In this document: positions 1 to 41,593 of the stretch, piece after piece | Position numbering within the stretch: the stretch's first letter is position 1 | Layout of the letters: each line of letters opens with the position of its first letter | IMG/VR virus record: IMGVR_UViG_3300021964_000158 | Coordinates: 1 to 41,593 of that record | DNA length: 41,593 bases | Reading direction: 5' to 3' (one strand) | Origin: a virus | Position numbers and translations under genes: made by a program | Notes under the pieces: model-generated | What the model was told of the DNA's origin: nothing | The model's input: the letters and a program-made list of their open reading frames with translations, nothing else | The model's database searches: none

Positions 1-504
1 GCTGATGCTGCTCACGGTCTGGGTGGACATATTGTTGCTGACGGTGGTTGTACTACACCCGGAGATGTGGCTAAGGCTTTCGCAGCTGGTGCCGATTTTG
101 TAATGCTTGGGGGTATGCTTGCCGGACACGATGAAGGCGGCGGAGAAGTAATCACTAAGTATTACGAAACAAATGAACTTAACTATGAAATGAGCCAAGG
201 CACGCCTGGAGGCTTTGAGAAAGTTATAGAAACAAAAAAGTTTGTGCAGTTCTACGGTATGAGTTCAAAAGCTGCTAACGATAAACATTTTGGTGGATTA
301 AAGGAATACAGAAGCAGTGAAGGAAGAGAAGTTTTTGTACCTTACAGAGGACCAGTGGATAATACTATTCAAGATATCTTGGGTGGTTTGCGTTCTACTT
401 GTACTTACGTTGGGGCAGATAAATTAAAAAATTTAAGCAAGTGTACGACTTTTGTTCGTTGCACGGATACACACAATCGAGTATATGAAGGGAGTTCTAA
501 ATGA
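1..504 (+). CDS. guaC: GMP reductase, C-terminal part (5' end outside window)
   Basis: Frame 1 is open from the first base, so the gene is cut by the window edge and only the last 167 codons are seen. The segment matches the C-terminal half of GuaC-type GMP reductase in the IMPDH/GMPR TIM-barrel family: [36 protein letters not shown], then [24 protein letters not shown]. GMP reductase converts GMP to IMP with NADPH and feeds guanine nucleotides back into the purine pool. The FYGMSS and RGPV segments and the missing CBS insert fit GMPR better than IMP dehydrogenase. The catalytic Cys loop would lie upstream of the window. The stop TGA overlaps the next start as ATGA. In a phage this would be an auxiliary nucleotide-salvage gene. 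Confidence 0.93.
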
Positions 505-719
505 GAGAACAACTATTAAATGCCGCAAAGGTACATGCTGTTGGACATATTGAAAAGCATCGTGCCAATGTAGAAGTTTATCTTGCAAATCCTGCAGGTA
601 TTGGAGAACATTCTGATATCATTGAAGCTATTGAGCATGAAATTGATATGATGGCTAAATATGAAGATCAACTTGAAATTATTGAAAAATATTTTGAAAA
701 TGTGCTTGACAAATCATAA
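501..719 (+). CDS. Small conserved phage protein of unknown function
   Basis: A 72-residue acidic, probably all-helical protein whose ATG overlaps the guaC stop (ATGA). A GGGAG Shine-Dalgarno lies just upstream. It contains [22 protein letters not shown] and a C-terminal helix rich in Asp/Glu and Tyr. I recall this short family from T4-like marine phages, where it has no assigned role. Translational coupling to guaC suggests co-expression only. A promoter -35 element lies inside its last codons. Confidence 0.75.
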
Positions 720-734
720 ATAATATGCCATAAT
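706..734 (+). promoter_or_regulatory. Sigma70-like promoter for the RNA locus
   Basis: TTGACA at 706-711, 17-bp spacer, CATAAT at 729-734, giving a start near 741. It overlaps the end of the upstream gene and would transcribe the structured RNA and both tRNAs. Confidence 0.6.
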
Positions 735-740
735 AAACAA

Positions 741-928
741 AATCGAATATGAGCCCTGACAGAGCCGTGCTAATGTATTTCAGCTAAATCTGTTGATGGT
801 AACGATGTATCCTTCTTCATTTGTTACCGGATTCTCTAGAGTAAGAAGGATACGACCGTGCTGGGTGGCGGGACGGTAAGAGATTAATCCCTAATTACAA
901 TGTTGCGGATAGGCCACCCCAAATTTCA
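741..928 (+). ncRNA. Candidate structured RNA, 5' of the tRNA pair, with pseudoknot
   Basis: No credible reading frame occupies this segment, yet it holds strong secondary structure. An 11-bp perfect stem joins 807-817 (GTATCCTTCTT) to 843-853. A second helix pairs 798-803 (GGTAAC) with 823-828 (GTTACC) inside the loop of the first, which makes an H-type pseudoknot. A 7-bp stem pairs 863-869 (GGGTGGC) with 913-919. It lies between a promoter and tRNA-Asn, so it is probably co-transcribed with the tRNAs. It does not show RNase P or group I intron core motifs that I can recognise. Large phage RNAs of the GOLLD type are known to sit beside or around tRNAs and are one candidate, but I could not confirm the family. 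Confidence 0.5.
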
Positions 929-929
929 T

Positions 930-1005
930 TCCCTCTTAGCTCAGTTGGTAGAGCAAATGACTGTTAATCATTGGGTCGCTAGTTCGAGCCTAGCAGAGGG
1001 AGCCA
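930..1005 (+). tRNA. tRNA-Asn(GUU)
   Basis: The acceptor stem TCCCTCT (930-936) pairs with AGAGGGA (995-1001), with discriminator G and an encoded CCA (1003-1005). The D-arm holds AGCTCAGTTGGTAGAGC. The anticodon stem AATGA/TCATT encloses loop CTGTTAA with anticodon GTT. The T-arm holds the GTTCGAGCC signature. All cloverleaf elements are present and canonical, so it should be functional and read AAC/AAU. Confidence 0.95.
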
Positions 1006-1010
1006 TATTT

Positions 1011-1084
1011 GCCGATATAGTATAGTGGTATTACAGTGGATTTGTAATCCTCTGATGGGAGTTCGATTCTCTCTATCGGCACCA
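1011..1084 (+). tRNA. tRNA-Thr(UGU)
   Basis: The acceptor stem GCCGATA (1011-1017) pairs with TATCGGC (1074-1080), followed by discriminator A and encoded CCA (1082-1084). The anticodon stem GTGGA/TCCTC (one T-T mismatch) encloses loop TTTGTAA, giving anticodon TGT. The T-arm has GTTCGATTC. Reading the loop one base earlier would give TTG (Gln) but breaks the stem and puts a pyrimidine at position 37, so Thr is preferred. Only five bases separate it from tRNA-Asn. Confidence 0.9.
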
Positions 1085-1087
1085 CAA

Positions 1088-1268
1088 AATTCGACACCGG
1101 CCAGTGTCGATGGAATGTGACCGAATACCTCTCGCTGATGGGGGGTAAGGTAGATCGAAGGGGTAGCGCCCATATCCTTAGCGGGATTGCAGATCGTTGG
1201 AGGTCTATGTAGAAAGGTACATCAGATCGTACTTCCTTGCGGGATACCCTAGCCCCGCCATTCCCATC
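1088..1268 (+). ncRNA. Candidate structured RNA, 3' of the tRNA pair
   Basis: Non-coding segment with a chain of hairpins: a perfect 7-bp stem TCGACAC/GTGTCGA (1091-1097 with 1104-1110), a stem pairing TACCTC with GGGGTA around 1126-1147, an AGATC/GGTCT hairpin near 1190-1206, ATGTA/TACAT at about 1207-1222, and GCGGG/CCCGC near 1239-1257. GGGTA near 1161 could pair with TACCC in the loop of the last hairpin, another pseudoknot. The hexamer AGATCG occurs three times in predicted loops or junctions. The segment ends just before an intrinsic terminator. It may belong to the same transcript as the 741-928 element, with the tRNAs embedded. Family not identified. Confidence 0.48.
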
Positions 1269-1300
1269 CTGGACATGATGTTAAACTGTCCATTTTTATT
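1269..1300 (+). terminator. Intrinsic terminator of the RNA locus
   Basis: TGGACA and TGTCCA form a 6-bp stem around an 11-nt loop, followed by a T-rich run (ATTTTTATT). It closes the tRNA/structured RNA transcript before the next gene. Confidence 0.7.
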
Positions 1301-1329
1301 GGGTAAATAAAAAGAAGGAGTATACCCTT

Positions 1330-1668
1330 ATGAAAAAAATTGTTCTAGCAGGCGTTTTATCGCTAGCAACAACTACAGCAATGGCAGAAGGTTTTGGACC
1401 CTATGTTGGTATTGAGCGTGAAACATCTGCGGGTGTAAATCGTGCATATGCCGGTATGACATATGCAGTTCCTAATACTATGCTATCGATTGACGCTGTT
1501 GCAAACTTTGAAGACACTACGGGCTCGTTGAGCAATGTGTCTTTTGCCACTACAGAATTAAATATCAATGCAGCACTAACAGAAAATGTTTCTGCATATG
1601 TTGAAAATGATTTGAATAGTGACTTTAAAAGAACAGAAACCACCGTTGGCGTGAAGTTTTCGTTCTAA
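1330..1668 (+). CDS. Small exported beta-barrel-like protein
   Basis: A 112-residue protein with a clear Sec signal peptide: MKKI, a hydrophobic core, and an Ala-Met-Ala cleavage site near residue 19. The mature part alternates polar and hydrophobic residues like beta strands (GPYVGIERETS, AGMTYAV, TTVGVKFSF) and ends in Phe, as many outer-membrane barrel proteins do. At about 93 residues the mature chain would make only a very small barrel or periplasmic sheet. A strong AAGAAGGAG ribosome site is 9 bases upstream. The role is unknown; envelope localisation is inferred from the signal and the terminal Phe. Confidence 0.75.
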   Translation: MKKIVLAGVLSLATTTAMAEGFGPYVGIERETSAGVNRAYAGMTYAVPNTMLSIDAVANFEDTTGSLSNVSFATTELNINAALTENVSAYVENDLNSDFKRTETTVGVKFSF

Positions 1669-1720
1669 TCGGGTGTCCTAGGCATGACTTAAAAAGGCCC
1701 ACTTTAAATTTGAGGATTTT

Positions 1721-2398
1721 ATGCGTCACTTTTTATTTCCTACTGTAATATGGCAAGGCAACAGACAAGTTTCTGACGAAGAAAAGAGTCTTTGGTTTGA
1801 ATCATATCTCGTTAATAGCGATAGTGATGGCGCATCTTTAGATTATCTAGGTTTTCAAAGTCATCACTTAGACTCTAATTTTTCTAACATATTTAAAGAT
1901 ATCATACAAAATGTTAAATACTATTTCGATGAACTGAGCATTGACCACACAAAACTGAATTTATATATTACAAAAACTTGGTATAACGCAAAAACAACAA
2001 CAGGTAATCCTCAACATTGTCACGGTGAAAATCATATTTCCTTTACGTATTACCCTCATATTAATCCGCAATTTGAAAAGAATTTAGCTTTCTTTAGAGA
2101 ATATGAAACAACACCGAATGAACCCTATTTTGGATTCTTAGAAGATATTGTAACCGAATGGACACCTGCAAACTGTAGAAGTTATCAGATACCTATATCG
2201 GAAGGTGACATTGTTGTCTTCCCTTCAAAGCTATTTCATTCTACTAATGGCGAAGGTACATCCCACGAATATTTCAAAACAAAAGAGGAATTAGTCAAAA
2301 GTAGATTTTGTGTTGGAGGTGATATAATTATTACCAGAAAAGACACCAAAGAATATGAAAAATTACTACCACCCATTGAAAACTGGAAACTCTTTTAA
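1721..2398 (+). CDS. Putative 2OG-Fe(II) oxygenase
   Basis: A 225-residue protein resembling the phage/cyanobacterial 2OG-Fe(II) oxygenase group (2OG-FeII_Oxy_5-like). Visible motifs are KTWYNAKTTTGNPQHCHGENH with the HxH metal-binding region around residues 100-105, and EGDIVVFPSKLFHST with the distal His near residue 176. A later SRFCVGGDIIITRK carries the Arg expected to hold 2-oxoglutarate. The usual HxD is replaced by HxH or shifted, so metal binding should be checked. Members hydroxylate proteins or small molecules; the substrate is unknown. TTGAGGATTTT precedes the ATG. Confidence 0.7.
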   Translation: MRHFLFPTVIWQGNRQVSDEEKSLWFESYLVNSDSDGASLDYLGFQSHHLDSNFSNIFKDIIQNVKYYFDELSIDHTKLNLYITKTWYNAKTTTGNPQHCHGENHISFTYYPHINPQFEKNLAFFREYETTPNEPYFGFLEDIVTEWTPANCRSYQIPISEGDIVVFPSKLFHSTNGEGTSHEYFKTKEELVKSRFCVGGDIIITRKDTKEYEKLLPPIENWKLF

Positions 2399-2402
2399 AT
2401 AA

Positions 2403-2410
2403 TATAAATA
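2403..2410 (+). promoter_or_regulatory. T4-type late promoter
   Basis: Exact TATAAATA, the T4 late promoter -10 element, in the short gap before the 2447 gene. No -35 element is apparent. Expected start is about 6-7 bases downstream. The window also encodes a gp33 homologue. Confidence 0.6.
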
Positions 2411-2446
2411 TTATTTTAAAGGGCACTATGCCTCAAGGAGAAAGCC

Positions 2447-2713
2447 ATGTGGTTTATCTTGGTAATGGTAGCAATACCAACTCAATGGATTGGAGCAAAT
2501 TCAGTCTTCATCTTTAACGACCCGACATTTCAAACAAGCCAAGCTTGTGTCCAATGGGTTCAAAATAATCAAAATTATGTAGCATTTAATACACTAAAAG
2601 CATACCCCAATGCGACTGGACACGAAGGAATATTTTGTGTGTCAGATTCAACCTTACAGCAAATGATAGAAGATGGTGCATTATCGCCTAATATAGGAGG
2701 CGTTTCACTATAA
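2447..2713 (+). CDS. Small protein with hydrophobic N-terminus, unknown
   Basis: An 88-residue protein starting with an uncharged hydrophobic stretch (MWFILVMVAIPTQWIGA) that could be a signal or anchor, although it lacks the usual basic N-region. The rest contains two Cys (residues 34 and 65) that could form a disulphide in the periplasm. An AAGGAG site precedes the ATG. It sits behind a TATAAATA late promoter and before an intrinsic terminator, so it may be a monocistronic late gene. No family recognised. Confidence 0.65.
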   Translation: MWFILVMVAIPTQWIGANSVFIFNDPTFQTSQACVQWVQNNQNYVAFNTLKAYPNATGHEGIFCVSDSTLQQMIEDGALSPNIGGVSL

Positions 2714-2734
2714 GGGGCTTAGGCCCCTTTTTTT
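2713..2734 (+). terminator. Intrinsic terminator
   Basis: AGGGGC/GCCCCT stem with TTAG tetraloop, followed by seven T. It begins at the stop codon of the preceding gene. Confidence 0.9.
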
Positions 2735-2749
2735 ATAACAGGAGTATAC

Positions 2750-3211
2750 ATGCTTACTGAAAATCAAGTAGAAGAATTGATTGATTTATTATCTACACTT
2801 GACAATACTACAAAGATATATTTTGGGTGTGATTCTGTTAGATACATAAAAAAGAAACAAAAAATGGCAAGATTTGCTACCGTGTGTATTGTACACATGA
2901 ATGGCAATAATGGATGTAGAATATTTTCTCATGTTTCACATGAAAACGATTATGATATGAAACCCGGAAGACCTAAGTTGAGAATGATTAATGAAGCACA
3001 GAAAGTGTGTGAAATGTATCTGCAGGTTGCTCAATTAATTGATGAGTATGATATCGAAATTCATCTTGATATTAACTCAGATCCGATGCATGGATCTAAC
3101 TGTGCTGCTCAAGAAGCAGCTGGTTATGTTCTAGGTATGACCGGAATTGTGCCTAAACTAAAACCTGACGGATTTGCTGCTAGTTATGGAGCAGATAAAG
3201 TTGCCGCATAA
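2750..3211 (+). CDS. YkuK-like RNase H-fold protein (DUF458)
   Basis: A 153-residue protein similar to the YkuK/DUF458 family of RNase H-like proteins. It shows IYFGCDSVRY near residue 24 (first strand with the conserved Asp), HLDINSDP near residue 103, and a C-terminal KPDGFAASYGADK block with the last acidic residue. The layout Asp...Asp...Asp in a beta-alpha fold fits an RNase H-like nuclease, but biochemical activity is not established for the family. It has its own ribosome site (AGGAG) between a terminator upstream and a promoter downstream. Confidence 0.75.
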   Translation: MLTENQVEELIDLLSTLDNTTKIYFGCDSVRYIKKKQKMARFATVCIVHMNGNNGCRIFSHVSHENDYDMKPGRPKLRMINEAQKVCEMYLQVAQLIDEYDIEIHLDINSDPMHGSNCAAQEAAGYVLGMTGIVPKLKPDGFAASYGADKVAA

Positions 3212-3218
3212 ATAATGG

Positions 3219-3247
3219 TTGACAAATAGTTATTTTTATGTTTTAAT
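3219..3247 (+). promoter_or_regulatory. Sigma70-like promoter
   Basis: GGTTGACA with -35 at 3219-3224, 17-bp spacer, TTTAAT at 3242-3247. The spacer holds a perfect inverted repeat AAATA-GT-TATTT. It drives the lipoprotein gene. A CATAAATA sequence at 3207-3214 just upstream is a near match to a late element. Confidence 0.7.
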
Positions 3248-3277
3248 AGTAGTAATGAATTGATATGGAGTTAAATT

Positions 3278-3871
3278 ATGAAGCAAGTTATTGCTATAGC
3301 AGCAATTGCCGCTGTATTGACGGGATGCTCTTCTTTAGGTAAGAAAGAGTTTACCGAAATTAAGAAAGTTGAGGGTAAAGTAGATCAGGTCCCTACTTGG
3401 TTTATTGAACCTACTGAAGATAACCCACCATTCATTTATGGGGCGGGAACAGGATTGTCTGATGCTCTACAGTTTTCTGTAGACAAAGCAATGCATGAGG
3501 CAAAATTAGTTATTGCTGGTAAATTATCAACTGAAGCAACTTCTCAATTGAGAACGTTTATCACAGATAATTCAGCAGGTGCTCAAAGTAAAACAATACA
3601 AAAAACTGAAAAAGTTTCAAAAACAGGATTTACTGCAGTGTACCTACCGCAGTATACAACTGACCAACGTATCGTATTTAAAGAAGGAAATATGTATCGA
3701 ACATATGTTCTTATTAAGATTGATACGAATAAAGTCAAAAAAGAAGATGTTGCAACAAATACTTTTAGCTCATATGAGGAAAGTCAGGCAAACCAAGCTT
3801 TTAGATCTTTAGATACGCCGGTTATTCAAGAAGAACAGCCTAACAATGGACAATTCTTACCTGTACAATGA
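3278..3871 (+). CDS. LPP20-like lipoprotein
   Basis: A 197-residue lipoprotein: a basic N-terminus, hydrophobic core and lipobox LTGC with Cys17 as the likely lipidated residue. The mature part has VPTWFIEP, IYGAGTG and a later LPQYTTDQRIVFKEGNMYRTYVLIKID strand region, typical of the LPP20 family (PF02169) of outer-membrane lipoproteins. Ser18-Ser19 after the Cys suggests outer-membrane sorting in Gram-negative hosts. It leads a short operon of small membrane proteins from the promoter at 3219 and overlaps the next start (ATGA). A phage lipoprotein may alter the cell envelope or block superinfection; that is inference. Confidence 0.8.
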   Translation: MKQVIAIAAIAAVLTGCSSLGKKEFTEIKKVEGKVDQVPTWFIEPTEDNPPFIYGAGTGLSDALQFSVDKAMHEAKLVIAGKLSTEATSQLRTFITDNSAGAQSKTIQKTEKVSKTGFTAVYLPQYTTDQRIVFKEGNMYRTYVLIKIDTNKVKKEDVATNTFSSYEESQANQAFRSLDTPVIQEEQPNNGQFLPVQ

Positions 3872-4080
3872 AGCAGTTTATATTTGTCATAACAACGATA
3901 ACTTTTAGTATGTTCATGTGGAAAGCGTTGGACCTAAAATTTATCGAAACCGTTGAAGTCATACCTGAACCATATTTCATCGTTACCACAAAAGAGGTTA
4001 ACGAATGTGTTGATAATTCAGGTAAGACTTTTGTCTATAGAACAGTTGAACAGAAAAAAGTTGAATTAGGAGAATTATAA
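3868..4080 (+). CDS. Small single-pass membrane protein, unknown
   Basis: A 70-residue protein with an N-terminal hydrophobic segment (residues 3-18) followed by a soluble tail with one Cys. It overlaps the lipoprotein stop by four bases and its own stop shares a base with the next ATG (TAATG). It resembles a signal-anchor protein exposed to the periplasm. Confidence 0.65.
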   Translation: MKQFIFVITTITFSMFMWKALDLKFIETVEVIPEPYFIVTTKEVNECVDNSGKTFVYRTVEQKKVELGEL

Positions 4081-4244
4081 TGTGTGGTGGATTTTATGAG
4101 GAAGAGCTTAAGGAAGAGTTCGCCACAGAGTATGAAAAGGATTCTAAGAAAAGGCCTATGGGTGATATTAAGTTTATGACTGCTGCTGACTTTATGTCAG
4201 AGCAAGATGAATATTATTATCCCGGGAGTGATCCACAAGAATGA
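4080..4244 (+). CDS. Short acidic protein, unknown
   Basis: A 54-codon frame starting MCGGFYEEELKEEF and ending before TGA, with both ends overlapping neighbours (TAATG upstream, ATGA downstream). This tight packing and the lack of any other frame support a real gene. The MCGGF start followed by a charged helix is reminiscent of short phage proteins of unknown role. Confidence 0.6.
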   Translation: MCGGFYEEELKEEFATEYEKDSKKRPMGDIKFMTAADFMSEQDEYYYPGSDPQE

Positions 4245-4378
4245 TTCCTTTAGAGATATTTTTTGTGGGTATAGTGATTGTAACAATTGCTGCTAGGATT
4301 ATTGGATTCCGAGTACAACAGAAAGCGCCTCCTGCGCCTCCTAATAAAGTACAATGGGATTTAGAAAAGGAAGGTTAA
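4241..4378 (+). CDS. 45-residue single-pass membrane protein
   Basis: Short frame with one predicted transmembrane helix (residues 3-22, IPLEIFFVGIVIVTIAARII) followed by a Pro-rich linker (APPAPP). It overlaps the upstream stop by ATGA and is directly followed by the next ATG. Function unknown. Confidence 0.55.
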   Translation: MIPLEIFFVGIVIVTIAARIIGFRVQQKAPPAPPNKVQWDLEKEG

Positions 4379-4705
4379 ATGACAGAAGTTTTTAAACTAG
4401 ATGCAGAAGACGGCATCACTCCAGACGCTTGGGTAATCATCGAGATCACGGAACCGGCAGGACAATATCAGAAGATTCTATCTGGCTGGTCGGGTAGTTA
4501 CTTGTATGGCGATAGTTGGCGTATGAGTAGCCCAATGAAAAAACTAGATATCAAAATCGATGAAGATTTCTTTATTATTGAAACCGGTAGTGGCTCAACA
4601 TATAAATTGTTTAAGGATAGACAAGGATTACGAATGAGTAATGCGGGTATCTATAACCAACTCAAAGAGAAGTTTGGCGACAGGGTTAACATTGTTGAGT
4701 TATGA
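4379..4705 (+). CDS. Conserved hypothetical, beta-rich
   Basis: A 108-residue protein starting immediately after the preceding stop and overlapping the next gene by ATGA. Composition is mixed alpha/beta with a WSGSYLYGDSW segment and a C-terminal helix. No catalytic motif or known family seen. Confidence 0.65.
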   Translation: MTEVFKLDAEDGITPDAWVIIEITEPAGQYQKILSGWSGSYLYGDSWRMSSPMKKLDIKIDEDFFIIETGSGSTYKLFKDRQGLRMSNAGIYNQLKEKFGDRVNIVEL

Positions 4706-5094
4706 TTACATACAGCACCAACTGGATGGGGCCGGTCAACATGGATTGGTTTCGAGAGCGTGGTCTGACTCATAGGGTTATAAAGGAGTGCACCACGGAG
4801 GAAGTTAGAGATATTCTCCGGAGAAGCAGATATCCTACCATGGAGGTTGGTGACACCTTTGAAACGGAAGAAATTCATACCTACTATGCCTGTGGTCGTA
4901 TCGATATTCGAGATGACACTAAAGAAGGATATGATGGCTGGGATGAATACAGTATTGCACCTATGCACGCTGAAGATTGGAATGCATTGGGTGATTTTCT
5001 TTGGGACTTGACAACTGAAGAACTTTTGTCGTATAATGAACTAATTCAGAAATTCGAAGAACATTACGGAAAAAAGATAAGGTGGGCAGATTAA
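4702..5094 (+). CDS. Conserved hypothetical
   Basis: A 130-residue acidic protein with many Trp/Tyr. It overlaps the upstream stop (ATGA) and directly abuts the next ATG. A central DTKEGYDGWDEYSIAPM block is followed by a helical C-terminus. No family recognised; the operon position suggests expression with the neighbouring DNA-metabolism genes. Confidence 0.65.
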   Translation: MITYSTNWMGPVNMDWFRERGLTHRVIKECTTEEVRDILRRSRYPTMEVGDTFETEEIHTYYACGRIDIRDDTKEGYDGWDEYSIAPMHAEDWNALGDFLWDLTTEELLSYNELIQKFEEHYGKKIRWAD

Positions 5095-5673
5095 ATGAGA
5101 GTTTACATAGGACCATATCCCAATCGAATGATTTGCAGAATTCATACTGACTATATGAATGATAAGTATGGATATGTTGATTGGCCTACTAAATACACAA
5201 AATTTGAAAGTTTTCTTGAAAAACTTGAAGATGCAATTCAATTCGTGTATAATTGCACAATCAACCTTTTCTTAGATCGGAGAGAGCAAAAGGTTAAGGT
5301 TCGTATTGATAAATGGGATACATGGTCGATGGATCACACCCTGGCCTCTATTGTCTTACCTATGCTTAAGCAGTTAAAAGCTACTACGCATGGCGCACCT
5401 AATGTAGATCCAGAAGATGTACCTAAGGAACTGCGACCCAAGAAACAAGATGTGTTAAAATATAATGAGATTGGCGAAACAGATGATAAATTCTTTGAGC
5501 GCTGGAATTGGGTATTAGATGAAATGATCTACGCATTTGAATCTAAAGCGACCAAAGAAGATGTGTATATGCGCTTTGATATTGATGATAAAGAAGGTAT
5601 GCGAAAAGAACAAGAAAGAATCTCTAACGGGTTTCGGCTGTTTGGTAAATACTACGAAGGGTTATGGGACTAA
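5095..5673 (+). CDS. Conserved phage hypothetical (DTWSMDHTLA family)
   Basis: A 192-residue protein starting directly after the preceding stop. It carries VRIDKWDTWSMDHTLASIVLPMLKQLK and ERWNWVLDEMIYAFE, blocks I recall from a widespread phage family without known function. The conserved Asp/Trp/His pattern and helical propensity suggest a compact soluble domain. No nucleotide-binding loop is visible. Confidence 0.75.
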   Translation: MRVYIGPYPNRMICRIHTDYMNDKYGYVDWPTKYTKFESFLEKLEDAIQFVYNCTINLFLDRREQKVKVRIDKWDTWSMDHTLASIVLPMLKQLKATTHGAPNVDPEDVPKELRPKKQDVLKYNEIGETDDKFFERWNWVLDEMIYAFESKATKEDVYMRFDIDDKEGMRKEQERISNGFRLFGKYYEGLWD

Positions 5674-5675
5674 TT

Positions 5676-6155
5676 ATGACTTATAAAACACATCCTGCAG
5701 ATATTAATCATCAGCCTGTATTTAAAATAGACAAAGTTATCAATAAATATAGACAGGCGGGTGAGAATTTTAAATATGTTTGCACAACAGATTTATTAGC
5801 ATCAGATGTTCCGGTTGACATTTTTTACAGAGATGCCCCACACCCAATCTATGGAAATCATTACATGGGATTGTTTGTAGGCGGAGAAGAGAAGAAAGTT
5901 TATGTTTGTAACGCTGATTTAATCGAGAATTTAGAATTTGGTATGATACAAGATTCTAAAGGAGCATTTCATTATAGTCAAAGTCATCATCACTATAATG
6001 AAATAGAAGCAGATATTTTTATAGATGGTGGCAGACAGTATGTAAGGGCAGGAGGAACACCCTTACCAGAACTTAGATTCTTTCAAGTCAAGGATGGCAA
6101 ATTTGAAGAAATAGCAGATATTGCAGAAAGAACGTATGAGGGTAAGAATGAATAG
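5676..6155 (+). CDS. Conserved hypothetical
   Basis: A soluble 159-residue protein from the ATG at 5676. An in-frame ATG at 5664 lies inside the upstream gene, but its ribosome site would be too close, so the later start is preferred. The middle has a His-rich stretch (HYSQSHHHY) that could bind metal. No known family. It overlaps the MazG-like gene by 8 bases. Confidence 0.6.
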   Translation: MTYKTHPADINHQPVFKIDKVINKYRQAGENFKYVCTTDLLASDVPVDIFYRDAPHPIYGNHYMGLFVGGEEKKVYVCNADLIENLEFGMIQDSKGAFHYSQSHHHYNEIEADIFIDGGRQYVRAGGTPLPELRFFQVKDGKFEEIADIAERTYEGKNE

Positions 6156-6414
6156 ATTAGATGAGTTGTTGACTATCCTATCAGAAGAATGTGCTGAAGT
6201 AATTGTAGAATGTTCGAAAATTAAAAGGTTTGGAATTGATTCCGAGTATGATGGAATGACTGCTGGCGAAAGGCTACAAAAAGAATTAGGCGATTTACAG
6301 TGTATGATTGGGTTGCTACAAGCAGATGATGTTGTGTCATTTTCAGGTATTGAGGAAGCATCTGAACTTAAAAGACAAAAGTTAATGAGATGGAGTACCT
6401 TATTTAATGACTAA
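6148..6414 (+). CDS. MazG-like nucleotide pyrophosphohydrolase
   Basis: An 88-residue all-helical protein with the MazG-type metal-binding pattern: SEECAEVIVECSK near residue 11 (ExxE) and LQKELGDLQCMIGLL near residue 44 (ExxD). Such phage MazG-like enzymes hydrolyse NTPs or dNTPs to monophosphates and pyrophosphate; substrate preference cannot be read from the sequence. The start at 6148 has a GAGGGTAAGA ribosome site inside the previous gene. It overlaps the next gene by 8 bases. Confidence 0.8.
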   Translation: MNRLDELLTILSEECAEVIVECSKIKRFGIDSEYDGMTAGERLQKELGDLQCMIGLLQADDVVSFSGIEEASELKRQKLMRWSTLFND

Positions 6415-6661
6415 ATATGCATATGTAACAACTGTCTTGACAACTAGACGAACTTATGTTATAAGTGAGGATGAATTACAACAATTCAACTTACTGGATA
6501 AACCCGATTTGTCCTGGGCAACAGATTCAATTGTTTGCAAAGAACTTGACGACTTTATCTACGAAGAAGAATTTGTTGATGAATTGATATTGAATGAGCA
6601 TTGGTTGAATGAAGCACAAGTTGCTTCACTTTGTAATGATTGGAAAGACAAAAATGACTGA
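6407..6661 (+). CDS. Conserved hypothetical, acidic
   Basis: An 84-residue acidic protein overlapping the MazG-like gene upstream and the ligase gene downstream by 8 bases each. It starts with a beta hairpin (YAYVTTVLTTRRTYVI) and continues as acidic helices. No recognisable family. Confidence 0.6.
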   Translation: MTKYAYVTTVLTTRRTYVISEDELQQFNLLDKPDLSWATDSIVCKELDDFIYEEEFVDELILNEHWLNEAQVASLCNDWKDKND

Positions 6662-7799
6662 ATACGAAAAATCTTTTTTACATGACGCTGTATACCAAAA
6701 AGACACTAATGATAAAATTAGAGTTTGGCGTGCAGAAATTGGCTATAACGATGAAAATGAAGCAGGGTACAGGGTACACTCGGGAATCTTTGGAGGTAAA
6801 ACAGTAGTATCAACTTGGAAAAAAGCTGAATCTAAAAACGTAGGTAAATCCAATGAAACTACTGCTTTTGTGCAAGCTCAAAAAGAAGCAAATGCGGCCC
6901 GGATAGACAAAATTAGTCGAGGATACTGTGCCGATATTGCAATGATTGACGTAAACGATAAACCTTTTAAGCCTATGCTTGCACATACGTATGAACCCGA
7001 TAAGGTTGACTTTAAAGTCGGAGCTGTTTTAGGACAACCTAAGCTAGACGGCATTAGATGTATTGCAAAGAAAGAAGGTTTGTTTACAAGAACCGGTAAG
7101 AAGATTACCTCCTGCAATCACATATGGAGAGATATTAGAGAAATTTTTGATAAAGATCCTAATATTGTTTTAGATGGTGAATTATATAACCACGACCTTA
7201 AAGATAATTTCAATGAGATTACATCAATTGTCAGAAAACAAAAACCTACACAAGAAGATCTTAAAAAGTGCCTAAAAATTAAATACTATATCTATGATGT
7301 TGTGCAAGAAAATGCTGTAACCTATTTAGAAAGAGTTGATTTAATTGGTAGTTTAACAACCCTTTTCTCTAGAGATTACATACAAGTTGTTACTACTATG
7401 CCTTTAAGTTCTGCGGAAGAAGCAGAGTCCGCTTTAGCAGAAATGATTGAAGAGGGCTACGAAGGACTTATGATTCGTATCAACGAAATACCTTATGAAA
7501 ATAAGCGTTCTAAATCATTGTTAAAGTACAAAGAATTCTTGACAGACGAATTTAAAGTTGTTAACATAGAAGAAGGCGAAGGTAATTGGTCAGGTCATAT
7601 CAAGACCTTTGTGTGTATTAAAGAAGACGGCACTGAATTTGGTGCAGGTGTTCGAGGTAACCAGGAAACCCTCAAAGAATTATTTGAATCTAATAAAAAA
7701 CCGGATTGGGCAACAGTTCGATATTTTACACCTACACCTGACGGTGTACCAAGATTTCCTGTTGTAGTTGATTGGGGGTATGGCGAGAGAGATGACTAA
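6654..7799 (+). CDS. ATP-dependent DNA ligase
   Basis: A 381-residue ligase that seals nicks through a covalent lysyl-AMP intermediate. The nucleophile is Lys130 in motif I (QPKLDGIR). Other nucleotidyltransferase motifs follow: FTRTGK (Ia), VLDGELYNH (III), EGLMIR (IV) and SLLKYKEF (V), then an OB-like C-terminal domain. The first 90 residues (KIRVWRAEIG...GKTVVSTW) look like a WGR-type domain found ahead of some phage ligases. The ATG at 6654 overlaps the upstream gene; no upstream extension is needed. It likely serves phage DNA replication with the RNase H downstream. Confidence 0.93.
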   Translation: MTEYEKSFLHDAVYQKDTNDKIRVWRAEIGYNDENEAGYRVHSGIFGGKTVVSTWKKAESKNVGKSNETTAFVQAQKEANAARIDKISRGYCADIAMIDVNDKPFKPMLAHTYEPDKVDFKVGAVLGQPKLDGIRCIAKKEGLFTRTGKKITSCNHIWRDIREIFDKDPNIVLDGELYNHDLKDNFNEITSIVRKQKPTQEDLKKCLKIKYYIYDVVQENAVTYLERVDLIGSLTTLFSRDYIQVVTTMPLSSAEEAESALAEMIEEGYEGLMIRINEIPYENKRSKSLLKYKEFLTDEFKVVNIEEGEGNWSGHIKTFVCIKEDGTEFGAGVRGNQETLKELFESNKKPDWATVRYFTPTPDGVPRFPVVVDWGYGERDD

Positions 7800-8019
7800 C
7801 GAAAAGAAGATTCTATTCCTAACTGATATCATTGAACAGAAGGTTAGGAAAGAACAGGAGTTAGAATTCTATCAAAAGGAGCTCGAGAAGCTGCAACAAA
7901 AAATGTTTTGGGTTAAAAAAGAAATAGATTTGACTAATACTATTATAAGTATTATAGAAGATGAAAAAGTTATAGATATTCGTGCTATTGCCAATCAAAA
8001 TGAAAGTGAGGAAACATGA
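7792..8019 (+). CDS. Small coiled-coil protein
   Basis: From the ATG at 7792 this is a 75-residue, highly charged protein with heptad-like pattern over residues 5-55 (KVRKEQELEFYQKELEKLQQK). It overlaps the ligase stop by 8 bases and the next start by ATGA. In-frame upstream ATGs at 7768 and 7780 exist, but the GAGAGAG before 7792 is the better ribosome site. Function unknown. Confidence 0.6.
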   Translation: MTNEKKILFLTDIIEQKVRKEQELEFYQKELEKLQQKMFWVKKEIDLTNTIISIIEDEKVIDIRAIANQNESEET

Positions 8020-8261
8020 TTACATTTAAATACGAACCAGGTGAAGAACATAAACCACATACATCAGTTATGTGCGTAAATATGCATGTGGCTGATGGAG
8101 CATCCTTAGATGAAATGTGCCAAGCTTTTGAAGATTTTATAAAAGGAGTTGGTTACCAATTACCTAACGGGGTTCATATTGGGTATGAATATGAAGAAGA
8201 AAACACTATACATAATAGTGCTCAAACAGAGTTTAGTTTTATGACAAGAGGACAGGGTTAA
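8016..8261 (+). CDS. Conserved phage hypothetical
   Basis: An 81-residue protein with VADGASLDEMCQAFEDFIKGVGYQLP, a pattern I recall in small T4-like marine phage proteins of unknown role. Overlaps both neighbours by one to four bases. Confidence 0.65.
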   Translation: MITFKYEPGEEHKPHTSVMCVNMHVADGASLDEMCQAFEDFIKGVGYQLPNGVHIGYEYEEENTIHNSAQTEFSFMTRGQG

Positions 8262-8506
8262 TGCCAAAGAAAAAGAAACAACGGGAATCAAAAACTTCTG
8301 CAGGAATTGTGGGTTCACCTCGCAGTTCTAGGGATAAAACAGCACCTGAGTATAAACTTCTTCGTGCTATTCGTCAGCGTGAGGCATGGCAAGCTGGAAA
8401 GAATGTAGTTTTGACGATTGAAAATCCAGACAAGAATGCTACTAACATGCGCTATATCAAAATCAATGCTAGAGATTATTGGGGGAGCCCAAAGACAAAT
8501 GGTTGA
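8261..8506 (+). CDS. Small basic protein, possible nucleic-acid binder
   Basis: An 81-residue protein with a strongly basic N-terminus (MPKKKKQRESK) and further Arg/Lys throughout. The composition suggests nucleic-acid binding but no fold is recognised. It shares one base with the upstream stop (TAATG) and overlaps the glutaredoxin start. Confidence 0.6.
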   Translation: MPKKKKQRESKTSAGIVGSPRSSRDKTAPEYKLLRAIRQREAWQAGKNVVLTIENPDKNATNMRYIKINARDYWGSPKTNG

Positions 8507-8759
8507 ATCTAAAATTACTATTTGGGGGACAACTAATTGTCCCGCTTGTATCCTTTGTAAACAAGCATGTGAGTCTTTAAATTTAAACTTCGAATATAAA
8601 GATATAGATAAAGGTTCAAGAGCTGAGTTTTTAGAAAAGTTTCCTGCTATATTTCAAGTTCCTCTAATCGAGTGGAACGGTAAAGTATATGAAGGATATG
8701 AAAAGTTTGCTGAAGCAATCGAGAGTAACATTAATAATTATGGAGATGGACAATTATGA
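8499..8759 (+). CDS. Glutaredoxin-like protein
   Basis: An 86-residue thioredoxin-fold protein. The ITIWGTTNCPACILCKQA segment carries the CPAC redox motif near residue 14, and IFQVPLIEWNGKVYEGYEKF carries the cis-Pro (VPLI) and the glutathione-site Gly region. T4-like phages often encode glutaredoxins to reduce ribonucleotide reductase. A GGGGGAG ribosome site precedes the ATG inside the previous gene. Confidence 0.88.
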   Translation: MVESKITIWGTTNCPACILCKQACESLNLNFEYKDIDKGSRAEFLEKFPAIFQVPLIEWNGKVYEGYEKFAEAIESNINNYGDGQL

Positions 8760-9061
8760 CAACCGCAAATCCAAGACCTATCACACTTCAAGAAATTAAA
8801 GATAAATTAAAAGGCGATGCTAAAGTGACCGTATATTTTAAAAAGATTAACGGTGAACCAAGACGTATGATTTGTACATGGAATGAAAAATATGTTCCGT
8901 ATAACAATGAAATCGCTCAAGTTAAGAAAGTGTCCGAAGAAGAGACAAAGGAAAAGACATCTTTGTCCGTTTGGGATACAGAAAAGAATGATTGGAGGTC
9001 TTTCCGTCTTGACAGCATCTATCGTATTAATGCGGAACAGGTGAAATATGCCGGAAGTTAA
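8756..9061 (+). CDS. SH3-like beta-barrel protein (WYL_2/DUF2693-like)
   Basis: A 101-residue protein with VTVYFKKINGEPRRMICTW and a distal LSVWDTEKNDWRSFRLDSI, the pattern of the small Sm-like/SH3-like DUF2693 (WYL_2) family common in phages. It probably binds nucleic acid or protein, but its function is unknown. It overlaps glutaredoxin (ATGA) and the glycosyltransferase start (14 bases). Confidence 0.7.
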   Translation: MTTANPRPITLQEIKDKLKGDAKVTVYFKKINGEPRRMICTWNEKYVPYNNEIAQVKKVSEEETKEKTSLSVWDTEKNDWRSFRLDSIYRINAEQVKYAGS

Positions 9062-9992
9062 TGAACAAAACAAAAACGCCATGGGTGGAACTGAACTCAT
9101 GGCAAATCGAATTGAGAGAGACTGTAACCAGTCTCTCCTTTCGCAGTTTCAAATTATCCATAGTCGTGTTAGAGATTTAGATGATTCCAAGAAAAAGATT
9201 CTAGTATGCCATGATCTAGCGACAGATCCAGAAGTTCAGCATCTTAAGGATGGTGGGTGGTCAAAGTTTGACCAAATTGTATTTGTTTCACATTGGCAAA
9301 GAGAACAGTATTTTATGTACTTGGGTGTGCCATATGATGTTTCGGTTGTAATGCCTAATGCTATTGAACCTATTGAACAGCATGAAAAGCCAGATACTAA
9401 AGATAAAATCAACCTAGTATATTTTGCAACACCTCATCGAGGATTAGATTTGTTATATGTTGCGTTTAATCAACTAGCGAAAGAACATAAGAATATTCAT
9501 CTTAATGTGTATTCTTCTTTTGATTTGTATGGTTGGGGACAGCGAGATGAAAGTCACCAAAAACTTATTGATGCACTAAAAGAACATTCTAATATTACAT
9601 ATAATAGATCTGTTCCTAATGCAGATATGAGAGAAATTTTAAAAAATCAACATATCTTTGCATACCCATCGATTTGGCAAGAAACCTCATGTCTTTGTTT
9701 GATTGAGGCACTATCTGCGGGTCTATATTGTGTACACTCGTCTCTTGCCGCACTACCCGAGACATCTATGGGATTAACACAAATGTATGATTTTTCAGAT
9801 GGTATTCAGAATCATATTGACCGGTTTTATTTAGAGTTGAAAAAGGCTATCGTAATGCATGAGCAAAACTATAAAAGAGTGAGCCAGAGCATGGAAAGCG
9901 TAAAAACTATTGCAGATTTTAAGTATGATTGGGGACAGCGTAAGTTGCAATGGAATCAATTGTTAAAAGATGTGTTGACAAGATCAGAATAA
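9048..9992 (+). CDS. Glycosyltransferase, GT-B/GT4-like
   Basis: A 314-residue GT-B-type glycosyltransferase. An early MGGTELMANR resembles the Gly-rich donor/acceptor loop. The middle reads FVSHWQREQYF and VVMPNAIE, and the C-terminal domain has IFAYPSIWQETSCLCLIEALSAGLYCV with the EX7E-like pattern of GT4 retaining enzymes. It would move a sugar from a nucleotide-sugar to an unknown acceptor such as phage DNA, capsid or cell surface. The chain is shorter than typical two-domain GT4 enzymes, so the N-terminal domain is reduced. It ends at a promoter that overlaps its stop. Confidence 0.82.
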   Translation: MPEVNEQNKNAMGGTELMANRIERDCNQSLLSQFQIIHSRVRDLDDSKKKILVCHDLATDPEVQHLKDGGWSKFDQIVFVSHWQREQYFMYLGVPYDVSVVMPNAIEPIEQHEKPDTKDKINLVYFATPHRGLDLLYVAFNQLAKEHKNIHLNVYSSFDLYGWGQRDESHQKLIDALKEHSNITYNRSVPNADMREILKNQHIFAYPSIWQETSCLCLIEALSAGLYCVHSSLAALPETSMGLTQMYDFSDGIQNHIDRFYLELKKAIVMHEQNYKRVSQSMESVKTIADFKYDWGQRKLQWNQLLKDVLTRSE

Positions 9993-10003
9993 TGTGTTAC
10001 TAT
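9975..10003 (+). promoter_or_regulatory. Sigma70-like promoter
   Basis: TTGACA at 9975-9980, 17-bp spacer, TACTAT at 9998-10003. The -10 lies inside a perfect TGTGT/ACACA dyad (9993-10008). The leader carries the ATTGATTGA sequence found after several other promoters here. Confidence 0.75.
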
Positions 10004-10033
10004 ACACATATAAATTGATTGATGGAGGCCTAA

Positions 10034-11149
10034 ATGCCAGCTGCTAAGAAAACTACTCGACTGCCAAGACGTCCAAAAACTGGGTTGCAAGCAGCACCCA
10101 GGGATAACTTTGACCGTTGTAAGTATTATTTTCACTATGAGATTGCAGCAAAGGATGTTGGTCCTTTGGTTAAGGAATGGATTAAGAAAGAGTTCTCGAA
10201 AGAGGACGCTAAAGCAATTTTAGCTAATCCAGAATATCAATTTACTATGTTCAGTCATTGGGCTGCAACAATCTTTTGGTTGAATGAAGGTCTTGAGTGG
10301 GAAGAAAGATGGTATTGTTTCCGTGATAGGGTTCATGCTCATTACGAAAAGTTGATTGAACCAGGTAAGAAAATTCTCAAAACGAAAAAAGATGATGAGG
10401 AAAAAAAATCAAATGTTATTCGTTTGACTCCTCAACAGTTGATGGCGAGAAAAATTAATGAAACTATAATGACTGATATCGATGAGTTAGAAGACGCATG
10501 GATTGAAGGTAAGAAAGAGACAATTGATGTCTATGCACTATTCAAGAAACACGATCTTAAACCGATGGCTGTGCCACAAGTTCGTGCAAAAATTGAAGGT
10601 TGGTTGGAAGAATATTCGGGCGCTTATAACAAGGTTGATGAACAGCTAGTCGAAGGATATTCTCATATCAGTCGACCTGAATTGAAGCGAAGGGTTAAGG
10701 CATGTGAAGATATGATTTCCGATCTTGACCGTATCGTACAGGCAGGTAAGGCAACCCGCAAACCTCGAGTGAAGAAAGCAAAAGCAGCAGACAAGCAGAT
10801 TACACAATTGAAATATCAAAAAGAAGATATGGATCTTAAAATCGTATCTGTCAATCCCGTAACGATTATCGGCGCTGTTCGCTTAATCGTTATTAATACT
10901 AAGTATCGAACTGTGACAGAATACATTACATCTCGCAGAGAGGGGTTTGAGATTAAAGGCACAACCTTGCAAGGTTTTGATGTAGATCAATCTCGCACAA
11001 AAACAATGCGTAAACCTAGCGAGTTTATTCCAATGTGTCAAAAAACAATCCGACAATTTGGCAAAGCATTTGATGCATTGACCACTAAAGAAACAAAACC
11101 AAACGGAAGAATTAATACGGATTGTGTGTTGATTAAAGTAGACAAATGA
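10034..11149 (+). CDS. Large conserved phage hypothetical
   Basis: A 371-residue, Lys/Arg-rich, largely helical protein. The N-terminus is basic (MPAAKKTTRLPRRPK), and a second basic linker (KATRKPRVKKAKAADK) near residue 245 separates a helical N-domain from a beta-rich C-domain with IVSVNPVTIIGAVRLIVINTKYRTVTEY. I recall this C-terminal pattern from marine T4-like phages, without a known function. Its position after a strong promoter and before RNase H suggests early/middle expression. It may bind DNA or RNA. Confidence 0.75.
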   Translation: MPAAKKTTRLPRRPKTGLQAAPRDNFDRCKYYFHYEIAAKDVGPLVKEWIKKEFSKEDAKAILANPEYQFTMFSHWAATIFWLNEGLEWEERWYCFRDRVHAHYEKLIEPGKKILKTKKDDEEKKSNVIRLTPQQLMARKINETIMTDIDELEDAWIEGKKETIDVYALFKKHDLKPMAVPQVRAKIEGWLEEYSGAYNKVDEQLVEGYSHISRPELKRRVKACEDMISDLDRIVQAGKATRKPRVKKAKAADKQITQLKYQKEDMDLKIVSVNPVTIIGAVRLIVINTKYRTVTEYITSRREGFEIKGTTLQGFDVDQSRTKTMRKPSEFIPMCQKTIRQFGKAFDALTTKETKPNGRINTDCVLIKVDK

Positions 11150-11517
11150 GCAATGTAATTGATTTTGAAAAAGCTAAATTTAATTTGCAGATGGATAAAC
11201 TGGCAAAGGTAATAGCCGATGATTTAGCCAAATCTTCGGCAAATGATAATAACCCAAAACTTCCAGAATATAGCACTGATTTTGCTTTAATGGTGACTAG
11301 AGATATACTTAACTTTCTAGAAGAGCTCGGATATAATTTAACAGTAGATGAAAACTTAATCTATGATATAATGCTAATTATTGAAAGTAATAAATCTATG
11401 CTTTATAGGTTACACGGTGAAAATCATCCGATGCATCAAGTAGGTAAAGATTTGTTTGAAATAGATAACCCCTATAAAACTTTAGAAGAAATCTTAAACG
11501 ACCTTCTAGAAGAATGA
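11146..11517 (+). CDS. Conserved hypothetical
   Basis: A 123-residue acidic helical protein overlapping the preceding stop (ATGA). A C-terminal YRLHGENHPMHQVGKDLFEI segment is notable for three His. I recall similar small proteins in marine phages; function unknown. Confidence 0.65.
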   Translation: MSNVIDFEKAKFNLQMDKLAKVIADDLAKSSANDNNPKLPEYSTDFALMVTRDILNFLEELGYNLTVDENLIYDIMLIIESNKSMLYRLHGENHPMHQVGKDLFEIDNPYKTLEEILNDLLEE

Positions 11518-11558
11518 TATATATTATATAATGATTAAATAAAACCTAGGAGTAAATA

Positions 11559-12410
11559 ATGATTATCGTGGATCTAAACCAGGTAATGATATCTAATATG
11601 ATGGCTCAGATTGGAAATCATACCGATGCATTGCTTGATGAAGGCATGCTGAGACACATGATCTTGAACACATTAAGATCTAATCGAAATAAATTTCATA
11701 ATGAATATGGTGAGTTACTTATCTGTGCTGACGATAAGAACTATTGGCGTAAGAAGGTATTTCCATACTACAAAGCAAATCGTAGAAAGTCGAGAGAAGA
11801 TTCTGAACTTGACTGGAATATGATTTTTACATCGCTCAATAAAATCAAAGCAGAGATTGCAGAGTTTTTTCCCTATAAAGTTATCCAGATTGAAACTGCG
11901 GAAGCAGATGATATCATCGGTACGATTGTACACTTAGAAGGTAAAGAACTAAATACAGGAGAACCTATTCTAATCTTGTCAGGTGATAAAGATTATATTC
12001 AGTTACACAAGTACGCAAATGTATCTCAATATGATCCGACAAGAAAAAGGTGGATAAAGCACGACAGCCCAGAGCAGTTTTTGTATGAGCAAATTATTCG
12101 TGGCGATTCTGGTGATGGAGTGCCTAATGTGTTATCTGCTGATAATTGCTTGGTGGTAGGTGAACGTCAAAAACCTATTACCAAAAAACGTATTGCTGAA
12201 TGGAAAGATGTCACAATGCGTTCCGCTGAAGTAGAAAGAAACTTCCATCGAAATCAAGCACTGATTGATTTGTCTAAAGTACCTGATAGTATTAAAAATC
12301 AGGTAATCGATAAATACAGAGAAGAGAATGATAAAGATAGAAGCCAACTTCTTAACTACTTTATTAAAAACAAACTTAGAAACTTAATGGAAAATATATC
12401 GGAGTTTTAA
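11559..12410 (+). CDS. rnh: T4-type RNase H (5'-3' exonuclease, FEN-like)
   Basis: A 283-residue member of the FEN/5'-3' exonuclease family that removes RNA primers in T4-like replication. Metal-binding motifs are in order: IIVDLNQVM at the start, ICADDKNYWRKKVFPYYKANRR around residues 50-70, TAEADDIIGT near residue 122, LSGDKDYIQL near residue 146 and IIRGDSGDGVPN near residue 186. The acidic cluster is intact, so it should be active. It lies a few genes downstream of the ligase and upstream of other replication-related genes. A CTAGGAG ribosome site precedes the ATG. Confidence 0.9.
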   Translation: MIIVDLNQVMISNMMAQIGNHTDALLDEGMLRHMILNTLRSNRNKFHNEYGELLICADDKNYWRKKVFPYYKANRRKSREDSELDWNMIFTSLNKIKAEIAEFFPYKVIQIETAEADDIIGTIVHLEGKELNTGEPILILSGDKDYIQLHKYANVSQYDPTRKRWIKHDSPEQFLYEQIIRGDSGDGVPNVLSADNCLVVGERQKPITKKRIAEWKDVTMRSAEVERNFHRNQALIDLSKVPDSIKNQVIDKYREENDKDRSQLLNYFIKNKLRNLMENISEF

Positions 12411-12868
12411 TGACTACATTAGCGATTAGTGAAATCATCAGTGAAGTGACCCAAATCAAACAAAAGGTTGATAAGGCTGCTTATTTGCAAAAGAATAATT
12501 CTAGAGAATTGAGAAACATTCTTAAGGTGTGGTATGATAAGGATTTGGAATTTAACATTCCAAACACCCCTCCCCCTTATACTCCTTCTGATTTTCCAGA
12601 TAGTCATGGTATGTTGTATAGAGAAGCAAGAAAGCTAAAGTACTTCATCAAAGGGTACGAAGGCGATAATCTCACTCCTATGCGTAGAGAAGCTCTATTC
12701 ATTCAGATCCTCGAGGCTGTAGATCCAGAAGATGCAAAACTATTAGTTCAAGTTATTAGTAAAAAACCAGTTAAAGGTTTGACAGTTCAAACGATTAATA
12801 TGGCATTTCCTAATATGATTCCCGTAGAAGAAGATTCTGAGGACGAACCCAAAGATGAGCAAGAATAA
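12410..12868 (+). CDS. Conserved phage protein (DUF6433-like)
   Basis: A 152-residue protein resembling a T4-superfamily family (DUF6433-like): an N-terminal helix, the Pro-rich PNTPPPYTPSDFPD, RREALFIQILEAVDPEDAKLL and GLTVQTINMAFPNM. Function is unknown, though it is often near replication genes. The C-terminus is acidic. It shares one base with the RNase H stop (TAATG). Confidence 0.75.
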   Translation: MTTLAISEIISEVTQIKQKVDKAAYLQKNNSRELRNILKVWYDKDLEFNIPNTPPPYTPSDFPDSHGMLYREARKLKYFIKGYEGDNLTPMRREALFIQILEAVDPEDAKLLVQVISKKPVKGLTVQTINMAFPNMIPVEEDSEDEPKDEQE

Positions 12869-13013
12869 GAGTTTCCGTGATTGGTTTGACGAAGACATTG
12901 AGCGAGAAAAGAAATTTAAAAAATCTGATGGCAAGCGGTATGATAAAAAGAAAGCCGCTATCCAAAAAGCTCGCAAACAAAAAAATAAACAAAAAAATTC
13001 ATATTTTTCATAG
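12855..13013 (+). CDS. 52-residue Lys-rich protein
   Basis: Short frame starting MSKNKSFRDWFDED and continuing as a Lys/Arg-rich tail (KRYDKKKAAIQKARKQKNK). It overlaps the upstream gene by 14 bases and ends just before a promoter. The extreme basic composition suggests nucleic-acid interaction. Function unknown. Confidence 0.6.
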   Translation: MSKNKSFRDWFDEDIEREKKFKKSDGKRYDKKKAAIQKARKQKNKQKNSYFS

Positions 13014-13020
13014 AAACCGG

Positions 13021-13049
13021 TTGACATTCTCTTAAGATATTGTTACTAT
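13021..13049 (+). promoter_or_regulatory. Sigma70-like promoter
   Basis: AAACCGGTTGACA with -35 at 13021-13026, 17-bp spacer and TACTAT at 13044-13049 (TATAAT at 13047 is possible with a long spacer). The spacer holds the palindrome TCTTAAGA. It drives the HAD phosphatase gene. Confidence 0.75.
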
Positions 13050-13074
13050 AATAATATAGAGAAAAGAGGTAAAA

Positions 13075-13647
13075 ATGAAAAATAAAGTGATTCTTGTTGA
13101 TTGTGATGGTGTTCTCTTTGATTGGGAATACGCTTTCGACAGGTGGATGAATAAGCATGGATATACAATTTATTATCCTAATGAATACAAAGTAAGTAAC
13201 AAATACGGTATTCCTAAAGAAGAGGCTAACAAGCTAACTCGAATGTTTAATGAGAGTGCTTGGATTAGGAAATTGCCTCCTTTAAGAGACGCTATTAAAT
13301 ATGTCAAAAAATTGCATGAGGAACATGGATTTGTATTCCACGCAATTACTAGTTTGAGTGATGACTATTACGCTCAACACTTAAGGACTAAAAACTTAAT
13401 TGAGTTATTTGGCCCTACTGTGTTTGAGAAATATGTATATCTTGATACTGGTGCCGATAAAGATGAAGCTCTAGCTGAATACAAAGGCACTGGTTGCTGG
13501 TGGGTCGAAGACAAAGCAGAAAATGCTGATGTTGGCGCTGACCTAGGATTAGAAGCAATCTTGATGAACCATCATCATAATGCTAAGGACAATCCGGATG
13601 CAATTAGGGTGAATAACTGGGAAGAAATATACCACACTATTGTATAA
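13075..13647 (+). CDS. HAD-family phosphatase (5'-nucleotidase-like)
   Basis: A 190-residue haloacid dehalogenase-fold protein. Motif I is VDCDGVLFD (nucleophile Asp9 and acid/base Asp11), motif II is the ITSLSD region, and the C-terminal acidic motif is WWVEDKAENADVGADLGL. Size and order fit a NT5C/YorS-like 5'(3')-deoxyribonucleotidase, which would balance dNMP pools, but other phosphomonoester substrates are possible. It is preceded by AGAGG and a strong promoter and followed by a hairpin. Confidence 0.83.
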   Translation: MKNKVILVDCDGVLFDWEYAFDRWMNKHGYTIYYPNEYKVSNKYGIPKEEANKLTRMFNESAWIRKLPPLRDAIKYVKKLHEEHGFVFHAITSLSDDYYAQHLRTKNLIELFGPTVFEKYVYLDTGADKDEALAEYKGTGCWWVEDKAENADVGADLGLEAILMNHHHNAKDNPDAIRVNNWEEIYHTIV

Positions 13648-13650
13648 ATA
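13643..13650 (+). promoter_or_regulatory. T4-type late promoter overlapping the HAD gene stop
   Basis: Exact TATAAATA spanning the stop codon of the HAD gene, oriented toward the MPTYNF and phoH genes. Predicted start lies just before the 13669 hairpin. Confidence 0.5.
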
Positions 13651-13668
13651 CTATTACAGTGGTAACAA

Positions 13669-13697
13669 AAGGCGGGCCATTGTGTCCGCCTTATTTG
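13669..13697 (+). terminator. Hairpin, weak intrinsic terminator
   Basis: AAGGCGG/CCGCCTT 7-bp stem with a 10-nt loop, followed by ATTTGTAAT. The T-run is short, so read-through into the downstream gene is likely. Confidence 0.55.
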
Positions 13698-13713
13698 TAA
13701 TAAGAGGAAATTA

Positions 13714-13965
13714 ATGCCTACATATAATTTTAGAAATAATGAAACCGGTGAAGAGTTTGAAATTCAGATGCGAATATCTGAATTAGATGACTATAAGAAA
13801 AATAATCCTAACCTGACTCAGTTCCTCACTGGTGCACCTTCCGTTGCTTACGACTCAGCCTCGCTGGGTGTTCGTAAGACTGACGATAATTTTAATTCCC
13901 TGTTAAAACATATCAAGAAGGGTAACTCCAAAGGAACTACCAAGTCAACTATTAATACTAGATAA
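13714..13965 (+). CDS. FmdB-like small phage protein lacking the zinc ribbon
   Basis: An 83-residue protein beginning MPTYNFRNNETGEEFE, the start typical of FmdB-type regulators, but with none of the Cys pairs of their zinc ribbon. The C-terminus has GVRKTDDNFNSLLKHIKK, as in T4-superfamily homologues I recall. Function unknown. An AAGAGG site precedes it. Confidence 0.7.
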   Translation: MPTYNFRNNETGEEFEIQMRISELDDYKKNNPNLTQFLTGAPSVAYDSASLGVRKTDDNFNSLLKHIKKGNSKGTTKSTINTR

Positions 13966-13974
13966 GGAAGATGA

Positions 13975-14733
13975 ATGGTAGCACCCCATCAAAATCAACG
14001 ACTAACTAAAAAACAAAAACGAACATTGAAACAGCAGGGGGTATTAGACAAAGATAAAAATTTCGGTCCAGGGTTTGCACCAAGAACGGATATCAAACCT
14101 ATGACAATGAACCAGAGAGTTGCTTTTGAAGCATGGAATCGAGGTTCTAATTTAATGCTACATGGAATTGCAGGAACAGGTAAAACATTCCTTGCATTTC
14201 ACTTTGCGCTAAAATCGTTGTTCAATTCTAATAGACAGTATAAGAAAATCTATGTTATCAGATCAACGGTTCCATCTAGAGATATGGGTTTCCTTCCGGG
14301 AAGCACAAGAGACAAGATGAAAGTATACGAAGGACCGTATTACGATATTTGTAAGAAGTTATTTGATAGAGGCGATGCCTATGATATCCTTAAACAAAGA
14401 TTTAATATCGAATTTTTATCTACTTCATTCTTAAGAGGTGCAACTTTTGATGATTGTATTATTATCGTTGATGAAGTTCAGAATATGAATGATATGGAAC
14501 TGCATACTGTAATGACTAGAATTGGCGAGAATTGTAAAATCATTTTCTGTGGCGATGTTAAGCAAGACGATTTGACATCTAAGAGATTTAATGAAGAGTC
14601 GGGTCTTAGTAAGTTCATGGAAATCATTCGTAACATGAGAGAGTTTCATTTTGTTGAATTTGTTAAAGAAGATATCGTAAGAAGTAAATTAGTAAAATCA
14701 TATATAATCGAAAGAGATAGGCAAGGTTTATGA
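13975..14733 (+). CDS. phoH: PhoH-like ATPase
   Basis: A 252-residue P-loop ATPase of the PhoH family, a marker gene common in marine phages. Walker A is HGIAGTGKTFLAFH (residues 63-76) and Walker B is CIIIVDEVQNM near residue 162. STVPSRDMGFLPGSTRDKM is the characteristic PhoH block, and IIFCGDVKQDD is the sensor-like region. The biochemical role in phages is unclear; RNA-related and phosphate-stress functions have been proposed for the family. The stop overlaps the next start (ATGA). Confidence 0.92.
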   Translation: MVAPHQNQRLTKKQKRTLKQQGVLDKDKNFGPGFAPRTDIKPMTMNQRVAFEAWNRGSNLMLHGIAGTGKTFLAFHFALKSLFNSNRQYKKIYVIRSTVPSRDMGFLPGSTRDKMKVYEGPYYDICKKLFDRGDAYDILKQRFNIEFLSTSFLRGATFDDCIIIVDEVQNMNDMELHTVMTRIGENCKIIFCGDVKQDDLTSKRFNEESGLSKFMEIIRNMREFHFVEFVKEDIVRSKLVKSYIIERDRQGL

Positions 14734-14909
14734 TTGATGATACATTCACTGTAACGCTTGAAGAAGATCCGAAAACCGGAGATTTAATGATGCCAATTCC
14801 AACTGAGCTTTTAAATCAGATGGGGTGGGATGATGGTGATATATTGCTATGGGAAGAGATGTCTAATGGTTCATATTCACTAAAGAAAAAAGAGGAAGAA
14901 AATGGCTGA
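14730..14909 (+). CDS. AbrB/SpoVT-like small protein
   Basis: A 59-residue protein overlapping the phoH stop. The segment GDLMMPIPTELLNQMGWDDGD is the swapped-hairpin AbrB/MazE-like signature, followed by LLWEEMSNGSYSLKKK. Such domains bind DNA as dimers, so it may be a small regulator. No toxin partner is recognised next to it. Confidence 0.68.
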   Translation: MIDDTFTVTLEEDPKTGDLMMPIPTELLNQMGWDDGDILLWEEMSNGSYSLKKKEEENG

Positions 14910-15027
14910 TAAAGAAAAACTTAGAGTTCTTGAAGATGAGAACGGAAACCGCTATGCAAAACAATTTACAAAGGCTCAATTACAAGAGCATTTGGCAAAG
15001 AATCCGGGGCATACCGTTATTAGATAA
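14902..15027 (+). CDS. 41-residue hypothetical
   Basis: Short frame MADKEKLRVLEDENGNRYAK... ending at TAA that shares a base with the next ATG. It overlaps the AbrB-like gene by 8 bases. Tight packing supports it; function unknown. Confidence 0.55.
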   Translation: MADKEKLRVLEDENGNRYAKQFTKAQLQEHLAKNPGHTVIR

Positions 15028-16958
15028 TGCCTGTATTTTCGGTCCCATTCACATCTGTAAATCCCGCACAGGCTGAGCAATCGGATCCTTTTTATGCAGA
15101 CGGCGGACCGCCAACTGACGGTGAAGGACTACCTACACATTTTGCTCCTGTCTATAGTCTTGTTGAGGCAGGTATTGCAGGATATAGCTCCAATACAATA
15201 ACAAGTTGGTCGATTACTGCTGACTTTATTGTTGAAAGAGAAGAAGATAATGAAGAAGGTGTAACAGATACTTCAGAATATAATGTAGCAGCATTTGGTA
15301 TATCTGTCGATGGGAGTGCAACGCAATATTTAGTTAATAATGGCGATAGCGCTAACTTTTCTGTAGGTAATGGTGTCGTAAATATCGAACAAATTGATAG
15401 GCAACAAAATACAGCAGATGGATCTGCTTTTCAGAAGATTAGAATAACACCCGTATCAAGTCCTTTTAATAGCACCTGGTCATATTTGCAAAATTCAGCA
15501 TCTAATACAGCAGTAGAAGATACCGTAAGTTTATTTAGTAATTTCCCGGAAGCAAATACCTATGTTGGATTAACTGCATGGACAGAACCCAACCCAGACA
15601 CTTACAATGTTGAATATAGTTTTGAAATGCAATATGATGGTGTTGCTGAAACAATTAGTACCCTTTCAAATACTAATATTCTTGAGGCACCGGATCCAGA
15701 TCTTCTTGACTTTTTTGGCGATGGGATTGCAGCAAATGCTAATTCTTCTTCTTTTGCTATATTAGCACGTGGTTGGGACGCATCCGGCACCAGTAACGTA
15801 GGAGCTGTTTATTTTTATAACGATAGCGCCGAGCTTGTTGCTCAGTATACAGAAACAGAAGGAACATTTCCAACATCTCTTCGCATGGGTGGAGGTTTTA
15901 TCTTTTACGGATTACCGACATTTAATACTAATTCTGGATGCGTAAGGGTATTCGATTATAGTGGGAATCTATTAACTACTATAGAAAACCCAGATTTACC
16001 CGGTGTTAATGATAGATTTGGTGACAATATCACATTTGATGAAAATTCAAATTTATTACTTATAGCTAGTAGTGGTGATGATGATGGCGGTACTAACTTT
16101 GGATCTGTTTATGTATTTGAATACGATACAAATACAGTGAGCACATTTAATCAACTATTTAAAATAAATGCTCCTAATAGCAAAAGATATTGGGGATGGA
16201 ATCCAGGAGCTGATCCAATGGCCGTTGGAAGTGGAAGAATTGTTATAGGTCAACCTCGACATGATGTTGCTTTTGGTCCGAGTCGATCCGGTCAAGCGTT
16301 AGTTTATGACACGAATGGATCCTTGATAGCGACACTCCCACCTCCGAGCCCCTCTGGCACCGATTACCAATTTGGTTTATGCATAGCTATTGCAGGGAAC
16401 AAAATTTTTGTCGGTAGTAGAGGTAATGGTACTGTTCCCTCACAAATTTTTGTATATGATTTAAATGGAAATCTTGATTTTACTATAAGCCATCCTCAAT
16501 CCGGATCTTTAAGTACTAGTGGTACACTCGAGTTTGGTGCATCATTTGTAATAGGAAATGAAAGACTTATCGTGGGACATCGAAACGATTTTATAAATTC
16601 CGGTGTTACTAGCGCAGGAGCTATCTTTGTATACGACTTAGATGGAAATCTTCTAAACACAATCACAGAAGATTATAACGGTCCAGGTGCAGGCGATGAG
16701 TTAGGCGAAAGGGTCGGAATAACCAGTAATAAAATTCTCGGGTACCTCCCACTACCTGATGGTCCAAGCGGAACAGAAAGGCCCGGTTTAGTAGCATTAT
16801 ATGATTATCAAGGTAATGATATTAACATTGGAACTGAAGAAACCGTAATTACCGATGATACCTTCGTCAAAACTATAAATATCGAAAAGAACTATTATTT
16901 CCAGTATACACCATATATTTCAGCAGTACCTGCTGTTGTCGAACAAGGACAAAGATAA
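15027..16958 (+). CDS. Beta-propeller-like (FG-GAP-type) putative virion protein
   Basis: A 643-residue protein without signal peptide. The first 210 residues are beta-rich with low charge. Residues about 220-600 contain repeated blade-like units such as GAVYFYNDSAELV, GCVRVFDYSGNLL, GSVYVFEYDTN, GQALVYDTNGSLI, SQIFVYDLNGNL and GAIFVYDLDGNLL, each preceded by a 'GN-LIVG' strand. This spacing fits an FG-GAP/integrin-type propeller of about seven blades. The stop overlaps the PAAR gene (TAATG), so it is likely co-produced with the spike tip and may be a baseplate, fibre or receptor-binding component. That role is inferred from context. Confidence 0.75.
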   Translation: MPVFSVPFTSVNPAQAEQSDPFYADGGPPTDGEGLPTHFAPVYSLVEAGIAGYSSNTITSWSITADFIVEREEDNEEGVTDTSEYNVAAFGISVDGSATQYLVNNGDSANFSVGNGVVNIEQIDRQQNTADGSAFQKIRITPVSSPFNSTWSYLQNSASNTAVEDTVSLFSNFPEANTYVGLTAWTEPNPDTYNVEYSFEMQYDGVAETISTLSNTNILEAPDPDLLDFFGDGIAANANSSSFAILARGWDASGTSNVGAVYFYNDSAELVAQYTETEGTFPTSLRMGGGFIFYGLPTFNTNSGCVRVFDYSGNLLTTIENPDLPGVNDRFGDNITFDENSNLLLIASSGDDDGGTNFGSVYVFEYDTNTVSTFNQLFKINAPNSKRYWGWNPGADPMAVGSGRIVIGQPRHDVAFGPSRSGQALVYDTNGSLIATLPPPSPSGTDYQFGLCIAIAGNKIFVGSRGNGTVPSQIFVYDLNGNLDFTISHPQSGSLSTSGTLEFGASFVIGNERLIVGHRNDFINSGVTSAGAIFVYDLDGNLLNTITEDYNGPGAGDELGERVGITSNKILGYLPLPDGPSGTERPGLVALYDYQGNDINIGTEETVITDDTFVKTINIEKNYYFQYTPYISAVPAVVEQGQR

Positions 16959-17263
16959 TGCCCGCAGTAGCAAGATCAGCAAATAGAGATAGAATTCTTA
17001 CAGGGCATACATGTTCTGCAACAGCGTCTATCCAAGGCTCATTACAAGCATTTGCTAACATCGGAGGAATACCTATTGCTGTCCAAGGTGATGTAATAGG
17101 ACCTCATACAATCCTTGCCGGAAAGTTTTGTGTTCCACATTCCGCAGTTGTGAATACGGGATCTTTCTTTGTAAACATTGCAGGGATACCTGTAGCAAGA
17201 ATTGGTGATTCAGCAGATGCTGGATGTGTAATAAGTGGTTCATTTCAAGTTTGGGCTGGTTGA
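16958..17263 (+). CDS. PAAR-domain spike-tip protein (gp5.4-like)
   Basis: A 101-residue PAAR protein: MPAVAR start, ILTGHTCSATASIQGS, VQGDVIGPHTILAGKFCVPHSA and IPVARIGDSADAGCVISG. His and Cys residues in these loops are expected to bind the zinc/iron ion that stabilises the cone at the tip of the central tail spike, as in T4 gp5.4 and type VI secretion PAAR proteins. It is translationally coupled to the propeller protein. The following promoter overlaps its stop codon. Confidence 0.88.
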   Translation: MPAVARSANRDRILTGHTCSATASIQGSLQAFANIGGIPIAVQGDVIGPHTILAGKFCVPHSAVVNTGSFFVNIAGIPVARIGDSADAGCVISGSFQVWAG

Positions 17264-17288
17264 CATCCGCACAAAAATGTGCAATAAT
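17260..17288 (+). promoter_or_regulatory. Sigma70-like promoter
   Basis: GGTTGACA with -35 at 17260-17265, 17-bp spacer, AATAAT at 17283-17288. The spacer carries the dyad GCACA-AAAA-TGTGC. It overlaps the PAAR stop and drives the nuclease gene. Confidence 0.72.
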
Positions 17289-17317
17289 ACAAGATAATCC
17301 GCAGAAAAGTGTAAATT

Positions 17318-17986
17318 ATGTTTAATCATATAGTAATGGAGCATGTGCTTCCAGAGTTAGATTCGGTTACGACCGAGAAAGGTAGAACCTATGTCACCCC
17401 ACAGGGCAAGAAGTATCCTTCTATCACCACAGTCCTTGGCGAACTCTCGAAGGAGGGTATTAAGCAATGGCGTAAAAAGGTCGGAGAAGCAGAAGCCAAC
17501 AGAATCTCAGGTCAAGCCTCTGTTCGTGGAACAGCAGTACATAAACTCGCAGAAGATTACCTAAATAATGATCCAGATTGGGACAAGGGTGCAATGCCTG
17601 CTAACCTGTTTTCTTTTAATCAAATCAAACCTATTCTTGATGAAAGAGTAAATAATATCTGGCAACAGGAAGTGCCTCTTTATTCTGATAAGTTAGAAAT
17701 AGCAGGTCGTGTTGACTGTATTGCAGAGCTTGATGGAGTCCTAACAATTATTGACTTCAAAACAGCAAGAAAGCCTAAGAAGAAAGAATGGATTGAGAAT
17801 TACTTTATGCAAGGTTCTTTCTATGCAGCAGCATTCTATGAGCAAACCGGAGTTGCTATCAAGCAGACAGGTATCTTAATCGCTGTTGACGATAACGAAC
17901 CTCAACTATTCGTTGAGCCTACCTTTAATTACCTCCCCAAGCTGATAGAAGCACGAAAAAATTACAAAAATATTTACGGTTTTTAA
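17318..17986 (+). CDS. PD-(D/E)XK nuclease, RecB-like
   Basis: A 222-residue nuclease-like protein. VRGTAVHKLAEDYL near residue 70 is the helix-1 His motif. RVDCIAELDGVLTIIDFKTARKPK near residue 130-152 supplies the Asp and the D-x-K active-site residues, and YFMQGSFYAAAFYEQTG is the QxxxY motif typical of RecB/Cas4-type PD-(D/E)XK enzymes. Phage homologues act as exonucleases in recombination or DNA processing. There is no Cys cluster for an iron-sulphur centre, so it is not Cas4-like in that respect. The start at 17318 has a weak ribosome site; ATG 17336 is an alternative. Confidence 0.85.
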   Translation: MFNHIVMEHVLPELDSVTTEKGRTYVTPQGKKYPSITTVLGELSKEGIKQWRKKVGEAEANRISGQASVRGTAVHKLAEDYLNNDPDWDKGAMPANLFSFNQIKPILDERVNNIWQQEVPLYSDKLEIAGRVDCIAELDGVLTIIDFKTARKPKKKEWIENYFMQGSFYAAAFYEQTGVAIKQTGILIAVDDNEPQLFVEPTFNYLPKLIEARKNYKNIYGF

Positions 17987-17996
17987 TAAAAAACGG

Positions 17997-18025
17997 TTGA
18001 CATCTGGTTAAAGATGTATTATATT
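17997..18025 (+). promoter_or_regulatory. Sigma70-like promoter
   Basis: AAACGGTTGACA with -35 at 17997-18002, 17-bp spacer, TATATT at 18020-18025. The spacer holds a 6-bp dyad ACATCT/AGATGT. Confidence 0.78.
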
Positions 18026-18054
18026 ATATACTGATTGTTGAAAGGAACTAGATT

Positions 18055-18234
18055 ATGTGGATCGCAAAACCTAAAATTGCTAACAGCATTGGTCAAAAAG
18101 AATTTGCGGATGTGAAAGCAGCCGTTAAATATCTCGAGGAATACACCGGCTTCGAGATGGGTAAAGAAAAAGACCCAAAATCAGGTGTGGTAACTTACGA
18201 CTGGGAACTTGTGGGTAAGTTGTACCAGAAGTAA
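18055..18234 (+). CDS. 59-residue conserved hypothetical
   Basis: Short frame MWIAKPKIANSIGQKEFADV... with an AAAGGAAC ribosome site, placed correctly downstream of a strong promoter. It contains a helix (FADVKAAVKYLEEYTGFEM) and a C-terminal strand with Trp/Tyr. No family recognised. Confidence 0.65.
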   Translation: MWIAKPKIANSIGQKEFADVKAAVKYLEEYTGFEMGKEKDPKSGVVTYDWELVGKLYQK

Positions 18235-18261
18235 ATAATGTAAAACTATGAAGGAGTTAAT

Positions 18262-18540
18262 ATGACTTTTAATTTGAATGTGGTGCCTGAAACTAAGCAG
18301 GCAAAAGTATTGGCAGGTCTGCAGGACAACACTGCAAAAGGTCTGACTGGTAAGCAAATCGAAGCACGGTTTGGCGTTGGTAATGCTCGTGCTATGGTAT
18401 CTTCACTACGTATGAAGGGTTTCCCAATCTATGCTAATGAGCATAAAGACACTAAAGGTCGAGTCAAGACTTTCTATCGTCTTGGTACTCCAAGCCGTAA
18501 GGTTATCGCTGCTGGCTATCGTGCCCTTGCCAGTGCATAA
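18262..18540 (+). CDS. Winged-helix/HTH DNA-binding protein
   Basis: A 92-residue basic protein. KGLTGKQIEARFGVGNARAMVSSLRMKGFPIYANEHKD reads as a helix-turn-helix followed by a wing, and the tail RKVIAAGYRALASA is helical. It probably binds DNA and may regulate phage transcription. It sits in a two-gene unit from the 17997 promoter and ends at a strong terminator. AAGGAG precedes the ATG. Confidence 0.75.
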   Translation: MTFNLNVVPETKQAKVLAGLQDNTAKGLTGKQIEARFGVGNARAMVSSLRMKGFPIYANEHKDTKGRVKTFYRLGTPSRKVIAAGYRALASA

Positions 18541-18568
18541 TTAGAAACCTTCGTTTCTCTTTGTTCTT

Positions 18569-18600
18569 TGGGGTGGCGCAATGTCACCCCATTTTTTTTG
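18569..18600 (+). terminator. Strong intrinsic terminator
   Basis: TGGGGTG/CACCCCA 7-bp stem with 9-nt loop and a run of eight T, with a second T-run just after. Confidence 0.92.
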
Positions 18601-18620
18601 TTTTTTTTTAAAAAAACCGG

Positions 18621-18648
18621 TTGACACAATTTCCAGTTGTGTTATTAT
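18621..18648 (+). promoter_or_regulatory. Sigma70-like promoter
   Basis: AAACCGGTTGACA with -35 at 18621-18626 and TATTAT at 18643-18648 (16-bp spacer). The spacer carries a 6-bp dyad ACACAA/TTGTGT (18624-18629 with 18637-18642). The leader again contains TTGATTGATG. Confidence 0.8.
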
Positions 18649-18680
18649 ATGTATGTTGATTGATGAAACGGAGAAAAGAA

Positions 18681-19028
18681 ATGGCTTATATTTCACAAGA
18701 CGAGAAGAAACAACTTGCCCCTGCTATCAAGAAAGTTCTTGCTAAGTACGGTGTCAAAGGTACCATCGGTATCAACAACTATTCTTCACTTGTTGTTCGT
18801 TTGAAAAGCGGTCCTTTTGACTTTTCAGATTCCTATTCAATTAATCCTTACCACCCTCACTTCTACGCTGCCGTTGGTGCCGAGAAGTTCGTAGAAGAAT
18901 TAGTTGCTGCTATGAAAGGTACCAAGTGGTACGACAATTCAGATGCAATGACTGATTACTTCAATACTGCCTATTACATCAATATCGAGTTAGGCACTGG
19001 TGGTAACCAATATGAGGTAGTAGCTTAA
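18681..19028 (+). CDS. LPD29-like conserved phage protein
   Basis: A 115-residue protein from ATG 18681 (GGAGAAAAG upstream). It has LAPAIKKVLAKYGVKGTIGINNYSSLVVRLKSGPFDF and DAMTDYFNTAYYINIELG, the blocks of a family seen in marine phages and related to the LPD29 domain of polyvalent proteins. Function unknown; it is the first gene of a strong early-type transcription unit. Confidence 0.72.
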   Translation: MAYISQDEKKQLAPAIKKVLAKYGVKGTIGINNYSSLVVRLKSGPFDFSDSYSINPYHPHFYAAVGAEKFVEELVAAMKGTKWYDNSDAMTDYFNTAYYINIELGTGGNQYEVVA

Positions 19029-19297
19029 TGGCTTTTGCACCACACTTCGAAATGTCTAAACTGATTGGACGCTTTGTCGAGAAAGATGTCGGAAACAGTT
19101 TCGAATACTCTCTAGATGAGGACTACACTTATGAGCATTATCCTCATAAGGTTTGGGTAACAAGCCCCATTCAAGGTATTGATAGCGGATTTCGCTATGC
19201 AAATGTCAAGAAAACCGTCTGCTATATTATGGTAGACGAAGATGAAAATGGCCCAGTGCTTGAGCGCTGGTTTTTGAAAAAGAATGTGGAGTATTAA
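19028..19297 (+). CDS. Conserved hypothetical
   Basis: An 89-residue soluble protein sharing a base with the preceding stop (TAATG). Acidic, rich in aromatic residues; no known family. The next gene starts immediately after its stop. Confidence 0.62.
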   Translation: MAFAPHFEMSKLIGRFVEKDVGNSFEYSLDEDYTYEHYPHKVWVTSPIQGIDSGFRYANVKKTVCYIMVDEDENGPVLERWFLKKNVEY

Positions 19298-19507
19298 ATG
19301 GAAACTATTCCGGGTTGGGGCTGGTTGCTTGTTGCTTATATGGCAGGTACCTATATCGGATATTTTTGGGGGCGTGAGCGAGGCGCATTATATGCCGCTG
19401 AAGGCGCTTTAGATGCTTTGATTGCCGGAGGATTTATAAAGTCATCCACAGATGAGAATGGCGAAATTCAAATTCATAAATGGGATGAAGAAGTAGGTGG
19501 CAAATGA
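19298..19507 (+). CDS. Small membrane protein
   Basis: A 69-residue protein with one N-terminal transmembrane helix (WGWLLVAYMAGTYIGYFWG) followed by RERGALYAAEGALDALI and a soluble acidic tail. Overlaps the next gene by ATGA. I recall similar short phage membrane proteins; role unknown. Confidence 0.68.
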   Translation: METIPGWGWLLVAYMAGTYIGYFWGRERGALYAAEGALDALIAGGFIKSSTDENGEIQIHKWDEEVGGK

Positions 19508-19890
19508 ATGAAGAACAAACTAAAGAAGAATATATAGAACAGCGCACTATGAGCAAGGCCGCAAGTCTTGCTATGGAACTGTCTAAGGAAAAGAAGCGTC
19601 TTCAAACTGAACTAGAAGAACTCCAGCACGAATTTGAAATTGTAAGACCTAGTACTCCAACAGGAGGCCCAGATTGGTATCTAAAGTGGGTGGGTGTGCT
19701 ATTCGCTGTAGGAGGTATCTTTATGCAGAGTGCAGGCTTTACACTGTATGGACAGGTTTGTTATCTGTTAGGAGCAACCAGTTGGACTGTAGTAGGTGTT
19801 TACTGGAACGACAAAGCAGTTATGCTAGGTTCAGTTATTCCCGCAACAGCAACAGCGTTGGCAATCGCACAAAAAGTCTTTGGAGGCTAA
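19504..19890 (+). CDS. Membrane protein with N-terminal coiled coil
   Basis: A 128-residue protein. Residues 1-50 are a charged helix with heptads (LSKEKKRLQTELEELQHEFE). Three hydrophobic stretches follow (WVGVLFAVGGIFMQSAGF, YGQVCYLLGATSWTVVGVYW and MLGSVIPATATALAIAQ). The arrangement suggests an inner-membrane protein with a cytoplasmic coiled coil. It could be holin-like, but the three hydrophobic stretches are not diagnostic. Confidence 0.68.
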   Translation: MNEEQTKEEYIEQRTMSKAASLAMELSKEKKRLQTELEELQHEFEIVRPSTPTGGPDWYLKWVGVLFAVGGIFMQSAGFTLYGQVCYLLGATSWTVVGVYWNDKAVMLGSVIPATATALAIAQKVFGG

Positions 19891-19891
19891 G

Positions 19892-20026
19892 ATGAGAATT
19901 TTGTTCGGAATGGTTATGGGATTTTTAATTGCAGTGCATATTCCAAAAACGGTTGACATCTACCAAGATTCTGGGATACAATCAAAAGTAGTAGAATTTT
20001 TCACAGGGGTATATGATGAGTTTTAG
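19892..20026 (+). CDS. 44-residue protein with an internal promoter
   Basis: Short frame MRILFGMVMGFLIAVHIPK... with a hydrophobic N-terminal segment and GGAGG ribosome site in the upstream gene. The promoter at 19953 lies entirely inside it. It overlaps the next gene. Coding status is supported by the ribosome site but is uncertain. Confidence 0.45.
   Translation: MRILFGMVMGFLIAVHIPKTVDIYQDSGIQSKVVEFFTGVYDEF
19953..19982 (+). promoter_or_regulatory. Sigma70-like promoter inside a small gene
   Basis: AAACGGTTGACA with -35 at 19953-19958 and TACAAT at 19977-19982 (18-bp spacer). The spacer contains ATCT-ACCA-AGAT. It would transcribe the 20013 gene onward, including the methyltransferase. 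Confidence 0.7.
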
Positions 20027-20195
20027 TTTTCCCCCAATTCATCAACCATACATTGATTTGTATTCACCTTTTCCTAAAGTTGAACCGGTTGAAAAACTTA
20101 GTAGACCCTATGATGAAAAAATAGAAACTGTTACACTATATGATAAAAAAGGTCAGATTAAGGAATATTATTATGAATATAAACGATATATATGA
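20013..20195 (+). CDS. 60-residue hypothetical
   Basis: Pro/Tyr-rich short protein with a CAGGGG site before tandem ATGATG codons. It follows the 19953 promoter at the right distance and overlaps both neighbours. No family. Confidence 0.52.
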   Translation: MMSFSFPPIHQPYIDLYSPFPKVEPVEKLSRPYDEKIETVTLYDKKGQIKEYYYEYKRYI

Positions 20196-20376
20196 TATCT
20201 ATAATGAGCTTGTAGAAATCAAAACAATGATGAATAGTTCAATTTTATGCGAAAAAACAAAAAACAAAATTGTCCAAAAGCGCATTGATACGCACCTTGT
20301 AAAATTGCGAGCAGAGTTAGATGAATTTGACCTATGGTGTGATGAAGAAGCTGAAAGGAGTTTGAATGGACTGTAA
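20173..20376 (+). CDS. 67-residue hypothetical, helical
   Basis: From ATG 20173 with AAGGA upstream, this is an acidic helical protein (IYDIYNELVEIKTMM... and RAELDEFDLWCDEEAE). It overlaps the previous gene by 23 bases and the methyltransferase by 11. Function unknown. Confidence 0.55.
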   Translation: MNINDIYDIYNELVEIKTMMNSSILCEKTKNKIVQKRIDTHLVKLRAELDEFDLWCDEEAERSLNGL

Positions 20377-20947
20377 ACAAACTCAAGATAAATTCTTATC
20401 TGTACTAAGCCCCAAATCTGTTATCCTTGATATAGGAGGTGGACGTCAAAGGACTCATGCCTCCTATTTTGAAAACCATGGGCATACAGTTAAAATAGTC
20501 GACTTCTTTTCAAACGCAGATTACGTAGGCAATTTCAATACTATTGATATACCTGAAAAATTTGATGCTGTTTGGTGTAGCCATTGTCTTGAGCATCAAC
20601 TTAACGTAAATATGTTTTTGAAGAAGATTGCTAGTGTGACCAAACCTGGTGGTGTTATTGCAGTAACTGTGCCGCCAAAGAAAGACCTAATAGTAGGTGG
20701 TCATTTGTCTCTTTGGAACGCAGGCCTTGTTTTGTATAACATGGTTCTTGCTGGCATAAACTGCCGAGACGCTCACATTAAATCATATGACTATAACATT
20801 AGTGTTATTGCATATAATAGATCATTTATTATGCCTTCCTTAGTATTTGATAGAGGCGATTTGGATACTCTAGCACCCTATATTCCTAGCTTTAAAAAGG
20901 AACCATATGGACATTTCGAAGGTGATATTAAGGAGTGGAACTGGTAA
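20366..20947 (+). CDS. Class I SAM-dependent methyltransferase
   Basis: A 193-residue Rossmann-fold methyltransferase. Motif I is SVILDIGGGRQRTH near residue 18, the motif II acidic residue is in VKIVDFF, and FDAVWCSHCLEHQLNVNMFLKKIASVTKPGGVIAVTVPP carries motifs IV-VI. The substrate is unknown. No DPPY/NPPF is present, so an N6-adenine or cytosine DNA methyltransferase is unlikely; a small-molecule, sugar or protein target fits better. The stop overlaps the next start (TAATG). Confidence 0.82.
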   Translation: MDCKQTQDKFLSVLSPKSVILDIGGGRQRTHASYFENHGHTVKIVDFFSNADYVGNFNTIDIPEKFDAVWCSHCLEHQLNVNMFLKKIASVTKPGGVIAVTVPPKKDLIVGGHLSLWNAGLVLYNMVLAGINCRDAHIKSYDYNISVIAYNRSFIMPSLVFDRGDLDTLAPYIPSFKKEPYGHFEGDIKEWNW

Positions 20948-21297
20948 TGCAGTTAATCTACACAACCTCTAAGAGTAAAAAGAAACCCAATCGTAAACCA
21001 GGGTGGCGTAAAGCAGAAGAAGATCATCGCCAATGGCTTATTAAGATGGGTGTTGATCCAGACGCAAAGCCTAAAAAGCGTGAGTTCGTCCCATATACTC
21101 AACCCAAACCCGCTAATTATCGAGAGACGCCTCATATTCCTAGTTTAGGTGATGGTGTGGGCGGATGGGCTCCAAAGAAAGAATCTATTAAGTATACCGG
21201 AACTCTTATCAAAGGTATTGCTACCATGCATAAAAGTAATGCCGTTCCGGTTATTAATGATGAGCAAGCAAAAGATATTAGCGCAATGGGTAAATGA
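20947..21297 (+). CDS. Widespread phage protein of unknown function
   Basis: A 116-residue protein with a basic N-terminal half (TTSKSKKKPNRKPGWRKAE), and a C-terminal block KKESIKYTGTLIKGIATMHKSNAVPV that I recall as near-invariant in many unrelated phages. The function has not been assigned to my knowledge. Its spacing to the methyltransferase shows co-translation. Confidence 0.75.
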   Translation: MQLIYTTSKSKKKPNRKPGWRKAEEDHRQWLIKMGVDPDAKPKKREFVPYTQPKPANYRETPHIPSLGDGVGGWAPKKESIKYTGTLIKGIATMHKSNAVPVINDEQAKDISAMGK

Positions 21298-21298
21298 T

Positions 21299-21799
21299 AT
21301 GAAGATTTATAAAGTAGAACCTGGGTATAAAAAATCTGTTGTCGAGCAAAACCATTACTGGAAAGAAATCGATGGAGTAAAGGTTTGGGTTACTTATGAG
21401 GAAGTTTGGCGTTGGGGTGAGTTCCTTATTCGTATTCCAGAAACTGATGAAGAATGGCAAGAGTATGCTGAATCGGTAGGTTACGAATCTATTGAAGAAG
21501 CCAAGGAAAACTATACATATCCTACAGATCTTCAAAACGGAATCGAACTAGAAGATTATGAATATGAGTTGCTATCAACCTGGGATGGTTGTGCCTCATA
21601 CTGGTCAGCAACTTGTCACCCTAAAGAAGCATTTGATGAAGATCAATTGCAAGAAATTGCTGATGAACTCGAAAGACAATACTTTGATGAATCTGTATAT
21701 CCAGATGAGATTGGTTGGAACGAATCCGGATGCGAGTATTGGATTCAAGGTGAATTTACATTAACGGAAGTAAAAGAGGGTGAGGAGTATGAACAGTGA
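21299..21799 (+). CDS. Acidic conserved hypothetical
   Basis: A 166-residue, very acidic protein, rich in Trp, Tyr and Glu (EEVWRWGEFLIRIPETDEEWQEYAE). The charge profile could mimic nucleic acid, but nothing specific supports an inhibitor role. The next gene starts at a GTG overlapping its stop. Confidence 0.62.
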   Translation: MKIYKVEPGYKKSVVEQNHYWKEIDGVKVWVTYEEVWRWGEFLIRIPETDEEWQEYAESVGYESIEEAKENYTYPTDLQNGIELEDYEYELLSTWDGCASYWSATCHPKEAFDEDQLQEIADELERQYFDESVYPDEIGWNESGCEYWIQGEFTLTEVKEGEEYEQ

Positions 21800-22374
21800 A
21801 TATTTTCGTATTAAATACTCATCCTGTCTATGCTGCTCAAGAGCAATGCGATAAACACATAGTTAAGATGGTGCTCGAAAGCGGTCAAATGCTTTCGACT
21901 GCTCATCGTATTCTTGATGGCGAATTATACTATGCCTTAACCGAAAAAGGTCGAAAGGTCAAACGGTATCGACTATCTGATGACCGAGAATCTGTATTGT
22001 ATAAGGCGGTGCACTTCAACCATCCTTGTACAGTGTGGACAATGGAAAACTCTGCCAACTATACATGGCACTATACTCACTTTCAAGCTCTTGCATATGA
22101 GTTCGAGTATCGATTTGAGAAACCGCATCAAACATGGCTTGATTTAAGAGACGCTTTACTCAATCCTCCCAATAATATTCCAATTACAGATAGGCTCACT
22201 AAGTTCAAACTCGCTATGGGTGCAGAGCCTCAATGTATCAATGAAGCAGATCCGGTGAGTTCTTATCAGAATTTTTATGTGACTAAGCAGAAAAGATTCG
22301 AGATGTCTTGGTCAAAAAGGCAAAAACCTACATGGTTCATTGAAAAAACTAATCGATTACTGGTAAACCATTGA
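21796..22374 (+). CDS. Conserved phage hypothetical (MNIFVL family), GTG start
   Basis: A 192-residue protein starting at GTG that overlaps the upstream TGA (GTGA). MNIFVLNTHPVYAAQEQCDKHIVKMVLESGQMLSTAHR, a central FNHPCTVWTMENSANYTWHYTHFQAL, and a C-terminal RQKPTWF are the hallmarks of a family found in many phages with no proven function. The conserved Cys/His/Asp/Lys cluster near the N-terminus looks like an active site. Confidence 0.75.
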   Translation: MNIFVLNTHPVYAAQEQCDKHIVKMVLESGQMLSTAHRILDGELYYALTEKGRKVKRYRLSDDRESVLYKAVHFNHPCTVWTMENSANYTWHYTHFQALAYEFEYRFEKPHQTWLDLRDALLNPPNNIPITDRLTKFKLAMGAEPQCINEADPVSSYQNFYVTKQKRFEMSWSKRQKPTWFIEKTNRLLVNH

Positions 22375-22415
22375 AAAATAATATAAAGAAAATTTAAAAA
22401 AATGCATTTTAGGTG

Positions 22416-22443
22416 TTGACATCTGTCTAAATATCACTATAAT
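22416..22443 (+). promoter_or_regulatory. Consensus sigma70-like promoter
   Basis: TTGACA at 22416-22421, 16-bp spacer and perfect TATAAT at 22438-22443. It drives the CobT-like gene; the leader has AAATTGATGAGG. Confidence 0.85.
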
Positions 22444-22468
22444 GAAAGTATAAATTGATGAGGTAGAT

Positions 22469-24736
22469 ATGACACAGACACTAACACAGAAATCGATGCT
22501 TGCTCGCCTACTGGCGAAAGAAAATATCGAAGTTGTCCAAGGCAACTTTCCTACCGCATACTTTGATGTTGAGAACCGTGTATTAGGTTTGCCTCACTTC
22601 AAAGAAGGTATGTCAAAAGACCTTTTAGATCTGCTGATGGGCCATGAGGTCGGTCATGCACTATACACTCCTGCTGACGGCTGGCACGACTCTGAGAAAG
22701 AAATTCCTGGTGTGCCTCGCCCCTTCATAAATATTATCGAAGACATCCGTATCGAGAAAAAGATCCTCGCTGAATACCCAGGCCTCCTTGGCGGGTTCAA
22801 GCGTGGTTATCAAGAGCTTCTCGACCGTGATTTCTTTGGCATTGAGAATGAGGATGTTAATGAGATGTCTTTTATGGACCGTCTCAACATCTTCTCAAAA
22901 TCTCGTGGCCTTGTGGATGTATCATTCACAGAAGAAGAGCAACCTTTCGTTAATATGGCGATGGGTGTGACCAAGTGGGAAGATGTTCTTTCAACTTGTA
23001 AAGCTCTTTGTGAGTGGTTGGGTGTTGAGGCACCTGCTCAAGATGAGCAAGAGACTGAGATGGTCGAGATCGAGATTCCAATTTCTGCAATGCCTGGCGA
23101 CATTGACCAGGAAGAACAAGAAGGTGAGGAATCATCTTCACAAGAGGAATCAACAGATGAAGCAGAAGAAGATACACAGGAATCTTCTAGCAGCATGGGC
23201 GATGGGGAAGAAGAAGAAAGCTCTGAAACTCCAGCAGGCTCTGATGCAGAAAATTCTGAAGAAGAAGCAGAAGAACCAAAGCCCGAGCCAGTAGAAACTG
23301 TTGGTGGCGAAGAAGGCGGCAAAATTAACAAACAGGTTAACATGCCAAAAGATCCTGCTGCTGTTAAAACAGATGAGGCCTTCCGTGCTAATGAAAAGAC
23401 ACTTATCAATAATGCTATGGCAGCAGATGGAGAGCTATTCGTTAAGGGTTTGACTCGAGAGCAATTTGAAATTTCTAAGATTTCGTTTGCAAAGCAGAAA
23501 GCAGCTCGTAACGAATATATTGAGCGTGGGTTTCGAGGTGCTGACTTCCCTCAAAACAAGTTTGATGAGTGGATGAAAGAGTCTAAGTCCCAGGTCAACC
23601 TGCTGGTTAAAGAATTTGAGATGCGTAAGGCTGCTTATCGTACCCTACGGGCTCGCACTTCGACCAAAGGTACTCTCGATGTTACCAAACTTCACAAGTA
23701 CAAGTATGATGACCAATTGTTCAAGCAGGTCACTAATCTTGCAGATTCGAAGTCCCATGGTATGATTATGTTGATTGACTTCTCGGGTTCAATGTCTCGA
23801 GTGATTGAGTCGGTCCTACGCCAGACATTGATTCTGTCTCAGTTCTGCCAGCGTGTGGGTATCCCTTACGAAGTATACGGATTCACAAACTCATCCGGCA
23901 AAACTTACACTACTCAGCGTGAGTGGTCACGGGACAACAACTTCCACACTCATGTAGAAACAGACATGCAGATTACAGAGCTTCTCACTTCTGCAATGTC
24001 TAAGCAGGACAAGCAAGAAGCAGTTAAGTTCCTGTTCAATGTGTGGCGTCATATGTATTATCAATCTACCGAGTTTGATAACATGCGTGGTACGCCTTTG
24101 AACTTGTCTTACATGGGTCTGCACTACATTGCTGAAGATTTCCAGAAGAAGTACAATGTTCAAAAATTGAATGTGACTATTTTGACTGATGGTTACTCTG
24201 ACCGTCTAGACCTGGTTCAAGGTAAAGATGTTACTAAAGATGGTGACCGTTGGAGCGAGGTTGTTCACAACAAGAAGCGTGAAGGAAAGATTACTGTTGA
24301 CTTCCGTGGCAAGCAAATGAAGATGGAACTCAGCCGCTATGATTATGGCACAAGCGACAAAGGTCCTCAGCAGGTTCTTTTAAAGAATCTCAAGAAGGAG
24401 TTCAACTGCTCGCTTGTTCACTACTTTGTTGCTGATGGTGCTTCCGAGTTCCGTAGGCAAGTGTCTAATGTGACTGGTTATACGGATATGCAGAAAGCAG
24501 TTACCACTGCTCGTAAAGCAGGTGCTTTTGTAGCGGATAACAACTGTGGTTTCGACCGCCGTCTCATCCTCGAGGCCCGTGGCGATGTTCTTCGCTTCCG
24601 CAAAGATGGTGAAGATGAGCTAGATGTAAATGATACAATGACTGCCGCTCAGATCGCCTCTGCTTTCAAGAAGCAATCACTAGGCAGCAACAAGAAGCGT
24701 TTCATCTCCCAGAAGTTTGCAGAGATGGTAGCATAG
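22469..24736 (+). CDS. CobT-like vWA protein with HExxH domain
   Basis: A 755-residue protein with three parts. Residues 1-210 contain GHEVGHALYTP, a zincin-type HExxH at 59-63 followed by IIEDIRIEKK that could give the third metal ligand. Residues about 205-310 are a low-complexity Glu/Ser/Gln linker. The C-terminal part is a vWA domain with MIDAS start MLIDFSGSMS (Asp437) and a later TILTDGYSD. This resembles CobT of the cobaltochelatase-type CobS/CobT pairs found in T4-like phages, where chelatase activity is unproven. The partner AAA+ gene lies downstream with its own promoter. Codon use in this gene is noticeably less AT-rich than in the flanking small genes. Confidence 0.85.
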   Translation: MTQTLTQKSMLARLLAKENIEVVQGNFPTAYFDVENRVLGLPHFKEGMSKDLLDLLMGHEVGHALYTPADGWHDSEKEIPGVPRPFINIIEDIRIEKKILAEYPGLLGGFKRGYQELLDRDFFGIENEDVNEMSFMDRLNIFSKSRGLVDVSFTEEEQPFVNMAMGVTKWEDVLSTCKALCEWLGVEAPAQDEQETEMVEIEIPISAMPGDIDQEEQEGEESSSQEESTDEAEEDTQESSSSMGDGEEEESSETPAGSDAENSEEEAEEPKPEPVETVGGEEGGKINKQVNMPKDPAAVKTDEAFRANEKTLINNAMAADGELFVKGLTREQFEISKISFAKQKAARNEYIERGFRGADFPQNKFDEWMKESKSQVNLLVKEFEMRKAAYRTLRARTSTKGTLDVTKLHKYKYDDQLFKQVTNLADSKSHGMIMLIDFSGSMSRVIESVLRQTLILSQFCQRVGIPYEVYGFTNSSGKTYTTQREWSRDNNFHTHVETDMQITELLTSAMSKQDKQEAVKFLFNVWRHMYYQSTEFDNMRGTPLNLSYMGLHYIAEDFQKKYNVQKLNVTILTDGYSDRLDLVQGKDVTKDGDRWSEVVHNKKREGKITVDFRGKQMKMELSRYDYGTSDKGPQQVLLKNLKKEFNCSLVHYFVADGASEFRRQVSNVTGYTDMQKAVTTARKAGAFVADNNCGFDRRLILEARGDVLRFRKDGEDELDVNDTMTAAQIASAFKKQSLGSNKKRFISQKFAEMVA

Positions 24737-24745
24737 TAAAAACCA

Positions 24746-24770
24746 ATGGGTCCTTAGGGGCCCATTTTTA
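24746..24770 (+). terminator. Intrinsic terminator after the CobT-like gene
   Basis: ATGGGTCC/GGGCCCAT 8-bp stem with a TTAG tetraloop followed by TTTTTATT. Confidence 0.88.
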
Positions 24771-24798
24771 TTTCCAATCAAAATAATTAAAAAAGTTG

Positions 24799-24827
24799 TT
24801 GACATTCTCGCTAAGTATGTTACTATA
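24799..24827 (+). promoter_or_regulatory. Sigma70-like promoter
   Basis: TTGACA at 24799-24804 and TACTAT at 24821-24826 (16-bp spacer). ATGT/ACAT flank the -10 much as in the 9975 promoter. The leader has TTGATTGAAAGAGG. Confidence 0.75.
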
Positions 24828-24854
24828 TACATGTTGATTGAAAGAGGAAAGAAA

Positions 24855-25016
24855 ATGTTCGGAATCTATATGACAAACTTTCGGTGCATGTACTCAGATA
24901 CTTTTAAGTCTCTTGAAGATGCGCTTGCTAAAGCGAAAGACATCGGCTTTGAATGTCAGATTATCGAATACAAAGGCCGCAACAAAAATGTGGTAAAAAT
25001 TGTGAAAACAATTTAA
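24855..25016 (+). CDS. 53-residue conserved hypothetical
   Basis: Short protein MFGIYMTNFRCMYSDTFKSL... from ATG 24855 with GAGGAAAG upstream. The pattern 'SLEDALAKAKDIGFECQIIEY' is seen in small marine phage proteins. It is placed between the CobT-like and CobS-like genes with its own promoter. Confidence 0.65.
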   Translation: MFGIYMTNFRCMYSDTFKSLEDALAKAKDIGFECQIIEYKGRNKNVVKIVKTI

Positions 25017-25024
25017 AAAAGTGC

Positions 25025-25052
25025 TTGACAGATGCTGAAAAAGCACTATAAT
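25025..25052 (+). promoter_or_regulatory. Consensus promoter embedded in an inverted repeat
   Basis: TTGACA at 25025-25030, 16-bp spacer, perfect TATAAT at 25047-25052. GTGCTT (25021-25026) and AAGCAC (25041-25046) form a 6-bp dyad spanning the -35 and spacer. It drives the AAA+ gene. Confidence 0.85.
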
Positions 25053-25091
25053 GTAAGTATGAATTGTGAAAATCCTAACGGAGATTATATT

Positions 25092-26270
25092 ATGAAACTC
25101 AATGCTGACCAAAACGCTATCCTTTCTGCTCTTATGTCTAAGAAAGAAGGCGAGACAATTTTCTCATGGCGAGAAATCTTCGACACTGCAGTCGAAGTAG
25201 GTCTGACTGAAGGTAAGGCGTTTACCTTTGCTAACAAGTTCCCAAAGGTAAAGCGTGGTGTGTACAACTTGCAACCTGCTGTTAATCCGGGCGCTAATGT
25301 GGTAGAGATGCCTCAGCGTGCGGTTGCTCCTGCATCACCTGCACCAGTGGTAGGTAAGGTTCAGAGCACCTCGTCTGATGAGGTCTATGTGCCCGAGAAG
25401 GCGGATACTTTCGTTGCTTGGGGTAACTTTACTGACCTCAAGAAGATCGTTGCTTCTCAGATGTTCTATCCTACTTACATTGCCGGCCTGTCTGGTAACG
25501 GTAAGACCTTCATGGTCGAGCAGGTTTGCGCTCAAGCAAAGCGTGAGTTCGTCCGTGTTCAGATCACTCCAGAAACTGATGAGGATGATTTGATTGGTGG
25601 TTTCCGTCTGCTGAATGGTGAGACAGTTTTCGCTAAAGGCCCAGTCATCAAAGCGATGGAAGCTGGTGCGATTCTTCTCATTGATGAGATTGACCGTGGT
25701 TCAAACAAACTAATGTGTTTGCAAGGTGTGCTTGAAGGCAAGCCAGTCCTCATCAAGAAGACAGGCGAGGTAGTAAAACCTGCTCCTGGTTTCAATGTGA
25801 TTGCTACGGCAAACACAAAAGGTAAAGGCGATGAGGCAGGTCGTTTCATCTCGGCTACCATCATTGATGAGGCCTTCCTCGAGCGTTTCACAATTACTAT
25901 GGAGCAGCCATATCCTACGGCAGCAACCGAGAAGAAGATCATTGTGAACCACATGTCTGAGTTCAATTGCATCAATGAGGAGTTTGCAGAGACTCTTATC
26001 AAGTGGTCTGTTGCAATCCGTAAGACATTCGAAGACGGTGGTGTTGATGAGATTGTTTCTACTCGCCGCCTGTGTCACATTGTCCAGACATTCGGCATCT
26101 TCAACAATCAGCGTAAAGCGGTTGAGATGTGTGTGAACCGCTTCGATAGCGATACCAAGGTTGCCTTCCTCGACTTGTTTGACAAGATCGCTGGTGGCGA
26201 GGACTTGAACCTGGTTGACTCTGCTAACACTGTCAGTACTGCGGAATCGGTAGATAATGTTCCTTTCTAA
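25092..26270 (+). CDS. CobS/MoxR-like AAA+ ATPase
   Basis: A 392-residue protein; ATG 25092 (ACGGAG upstream) is correct because the transcript starts near 25059. The first 90 residues form a separate domain joined by an Ala/Pro linker (APASPAPV). The AAA+ core has Walker A AGLSGNGKTFMVEQ (Lys138), Walker B AILLIDEIDRG, and sensor 1 NVIATANTKGKG, followed by the CobS-type RFTITMEQPYP and a helical lid with STRRLCHI. CobS/MoxR ATPases act with vWA partners as chelatases or chaperones. The phage pair may remodel a protein; cobalamin synthesis is unlikely because no other cob gene is present in this window. Confidence 0.9.
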   Translation: MKLNADQNAILSALMSKKEGETIFSWREIFDTAVEVGLTEGKAFTFANKFPKVKRGVYNLQPAVNPGANVVEMPQRAVAPASPAPVVGKVQSTSSDEVYVPEKADTFVAWGNFTDLKKIVASQMFYPTYIAGLSGNGKTFMVEQVCAQAKREFVRVQITPETDEDDLIGGFRLLNGETVFAKGPVIKAMEAGAILLIDEIDRGSNKLMCLQGVLEGKPVLIKKTGEVVKPAPGFNVIATANTKGKGDEAGRFISATIIDEAFLERFTITMEQPYPTAATEKKIIVNHMSEFNCINEEFAETLIKWSVAIRKTFEDGGVDEIVSTRRLCHIVQTFGIFNNQRKAVEMCVNRFDSDTKVAFLDLFDKIAGGEDLNLVDSANTVSTAESVDNVPF

Positions 26271-26291
26271 TACCAATAAATAGTATTACAA

Positions 26292-26318
26292 GGGGAGCCT
26301 TGTGCTCCCCATTTTTTT
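26292..26318 (+). terminator. Strong intrinsic terminator
   Basis: GGGGAGC/GCTCCCC 7-bp stem, CTTGT loop, then A and seven T. Confidence 0.93.
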
Positions 26319-26332
26319 AAAAGGAATTAACT

Positions 26333-26713
26333 ATGCGTTATACGATAGCCCTACTGTCCTTTACCTTAATGCACCAATACGAAATCTGGATGTACTCATT
26401 AGATGCTCTAGCGGTAATAATGATTGGATCATCTCTTTTCTTGTACTGGATGTTTGCCAGACAATTAACTGGAGCAATTACACTACAAATGGAAATGGGA
26501 GAAGAGTGGGATCCAGGATTTGCCTTTGGTCGAAAAGCAGCAGAGGGATTAGTTCTAACTATCCTATACCTTGCAGGTAGTTCCTATGCACTTATTAGTA
26601 TGTTTGCCCTACCCTATGTTCTAATATCTTTATGGGCCGAAATTTTCTGCTTACTAATCTATGCAGGAATTATTGAAGTGGTTGAAGCTGACCCAGAAGA
26701 CGATGAAAGTTAA
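26333..26713 (+). CDS. Multi-pass membrane protein, unknown
   Basis: A 126-residue protein with predicted membrane helices around residues 2-15, 21-43, 70-90 and 92-115, and an acidic tail (EVVEADPEDDES). AAAAGGA precedes the ATG. Its stop overlaps the stop of the convergent minus-strand gene in the palindrome TTAA. Function unknown; late or lysis-related roles are possible but unsupported. Confidence 0.68.
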   Translation: MRYTIALLSFTLMHQYEIWMYSLDALAVIMIGSSLFLYWMFARQLTGAITLQMEMGEEWDPGFAFGRKAAEGLVLTILYLAGSSYALISMFALPYVLISLWAEIFCLLIYAGIIEVVEADPEDDES

Positions 26714-27186
26714 GAGTTATAGGTCAATAAAAGCCAAACAAACCATCCTAGTATACCTAGACCAGCCGAAATCAATAAGGTGATTAGTATCCCATCCGTC
26801 CATGCTCTTCGTCTTTCTTTTTGAGCGTAGATAGCTGCTTGTCTTTCTTTTCTAATTTTATTTTCCATTTGAACTAATTCATTCCAAGCAGAAGGACCTT
26901 TACTAAATGAAATAAGTTCTCTTAATTCATCTCGCATCTTTTCAGCTTTTATCTTTGCTTGCCATGCTTCAAGAGCTTCTTGCTCAACAGTTTTACTTGC
27001 CACTAGCTTTTTAAATAGCGGTGGTTTTTTTGCATGGTCATGGGCCTTATTCAAATCGGACATAGCTCCCATCCAGCGACTTAAGTCACCTGCCATATCT
27101 TCTACTTCCCTGCCAACTTCAAATCCTTTTTTAATCATATTATAAGCGGCAGATGCGGTGGCTAATGCCGTTACTGGATCTATCAT
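26710..27186 (-). CDS. Tail-anchored coiled-coil protein of the late cassette
   Basis: A 158-residue protein, last gene of the minus-strand cassette. The N-terminus DPVTALATASAAYNMIKKGFEVGREVEDMAGDLSRWMGAM is a pattern I recall in marine T4-like phages. A long charged helix follows, and a C-terminal transmembrane segment (ILITLLISAGLGILGWFVWLLL). The topology fits a C-tail-anchored inner-membrane protein or a virion-associated protein. AAAGGAAAG precedes the start. Confidence 0.72.
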   Translation of the reverse strand: MIDPVTALATASAAYNMIKKGFEVGREVEDMAGDLSRWMGAMSDLNKAHDHAKKPPLFKKLVASKTVEQEALEAWQAKIKAEKMRDELRELISFSKGPSAWNELVQMENKIRKERQAAIYAQKERRRAWTDGILITLLISAGLGILGWFVWLLLTYNS

Positions 27187-27201
27187 ATCTTTCCTTTTTA
27201 A

Positions 27202-27822
27202 TTATGACAATCTATCATAACCAAAATATTCAAAATCTTCTTGCCAATGTGAATAGACAAACTCTTTCGCAAAGTCGGTCTTGTAATAATCTCTCCAATT
27301 AACCTTTTTGCTAGTATTAATTTTACTAACGGGTTTTTCAATACCTAATATATTTCGTATTTCTTCTATTTCTTTATTTAAGTTTTCTTGCCTAAGGATA
27401 TAACTAGGTGGGTTACTCATATCCAGATAACTTTTCTGTTTTTGAATACCAGCAAAATCCCAATTGTGTCCAACTGGTTTTTCAAAATCAATTCGATTTA
27501 ACCAATCATCAAACGTCCCACTAAAATGCTTTAATGCTTTATCATTAGTCATCCCAGGTGCAGCAAGAGGTATTTTCTGTGTAGGGCCATACTTATTATG
27601 CCACTCAATTCTAAAATTATACCAACTAACTAATCTTGCATATGGATTTCTGCATACCACAAAGTATTTTGCCGTGGGGAACTTTGCAAGCAATTCTTTT
27701 GCATTACCATGCTTTTCCCCACGCCAAGTGTCACCTTGAGTCGATAGCCAATTTCTAATTGAAGTGCCACCGGTTTTAGGTATATGTACAAATCCTAAAT
27801 TATACTGCTTTAAATATAACAT
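27202..27822 (-). CDS. Sulfotransferase-family protein
   Basis: A 206-residue protein of the PAPS-dependent sulfotransferase fold. FVHIPKTGGTSIRNWL (residues 11-26) is the 5'-phosphosulfate-binding loop. YFVVCRNPYARLVSWYNF (53-70) is the 3'-phosphate-binding motif with Arg58 and Ser66. It would move a sulfuryl group from PAPS to a hydroxyl or amine of an unknown glycan or small molecule. An APS kinase-like gene at 32772 on the other strand could supply PAPS. It starts two bases after the upstream stop in this operon. Confidence 0.85.
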   Translation of the reverse strand: MLYLKQYNLGFVHIPKTGGTSIRNWLSTQGDTWRGEKHGNAKELLAKFPTAKYFVVCRNPYARLVSWYNFRIEWHNKYGPTQKIPLAAPGMTNDKALKHFSGTFDDWLNRIDFEKPVGHNWDFAGIQKQKSYLDMSNPPSYILRQENLNKEIEEIRNILGIEKPVSKINTSKKVNWRDYYKTDFAKEFVYSHWQEDFEYFGYDRLS

Positions 27823-27823
27823 A

Positions 27824-28426
27824 CTAATTTGCTAAAGGATTATCCAATGCCCTCTGTAGTTTCTTAGTTAATCTGCCCTCAAGATCTTTCAATTCACGGT
27901 CAACCTTTGACTCCATATCATCGATACGGTTTTGACCTGACTCTTGCAATCTGTTTGCCTTCTCGTCATAGTCATTTTGCAAAGCATCACGCTTGTTCTC
28001 AAATCTTTCTTCAGCGTTCGCTATAATATCTCTTGTTTCAGCTTCTTGCTCACGGATCTTATCTTCCATTCTATCGACTTGCTTTTCAATGCCTAAGATA
28101 TCATCTCGTAAACCCGATTTGATATCTCGAGTGTAATCGACTGCCTCTTCAAGTTTAGTTTCAATCAATACCATTCTTTGTTCGAACCCAGCAATCTTTT
28201 CTTCGTACTCTTGTTGCTGTTCAACAAAAGCAATCGCCTGTTCGACCTTTTGATACATAAGGAACCCTCCGTAAAGAGCACCGATAACAGAACCTAAAAC
28301 AGCAACTAATGCGCTAACTGTCATAAATGTGACTTTGATACCGAAGATCCTAAATTCTTTATTCTTAAGATCCTCGATACCTTGTTCCATATTTTCTAGA
28401 CCTTCTCCGAGATCTTTATTTGCCAT
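27824..28426 (-). CDS. Membrane protein with long periplasmic/cytoplasmic coiled coil
   Basis: From the ATG at 28426 (GGAG upstream) a 200-residue protein: a short N-terminal helix, one transmembrane segment (ALVAVLGSVIGALYGGFLMY) and a long heptad-repeat coiled coil from about residue 70 to the end (EEKIAGFEQRMVLIETKLEE... ). In-frame Met codons further upstream lie inside the previous gene. It may form an oligomeric membrane-tethered rod. Function unknown. Confidence 0.72.
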   Translation of the reverse strand: MANKDLGEGLENMEQGIEDLKNKEFRIFGIKVTFMTVSALVAVLGSVIGALYGGFLMYQKVEQAIAFVEQQQEYEEKIAGFEQRMVLIETKLEEAVDYTRDIKSGLRDDILGIEKQVDRMEDKIREQEAETRDIIANAEERFENKRDALQNDYDEKANRLQESGQNRIDDMESKVDRELKDLEGRLTKKLQRALDNPLAN

Positions 28427-28781
28427 TTTTCTTCTCCAACTTTTTGATTCTAGCATCCAATTCGGGCCATACTTCAAACTCATGTAACTCCTTCGAAGGA
28501 TGACTGATTTGTTCTAATTGATTTAATCGTGCTTCGATCTCATCAATCTTTGCTGTTATTTTAGGATAGTTTCTACGCCAAGCATTTGGATCGTTTTGAA
28601 GCCATGTCCAGCCCCAACGAATAACTAAATACTCGAGCGTTGAGTCAAACTTCCCAACTGCCCATGTTGCCATTCTTGTATCCTTAAACCAAAACAAGAA
28701 AGCAGCGCCTAAGAGAGAACCTGCTATGGCAGTATAAATCCATAGCGTGTCTCCGAACATTGCATTAATCGTTTCCATCAT
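28416..28781 (-). CDS. Membrane protein with C-terminal coiled coil
   Basis: A 121-residue protein with one N-terminal transmembrane segment (YTAIAGSLLGAAFLFWF), a Trp-rich juxtamembrane region and a coiled-coil tail (ITAKIDEIEARLNQLEQ). It overlaps the lipase stop by four bases and the next gene's start. With its neighbour it may form a membrane complex. Confidence 0.7.
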   Translation of the reverse strand: MMETINAMFGDTLWIYTAIAGSLLGAAFLFWFKDTRMATWAVGKFDSTLEYLVIRWGWTWLQNDPNAWRRNYPKITAKIDEIEARLNQLEQISHPSKELHEFEVWPELDARIKKLEKKNGK

Positions 28782-29518
28782 TTTTCACCACCCTTCAATG
28801 CTTTACAATAATTGCCGATACCGTGATCCATCATTCCGTCTAATATGCCTGACTTCCAACCACGCCATTTATCTTTAATCATTTGCCAGGGTGTCAACTT
28901 TCTGACATTGCCATAGAAGTTGATGTAACGAAGTGTACCATGATGCTTGTATCCCATTAGGAACAACGGAACAGTTGTAACAAGGTCATTATTGTTCTTG
29001 TGTCTGTAATGTAAGAATTTACATGACTTGACAAATGATCTTGTACCTACCCGTGGTGAACCATATGTAAATAGACAGTCAATCCTATCAAATAGATTAA
29101 ACCTGGAAGCAGCAAGGGTAGCCATAGCGCCCCCGAGAGAATGACCAGTAATGTAGAAAGTACAATCACTCCCATGGGAAGTTTTGTGCGTTTTGATCTC
29201 ATCCCACACCTTTTCTAATTCGTTTTGGAACCCATTATGAACCCAACCGCCCGATACACCTCTATCTGGAAATGCATTTAAGTCAGCCAGAATATCTGAC
29301 AACTCGTCCGGTTCAGTTCCTCTAAATGCAAGTACATAAGTTCCTTGTGTTCTCATGTTTGAGGTTGTCCAAACAGCGTGTACTTGTGCGCCATCAATAT
29401 CCCAAAACTTGTGATTAGGATAACCCATTTCTTTAAATTTTTTCTTTGCTTCTTTCCCATCTAGGTAAGCAATTTCAGCCATTTTTGCCATCTCGCCACA
29501 GCGATGAATATGTTCCAT
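28778..29518 (-). CDS. Class 3 lipase (alpha/beta hydrolase)
   Basis: A 246-residue lipase of the fungal-type class 3 family (PF01764). The oxyanion region is YVLAFRGTEP near residue 65, and the nucleophile elbow is ITGHSLGGAM with Ser127. LFTYGSPRVG and a downstream Asp (NNNDLVTTVPLF) and His (MDHGIGNYCKAL) complete the likely triad. There is no signal peptide, so it would act in the cytoplasm or reach the membrane when the cell opens. Phage lipases of this type may aid lysis or modify host membranes; that is inference. It sits mid-cassette between small envelope-type genes. Confidence 0.88.
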   Translation of the reverse strand: MEHIHRCGEMAKMAEIAYLDGKEAKKKFKEMGYPNHKFWDIDGAQVHAVWTTSNMRTQGTYVLAFRGTEPDELSDILADLNAFPDRGVSGGWVHNGFQNELEKVWDEIKTHKTSHGSDCTFYITGHSLGGAMATLAASRFNLFDRIDCLFTYGSPRVGTRSFVKSCKFLHYRHKNNNDLVTTVPLFLMGYKHHGTLRYINFYGNVRKLTPWQMIKDKWRGWKSGILDGMMDHGIGNYCKALKGGEK

Positions 29519-29527
29519 ATTAACTCC

Positions 29528-29851
29528 TTATAATTGCAATTGATATCCCAATACCAAACCCATGCTATTGTTTTCCATTGCCGGCATTATAAAGAAATTA
29601 TTATGGTTTAATCTCGTCATCGGAATCACATCACTATTCGAATATCCTGTAACGAAACCAAACTCAACGGCTGTATTTTTACCTAACGATTTTTCTATTC
29701 CTGCATAAAGACTTAAATTCTTTTCACTGTTATAATATGCTCCTACTATGTAATTATCATATTTGAGTTTTGCATATGGATGAATTTCATTATATTCACC
29801 CTGTAACCCCAAATGAGTACTCAATGCTACCCCGTATAAAAATTCCATCAT
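29528..29851 (-). CDS. Small beta-barrel-like protein
   Basis: A 107-residue protein with alternating strands (KYDNYIVGAYYNSEKNLSLYAG, AVEFGFVTGY, MGLVLGYQLQL) like a small eight-strand barrel. No typical signal peptide: the N-terminus MMEFLYGVALSTHLG is only weakly hydrophobic. I recall similar proteins in cyanophages and other marine phages. The start overlaps the upstream stop by four bases. Confidence 0.65.
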   Translation of the reverse strand: MMEFLYGVALSTHLGLQGEYNEIHPYAKLKYDNYIVGAYYNSEKNLSLYAGIEKSLGKNTAVEFGFVTGYSNSDVIPMTRLNHNNFFIMPAMENNSMGLVLGYQLQL

Positions 29852-31473
29852 TGGTATTGCATTTCTACCATCTTTTCATGTAGAAGTTGTTGCGCTAAAC
29901 CATTACGAAGACCACGCTTAGATTCAGGTAGTTGTTCTGTGTTATACATTTGTGCGTCCGGATAGTAACCTCCGGTTAGTGAAACACCATAAGTATCGAA
30001 CCCCGGTGTATAATTTATAAGAGCGAGGACCTGGGCTTGCAATGCTTTTTGTGCTGCCATGTTTGCAGCACCGGCCATATCATTAGCAAGGTTCTTTGCT
30101 TTTTCGGCAACTAATTTTTTCATTTTTTCTCTTTTTGAGTCTTTTGCGTCAGCATCATTCCCAGACGACTGTTCGGATTCAGATCCCCCTTCGCCACCAT
30201 CTTCGGAACTATTAGAGGTTGATTCCTGTCGTCCGTCTTCATTATCGTCCCCTCCTGAACCCATTGCGAGCTCCACATCACTACTGGACTCGGTTTCTTC
30301 TGTATCATCATTAGCACTTTCCGTCTGCGTTGTTTCTACTATTTCCTGTACAGGTTCACTTACAGTCACTGTGACTGTAGGAGTTGTTTCCTGTAAGATT
30401 TCATTCACAATTGGATCATCAACTAATTTAGGTTGTGTTAATTCAGCAACAGGATCTGACACTGTTACCGTTGGTGTGGTTGTTTCTGCATGATGACTTT
30501 CATCTTCAGTTGCTGTGGTATCGGGTATCAAACTTAATACATATTCTTCATATCCAGGACAACCCGGGTCATACAATGTGTCTAACGAACACTGCTGTGC
30601 AAAATACGCTTCTGCATAACCTGGGCATGTTGTATCATAAAAAGGATCTAAAGAACACTGTTGGTCAAAATATGCCTGAGCATATCCTGGGCAACCGCTA
30701 TCATATAATGCATCTATTGAACATTGTTGATTGTAATATGCTGTCTGGTATCCGGGACACCCAGAATCGTATAAAGGATTAGCAGCGCAGTTTAATTCAT
30801 ATTGTTGTTGAGCATACGCCTCTGCATATCCTTCACAAGATGGGTCATATAGCGGATTACTATAACATTGGTCAACAGAATAAATCAATTGAAAAGATGA
30901 ATTACCAACATCGAATTCTGGGCCATAATAACCTGCCCAAAATCCAATATCATCACCTTCTGCTCTAATGATAATTTTGTCTACATTGCTTCCTGGAATT
31001 TGTTTGTTAAATAACTCAGTCCCGCTAAAAGTTGTCCAACTGTAGTGCCCATCATAGTTATGCTGTTTTCCCCATACTTCATTTCCGTTTGCATCATACA
31101 ATCTAACTGAGATTCGCATATAATCATCACCGTCATTTTGTTCAGAATTGGTATCAAAGTTCTTGAGACGCCAACTATACCTGTACCCATCGAGATTGAT
31201 GCCTGCATTTCTTAATGCTTGCTCTAATGCAATCTGCCATCTAAGAACGCCTCCGCCATATCCCCAGTATGCTGTATCACCGTCCCAATTAGGAATATTG
31301 CCGCCACTGTAACCGTTCCAGCAGTCTACACCTGGCGTACAGTTGTTATAGCTTCCTTCAATATCTGATGGGTTGAGTAGATTGCTTGTCTCGTCTGCTC
31401 GTGCTTTATTATAAAAGCAAAAGCAAAAGGCCAAGACCACCAATACCCATAACAGCACCTTTGAGCTTGTCAT
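29848..31473 (-). CDS. Secreted Cys-repeat protein with carbohydrate-binding-like domain
   Basis: A 541-residue protein with a Sec signal peptide (VLLWVLVVLAFCFCFYNKARA, cleavage near residue 26). Residues 30-200 are beta-rich and aromatic (YSWRLKNFDTNSEQND, VRLYDANGNEVWGKQ), like a jelly-roll or lectin fold. Residues 203-313 hold five tandem units of about 22-26 residues, each with C-x8/9-C and the core LYDxxCPGYxxAY. Residues 320-450 are a Ser/Glu/Thr-rich linker. The C-terminus is a basic then amphipathic helix. It starts inside the upstream gene (65-base overlap). The role is unknown; surface exposure or a virion appendage are possibilities. Confidence 0.75.
   Translation of the reverse strand: MTSSKVLLWVLVVLAFCFCFYNKARADETSNLLNPSDIEGSYNNCTPGVDCWNGYSGGNIPNWDGDTAYWGYGGGVLRWQIALEQALRNAGINLDGYRYSWRLKNFDTNSEQNDGDDYMRISVRLYDANGNEVWGKQHNYDGHYSWTTFSGTELFNKQIPGSNVDKIIIRAEGDDIGFWAGYYGPEFDVGNSSFQLIYSVDQCYSNPLYDPSCEGYAEAYAQQQYELNCAANPLYDSGCPGYQTAYYNQQCSIDALYDSGCPGYAQAYFDQQCSLDPFYDTTCPGYAEAYFAQQCSLDTLYDPGCPGYEEYVLSLIPDTTATEDESHHAETTTPTVTVSDPVAELTQPKLVDDPIVNEILQETTPTVTVTVSEPVQEIVETTQTESANDDTEETESSSDVELAMGSGGDDNEDGRQESTSNSSEDGGEGGSESEQSSGNDADAKDSKREKMKKLVAEKAKNLANDMAGAANMAAQKALQAQVLALINYTPGFDTYGVSLTGGYYPDAQMYNTEQLPESKRGLRNGLAQQLLHEKMVEMQYQ
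30535..30867 (-). repeat. Five tandem Cys-containing coding repeats
   Basis: Coding repeats within the secreted protein with period 66-78 bases. The conserved protein core is QQC..D.LYD..CPGY..AY. Cys residues are spaced 10, 16, 10, 12, 10, 12, 10, 12 and 10 apart, which suggests one disulphide per unit. Confidence 0.85.
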
Positions 31474-31954
31474 TTCTTCTTTGTTCCTGTTCTATTTCAG
31501 TCGGTTTTAACTCTGGGTTTTTTATCCAAAGTTCGGCTGCCTCGGGCCCAATCTTACCCATAAACGGACAAGGTGTACCTGCCATTTCCATTGCACTAAA
31601 GACCCTTGGATCGCCACACATTACGGAAACTGCCGCAACTTTCATACCCATATCATAAAGTGTCTTAGCATTTTTCAAACGCTCACAGTTTAAATCTCGA
31701 ACTGTGCTGCCACCAGAAATTCCCAGGATCTGTGTTTGAACAGCACCTGACATTCCTACGGTACATAAGTCCGAGTTAGACGAATTGATTGATGGTGAGA
31801 TGGCGGAAGGCGGCGGAGACTTAACAGTTGTCTCTGCTTTGGTCGTTGAATTAACTGTTGAATTAGATGTGGAATCTGTTACAATTGCATCTTCTGCAAA
31901 TGCAGTAGTCGCAAACAGACTCATACTCATAACAATGAGTAGCTTTTTAAACAT
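31409..31954 (-). CDS. Exported protein with C-terminal hydrophobic segment
   Basis: A 181-residue protein, first gene of the minus cassette. The signal peptide is LLIVMSMSLFATTAFA. A Ser/Thr-rich linker follows, then a domain with four Cys (CTVGMSG, NCERLK, MCGDP, PCPFMG). A C-terminal transmembrane segment GAVMGIGGLGLLLLLL ends the protein. That last segment is encoded by DNA that also encodes the signal peptide of the next gene in another frame. Likely periplasmic with a membrane anchor. Function unknown. Confidence 0.72.
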   Translation of the reverse strand: MFKKLLIVMSMSLFATTAFAEDAIVTDSTSNSTVNSTTKAETTVKSPPPSAISPSINSSNSDLCTVGMSGAVQTQILGISGGSTVRDLNCERLKNAKTLYDMGMKVAAVSVMCGDPRVFSAMEMAGTPCPFMGKIGPEAAELWIKNPELKPTEIEQEQRRNDKLKGAVMGIGGLGLLLLLL

Positions 31955-32009
31955 TTTTCTCCCCTATTTTAGTGTAGAGCATAGCGAAGAAAAAGTCAAT
32001 CTACAGTTG

Positions 32010-32017
32010 TATTTATA
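32010..32017 (-). promoter_or_regulatory. T4-type late promoter for the minus-strand cassette
   Basis: On the minus strand the sequence reads TATAAATA, 56 bases before the first gene of the cassette. The GGGGAG ribosome site precedes that ATG. It is divergent from the sigma70-like promoter at 32055. Confidence 0.68.
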
Positions 32018-32054
32018 AAAAACTAAGTATTTAAAAAAAATAAATAAAAAACGG

Positions 32055-32083
32055 TTGACACACACTTCATAGACATGTATAAT
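32055..32083 (+). promoter_or_regulatory. Consensus sigma70-like promoter
   Basis: AAACGGTTGACA with -35 at 32055-32060, 17-bp spacer, perfect TATAAT at 32078-32083. Drives the SleB-type hydrolase gene. Confidence 0.88.
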
Positions 32084-32112
32084 CCTATTATCAAGTAAAA
32101 AGGAATGAACTA

Positions 32113-32736
32113 ATGTCTAAATTATTGCAACTTTCATGCAACATTATGACAGGATTTTGTGTATTAGGTATTGCTTATCTATTTTACGTATTACCTGCTG
32201 AACCTGAAAATAATACTACAACTATTCCTATATCTGAAATCAAAGTAAAAACTTTAAAACCAATTGAACCGGAGCCTATTATTGTTAATCGGTTTTCCAG
32301 AGAAGAACTTGAGTGTTTAGCACTAAATATTTACCATGAAGCCCGTAATGAATCCCAATTAGGACAAGAAGCGGTTGCGTGGGTAACTCTTAATCGCCTT
32401 AACCATGAAGATTATCCGGACACTATTTGTGGTGTTGTGAAACAAGCGAAGTATTCTAAATGGTGGAAAGAGGTAAAAGGGAAGGATGTTCCCCTTAGGA
32501 ATAAATGTCATTTCTCGTGGTATTGTGACGGAAAAAGTGACACCCCTCGAGAGCAAATGCAATGGGAGATGGCACAAAGTATTGCTTTCTATATCACAAC
32601 GATTTATGGTACATCAAAAGATCCCACAAAAGGTTCAATTATGTACCATGCCAATTATGTTAATCCGTATTGGGCCGCCCATTATGAAAAATTAGCGAAT
32701 ATCGGTACGCATATCTTTTACGGAGAAAGTATATAA
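32113..32736 (+). CDS. SleB-type cell-wall hydrolase, putative endolysin
   Basis: A 207-residue protein of the cell wall hydrolase SleB family (PF07486), which cleaves peptidoglycan glycan strands. Residues 10-28 form a signal anchor (IMTGFCVLGIAYLFYVL). The domain has LECLALNIYHEARNESQLGQEAVAWVTLNR near residue 74 with the catalytic Glu in HEAR, then CHFSWYCDG and KGSIMYHANYVNP...IGTHIFYG. The N-terminal anchor would let it reach the periplasm through Sec, like a signal-arrest-release endolysin. It is read from an early-type promoter, which is odd for a lysis enzyme, although late read-through is possible. Confidence 0.87.
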   Translation: MSKLLQLSCNIMTGFCVLGIAYLFYVLPAEPENNTTTIPISEIKVKTLKPIEPEPIIVNRFSREELECLALNIYHEARNESQLGQEAVAWVTLNRLNHEDYPDTICGVVKQAKYSKWWKEVKGKDVPLRNKCHFSWYCDGKSDTPREQMQWEMAQSIAFYITTIYGTSKDPTKGSIMYHANYVNPYWAAHYEKLANIGTHIFYGESI

Positions 32737-32739
32737 ATA
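32732..32739 (+). promoter_or_regulatory. T4-type late promoter for the APS kinase-to-bilin operon
   Basis: Exact TATAAATA overlapping the stop of the SleB gene, 33 bases before the kinase ATG. It is the only promoter I see ahead of the run of coupled genes from 32772 to 35723. Confidence 0.65.
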
Positions 32740-32771
32740 AAAATATGTTCAACTTATAATATGGAGTGATT

Positions 32772-33206
32772 ATGAAGATTTTGATCTTTGGTCTCCCTGG
32801 TTCTGGCAAATCAACTTTGGCGGAACCTTTTTCAAAATTAATTGGAGGCGTTTGGATTAACGCTGACCAAATTAGAGAAAGATATAACGACTGGGACTTT
32901 ACTCCTGAAGGTCGTATTAGACAAGCCCAACGTATGAAACATCTAGCGGATGGCGTTGTGATGGCAGGTAAAATTGCTGTTGCAGATTTCGTATGTCCAA
33001 CTGAACAAGCACGGGCTGAATTTGATCCAGATTTTACTGTCTGGATGAATACCATCGATGAAGGTCGGTTTGAGGATACAAATAAAATGTTTGTACCTCC
33101 TCAGAAGGTTGACTATAAAGTCGAAGGCTGGTTTGACGATACCCACGAACAACTTGTCAATGTCATTAGTAAATATATGAAACGAAATACCGATGGAGAA
33201 AGTTGA
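32772..33206 (+). CDS. cysC: Adenylylsulfate (APS) kinase-like protein
   Basis: A 144-residue P-loop kinase; ATG 32772 with ATGGAG upstream is preferred over an in-frame GTG at 32766. The P-loop is GLPGSGKS (residues 7-14). INADQIRERYNDWDFTPEGRIRQAQRMKHLAD matches the APS-kinase substrate region (D-x-x-R...F-S/T-x-x-x-R). The C-terminal part has DFTVWMNTIDEGRFEDTNKMFVPP, the family's 'TI..GR..DTN..F..P' block. It would phosphorylate APS to PAPS, the sulfuryl donor for sulfotransferases. The chain is shorter than bacterial CysC (about 200 residues), so substrate should be tested. It overlaps the DUF2061 gene. Confidence 0.8.
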   Translation: MKILIFGLPGSGKSTLAEPFSKLIGGVWINADQIRERYNDWDFTPEGRIRQAQRMKHLADGVVMAGKIAVADFVCPTEQARAEFDPDFTVWMNTIDEGRFEDTNKMFVPPQKVDYKVEGWFDDTHEQLVNVISKYMKRNTDGES

Positions 33207-33408
33207 AAAGAAAAGGCATCTCGCTAAGGCCGTAACTTGGCGTATTATCGCATCAGTGACAACTGCATTAATTGCTTGGTATTTTGGATTACCTCCTAAA
33301 GCAGTTGGGTTTGTATTTGTTGCTGATTTAATAATTAAATTTGTATTATACTATGCACATGAAAGGGTATGGTATAGACATATAAAATTTGGATTAAGCA
33401 AGGAATGA
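33193..33408 (+). CDS. DUF2061 small membrane protein
   Basis: A 71-residue protein of the DUF2061 family: KRHLAKAVTWRIIASVTTALIAWYFG followed by a second hydrophobic helix (AVGFVFVADLIIKFVLYYAHERVWYRH). Two membrane helices are predicted. Function is unknown. I recall DUF2061 genes near sulfate-activation genes in bacteria, which agrees with the APS kinase immediately upstream (14-base overlap). Confidence 0.83.
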   Translation: MEKVEKKRHLAKAVTWRIIASVTTALIAWYFGLPPKAVGFVFVADLIIKFVLYYAHERVWYRHIKFGLSKE

Positions 33409-33412
33409 GGAA

Positions 33413-33883
33413 ATGTTTTCATTTGATGTAGAAAGCATCACTAAAGGCATTGGAGTAGTTACAGCGACATTTGCGTTGATTGGTGGTGGTTATACCCTAT
33501 ATGATAAACTAGGAATTGAAGATCCTATTTTGAAATGGGCACCGGAATATTTTTCGGTGACAGATGGTGAAACAGATGATGATTTTAAAGTTGTAGTTGC
33601 CCGTGAAAAGTTAAGGGACGATTGCAAAGTTGTTGATTTTAGATTAGAGGTTAGAGATAGTGAGTTTGTAGTGCATAATGCAATACCTAGTATCACTAAA
33701 TTTTCAGGCCCGGCAAACGATAAAATAGATAAATTTGCATATTATTTTAATATTGAAAATGATGAAGATGTTGAAATAGGCGAAGCAACTCTATTAGCTC
33801 ATATTGATTATGAGTGCCCGGAAGGACCAGTAATTGTTAACTATCCGGACCACGAAAATCTAAGATTTATGATTACGAACTAA
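33413..33883 (+). CDS. Membrane-anchored hypothetical
   Basis: A 156-residue protein with a hydrophobic N-terminal segment (IGVVTATFALIGGGYTLY) and a beta-rich soluble domain containing two Cys. A similar 'membrane helix plus beta domain' architecture is common in marine phage genomes. Function unknown. It lies 4 bases after the DUF2061 stop. Confidence 0.65.
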   Translation: MFSFDVESITKGIGVVTATFALIGGGYTLYDKLGIEDPILKWAPEYFSVTDGETDDDFKVVVAREKLRDDCKVVDFRLEVRDSEFVVHNAIPSITKFSGPANDKIDKFAYYFNIENDEDVEIGEATLLAHIDYECPEGPVIVNYPDHENLRFMITN

Positions 33884-33895
33884 AGGAGATAATAT

Positions 33896-34297
33896 ATGTT
33901 TGATTGGAAAAAACCAACGGTGCAGATGTTGGGTAGGTGGCAACCTTGGCACGAAGGACACCGTGAATTGTTTAAACGTTGCCATGCAAAGACAGGCCAA
34001 GTTGTTATCATGTGTCGGCAAGTTCCAGAAGATACAGAAGCAAATGAATTGGTGCCCGGTCAAGATGATAACCCATTTGGTTTTCAAGAAGTGTTTAAGC
34101 GTATCGCTCTTGATTTGAAACAAGAAGGTTATGAACTTAACGTAGATTTTGTTATTCAAAAGGTTCCCAATATTGTAGATATTTCTTATGGTCGTGGAGT
34201 AGGTTATACCTTTACAGAGCATGACTTGGGCAAGGAAATGCATGATATCTCGGCAACAAAAATTAGAGCTCAAATGCGTGAGGATGGAGATTTATAA
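33896..34297 (+). CDS. HxGH nucleotidyltransferase (cytidylyltransferase-like)
   Basis: A 133-residue Rossmann-type nucleotidyltransferase. MLGRWQPWHEGHRELFKRC carries the HxGH ATP-binding motif (HEGH), and EMHDISATKIRAQMRE carries the ISxTxxR motif. The best guess is an adenylyl- or cytidylyltransferase. Candidates include NadM-like, a CTP-dependent lipid/sugar enzyme, or an ATP-sulfurylase-like step before the APS kinase; ATP sulfurylase shares this fold and the HxGH motif, but this protein is far shorter. A GGAGATAA site precedes it, and it shares a base with hemO (TAATG). Confidence 0.78.
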   Translation: MFDWKKPTVQMLGRWQPWHEGHRELFKRCHAKTGQVVIMCRQVPEDTEANELVPGQDDNPFGFQEVFKRIALDLKQEGYELNVDFVIQKVPNIVDISYGRGVGYTFTEHDLGKEMHDISATKIRAQMREDGDL

Positions 34298-34821
34298 TGT
34301 CACTCAAAGAATTAACCTGGGAAAACCACAAAAAAGCAGAACGTAAAAAGTTTGCTTCTGTTTTAATGTCGGGTGATATTGAGCCTGAATTATATTTTAA
34401 ATATCTTACAAATCAATTTCTAATGTATTCTGTGCTAGAACAAAAAATTGATTTAGAATCTTTAGGACTCAATGACATTCGAAGATCCAGTTTAATTCTG
34501 CAAGACATGATGGAATTAGGATTCCATACAGGTGATGTTAACAATTATTCACTCCCTGTGGCAAAAGATTATATTCAGTATATCAGCACAATGACTTCTG
34601 AACAATTAATACCTCATATGTACGTAAGACACTTTGGCGATATGTATGGCGGCGCAATGATTCAGAAAAAAGTTCCGGGTTCTGGCTCAATGTATGAGTT
34701 TGAGAATAAGGAAGAATTAAAAGAAAAAGTGAGAGCGCTTTTAACCGATGATATGGCAGATGAGGCAAACAAATGCTTTGAGTATGCTATTCGATTATTT
34801 GAGGAATTGATGGATGAGTAA
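34297..34821 (+). CDS. hemO: Heme oxygenase
   Basis: A 174-residue helical protein of the heme oxygenase family, which opens heme to biliverdin, CO and iron. The proximal ligand is expected to be His11 in LTWENHKKAER. The distal helix carries YVRHFGDMYGGAMIQKKVPGSG (GDMYGG at 114-119, equivalent to the GDLSGG of HO-1). It is shorter than cyanobacterial HO1 at both ends, as phage versions can be. It overlaps the bilin reductase gene by 8 bases, so the two are likely co-translated and act in sequence. Confidence 0.88.
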   Translation: MSLKELTWENHKKAERKKFASVLMSGDIEPELYFKYLTNQFLMYSVLEQKIDLESLGLNDIRRSSLILQDMMELGFHTGDVNNYSLPVAKDYIQYISTMTSEQLIPHMYVRHFGDMYGGAMIQKKVPGSGSMYEFENKEELKEKVRALLTDDMADEANKCFEYAIRLFEELMDE

Positions 34822-35509
34822 AATTTGGGATGCATTGATTGATTTAAAGGAGCATTACATTGAAAACTTTGAAAGGCTTGCTAGTGAGTATGAAGAACCC
34901 GGGATGGGAGAGTTTAATCACGCTGACGGCGGCTGGGTTAACCGTACTTGGCGTAGTGACAACTTTAGGCGTGCTCATGTCGATGTTGTAGACGCTCGAG
35001 AATCGCATAAACTGTGGATGATGCATGTTTGTATCTTTCCTCATTATACCAACGATGGTCCTATTTACGGATTTGATGTTATCGCCGGTCCTAACAAGAT
35101 GACCGGAGCCTTCCACGATTTTTCTCCAACGATTGATGATGATAATCAACTTATAAGATGGTTTGCTGGTCGTACAGAAGAATTGAAATGGAATCGAGAA
35201 AGAGAACTACCTGACTGGGCAAAAGAAATCTTTTCAGATGGAATGATGGCTGCGGGTATGGTCAAAGAACAAGCAGAAATTGACCAAGTAGTTAACTTTG
35301 CAAAGCGTACCCTAAGACAGTATACGGATAAAATTGTGTTATACAACGGGCAGATTCAAAGAGAGATGGGCGCTGGAGCGCAGAATAGGTATGCACACTT
35401 CCAGAAACAAAACCCGCACACGCCTCGTGTAATGAAGTCTCTCGGGTTAGATCCGGATGCTGTTGATAAGTTCCAAGAAAAATGTTTGTTCCCAGAAGTG
35501 AAGTTTTGA
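34814..35509 (+). CDS. pcyX: Ferredoxin-dependent bilin reductase (PcyX/PebS-type)
   Basis: A 231-residue protein of the ferredoxin-dependent bilin reductase family. Diagnostic blocks are VCIFPHY, GPIYGFDVIAG with the catalytic-type Asp88, GAFHDFSPT (residues 98-106), RELPDWAKEIFS and QNPHTPRVMKSLGLD near residue 199. These enzymes reduce biliverdin to phycobilins such as phycoerythrobilin or phycocyanobilin. A hemO-pcyX pair from uncultured oceanic viruses of presumed non-cyanobacterial hosts has been described as making phycoerythrobilin, and this gene fits that group better than PcyA. The regiospecificity cannot be read with certainty. No ferredoxin gene is seen in this window. Confidence 0.85.
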   Translation: MSKIWDALIDLKEHYIENFERLASEYEEPGMGEFNHADGGWVNRTWRSDNFRRAHVDVVDARESHKLWMMHVCIFPHYTNDGPIYGFDVIAGPNKMTGAFHDFSPTIDDDNQLIRWFAGRTEELKWNRERELPDWAKEIFSDGMMAAGMVKEQAEIDQVVNFAKRTLRQYTDKIVLYNGQIQREMGAGAQNRYAHFQKQNPHTPRVMKSLGLDPDAVDKFQEKCLFPEVKF

Positions 35510-35510
35510 T

Positions 35511-35723
35511 ATGAATACAGGTTTTTATGGTGTGTTTAAGCAGAAGTATGATATACTTAAAAGAGATCTAGAAAAGGAACTCGAGCTTGCTAAAAGTGAC
35601 CGAAGAAAAGATTGGATGAAAAAGCACATCAAGCAGATGAAGGGTTTAAAAGATACTCTCAAAGAAATGGAAGATCATATGGGACATACCAAATGTCCTA
35701 ACTGCGGACACAAATTGCAATAA
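35511..35723 (+). CDS. Small coiled-coil protein with CPNCGH motif
   Basis: A 70-residue protein starting one base after the bilin reductase stop. A charged helix (YDILKRDLEKELELAK...) leads to a C-terminal CPNCGHKL, half of a zinc ribbon, so it may bind zinc as a dimer. Similar short proteins occur in other phages; function unknown. Confidence 0.68.
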   Translation: MNTGFYGVFKQKYDILKRDLEKELELAKSDRRKDWMKKHIKQMKGLKDTLKEMEDHMGHTKCPNCGHKLQ

Positions 35724-35742
35724 TAAACATTTAAAATAACGG

Positions 35743-35771
35743 TTGACAACTACCAAGCAATAAGTTACAAT
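35743..35771 (+). promoter_or_regulatory. Sigma70-like promoter
   Basis: AACGGTTGACA with -35 at 35743-35748, 17-bp spacer, TACAAT at 35766-35771. The predicted start (about 35778) coincides with the ATG of the next gene. Confidence 0.78.
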
Positions 35772-35776
35772 ATATT

Positions 35777-36076
35777 ATGAATGAATTGAACTACTTTGAA
35801 AAAACTTGGCAATGGATAAAAGATGACTGGCATTCCAATAAATTTAGATTTATTCTTGAACTTGTTGCTTGGGCTATTTCTATTGGGTGTAGCGTTACGA
35901 TGGCTCTTACCGTTCCTGAGCCGCCTCTTATGGTTTTGTATCCTGTATGGATCGCTGGGTGCGGCATTTACGCTTGGGCTAGTTGGACTCGCCGCTCTTT
36001 TGGGATGATAGCAAACTACTTACTCTTGGTCACCATCGACACAGTTGGATTAACAAGAATGTTAATTAATGGTTGA
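35777..36076 (+). CDS. Conserved phage membrane protein, possibly leaderless
   Basis: A 99-residue membrane protein. After a soluble N-terminus (YFEKTWQWIKDDWHSNKFRF) come three predicted helices (FILELVAWAISIGCSVTMALTV, LMVLYPVWIAGCGIYAWASW and MIANYLLLVTIDTVGLTRML). I recall close relatives in marine phages, without known function. The ATG sits about 6 bases after the promoter -10, so the mRNA may have almost no 5' leader. A downstream promoter for the tmRNA begins 3 bases before its stop ends. Confidence 0.72.
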   Translation: MNELNYFEKTWQWIKDDWHSNKFRFILELVAWAISIGCSVTMALTVPEPPLMVLYPVWIAGCGIYAWASWTRRSFGMIANYLLLVTIDTVGLTRMLING

Positions 36077-36106
36077 CAACATACACTTTTTATTGTATTA
36101 TAAATA
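36073..36106 (+). promoter_or_regulatory. Overlapping early-type and late-type promoters for tmRNA
   Basis: GGTTGACA with -35 at 36073-36078 and TATTAT at 36096-36101 (17-bp spacer), with an exact T4 late element TATAAATA at 36099-36106 overlapping the -10. The spacer holds the dyad ATACA/TGTAT. This would allow transcription of the tmRNA throughout infection. Confidence 0.68.
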
Positions 36107-36172
36107 AACATACATTGATGAAGCGATTTGACGCTATTCTGGACGGGGGTGCGATTCCCCCCACCTCCACCA

Positions 36173-36222
36173 TAAACACTCGTAGATGAGATATTGAATC
36201 ACTGCTTGCGAGTGTTTATGAT
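36173..36222 (+). other. Intervening segment excised from pre-tmRNA
   Basis: Lies between the encoded CCA end and the mature 5' GGGGGTG of the coding piece. TAAACACTCG and CGAGTGTTTA form a perfect 10-bp stem, which would bring the two mature ends together for host RNase processing. Confidence 0.8.
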
Positions 36223-36354
36223 GGGGGTGAACAGGTTCGACAGGATTGAAGAGAAGAGTGGAGATGTCCGGCGGAAGCTCGGTTAACGCAACAACCTAAA
36301 GTAAATGCAAACGATAGCAATTACGCACTTGCTGCCTGATTAAGGTAAGCGGGG

Positions 36355-36390
36355 TCTGGCCTACCTGGCAACAGAAACGGCCTTCTTTTT
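36355..36390 (+). terminator. Likely terminator of the tmRNA gene
   Basis: TGGCC ... CGGCC pairing followed by TTCTTTTTT at the end of the tmRNA coding piece. The stem is short, so part of the final tmRNA fold may also serve as terminator. Confidence 0.5.
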
Positions 36391-36404
36391 TATAAGGAGA
36401 TATT

Positions 36405-36629
36405 ATGACTGAAAAAGATAACGATATCATCATTTCTTTAGAAACAGATATTGAGTCGGTGTACGAAGTTAACTACCAACCTTTAGGCATTGATTCCTAC
36501 GGTGACGTAACTATTACTTTTGACGGTGAACCTATTGATTTGGATACTATCATTGTAGAACCCATTAAATACGATTTGCTATATGATGGATCTCAAGATT
36601 ACAATATAACTATTAATTATAAGGATTGA
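36405..36629 (+). CDS. Acidic hypothetical
   Basis: A 74-residue, very acidic, beta-rich protein with a strong AAGGAG ribosome site right after the tmRNA terminator. Alternating Asp/Ile strands; no family recognised. It heads the unit that leads to gp33, gp59 and gp32. Confidence 0.62.
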   Translation: MTEKDNDIIISLETDIESVYEVNYQPLGIDSYGDVTITFDGEPIDLDTIIVEPIKYDLLYDGSQDYNITINYKD

Positions 36630-36631
36630 TT

Positions 36632-36841
36632 ATGTCAACTATTGTTTCGACTTTTTTCAAAGAAGATGGTGAAGACGCAGGCTCTGCAGAGGTAGTCCTT
36701 GAAGGAGATGCGTACAAAATTAACTATTATGACACTCGTGGCGCATTGCACACTACCGAAGAATTCCCGGGTAAGGGTTTAAGATATGTAGAGGATGCTG
36801 CTGAGAACTGGGTTCAGGGCATAAAAGTCTTGAATGGTTGA
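36632..36841 (+). CDS. Conserved phage hypothetical
   Basis: A 69-residue protein (ATG 36632, AAGGATTG upstream). The block YYDTRGALHTTEEFPGKGLRYVEDAAENWVQGI is a pattern I recall in T4-like marine phages, usually next to gene 33. Function unknown. It overlaps the gp33 start by 8 bases. Confidence 0.7.
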   Translation: MSTIVSTFFKEDGEDAGSAEVVLEGDAYKINYYDTRGALHTTEEFPGKGLRYVEDAAENWVQGIKVLNG

Positions 36842-37067
36842 AGTGAAATTAGAGCTAAACTCAGAAAAAATCATGCAAGAAATAAATCACATGATTTTGC
36901 AAGGTGTTCCGTATATAGATGCTATCTGTGAATATGCAGAACAGAATGAATTAGAAATAGAGGTTTTGGGTGAGATAATTCGTAGGTCACCTATCCTCAA
37001 AGCAAAAATCTACGAAGAAGCAGAAGATTTAAATCTAGTTGAGAAGACGACAAGGTTGCCTATATAA
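36834..37067 (+). CDS. 33: gp33-like late-transcription coactivator
   Basis: A 77-residue helical protein matching the short gp33 of T4-superfamily phages: GVPYIDAICEYAEQNELEIEVLGEIIRRSPILKAKI. In T4, gp33 bridges the host RNA polymerase beta-flap and the gp45 sliding clamp and, with sigma gp55, activates late promoters. The order 33-59-32 agrees with T4 relatives. The TATAAATA promoters in this window are its expected targets. No gp55 gene is in the window. The stop shares a base with the gp59 start (TAATG). Confidence 0.8.
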   Translation: MVEVKLELNSEKIMQEINHMILQGVPYIDAICEYAEQNELEIEVLGEIIRRSPILKAKIYEEAEDLNLVEKTTRLPI

Positions 37068-37678
37068 TGAGCCTATATTCAGATAAAGAAGCATTTGAAC
37101 TTTATCAGTATTACATTGCATTAAAGCAACACTTCACAACTGATTACTACGATTTCTTTAAGTATCGTGGTAAGGTCAAACAAACTATGCAATCCTTCGA
37201 GACAAGGAAAGACAAGTTTACTTTTTATAAGTTGACCAAACGACCAGATGCAAAGAAATTAATTTTTGCTAATATGCTATTAAATCCTAAATCATATATT
37301 AGAGATATAGCAGAAAGCGAAAAGTGCGACCAAATCTATAAAGATTGGGCTGCACGCCAGCAACGACTTAAGTACACATTTAAGTCAGAGCTAAACGAAC
37401 TTGATGATGACTTTGACTCCGAGTTCAAAGTGTTCAATGGACAACATCCTCATGTTCTTAAACTCTATCTTCAAAAGAGGATAGGATTAGATACACTGGT
37501 TATCCTAGATGACCTTCTCGGGTGTTTCAAATATTGGGATAAAAAAATTAAAGATAACATCGTTTATCCGAATATAAATAATATGGTAAGCAAATATCGT
37601 CCCTTCATACACAAAGAAGGCTTTGATATTGAAAAATACAAAGAGATTTTGCTTGACAAATACGAAAATATACTGTAA
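37067..37678 (+). CDS. 59: gp59-like replicative helicase loader
   Basis: A 203-residue, mostly helical, basic protein with the T4 gp59 layout: SDKEAFELYQYYIALKQHF near the N-terminus, YYDFFKYRGKVKQ, RKDKFTFYKLTKR and LIFANMLLNPKSYIRDI, and a C-terminal YLQKRIGLDTLVILDDLL. gp59 loads helicase gp41 onto forks covered by gp32. The neighbouring gp32 gene is consistent with this. The last codons contain the gp32 promoter. Confidence 0.86.
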   Translation: MSLYSDKEAFELYQYYIALKQHFTTDYYDFFKYRGKVKQTMQSFETRKDKFTFYKLTKRPDAKKLIFANMLLNPKSYIRDIAESEKCDQIYKDWAARQQRLKYTFKSELNELDDDFDSEFKVFNGQHPHVLKLYLQKRIGLDTLVILDDLLGCFKYWDKKIKDNIVYPNINNMVSKYRPFIHKEGFDIEKYKEILLDKYENIL

Positions 37679-37681
37679 CAT
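37653..37681 (+). promoter_or_regulatory. Sigma70-like promoter for gene 32
   Basis: TTGACA at 37653-37658, 17-bp spacer, TAACAT at 37676-37681. Located inside the 3' end of gene 59; gives gp32 its own transcript. Confidence 0.68.
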
Positions 37682-37713
37682 AACGCAATACAACGCTCAT
37701 AAGGAGAATACAT

Positions 37714-38658
37714 ATGACAACATCATTTTCAGCCCTCAAGAAGTCACGTTCATCTTCATTTGATAAGTTGAACCAGCAACTTCAAAAAATGAACACACAA
37801 GGTGGTTCAAATTCCGAACAAGACGATTACTGGAAACTCGAAGTCGATAAAGCAGGCAACGGCTATGCTGTTCTTCGATTCCTTCCTGCACCCAAAGGTG
37901 AGGATATGCCATTTGTAAGGCTATGGGACCACGGGTTCCAAGGCCCAGGTGGTTGGTATATCGAAAACTCACTGACTACAATCGGTCTTGATGATCCGGT
38001 TTCAGAATACAACGGCAAGTTGTGGAATTCTGGTGTTGAATCCGATAAGGATATTGCTCGTAAGCAAAAGCGCCGTCTTTCATACATTGCTAATGTATAT
38101 GTGGTCAAAGATCCTACTAATCCTCAGAACGAAGGCAAGGTCTTCAAGTACAAGTTTGGTAAGAAAATCTTTGACAAATTGAATGATGTTATGAATCCTC
38201 AGTTTGAAGATGAAGATCCTATCAACCCATTTGATTTCTGGGAAGGTGCGGACTTTAAACTTAAAGCACGTAATGTTGAGGGATATCGTAACTACGATAA
38301 GTCAGAATTTGCATCTGTAGGTCAATTGACTAATTCAGACGGTGAGCCTCTTTCTGACGATGAACTAGAGAGTGTTTGGGAAAAACAGCATTCTCTACAA
38401 GAGCTCGTTGATCCAAAAAATTTCAAGTCATATGATGAACTAAAGGCCAAGCTTTATAAGGTTCTCGCACTTGATGGCAGTGACCACGCACCCCAAAACA
38501 CTGCTGAGGACGATGAGGCGGAGATGAACTTTACACCAAAGTTTAAGTCGCAAGAAGCTCCAAAACAAGCGGAAGCGGCGTCTCCATTAGAATCTCGTTT
38601 TGCCGATGAGGGTGATGACGATACGCTAGAGATGTTTAAATCTCTTGCTAATGACTAA
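37714..38658 (+). CDS. 32: Single-stranded DNA-binding protein gp32
   Basis: A 314-residue T4 gp32 homologue. The N-terminus has the basic KKSRSSSFDKL region used for cooperative binding. The OB-fold core has YWKLEVDKAGNGYAVLRFLPAPKGEDMPFVRLWDHGF and GWYIENSLTTIGLDDPVSEYN, KQKRRLSYIANVYVVKDP and NPFDFWEGADFKLK. The C-terminus is acidic (DEGDDDTLEMF) and should recruit partner proteins such as gp59. The protein has no Cys, so the zinc site of T4 gp32 is absent, as in some marine relatives. AAGGAG precedes the ATG. Confidence 0.95.
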   Translation: MTTSFSALKKSRSSSFDKLNQQLQKMNTQGGSNSEQDDYWKLEVDKAGNGYAVLRFLPAPKGEDMPFVRLWDHGFQGPGGWYIENSLTTIGLDDPVSEYNGKLWNSGVESDKDIARKQKRRLSYIANVYVVKDPTNPQNEGKVFKYKFGKKIFDKLNDVMNPQFEDEDPINPFDFWEGADFKLKARNVEGYRNYDKSEFASVGQLTNSDGEPLSDDELESVWEKQHSLQELVDPKNFKSYDELKAKLYKVLALDGSDHAPQNTAEDDEAEMNFTPKFKSQEAPKQAEAASPLESRFADEGDDDTLEMFKSLAND

Positions 38659-38678
38659 TCTCAGAGGCGAGGTTCGGA

Positions 38679-38704
38679 ATGGGGGCGCAAGCCCCCATTT
38701 TTTT
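38679..38704 (+). terminator. Strong intrinsic terminator after gene 32
   Basis: ATGGGGGC/GCCCCCAT 8-bp stem with a GCAA tetraloop, then seven T. It separates gene 32 from the convergent structural genes. Confidence 0.95.
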
Positions 38705-38706
38705 AG

Positions 38707-40881
38707 TTATTTAGCGCCTGCTTGATGGGTTTGTAGAACGTTCTTTCCGAATGACAGTGCAGGCATGTCACGGTTCATGTAATAGTTATATGTGGGAGCG
38801 TTATTGTAAGAATCGCCGCCTTTAGCGTTAACGGCAACACTATCTCCGCCACCACCACCGGTACTTGCTAAATAAGATCTAATAGCTGCTGCTTGTGCGG
38901 GATCCATAACCATTGCAGATGGAACAGCACCTAATGTGACCCCGGTTCTGTTAGGTCCTATGCCTTGAGACATATTCATACCAGAGAGGATTTGCGATAC
39001 AAGATTAGATGCATCTCGTAATCCGTCAAGGTCTCCGGATTCGAGCATTTTTTGCAATCCGCCATCAGGTACAGTAGTTTCAGGTAATCCGTCAAAGTAT
39101 CCAGAACCGATAGTTCCACCTCTATACAAGACGCCTAATAAAGGAACTACACCAATCAAATTCTTAGCCATAGCAGAAAAATCAGATCCAATGTTTGATA
39201 CGTTTATGTTAGACATTGTTTGTAGTGCATTTGCCACATTTTGTAGTGCAGTACCCGCATCTGCTAATTGTTGTGTATCAACATCTTCAAGGCTATCCGT
39301 GATTTGTTTTAAAGGATCTTTTCCTGTATCACCCAATCCTAAGAATGCTAAGATAGCACTGCCTGCACCTGCTAGATTTGCCTTAAGTTGTTCTGTTGCA
39401 AATCCGGTTAAACCTTGAGCAATGTTTATCAATCCTGTCTTTAGTCCTGCAAAATTATCTCCAGGAACATTGATAGAGGTGACTTCATTAATGCCTGCAA
39501 CGGTATTACCCATGATAGTTTTGAAGCCTGTTCCATCGATACCTAAATAATTAGCACCTTCGAAGGCTGCATAAAATCCTGTAATAAAAGCACCTAATCC
39601 GAAACCTGCTAGACCCATTCCGGCAGCACCAAATGCTCCTAATGCTGGATTGACAGCAGTTGCAGCAGTAAACGTCCCTGCTAATGCTACTAACGCAATC
39701 TTTGTAGAGTCATTTAGGCCTTCAAGAGACTTTAATCCGTCCGCAAGGAATCCGGCTTGTTCTGCAAATTTTGATCCATCGAATCCACTAATATCTCCTG
39801 CAGCGGCAACACCAGCCATAAATCCGCCAATGCCCAAACCTGCAAGGCCCATACCTAAAGCAGCCTTACCTGCAATCTGAACAGAACCTGAAGCAACTAA
39901 TGTACTAGATCCCGCTATTAAAGCTAAAGCAGTAAGAGAACCTTCAGATAAAGTTTCTAATTCTTTTAAACCACCAACCATATTGGTGACTTGAGTTTTG
40001 AAGTTTTCGCCTGTGAATCCAGATGTGTCACCTGCAGCAGCAACACCAGCCATAAATCCACCAATACCTAAACCGGCAAGCGCCATTCCAACAGCAGCTT
40101 TGCCTGCAACTTTCATAGATACAGCACCAACTAAAGCGCCAGACCCAAGTAGTATCCCAAGCATTTTAATAGATTCTTCAGATAGGCTTCCAAACTCATT
40201 AAACCCAGCGACAAAGTTTGCTGACTGTTGTTGGAAGCTAGACAAATCTAAGTCTAAATATTCCATGCCTTCAGATGCGGCAGCAAGTCCTGCCATAAAT
40301 CCGCCTAGGCCTAAACCTACAGCAGCCATTCCGACAGGCGCTTTGACTAATCCTACAACACCAGAAAACTTAGATAATAATACGCCAGATGCGAGTAATC
40401 CACCCATAATAGCGATTGCTCGGTTGTCCATATTGGCAAATTCGTTCATTGCAAGAGCAATATTTTTGGCTTGAGTTGGTAAGTTTTCGCCTGTGAATCC
40501 TAAACTACCTACACCAGTGATAGCACCGATAAAACCTGCTAATCCCACACCGACTGCAGCAATACCTGCACCTAGGGCTAATCCTCCACGCAGACGCATA
40601 CCACCCCCACCGCCTGACTGTGCTGAAGTTGAGTCAGTTTGCGTTGTAGTGGGAGCGGTTGTTGGAGTTTCAAATTGTAAGCGAGCGTTCCGTGCTGCAT
40701 CAGCAGCGGCTTCCGTAGATTGTGCTAATATATCACGTAGAACGTCCGTTTGTACTTTGAGAGTGCTGTTGACATCCAAAGTTAGTTCTTTAAGCGACTT
40801 AATAGAGTTAGTTCCAGAATTTCTAGTTAACTGGCCTTCTTCTCTTAGTCGTTGTATTACGTCATCTAATTTGGCTGCCAT
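38707..40881 (-). CDS. Large Gly/Ala-rich repeat protein, putative tail/virion component
   Basis: A 724-residue protein. Residues 1-60 are a charged helix (LDDVIQRLREEGQLTR... LKELTLDVN). A Thr/Gly linker follows, then five repeats of about 80 residues (roughly residues 100-475). Each repeat has a Gly/Ala-rich hydrophobic block such as GMALAGLGIGGFMAGVAAAGD, followed by SGFxGENFKTQ and an amphipathic helix with LSEESIKMLGILLGSG. The C-terminal 250 residues are more polar and end in YNYYMNRDMPALSFG. The glycine-rich helices suggest membrane interaction or a tail-internal role such as tape measure or membrane-penetration. It lies downstream of the gp26-like gene in the structural operon; function is unproven. 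Confidence 0.7.
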   Translation of the reverse strand: MAAKLDDVIQRLREEGQLTRNSGTNSIKSLKELTLDVNSTLKVQTDVLRDILAQSTEAAADAARNARLQFETPTTAPTTTQTDSTSAQSGGGGGMRLRGGLALGAGIAAVGVGLAGFIGAITGVGSLGFTGENLPTQAKNIALAMNEFANMDNRAIAIMGGLLASGVLLSKFSGVVGLVKAPVGMAAVGLGLGGFMAGLAAASEGMEYLDLDLSSFQQQSANFVAGFNEFGSLSEESIKMLGILLGSGALVGAVSMKVAGKAAVGMALAGLGIGGFMAGVAAAGDTSGFTGENFKTQVTNMVGGLKELETLSEGSLTALALIAGSSTLVASGSVQIAGKAALGMGLAGLGIGGFMAGVAAAGDISGFDGSKFAEQAGFLADGLKSLEGLNDSTKIALVALAGTFTAATAVNPALGAFGAAGMGLAGFGLGAFITGFYAAFEGANYLGIDGTGFKTIMGNTVAGINEVTSINVPGDNFAGLKTGLINIAQGLTGFATEQLKANLAGAGSAILAFLGLGDTGKDPLKQITDSLEDVDTQQLADAGTALQNVANALQTMSNINVSNIGSDFSAMAKNLIGVVPLLGVLYRGGTIGSGYFDGLPETTVPDGGLQKMLESGDLDGLRDASNLVSQILSGMNMSQGIGPNRTGVTLGAVPSAMVMDPAQAAAIRSYLASTGGGGGDSVAVNAKGGDSYNNAPTYNYYMNRDMPALSFGKNVLQTHQAGAK
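39540..40590 (-). repeat. Five degenerate tandem coding repeats of about 240 bases
   Basis: Gly-rich blocks recur near 40500-40590, 40260-40345, 40020-40110, 39780-39880 and 39540-39620. Repeats 3 and 4 are very similar at DNA level, and a 20-base stretch near 40001 recurs near 40481, which indicates recent duplication or gene conversion. Confidence 0.8.
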
Positions 40882-40891
40882 TTAAATTGCC

Positions 40892-41224
40892 TTACTTTTT
40901 GTTTTTAATTGCGTCAGCACCAAAGAATGCTGCCACCAAGGCGGAGATTGCTACAAAGTATGTAGGTGCAATATCGCCAATAATACCAGCTGCGTTATCA
41001 TACCCTAACATAGCTGTGATTAAAATGGTTGCAGGATAAAGCAACATTCCGAATAAAGCGAACCATGTCATGTTACGCATTGCGTCCCGCTGAGCATCTT
41101 TATCTTCGAGTTCCTTACGTCTGAACTCTAGATACATAGCTTGTTCTTCTTCAGTGACTTTTCCATCACCATTTGTATCTGCAGGGTGATAACCTGCTTC
41201 TTTAATATCTTCTGCCATATGCAA
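40892..41224 (-). CDS. EF-hand membrane protein
   Basis: A 110-residue protein. DTNGDGKVTEEEQAMYLEFR near residue 18 is a complete EF-hand calcium loop (D-x-N-x-D-x-K-x-x-x-x-E). Two transmembrane helices follow (MTWFALFGMLLYPATILITAML and YFVAISALVAAFFGADAI). Calcium binding could control it, and a small two-helix membrane protein among structural genes could act in lysis or infection; neither is shown. AGGAG precedes the start, and it lies directly downstream of the gp26-like gene. Confidence 0.78.
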   Translation of the reverse strand: MHMAEDIKEAGYHPADTNGDGKVTEEEQAMYLEFRRKELEDKDAQRDAMRNMTWFALFGMLLYPATILITAMLGYDNAAGIIGDIAPTYFVAISALVAAFFGADAIKNKK

Positions 41225-41227
41225 CTC

Positions 41228-41593
41228 CTATTGTTGTTTACGTTGTTCTTCTAAAAATTGTAATAACAATTCAATATAAAAGTCACGTTCATATGGTATA
41301 AGATTTTCAATTTCACTTATCTGATATTTATGGTGTTGCGCTAGTGCAAATATATTTTTATAGTAGTCCTGAAGTGTTGTATACCCAGCGGCTAGATAAA
41401 AAAACTTTGCAGGCCCTCCACGACAAATTTCTTTTCTTCTCCCTTATTATTTGTATAAGGACATTCTATTCTTAATGCAGGAACTGTCTCAAAGAATTCT
41501 TTTATTTTATTAATCGTTGAGGACGATAGGCTGTCAATAAAATTTGTGACCTCGTCTGTTGTGAAGTCAGACAAATCATATACTGTATCCTCA
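41228..41593 (-). CDS. 26: gp26-like baseplate hub protein, partial, with apparent -1 frameshift
   Basis: The frame is open from the window edge on the minus strand (EDTVYDLSDFTTDEV...FIDSL...KEFFETVPALRIEC) to a TAG at 41392-41394. The same protein family continues in the -1 frame: YLAAGYTTLQDYYKNIFALAQ, then HHKYQISEIENLIPYERDFYIELLLQFLEEQ, ending at TAG 41228-41230. This matches the C-terminus of T4-superfamily gp26/gp51-type baseplate hub proteins (T4_baseplate family). The frames meet at seven T (41398-41404) that read T-TTT-TTT in the incoming frame, an ideal slippery heptamer. Either ribosomes shift by -1 to make the full protein, or the sequence has a homopolymer error. Confidence 0.8.
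41398..41404 (-). other. Candidate -1 ribosomal slippery site
   Basis: Seven consecutive T on the minus strand, phased as T-TTT-TTT immediately before ATC-TAG. A -1 shift converts the continuation to TAT-CTA-GCC and joins the downstream frame. Confidence 0.7.

Follow-up and report, generated by a model that had tools for sequence, protein, structure and literature searches.

The ho1-pcyX locus and its two enzymes

The window analysed here is the whole 41,593-nucleotide stretch of IMG/VR record IMGVR_UViG_3300021964_000158. It carries a heme oxygenase gene followed by a gene for a ferredoxin-dependent bilin reductase (FDBR) of the PcyX type. An earlier note, made from the sequence alone, had described these two open reading frames and an overlap of 8 bases between them; we confirmed both the coordinates and the overlap (ATGAGTAA at 34814-34821). 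The features used below are the following.

25032-26270, + strand: CobS-like ATPase, phage-phylogeny marker (phrog_249, 1.7e-110)
32113-32736, + strand: cell-wall hydrolase (lysin-like), conserved upstream neighbour (PF07486, 1.8e-21; cluster in 29 loci)
32732-32739, + strand: T4-type late-promoter motif TATAAATA, at the end of the lysin gene
32766-33206, + strand: P-loop kinase (AAA_33/APS-kinase-like), first gene past the promoter motif (PF13671, 8.2e-8)
33896-34297, + strand: NMNAT-like, nucleotidyltransferase-like gene, 133 aa (PF01467, 22.5 bits for a cut-off of 21)
34297-34821, + strand: heme oxygenase, 174 aa, HmuO/HO-1 fold (PF01126)
34814-35509, + strand: PcyX-type FDBR, 231 aa (PF05996)
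35511-35723, + strand: CPNCG-knuckle protein, 70 aa (from the sequence; no Pfam match)
36080-36430, + strand: permuted (two-piece) tmRNA, predicted tag ANDSNYALAA (ARAGORN; RF04321, 6.1e-22)
36834-37067, + strand: gp33-like late-transcription coactivator (PF16805, 5.8e-10; phrog_25387, 1.1e-11)
37067-37678, + strand: gp59-like helicase loader (PF08993, 1.3e-9; phrog_269, 7.4e-46)
37714-38658, + strand: gp32 single-strand binding protein (PF08804, 5e-44)

The NMNAT-like gene and the start of the heme oxygenase share one base (TAATG), and the 70-aa gene starts one base past the pcyX stop. Because of these two junctions and the ATGAGTAA overlap, we regard the NMNAT-like gene, the heme oxygenase, pcyX and the 70-aa gene as one translationally coupled unit. 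The NMNAT-like gene, which adjoins the cassette in 12 related loci, likely shares an operon with the heme oxygenase, and its product may cooperate with the P-loop kinase in NAD or nucleotide metabolism. The NMN adenylyltransferase models of NCBIfam stayed below cut-off for this product. Separately, it matches the C-terminal part of phrog_10255 (kinase).

The synteny of the cassette is conserved across the uncultured clade to which the window belongs. The order is lysin, kinase and/or NMNAT-like gene, heme oxygenase, pcyX, optional genes, tmRNA, orf71, gp33, gp59 and gp32, the optional genes being transporter or porin-like. In one relative (L003, 10740-11699) a 319-aa PiT-like membrane protein directly follows pcyX (PHO4 below cut-off, E 0.0018), and its protein cluster is present in 16 related loci. 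Elsewhere in the window, the three long proteins encoded at 15027-16958, 29848-31473 and 38707-40881 (643, 541 and 724 aa) have no PHROG match; an FG-GAP repeat in the first is their sole feature.

The heme oxygenase scores above the gathering threshold of the Pfam Heme_oxygenase family (3.7e-14) and matches HO-2 and HmuO among PDB sequences. Its length lies at the short end of the range found in its relatives (174-208 aa). The AF2 model (pLDDT 92.6) has HmuO as top Foldseek hit (1wnv, E 1.2e-7, TMq 0.82). Proximal His11 is kept in 77 of 78 relatives, and the distal helix, which the earlier note had called intact, is indeed so: G114-D115-x-x-G118-G119 is kept in 77-78 of the 78. The protein thus has the proximal His, the distal GDxxGG helix and the all-helical fold of canonical heme oxygenases. 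No NCBIfam model reached its cut-off for either this protein or the reductase.

The reductase belongs to the Pfam family Fe_bilin_red (1.5e-19, above the gathering score). Its closest solved structure is that of PcyX_EBK42635 (PDB 5owg), aligned without gaps over 226 residues (E 8e-73, vs 8e-13 for PcyA), which is also the top Foldseek hit of its AF2 model (pLDDT 91.5; E 1.1e-15, TMt 0.91). In a 77-row tree, from which alphaproteobacterial PcyA and PebB were left out, it falls with 5owg and the reductase of phage Mosig in one clade (SH-aLRT 99), set apart from the PcyA, PebA and PebS of cyanobacteria and cyanophages. Alphaproteobacterial PcyA and PcyX are reported to form one 'AX' clade, the former as sister of PcyX (PMC10151467). 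Within the PcyX clade, 5owg and Mosig branch together, outside the subclade of the window. Alignment to PDB sequences, with PcyA numbering fixed by the E76Q entry 3i95, equates Glu76, His88 and Asp105 of PcyA with Asp57, His71 and Asp88 here; these residues are kept in 81-82 of 82 sequences. The blocks GFDVIAG, AFHDFSP and QNPHTPRV, described earlier as intact, are all present, and Asp88 and His202, which lie in such blocks, are conserved in 81/82 and 82/82 relatives. The phylogeny, the predicted fold and the catalytic Asp and His all speak for the assignment made in the earlier note. The reductase is PcyX by sequence, tree, active site and predicted fold.

We considered whether the enzyme could be a PcyA making phycocyanobilin, like that of the freshwater phage CB_2. 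PcyX arose from the PcyA lineage, and among NCBIfam models PcyA NF002760 comes closest, albeit with 80.7 bits, well below its cut-off of 206. Against this, the tree and the PDB match favour PcyX, and the position of PcyA Glu76 is occupied by Asp57 in the window and by Asp in 82/82 relatives. Asp55 has been described as the catalytic residue specific to PcyX, and the PcyA activity of CB_2 is ascribed to its absence (PMC11480375). A phycocyanobilin-forming PcyA is thus highly improbable. The predicted product is phycoerythrobilin, formed from biliverdin via 15,16-dihydrobiliverdin; FDBR product and phylogeny are only loosely correlated according to PMC13193486. The enzyme families support the earlier proposal that the pair would catalyse consecutive steps, from heme to biliverdin and on to a phycobilin.

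Ocean viruses were already known to carry the heme oxygenase-PcyX pair, as the earlier note had pointed out. Ledermann et al. (2016, 2018) described ho1-pcyX cassettes from uncultured oceanic viruses (as cited in PMC7242693 and PMC13193486), and Wegner et al. (2024) reported marine hemO-pcyA/X(-alaS) contigs of probably pelagiphage origin (PMC11480375). We found relatives encoded on at least 233 IMG/VR stretches. A heme oxygenase match is present in 80 of 82 loci examined, the other two beginning less than 40 bases from pcyX. A DNA search with positions 33000-37000 returned no phage record nearly identical to the window.

Compared with PcyX_EBK42635, the window has the same FDBR family, the same Asp in place of PcyA Glu76 and a heme oxygenase partner, but its reductase lies in another subclade and its locus runs lysin-cassette-tmRNA-gp33-gp59-gp32. 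Mosig (EXVC030M, MT647606, 39650-40886) is likewise T4-like, with overlapping heme oxygenase and PcyX genes and a permuted tmRNA (39% and 51% identity to the window for heme oxygenase and PcyX). However, its cassette lies beside neck genes, 2OG oxygenases and ferrochelatase, and Mosig is a SAR11 phage outside the CobS clade of the window. The hemO-pcyA/X-alaS cassettes encode the same two enzymes, and one member of the window's clade (L011) has AlaS, whereas no AlaS was seen in the window and the CB_2 enzyme makes phycocyanobilin (PMC11480375). With cyanophage pcyA and pebS the window shares a phage-borne FDBR, but at about 24% identity, in another clade and at another genome position.

Affiliation and host of the phage

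The earlier note took the window to show the cassette in its full genomic context. This does not hold, since the record is a linear fragment of 41,593 bp and the isolated T4-like relatives measure 141-147 kb. T4-like genes were identified in the window with Pfam and PHROG: gp32, gp59, gp33, CobS, peptidase, PhoH and exonuclease. In the CobS tree, the window and nine pcyX-bearing records are split from six cyanophage-group records and two pelagiphages (100/100); as this tree is unrooted, it does not give which two of these groups are sisters. The gp32 tree, rooted on Straboviridae, joins the pelagiphages and two cyanophages (100/98) and leaves the window and its relatives outside this set, their own grouping being weak (55/74). 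The phage thus belongs to an uncultured marine T4-like clade beside the cyano- and pelagi-myoviruses. Judged by these markers, it appears to be neither a known cyanophage nor a known SAR11 phage: it groups neither with the SAR11 myophages (Mosig/HTVC008M), from which its CobS clade is separate (100/100), nor with the cyanophages (Kyanoviridae).

Could the phage nevertheless infect cyanobacteria, the cassette serving phycobilisomes? The best-scoring isolate relatives of its gp32 are cyanophages (about 55% identity), and two-piece tmRNAs of a cyanobacterial type are known (PMC9004378). The rest of the evidence runs the other way. CobS is split at 100/100 from all six sampled cyanophage-group records, and psbA/psbD (PF00124) was found in none of 30 pcyX-bearing records, in a search with Synechococcus elongatus as positive control and no cyanophage control. 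The tmRNAs of the relatives are of the alpha type, and no PcyX has reportedly been found in cyanophages (PMC13193486). A cyanobacterial host is therefore extremely improbable, in line with the earlier placement of the phage outside the cyanophages. The same note had stressed a phycobilin pathway outside cyanobacteria; this stands insofar as the phage is not a cyanophage, but the situation has precedents in the isolated SAR11 phage Mosig and in the contigs of PMC11480375.

An alphaproteobacterial host had also been proposed. The permuted tmRNAs found at the same place in the relatives score best on the Rfam alpha_tmRNA model RF01849 (L003, 9.8e-35) and carry ANDNFA...ALAA-like tags, such as ANDNFASEDYAIAA. 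In contrast, the tmRNA of the window itself scores best on the beta model RF01850 (88.4 bits for a cut-off of 84). An alphaproteobacterial-type two-piece tmRNA is found in Melnitz, a phage of the OM43 clade (PMC9004378), and such a type is thus no proof of the host. The proposal is favoured by the relatives' tmRNAs and by the lack of psbA/psbD in the 30 records, but not by the window's own tmRNA. These sequence signatures lean towards an alphaproteobacterial host, and the host is probably non-photosynthetic.

Late expression and possible benefit to the phage

The motif TATAAATA lies 1.56 kb upstream of the heme oxygenase, and all genes in between are co-directional. Its count over the whole window is not significant (7 vs 4 expected). 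At the lysin stop codon it is found in 23 of 29 loci, which are related to each other and thus not independent samples, compared with 3.9% in random windows of the same loci. In most relatives the motif coincides with the lysin codons Tyr-Lys-stop, and coding could account for it there. The lysins of the window, L002 and L003 have a longer end, and here the motif falls in another register, which favours a constraint at the DNA level. In L008, L010, L012 and L014, the heme oxygenase begins 31 bases past the lysin stop. The conserved position of the motif, together with the gp33 homologue, supports late expression. The unit containing the cassette is probably transcribed from the motif at 32732-32739 and likely to be expressed late, and the earlier suggestion of a late promoter ahead of the cassette fits the recurrence of TATAAATA at this border.

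With enzyme families, catalytic residues, operon layout, conservation and motif position established from the sequence or the predicted structures, we are confident that the locus is an operon-borne ho1-pcyX cassette of a lytic T4-like phage. For activity, product, timing and electron donor, we infer the following scheme. In the late phase, transcription from TATAAATA with gp33 would read through the kinase, the NMNAT-like gene, the heme oxygenase and pcyX, with translational coupling of the final genes through TAATG and the 8 shared bases ATGAGTAA. Using host electrons, the heme oxygenase would open heme, giving biliverdin IXalpha, Fe2+ and CO. PcyX would then take four electrons from host ferredoxin and reduce biliverdin to 15,16-dihydrobiliverdin and further to phycoerythrobilin.

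The gene content of related phages bears on this scheme. We searched 49-50 related records, with working controls among the named genomes; the largest measures 148 kb, and absences weigh little since most of these records are fragments. Plant-type (Fer2) ferredoxin and ferrochelatase were each found in none of 49 records, Mosig lying outside both searches; Mosig is annotated with a 2Fe-2S ferredoxin and has a ferrochelatase gene near its cassette. A cysteine motif scan of the window gave no plausible plant-type ferredoxin, its only match being a chance ORF on the minus strand. A host ferredoxin is thus the expected electron donor. Phycobiliprotein and phytochrome were found in none of 50 records. 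AlaS (5-aminolevulinate synthase) is encoded in 4 of 49 pcyX records at a strict cut-off, one of them L011, where it lies at about 7185-8348, some 1 kb ahead of the two cassette genes.

How phycoerythrobilin would benefit a phage whose host is not photosynthetic has been a question since ho1-pcyX was first described. The late-promoter position, the fixed synteny, the absence of biliproteins and of plant-type ferredoxin, and the AlaS variants narrow the possible answers. Light harvesting fits badly because neither biliproteins nor cyanobacterial signs are present. Our first choice is late heme turnover, in which the reductase would clear the inhibitory or oxidising biliverdin, yielding a soluble reduced bilin, and iron would be freed as a linked gain; we give it close to an even chance. 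AlaS or ferrochelatase encoded with the cassette counts against it, since little net iron would then be gained and the bilin (or CO) would be the wanted product.

Iron supply as the purpose in itself, with the reductase merely clearing biliverdin, has already been proposed (PMC11480375). It would suit the iron needs of phages (Fe-dependent oxygenases, ribonucleotide reductase, tail-protein iron) and the late-expression signal at TATAAATA; a 2OG-Fe(II) oxygenase is indeed encoded in the window, and many are in Mosig and HTVC008M. Since some relatives have AlaS or ferrochelatase with the cassette, which would undo the iron gain, we consider it rather unlikely. The same genes favour the bilin as product and hence our second choice, in which phycoerythrobilin or dihydrobiliverdin would bind to a host protein (bacteriophytochrome, BBAG globin) and change signalling during infection. 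The PcyA of phage CB_2 is able to provide phytochrome with a functional chromophore, and bilin-binding globins occur in heterotrophs (PMC11480375, PMC10151467). The lack of phycobiliprotein and phytochrome in the 50 related records speaks against such a role, and late expression would leave little time for signalling. Phycoerythrobilin, moreover, is not known to be photoactive in phytochromes. Altogether, we consider a chromophore or signal role rather unlikely too.

The main interest of the locus, the pair itself being known, lies in its conserved place behind a late-type promoter in a phage of a probably non-photosynthetic host. Added here are the clade placement, the locus synteny, the position of the late motif, the gene absences, the AlaS variants and the alpha-type tmRNAs of the relatives. 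As a conjecture, which we hold to be possible but doubtful, a clade of non-SAR11 heterotroph phages may break down heme and form phycoerythrobilin late, after the lysin, in the service of virion maturation or lysis. The bilin would then matter through iron, redox or heme clearance, and not through light harvesting or early metabolism.

Exchange between phages and matches in bacterial genomes

Both genes are under purifying selection, judging from substitution ratios. For pcyX, the comparison with L002 gives a dN of 0.023 and a dS of 0.18, other close pairs having dN/dS of about 0.04-0.21; close pairs of heme oxygenases give 0.09-0.20. The window and L002 are otherwise syntenic, yet their pcyX products are 95% identical and their heme oxygenases 67%, and DNA identity rises abruptly at the gene border (34821), from about 75% to 97%. 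Since synonymous divergence is 0.18 in pcyX vs 2.2 in the heme oxygenase, this contrast is due to recombination near the border rather than to faster evolution. L071 and L073 differ similarly (pcyX 98%, heme oxygenase 64%). It looks, from these sequences, as if the heme oxygenase partner had been exchanged between phages.

PcyX has been reported as not found in bacteria (PMC11480375). We obtained five matches in bacterial genomes: three on short MAG contigs, one on a 335-kb MAG contig and one in Shewanella. None was retained as a bacterial gene, since those on the short contigs fall among viral sequences in the tree and the other two are phage-like or broken. The 335-kb contig (L090, Neomarinimicrobiota) encodes a heme oxygenase, a carbon-nitrogen-hydrolase-like gene and PcyX among phage-like neighbours (GuaC-like, Hsp20, ClpS-like), and may be a jumbo phage that was binned with a bacterium. 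Among 130 genomes of its genus, Shewanella surugensis DSM 17177 alone gave a match above cut-off. Its heme oxygenase looks intact, and the pcyX behind it is cut off after about 74 N-terminal residues (L092, 5453-6222). A second, diverged reductase frame lacks the equivalent of Asp57 (L094, 1405-2175). Both copies have the appearance of genes in decay and may stem from phages.
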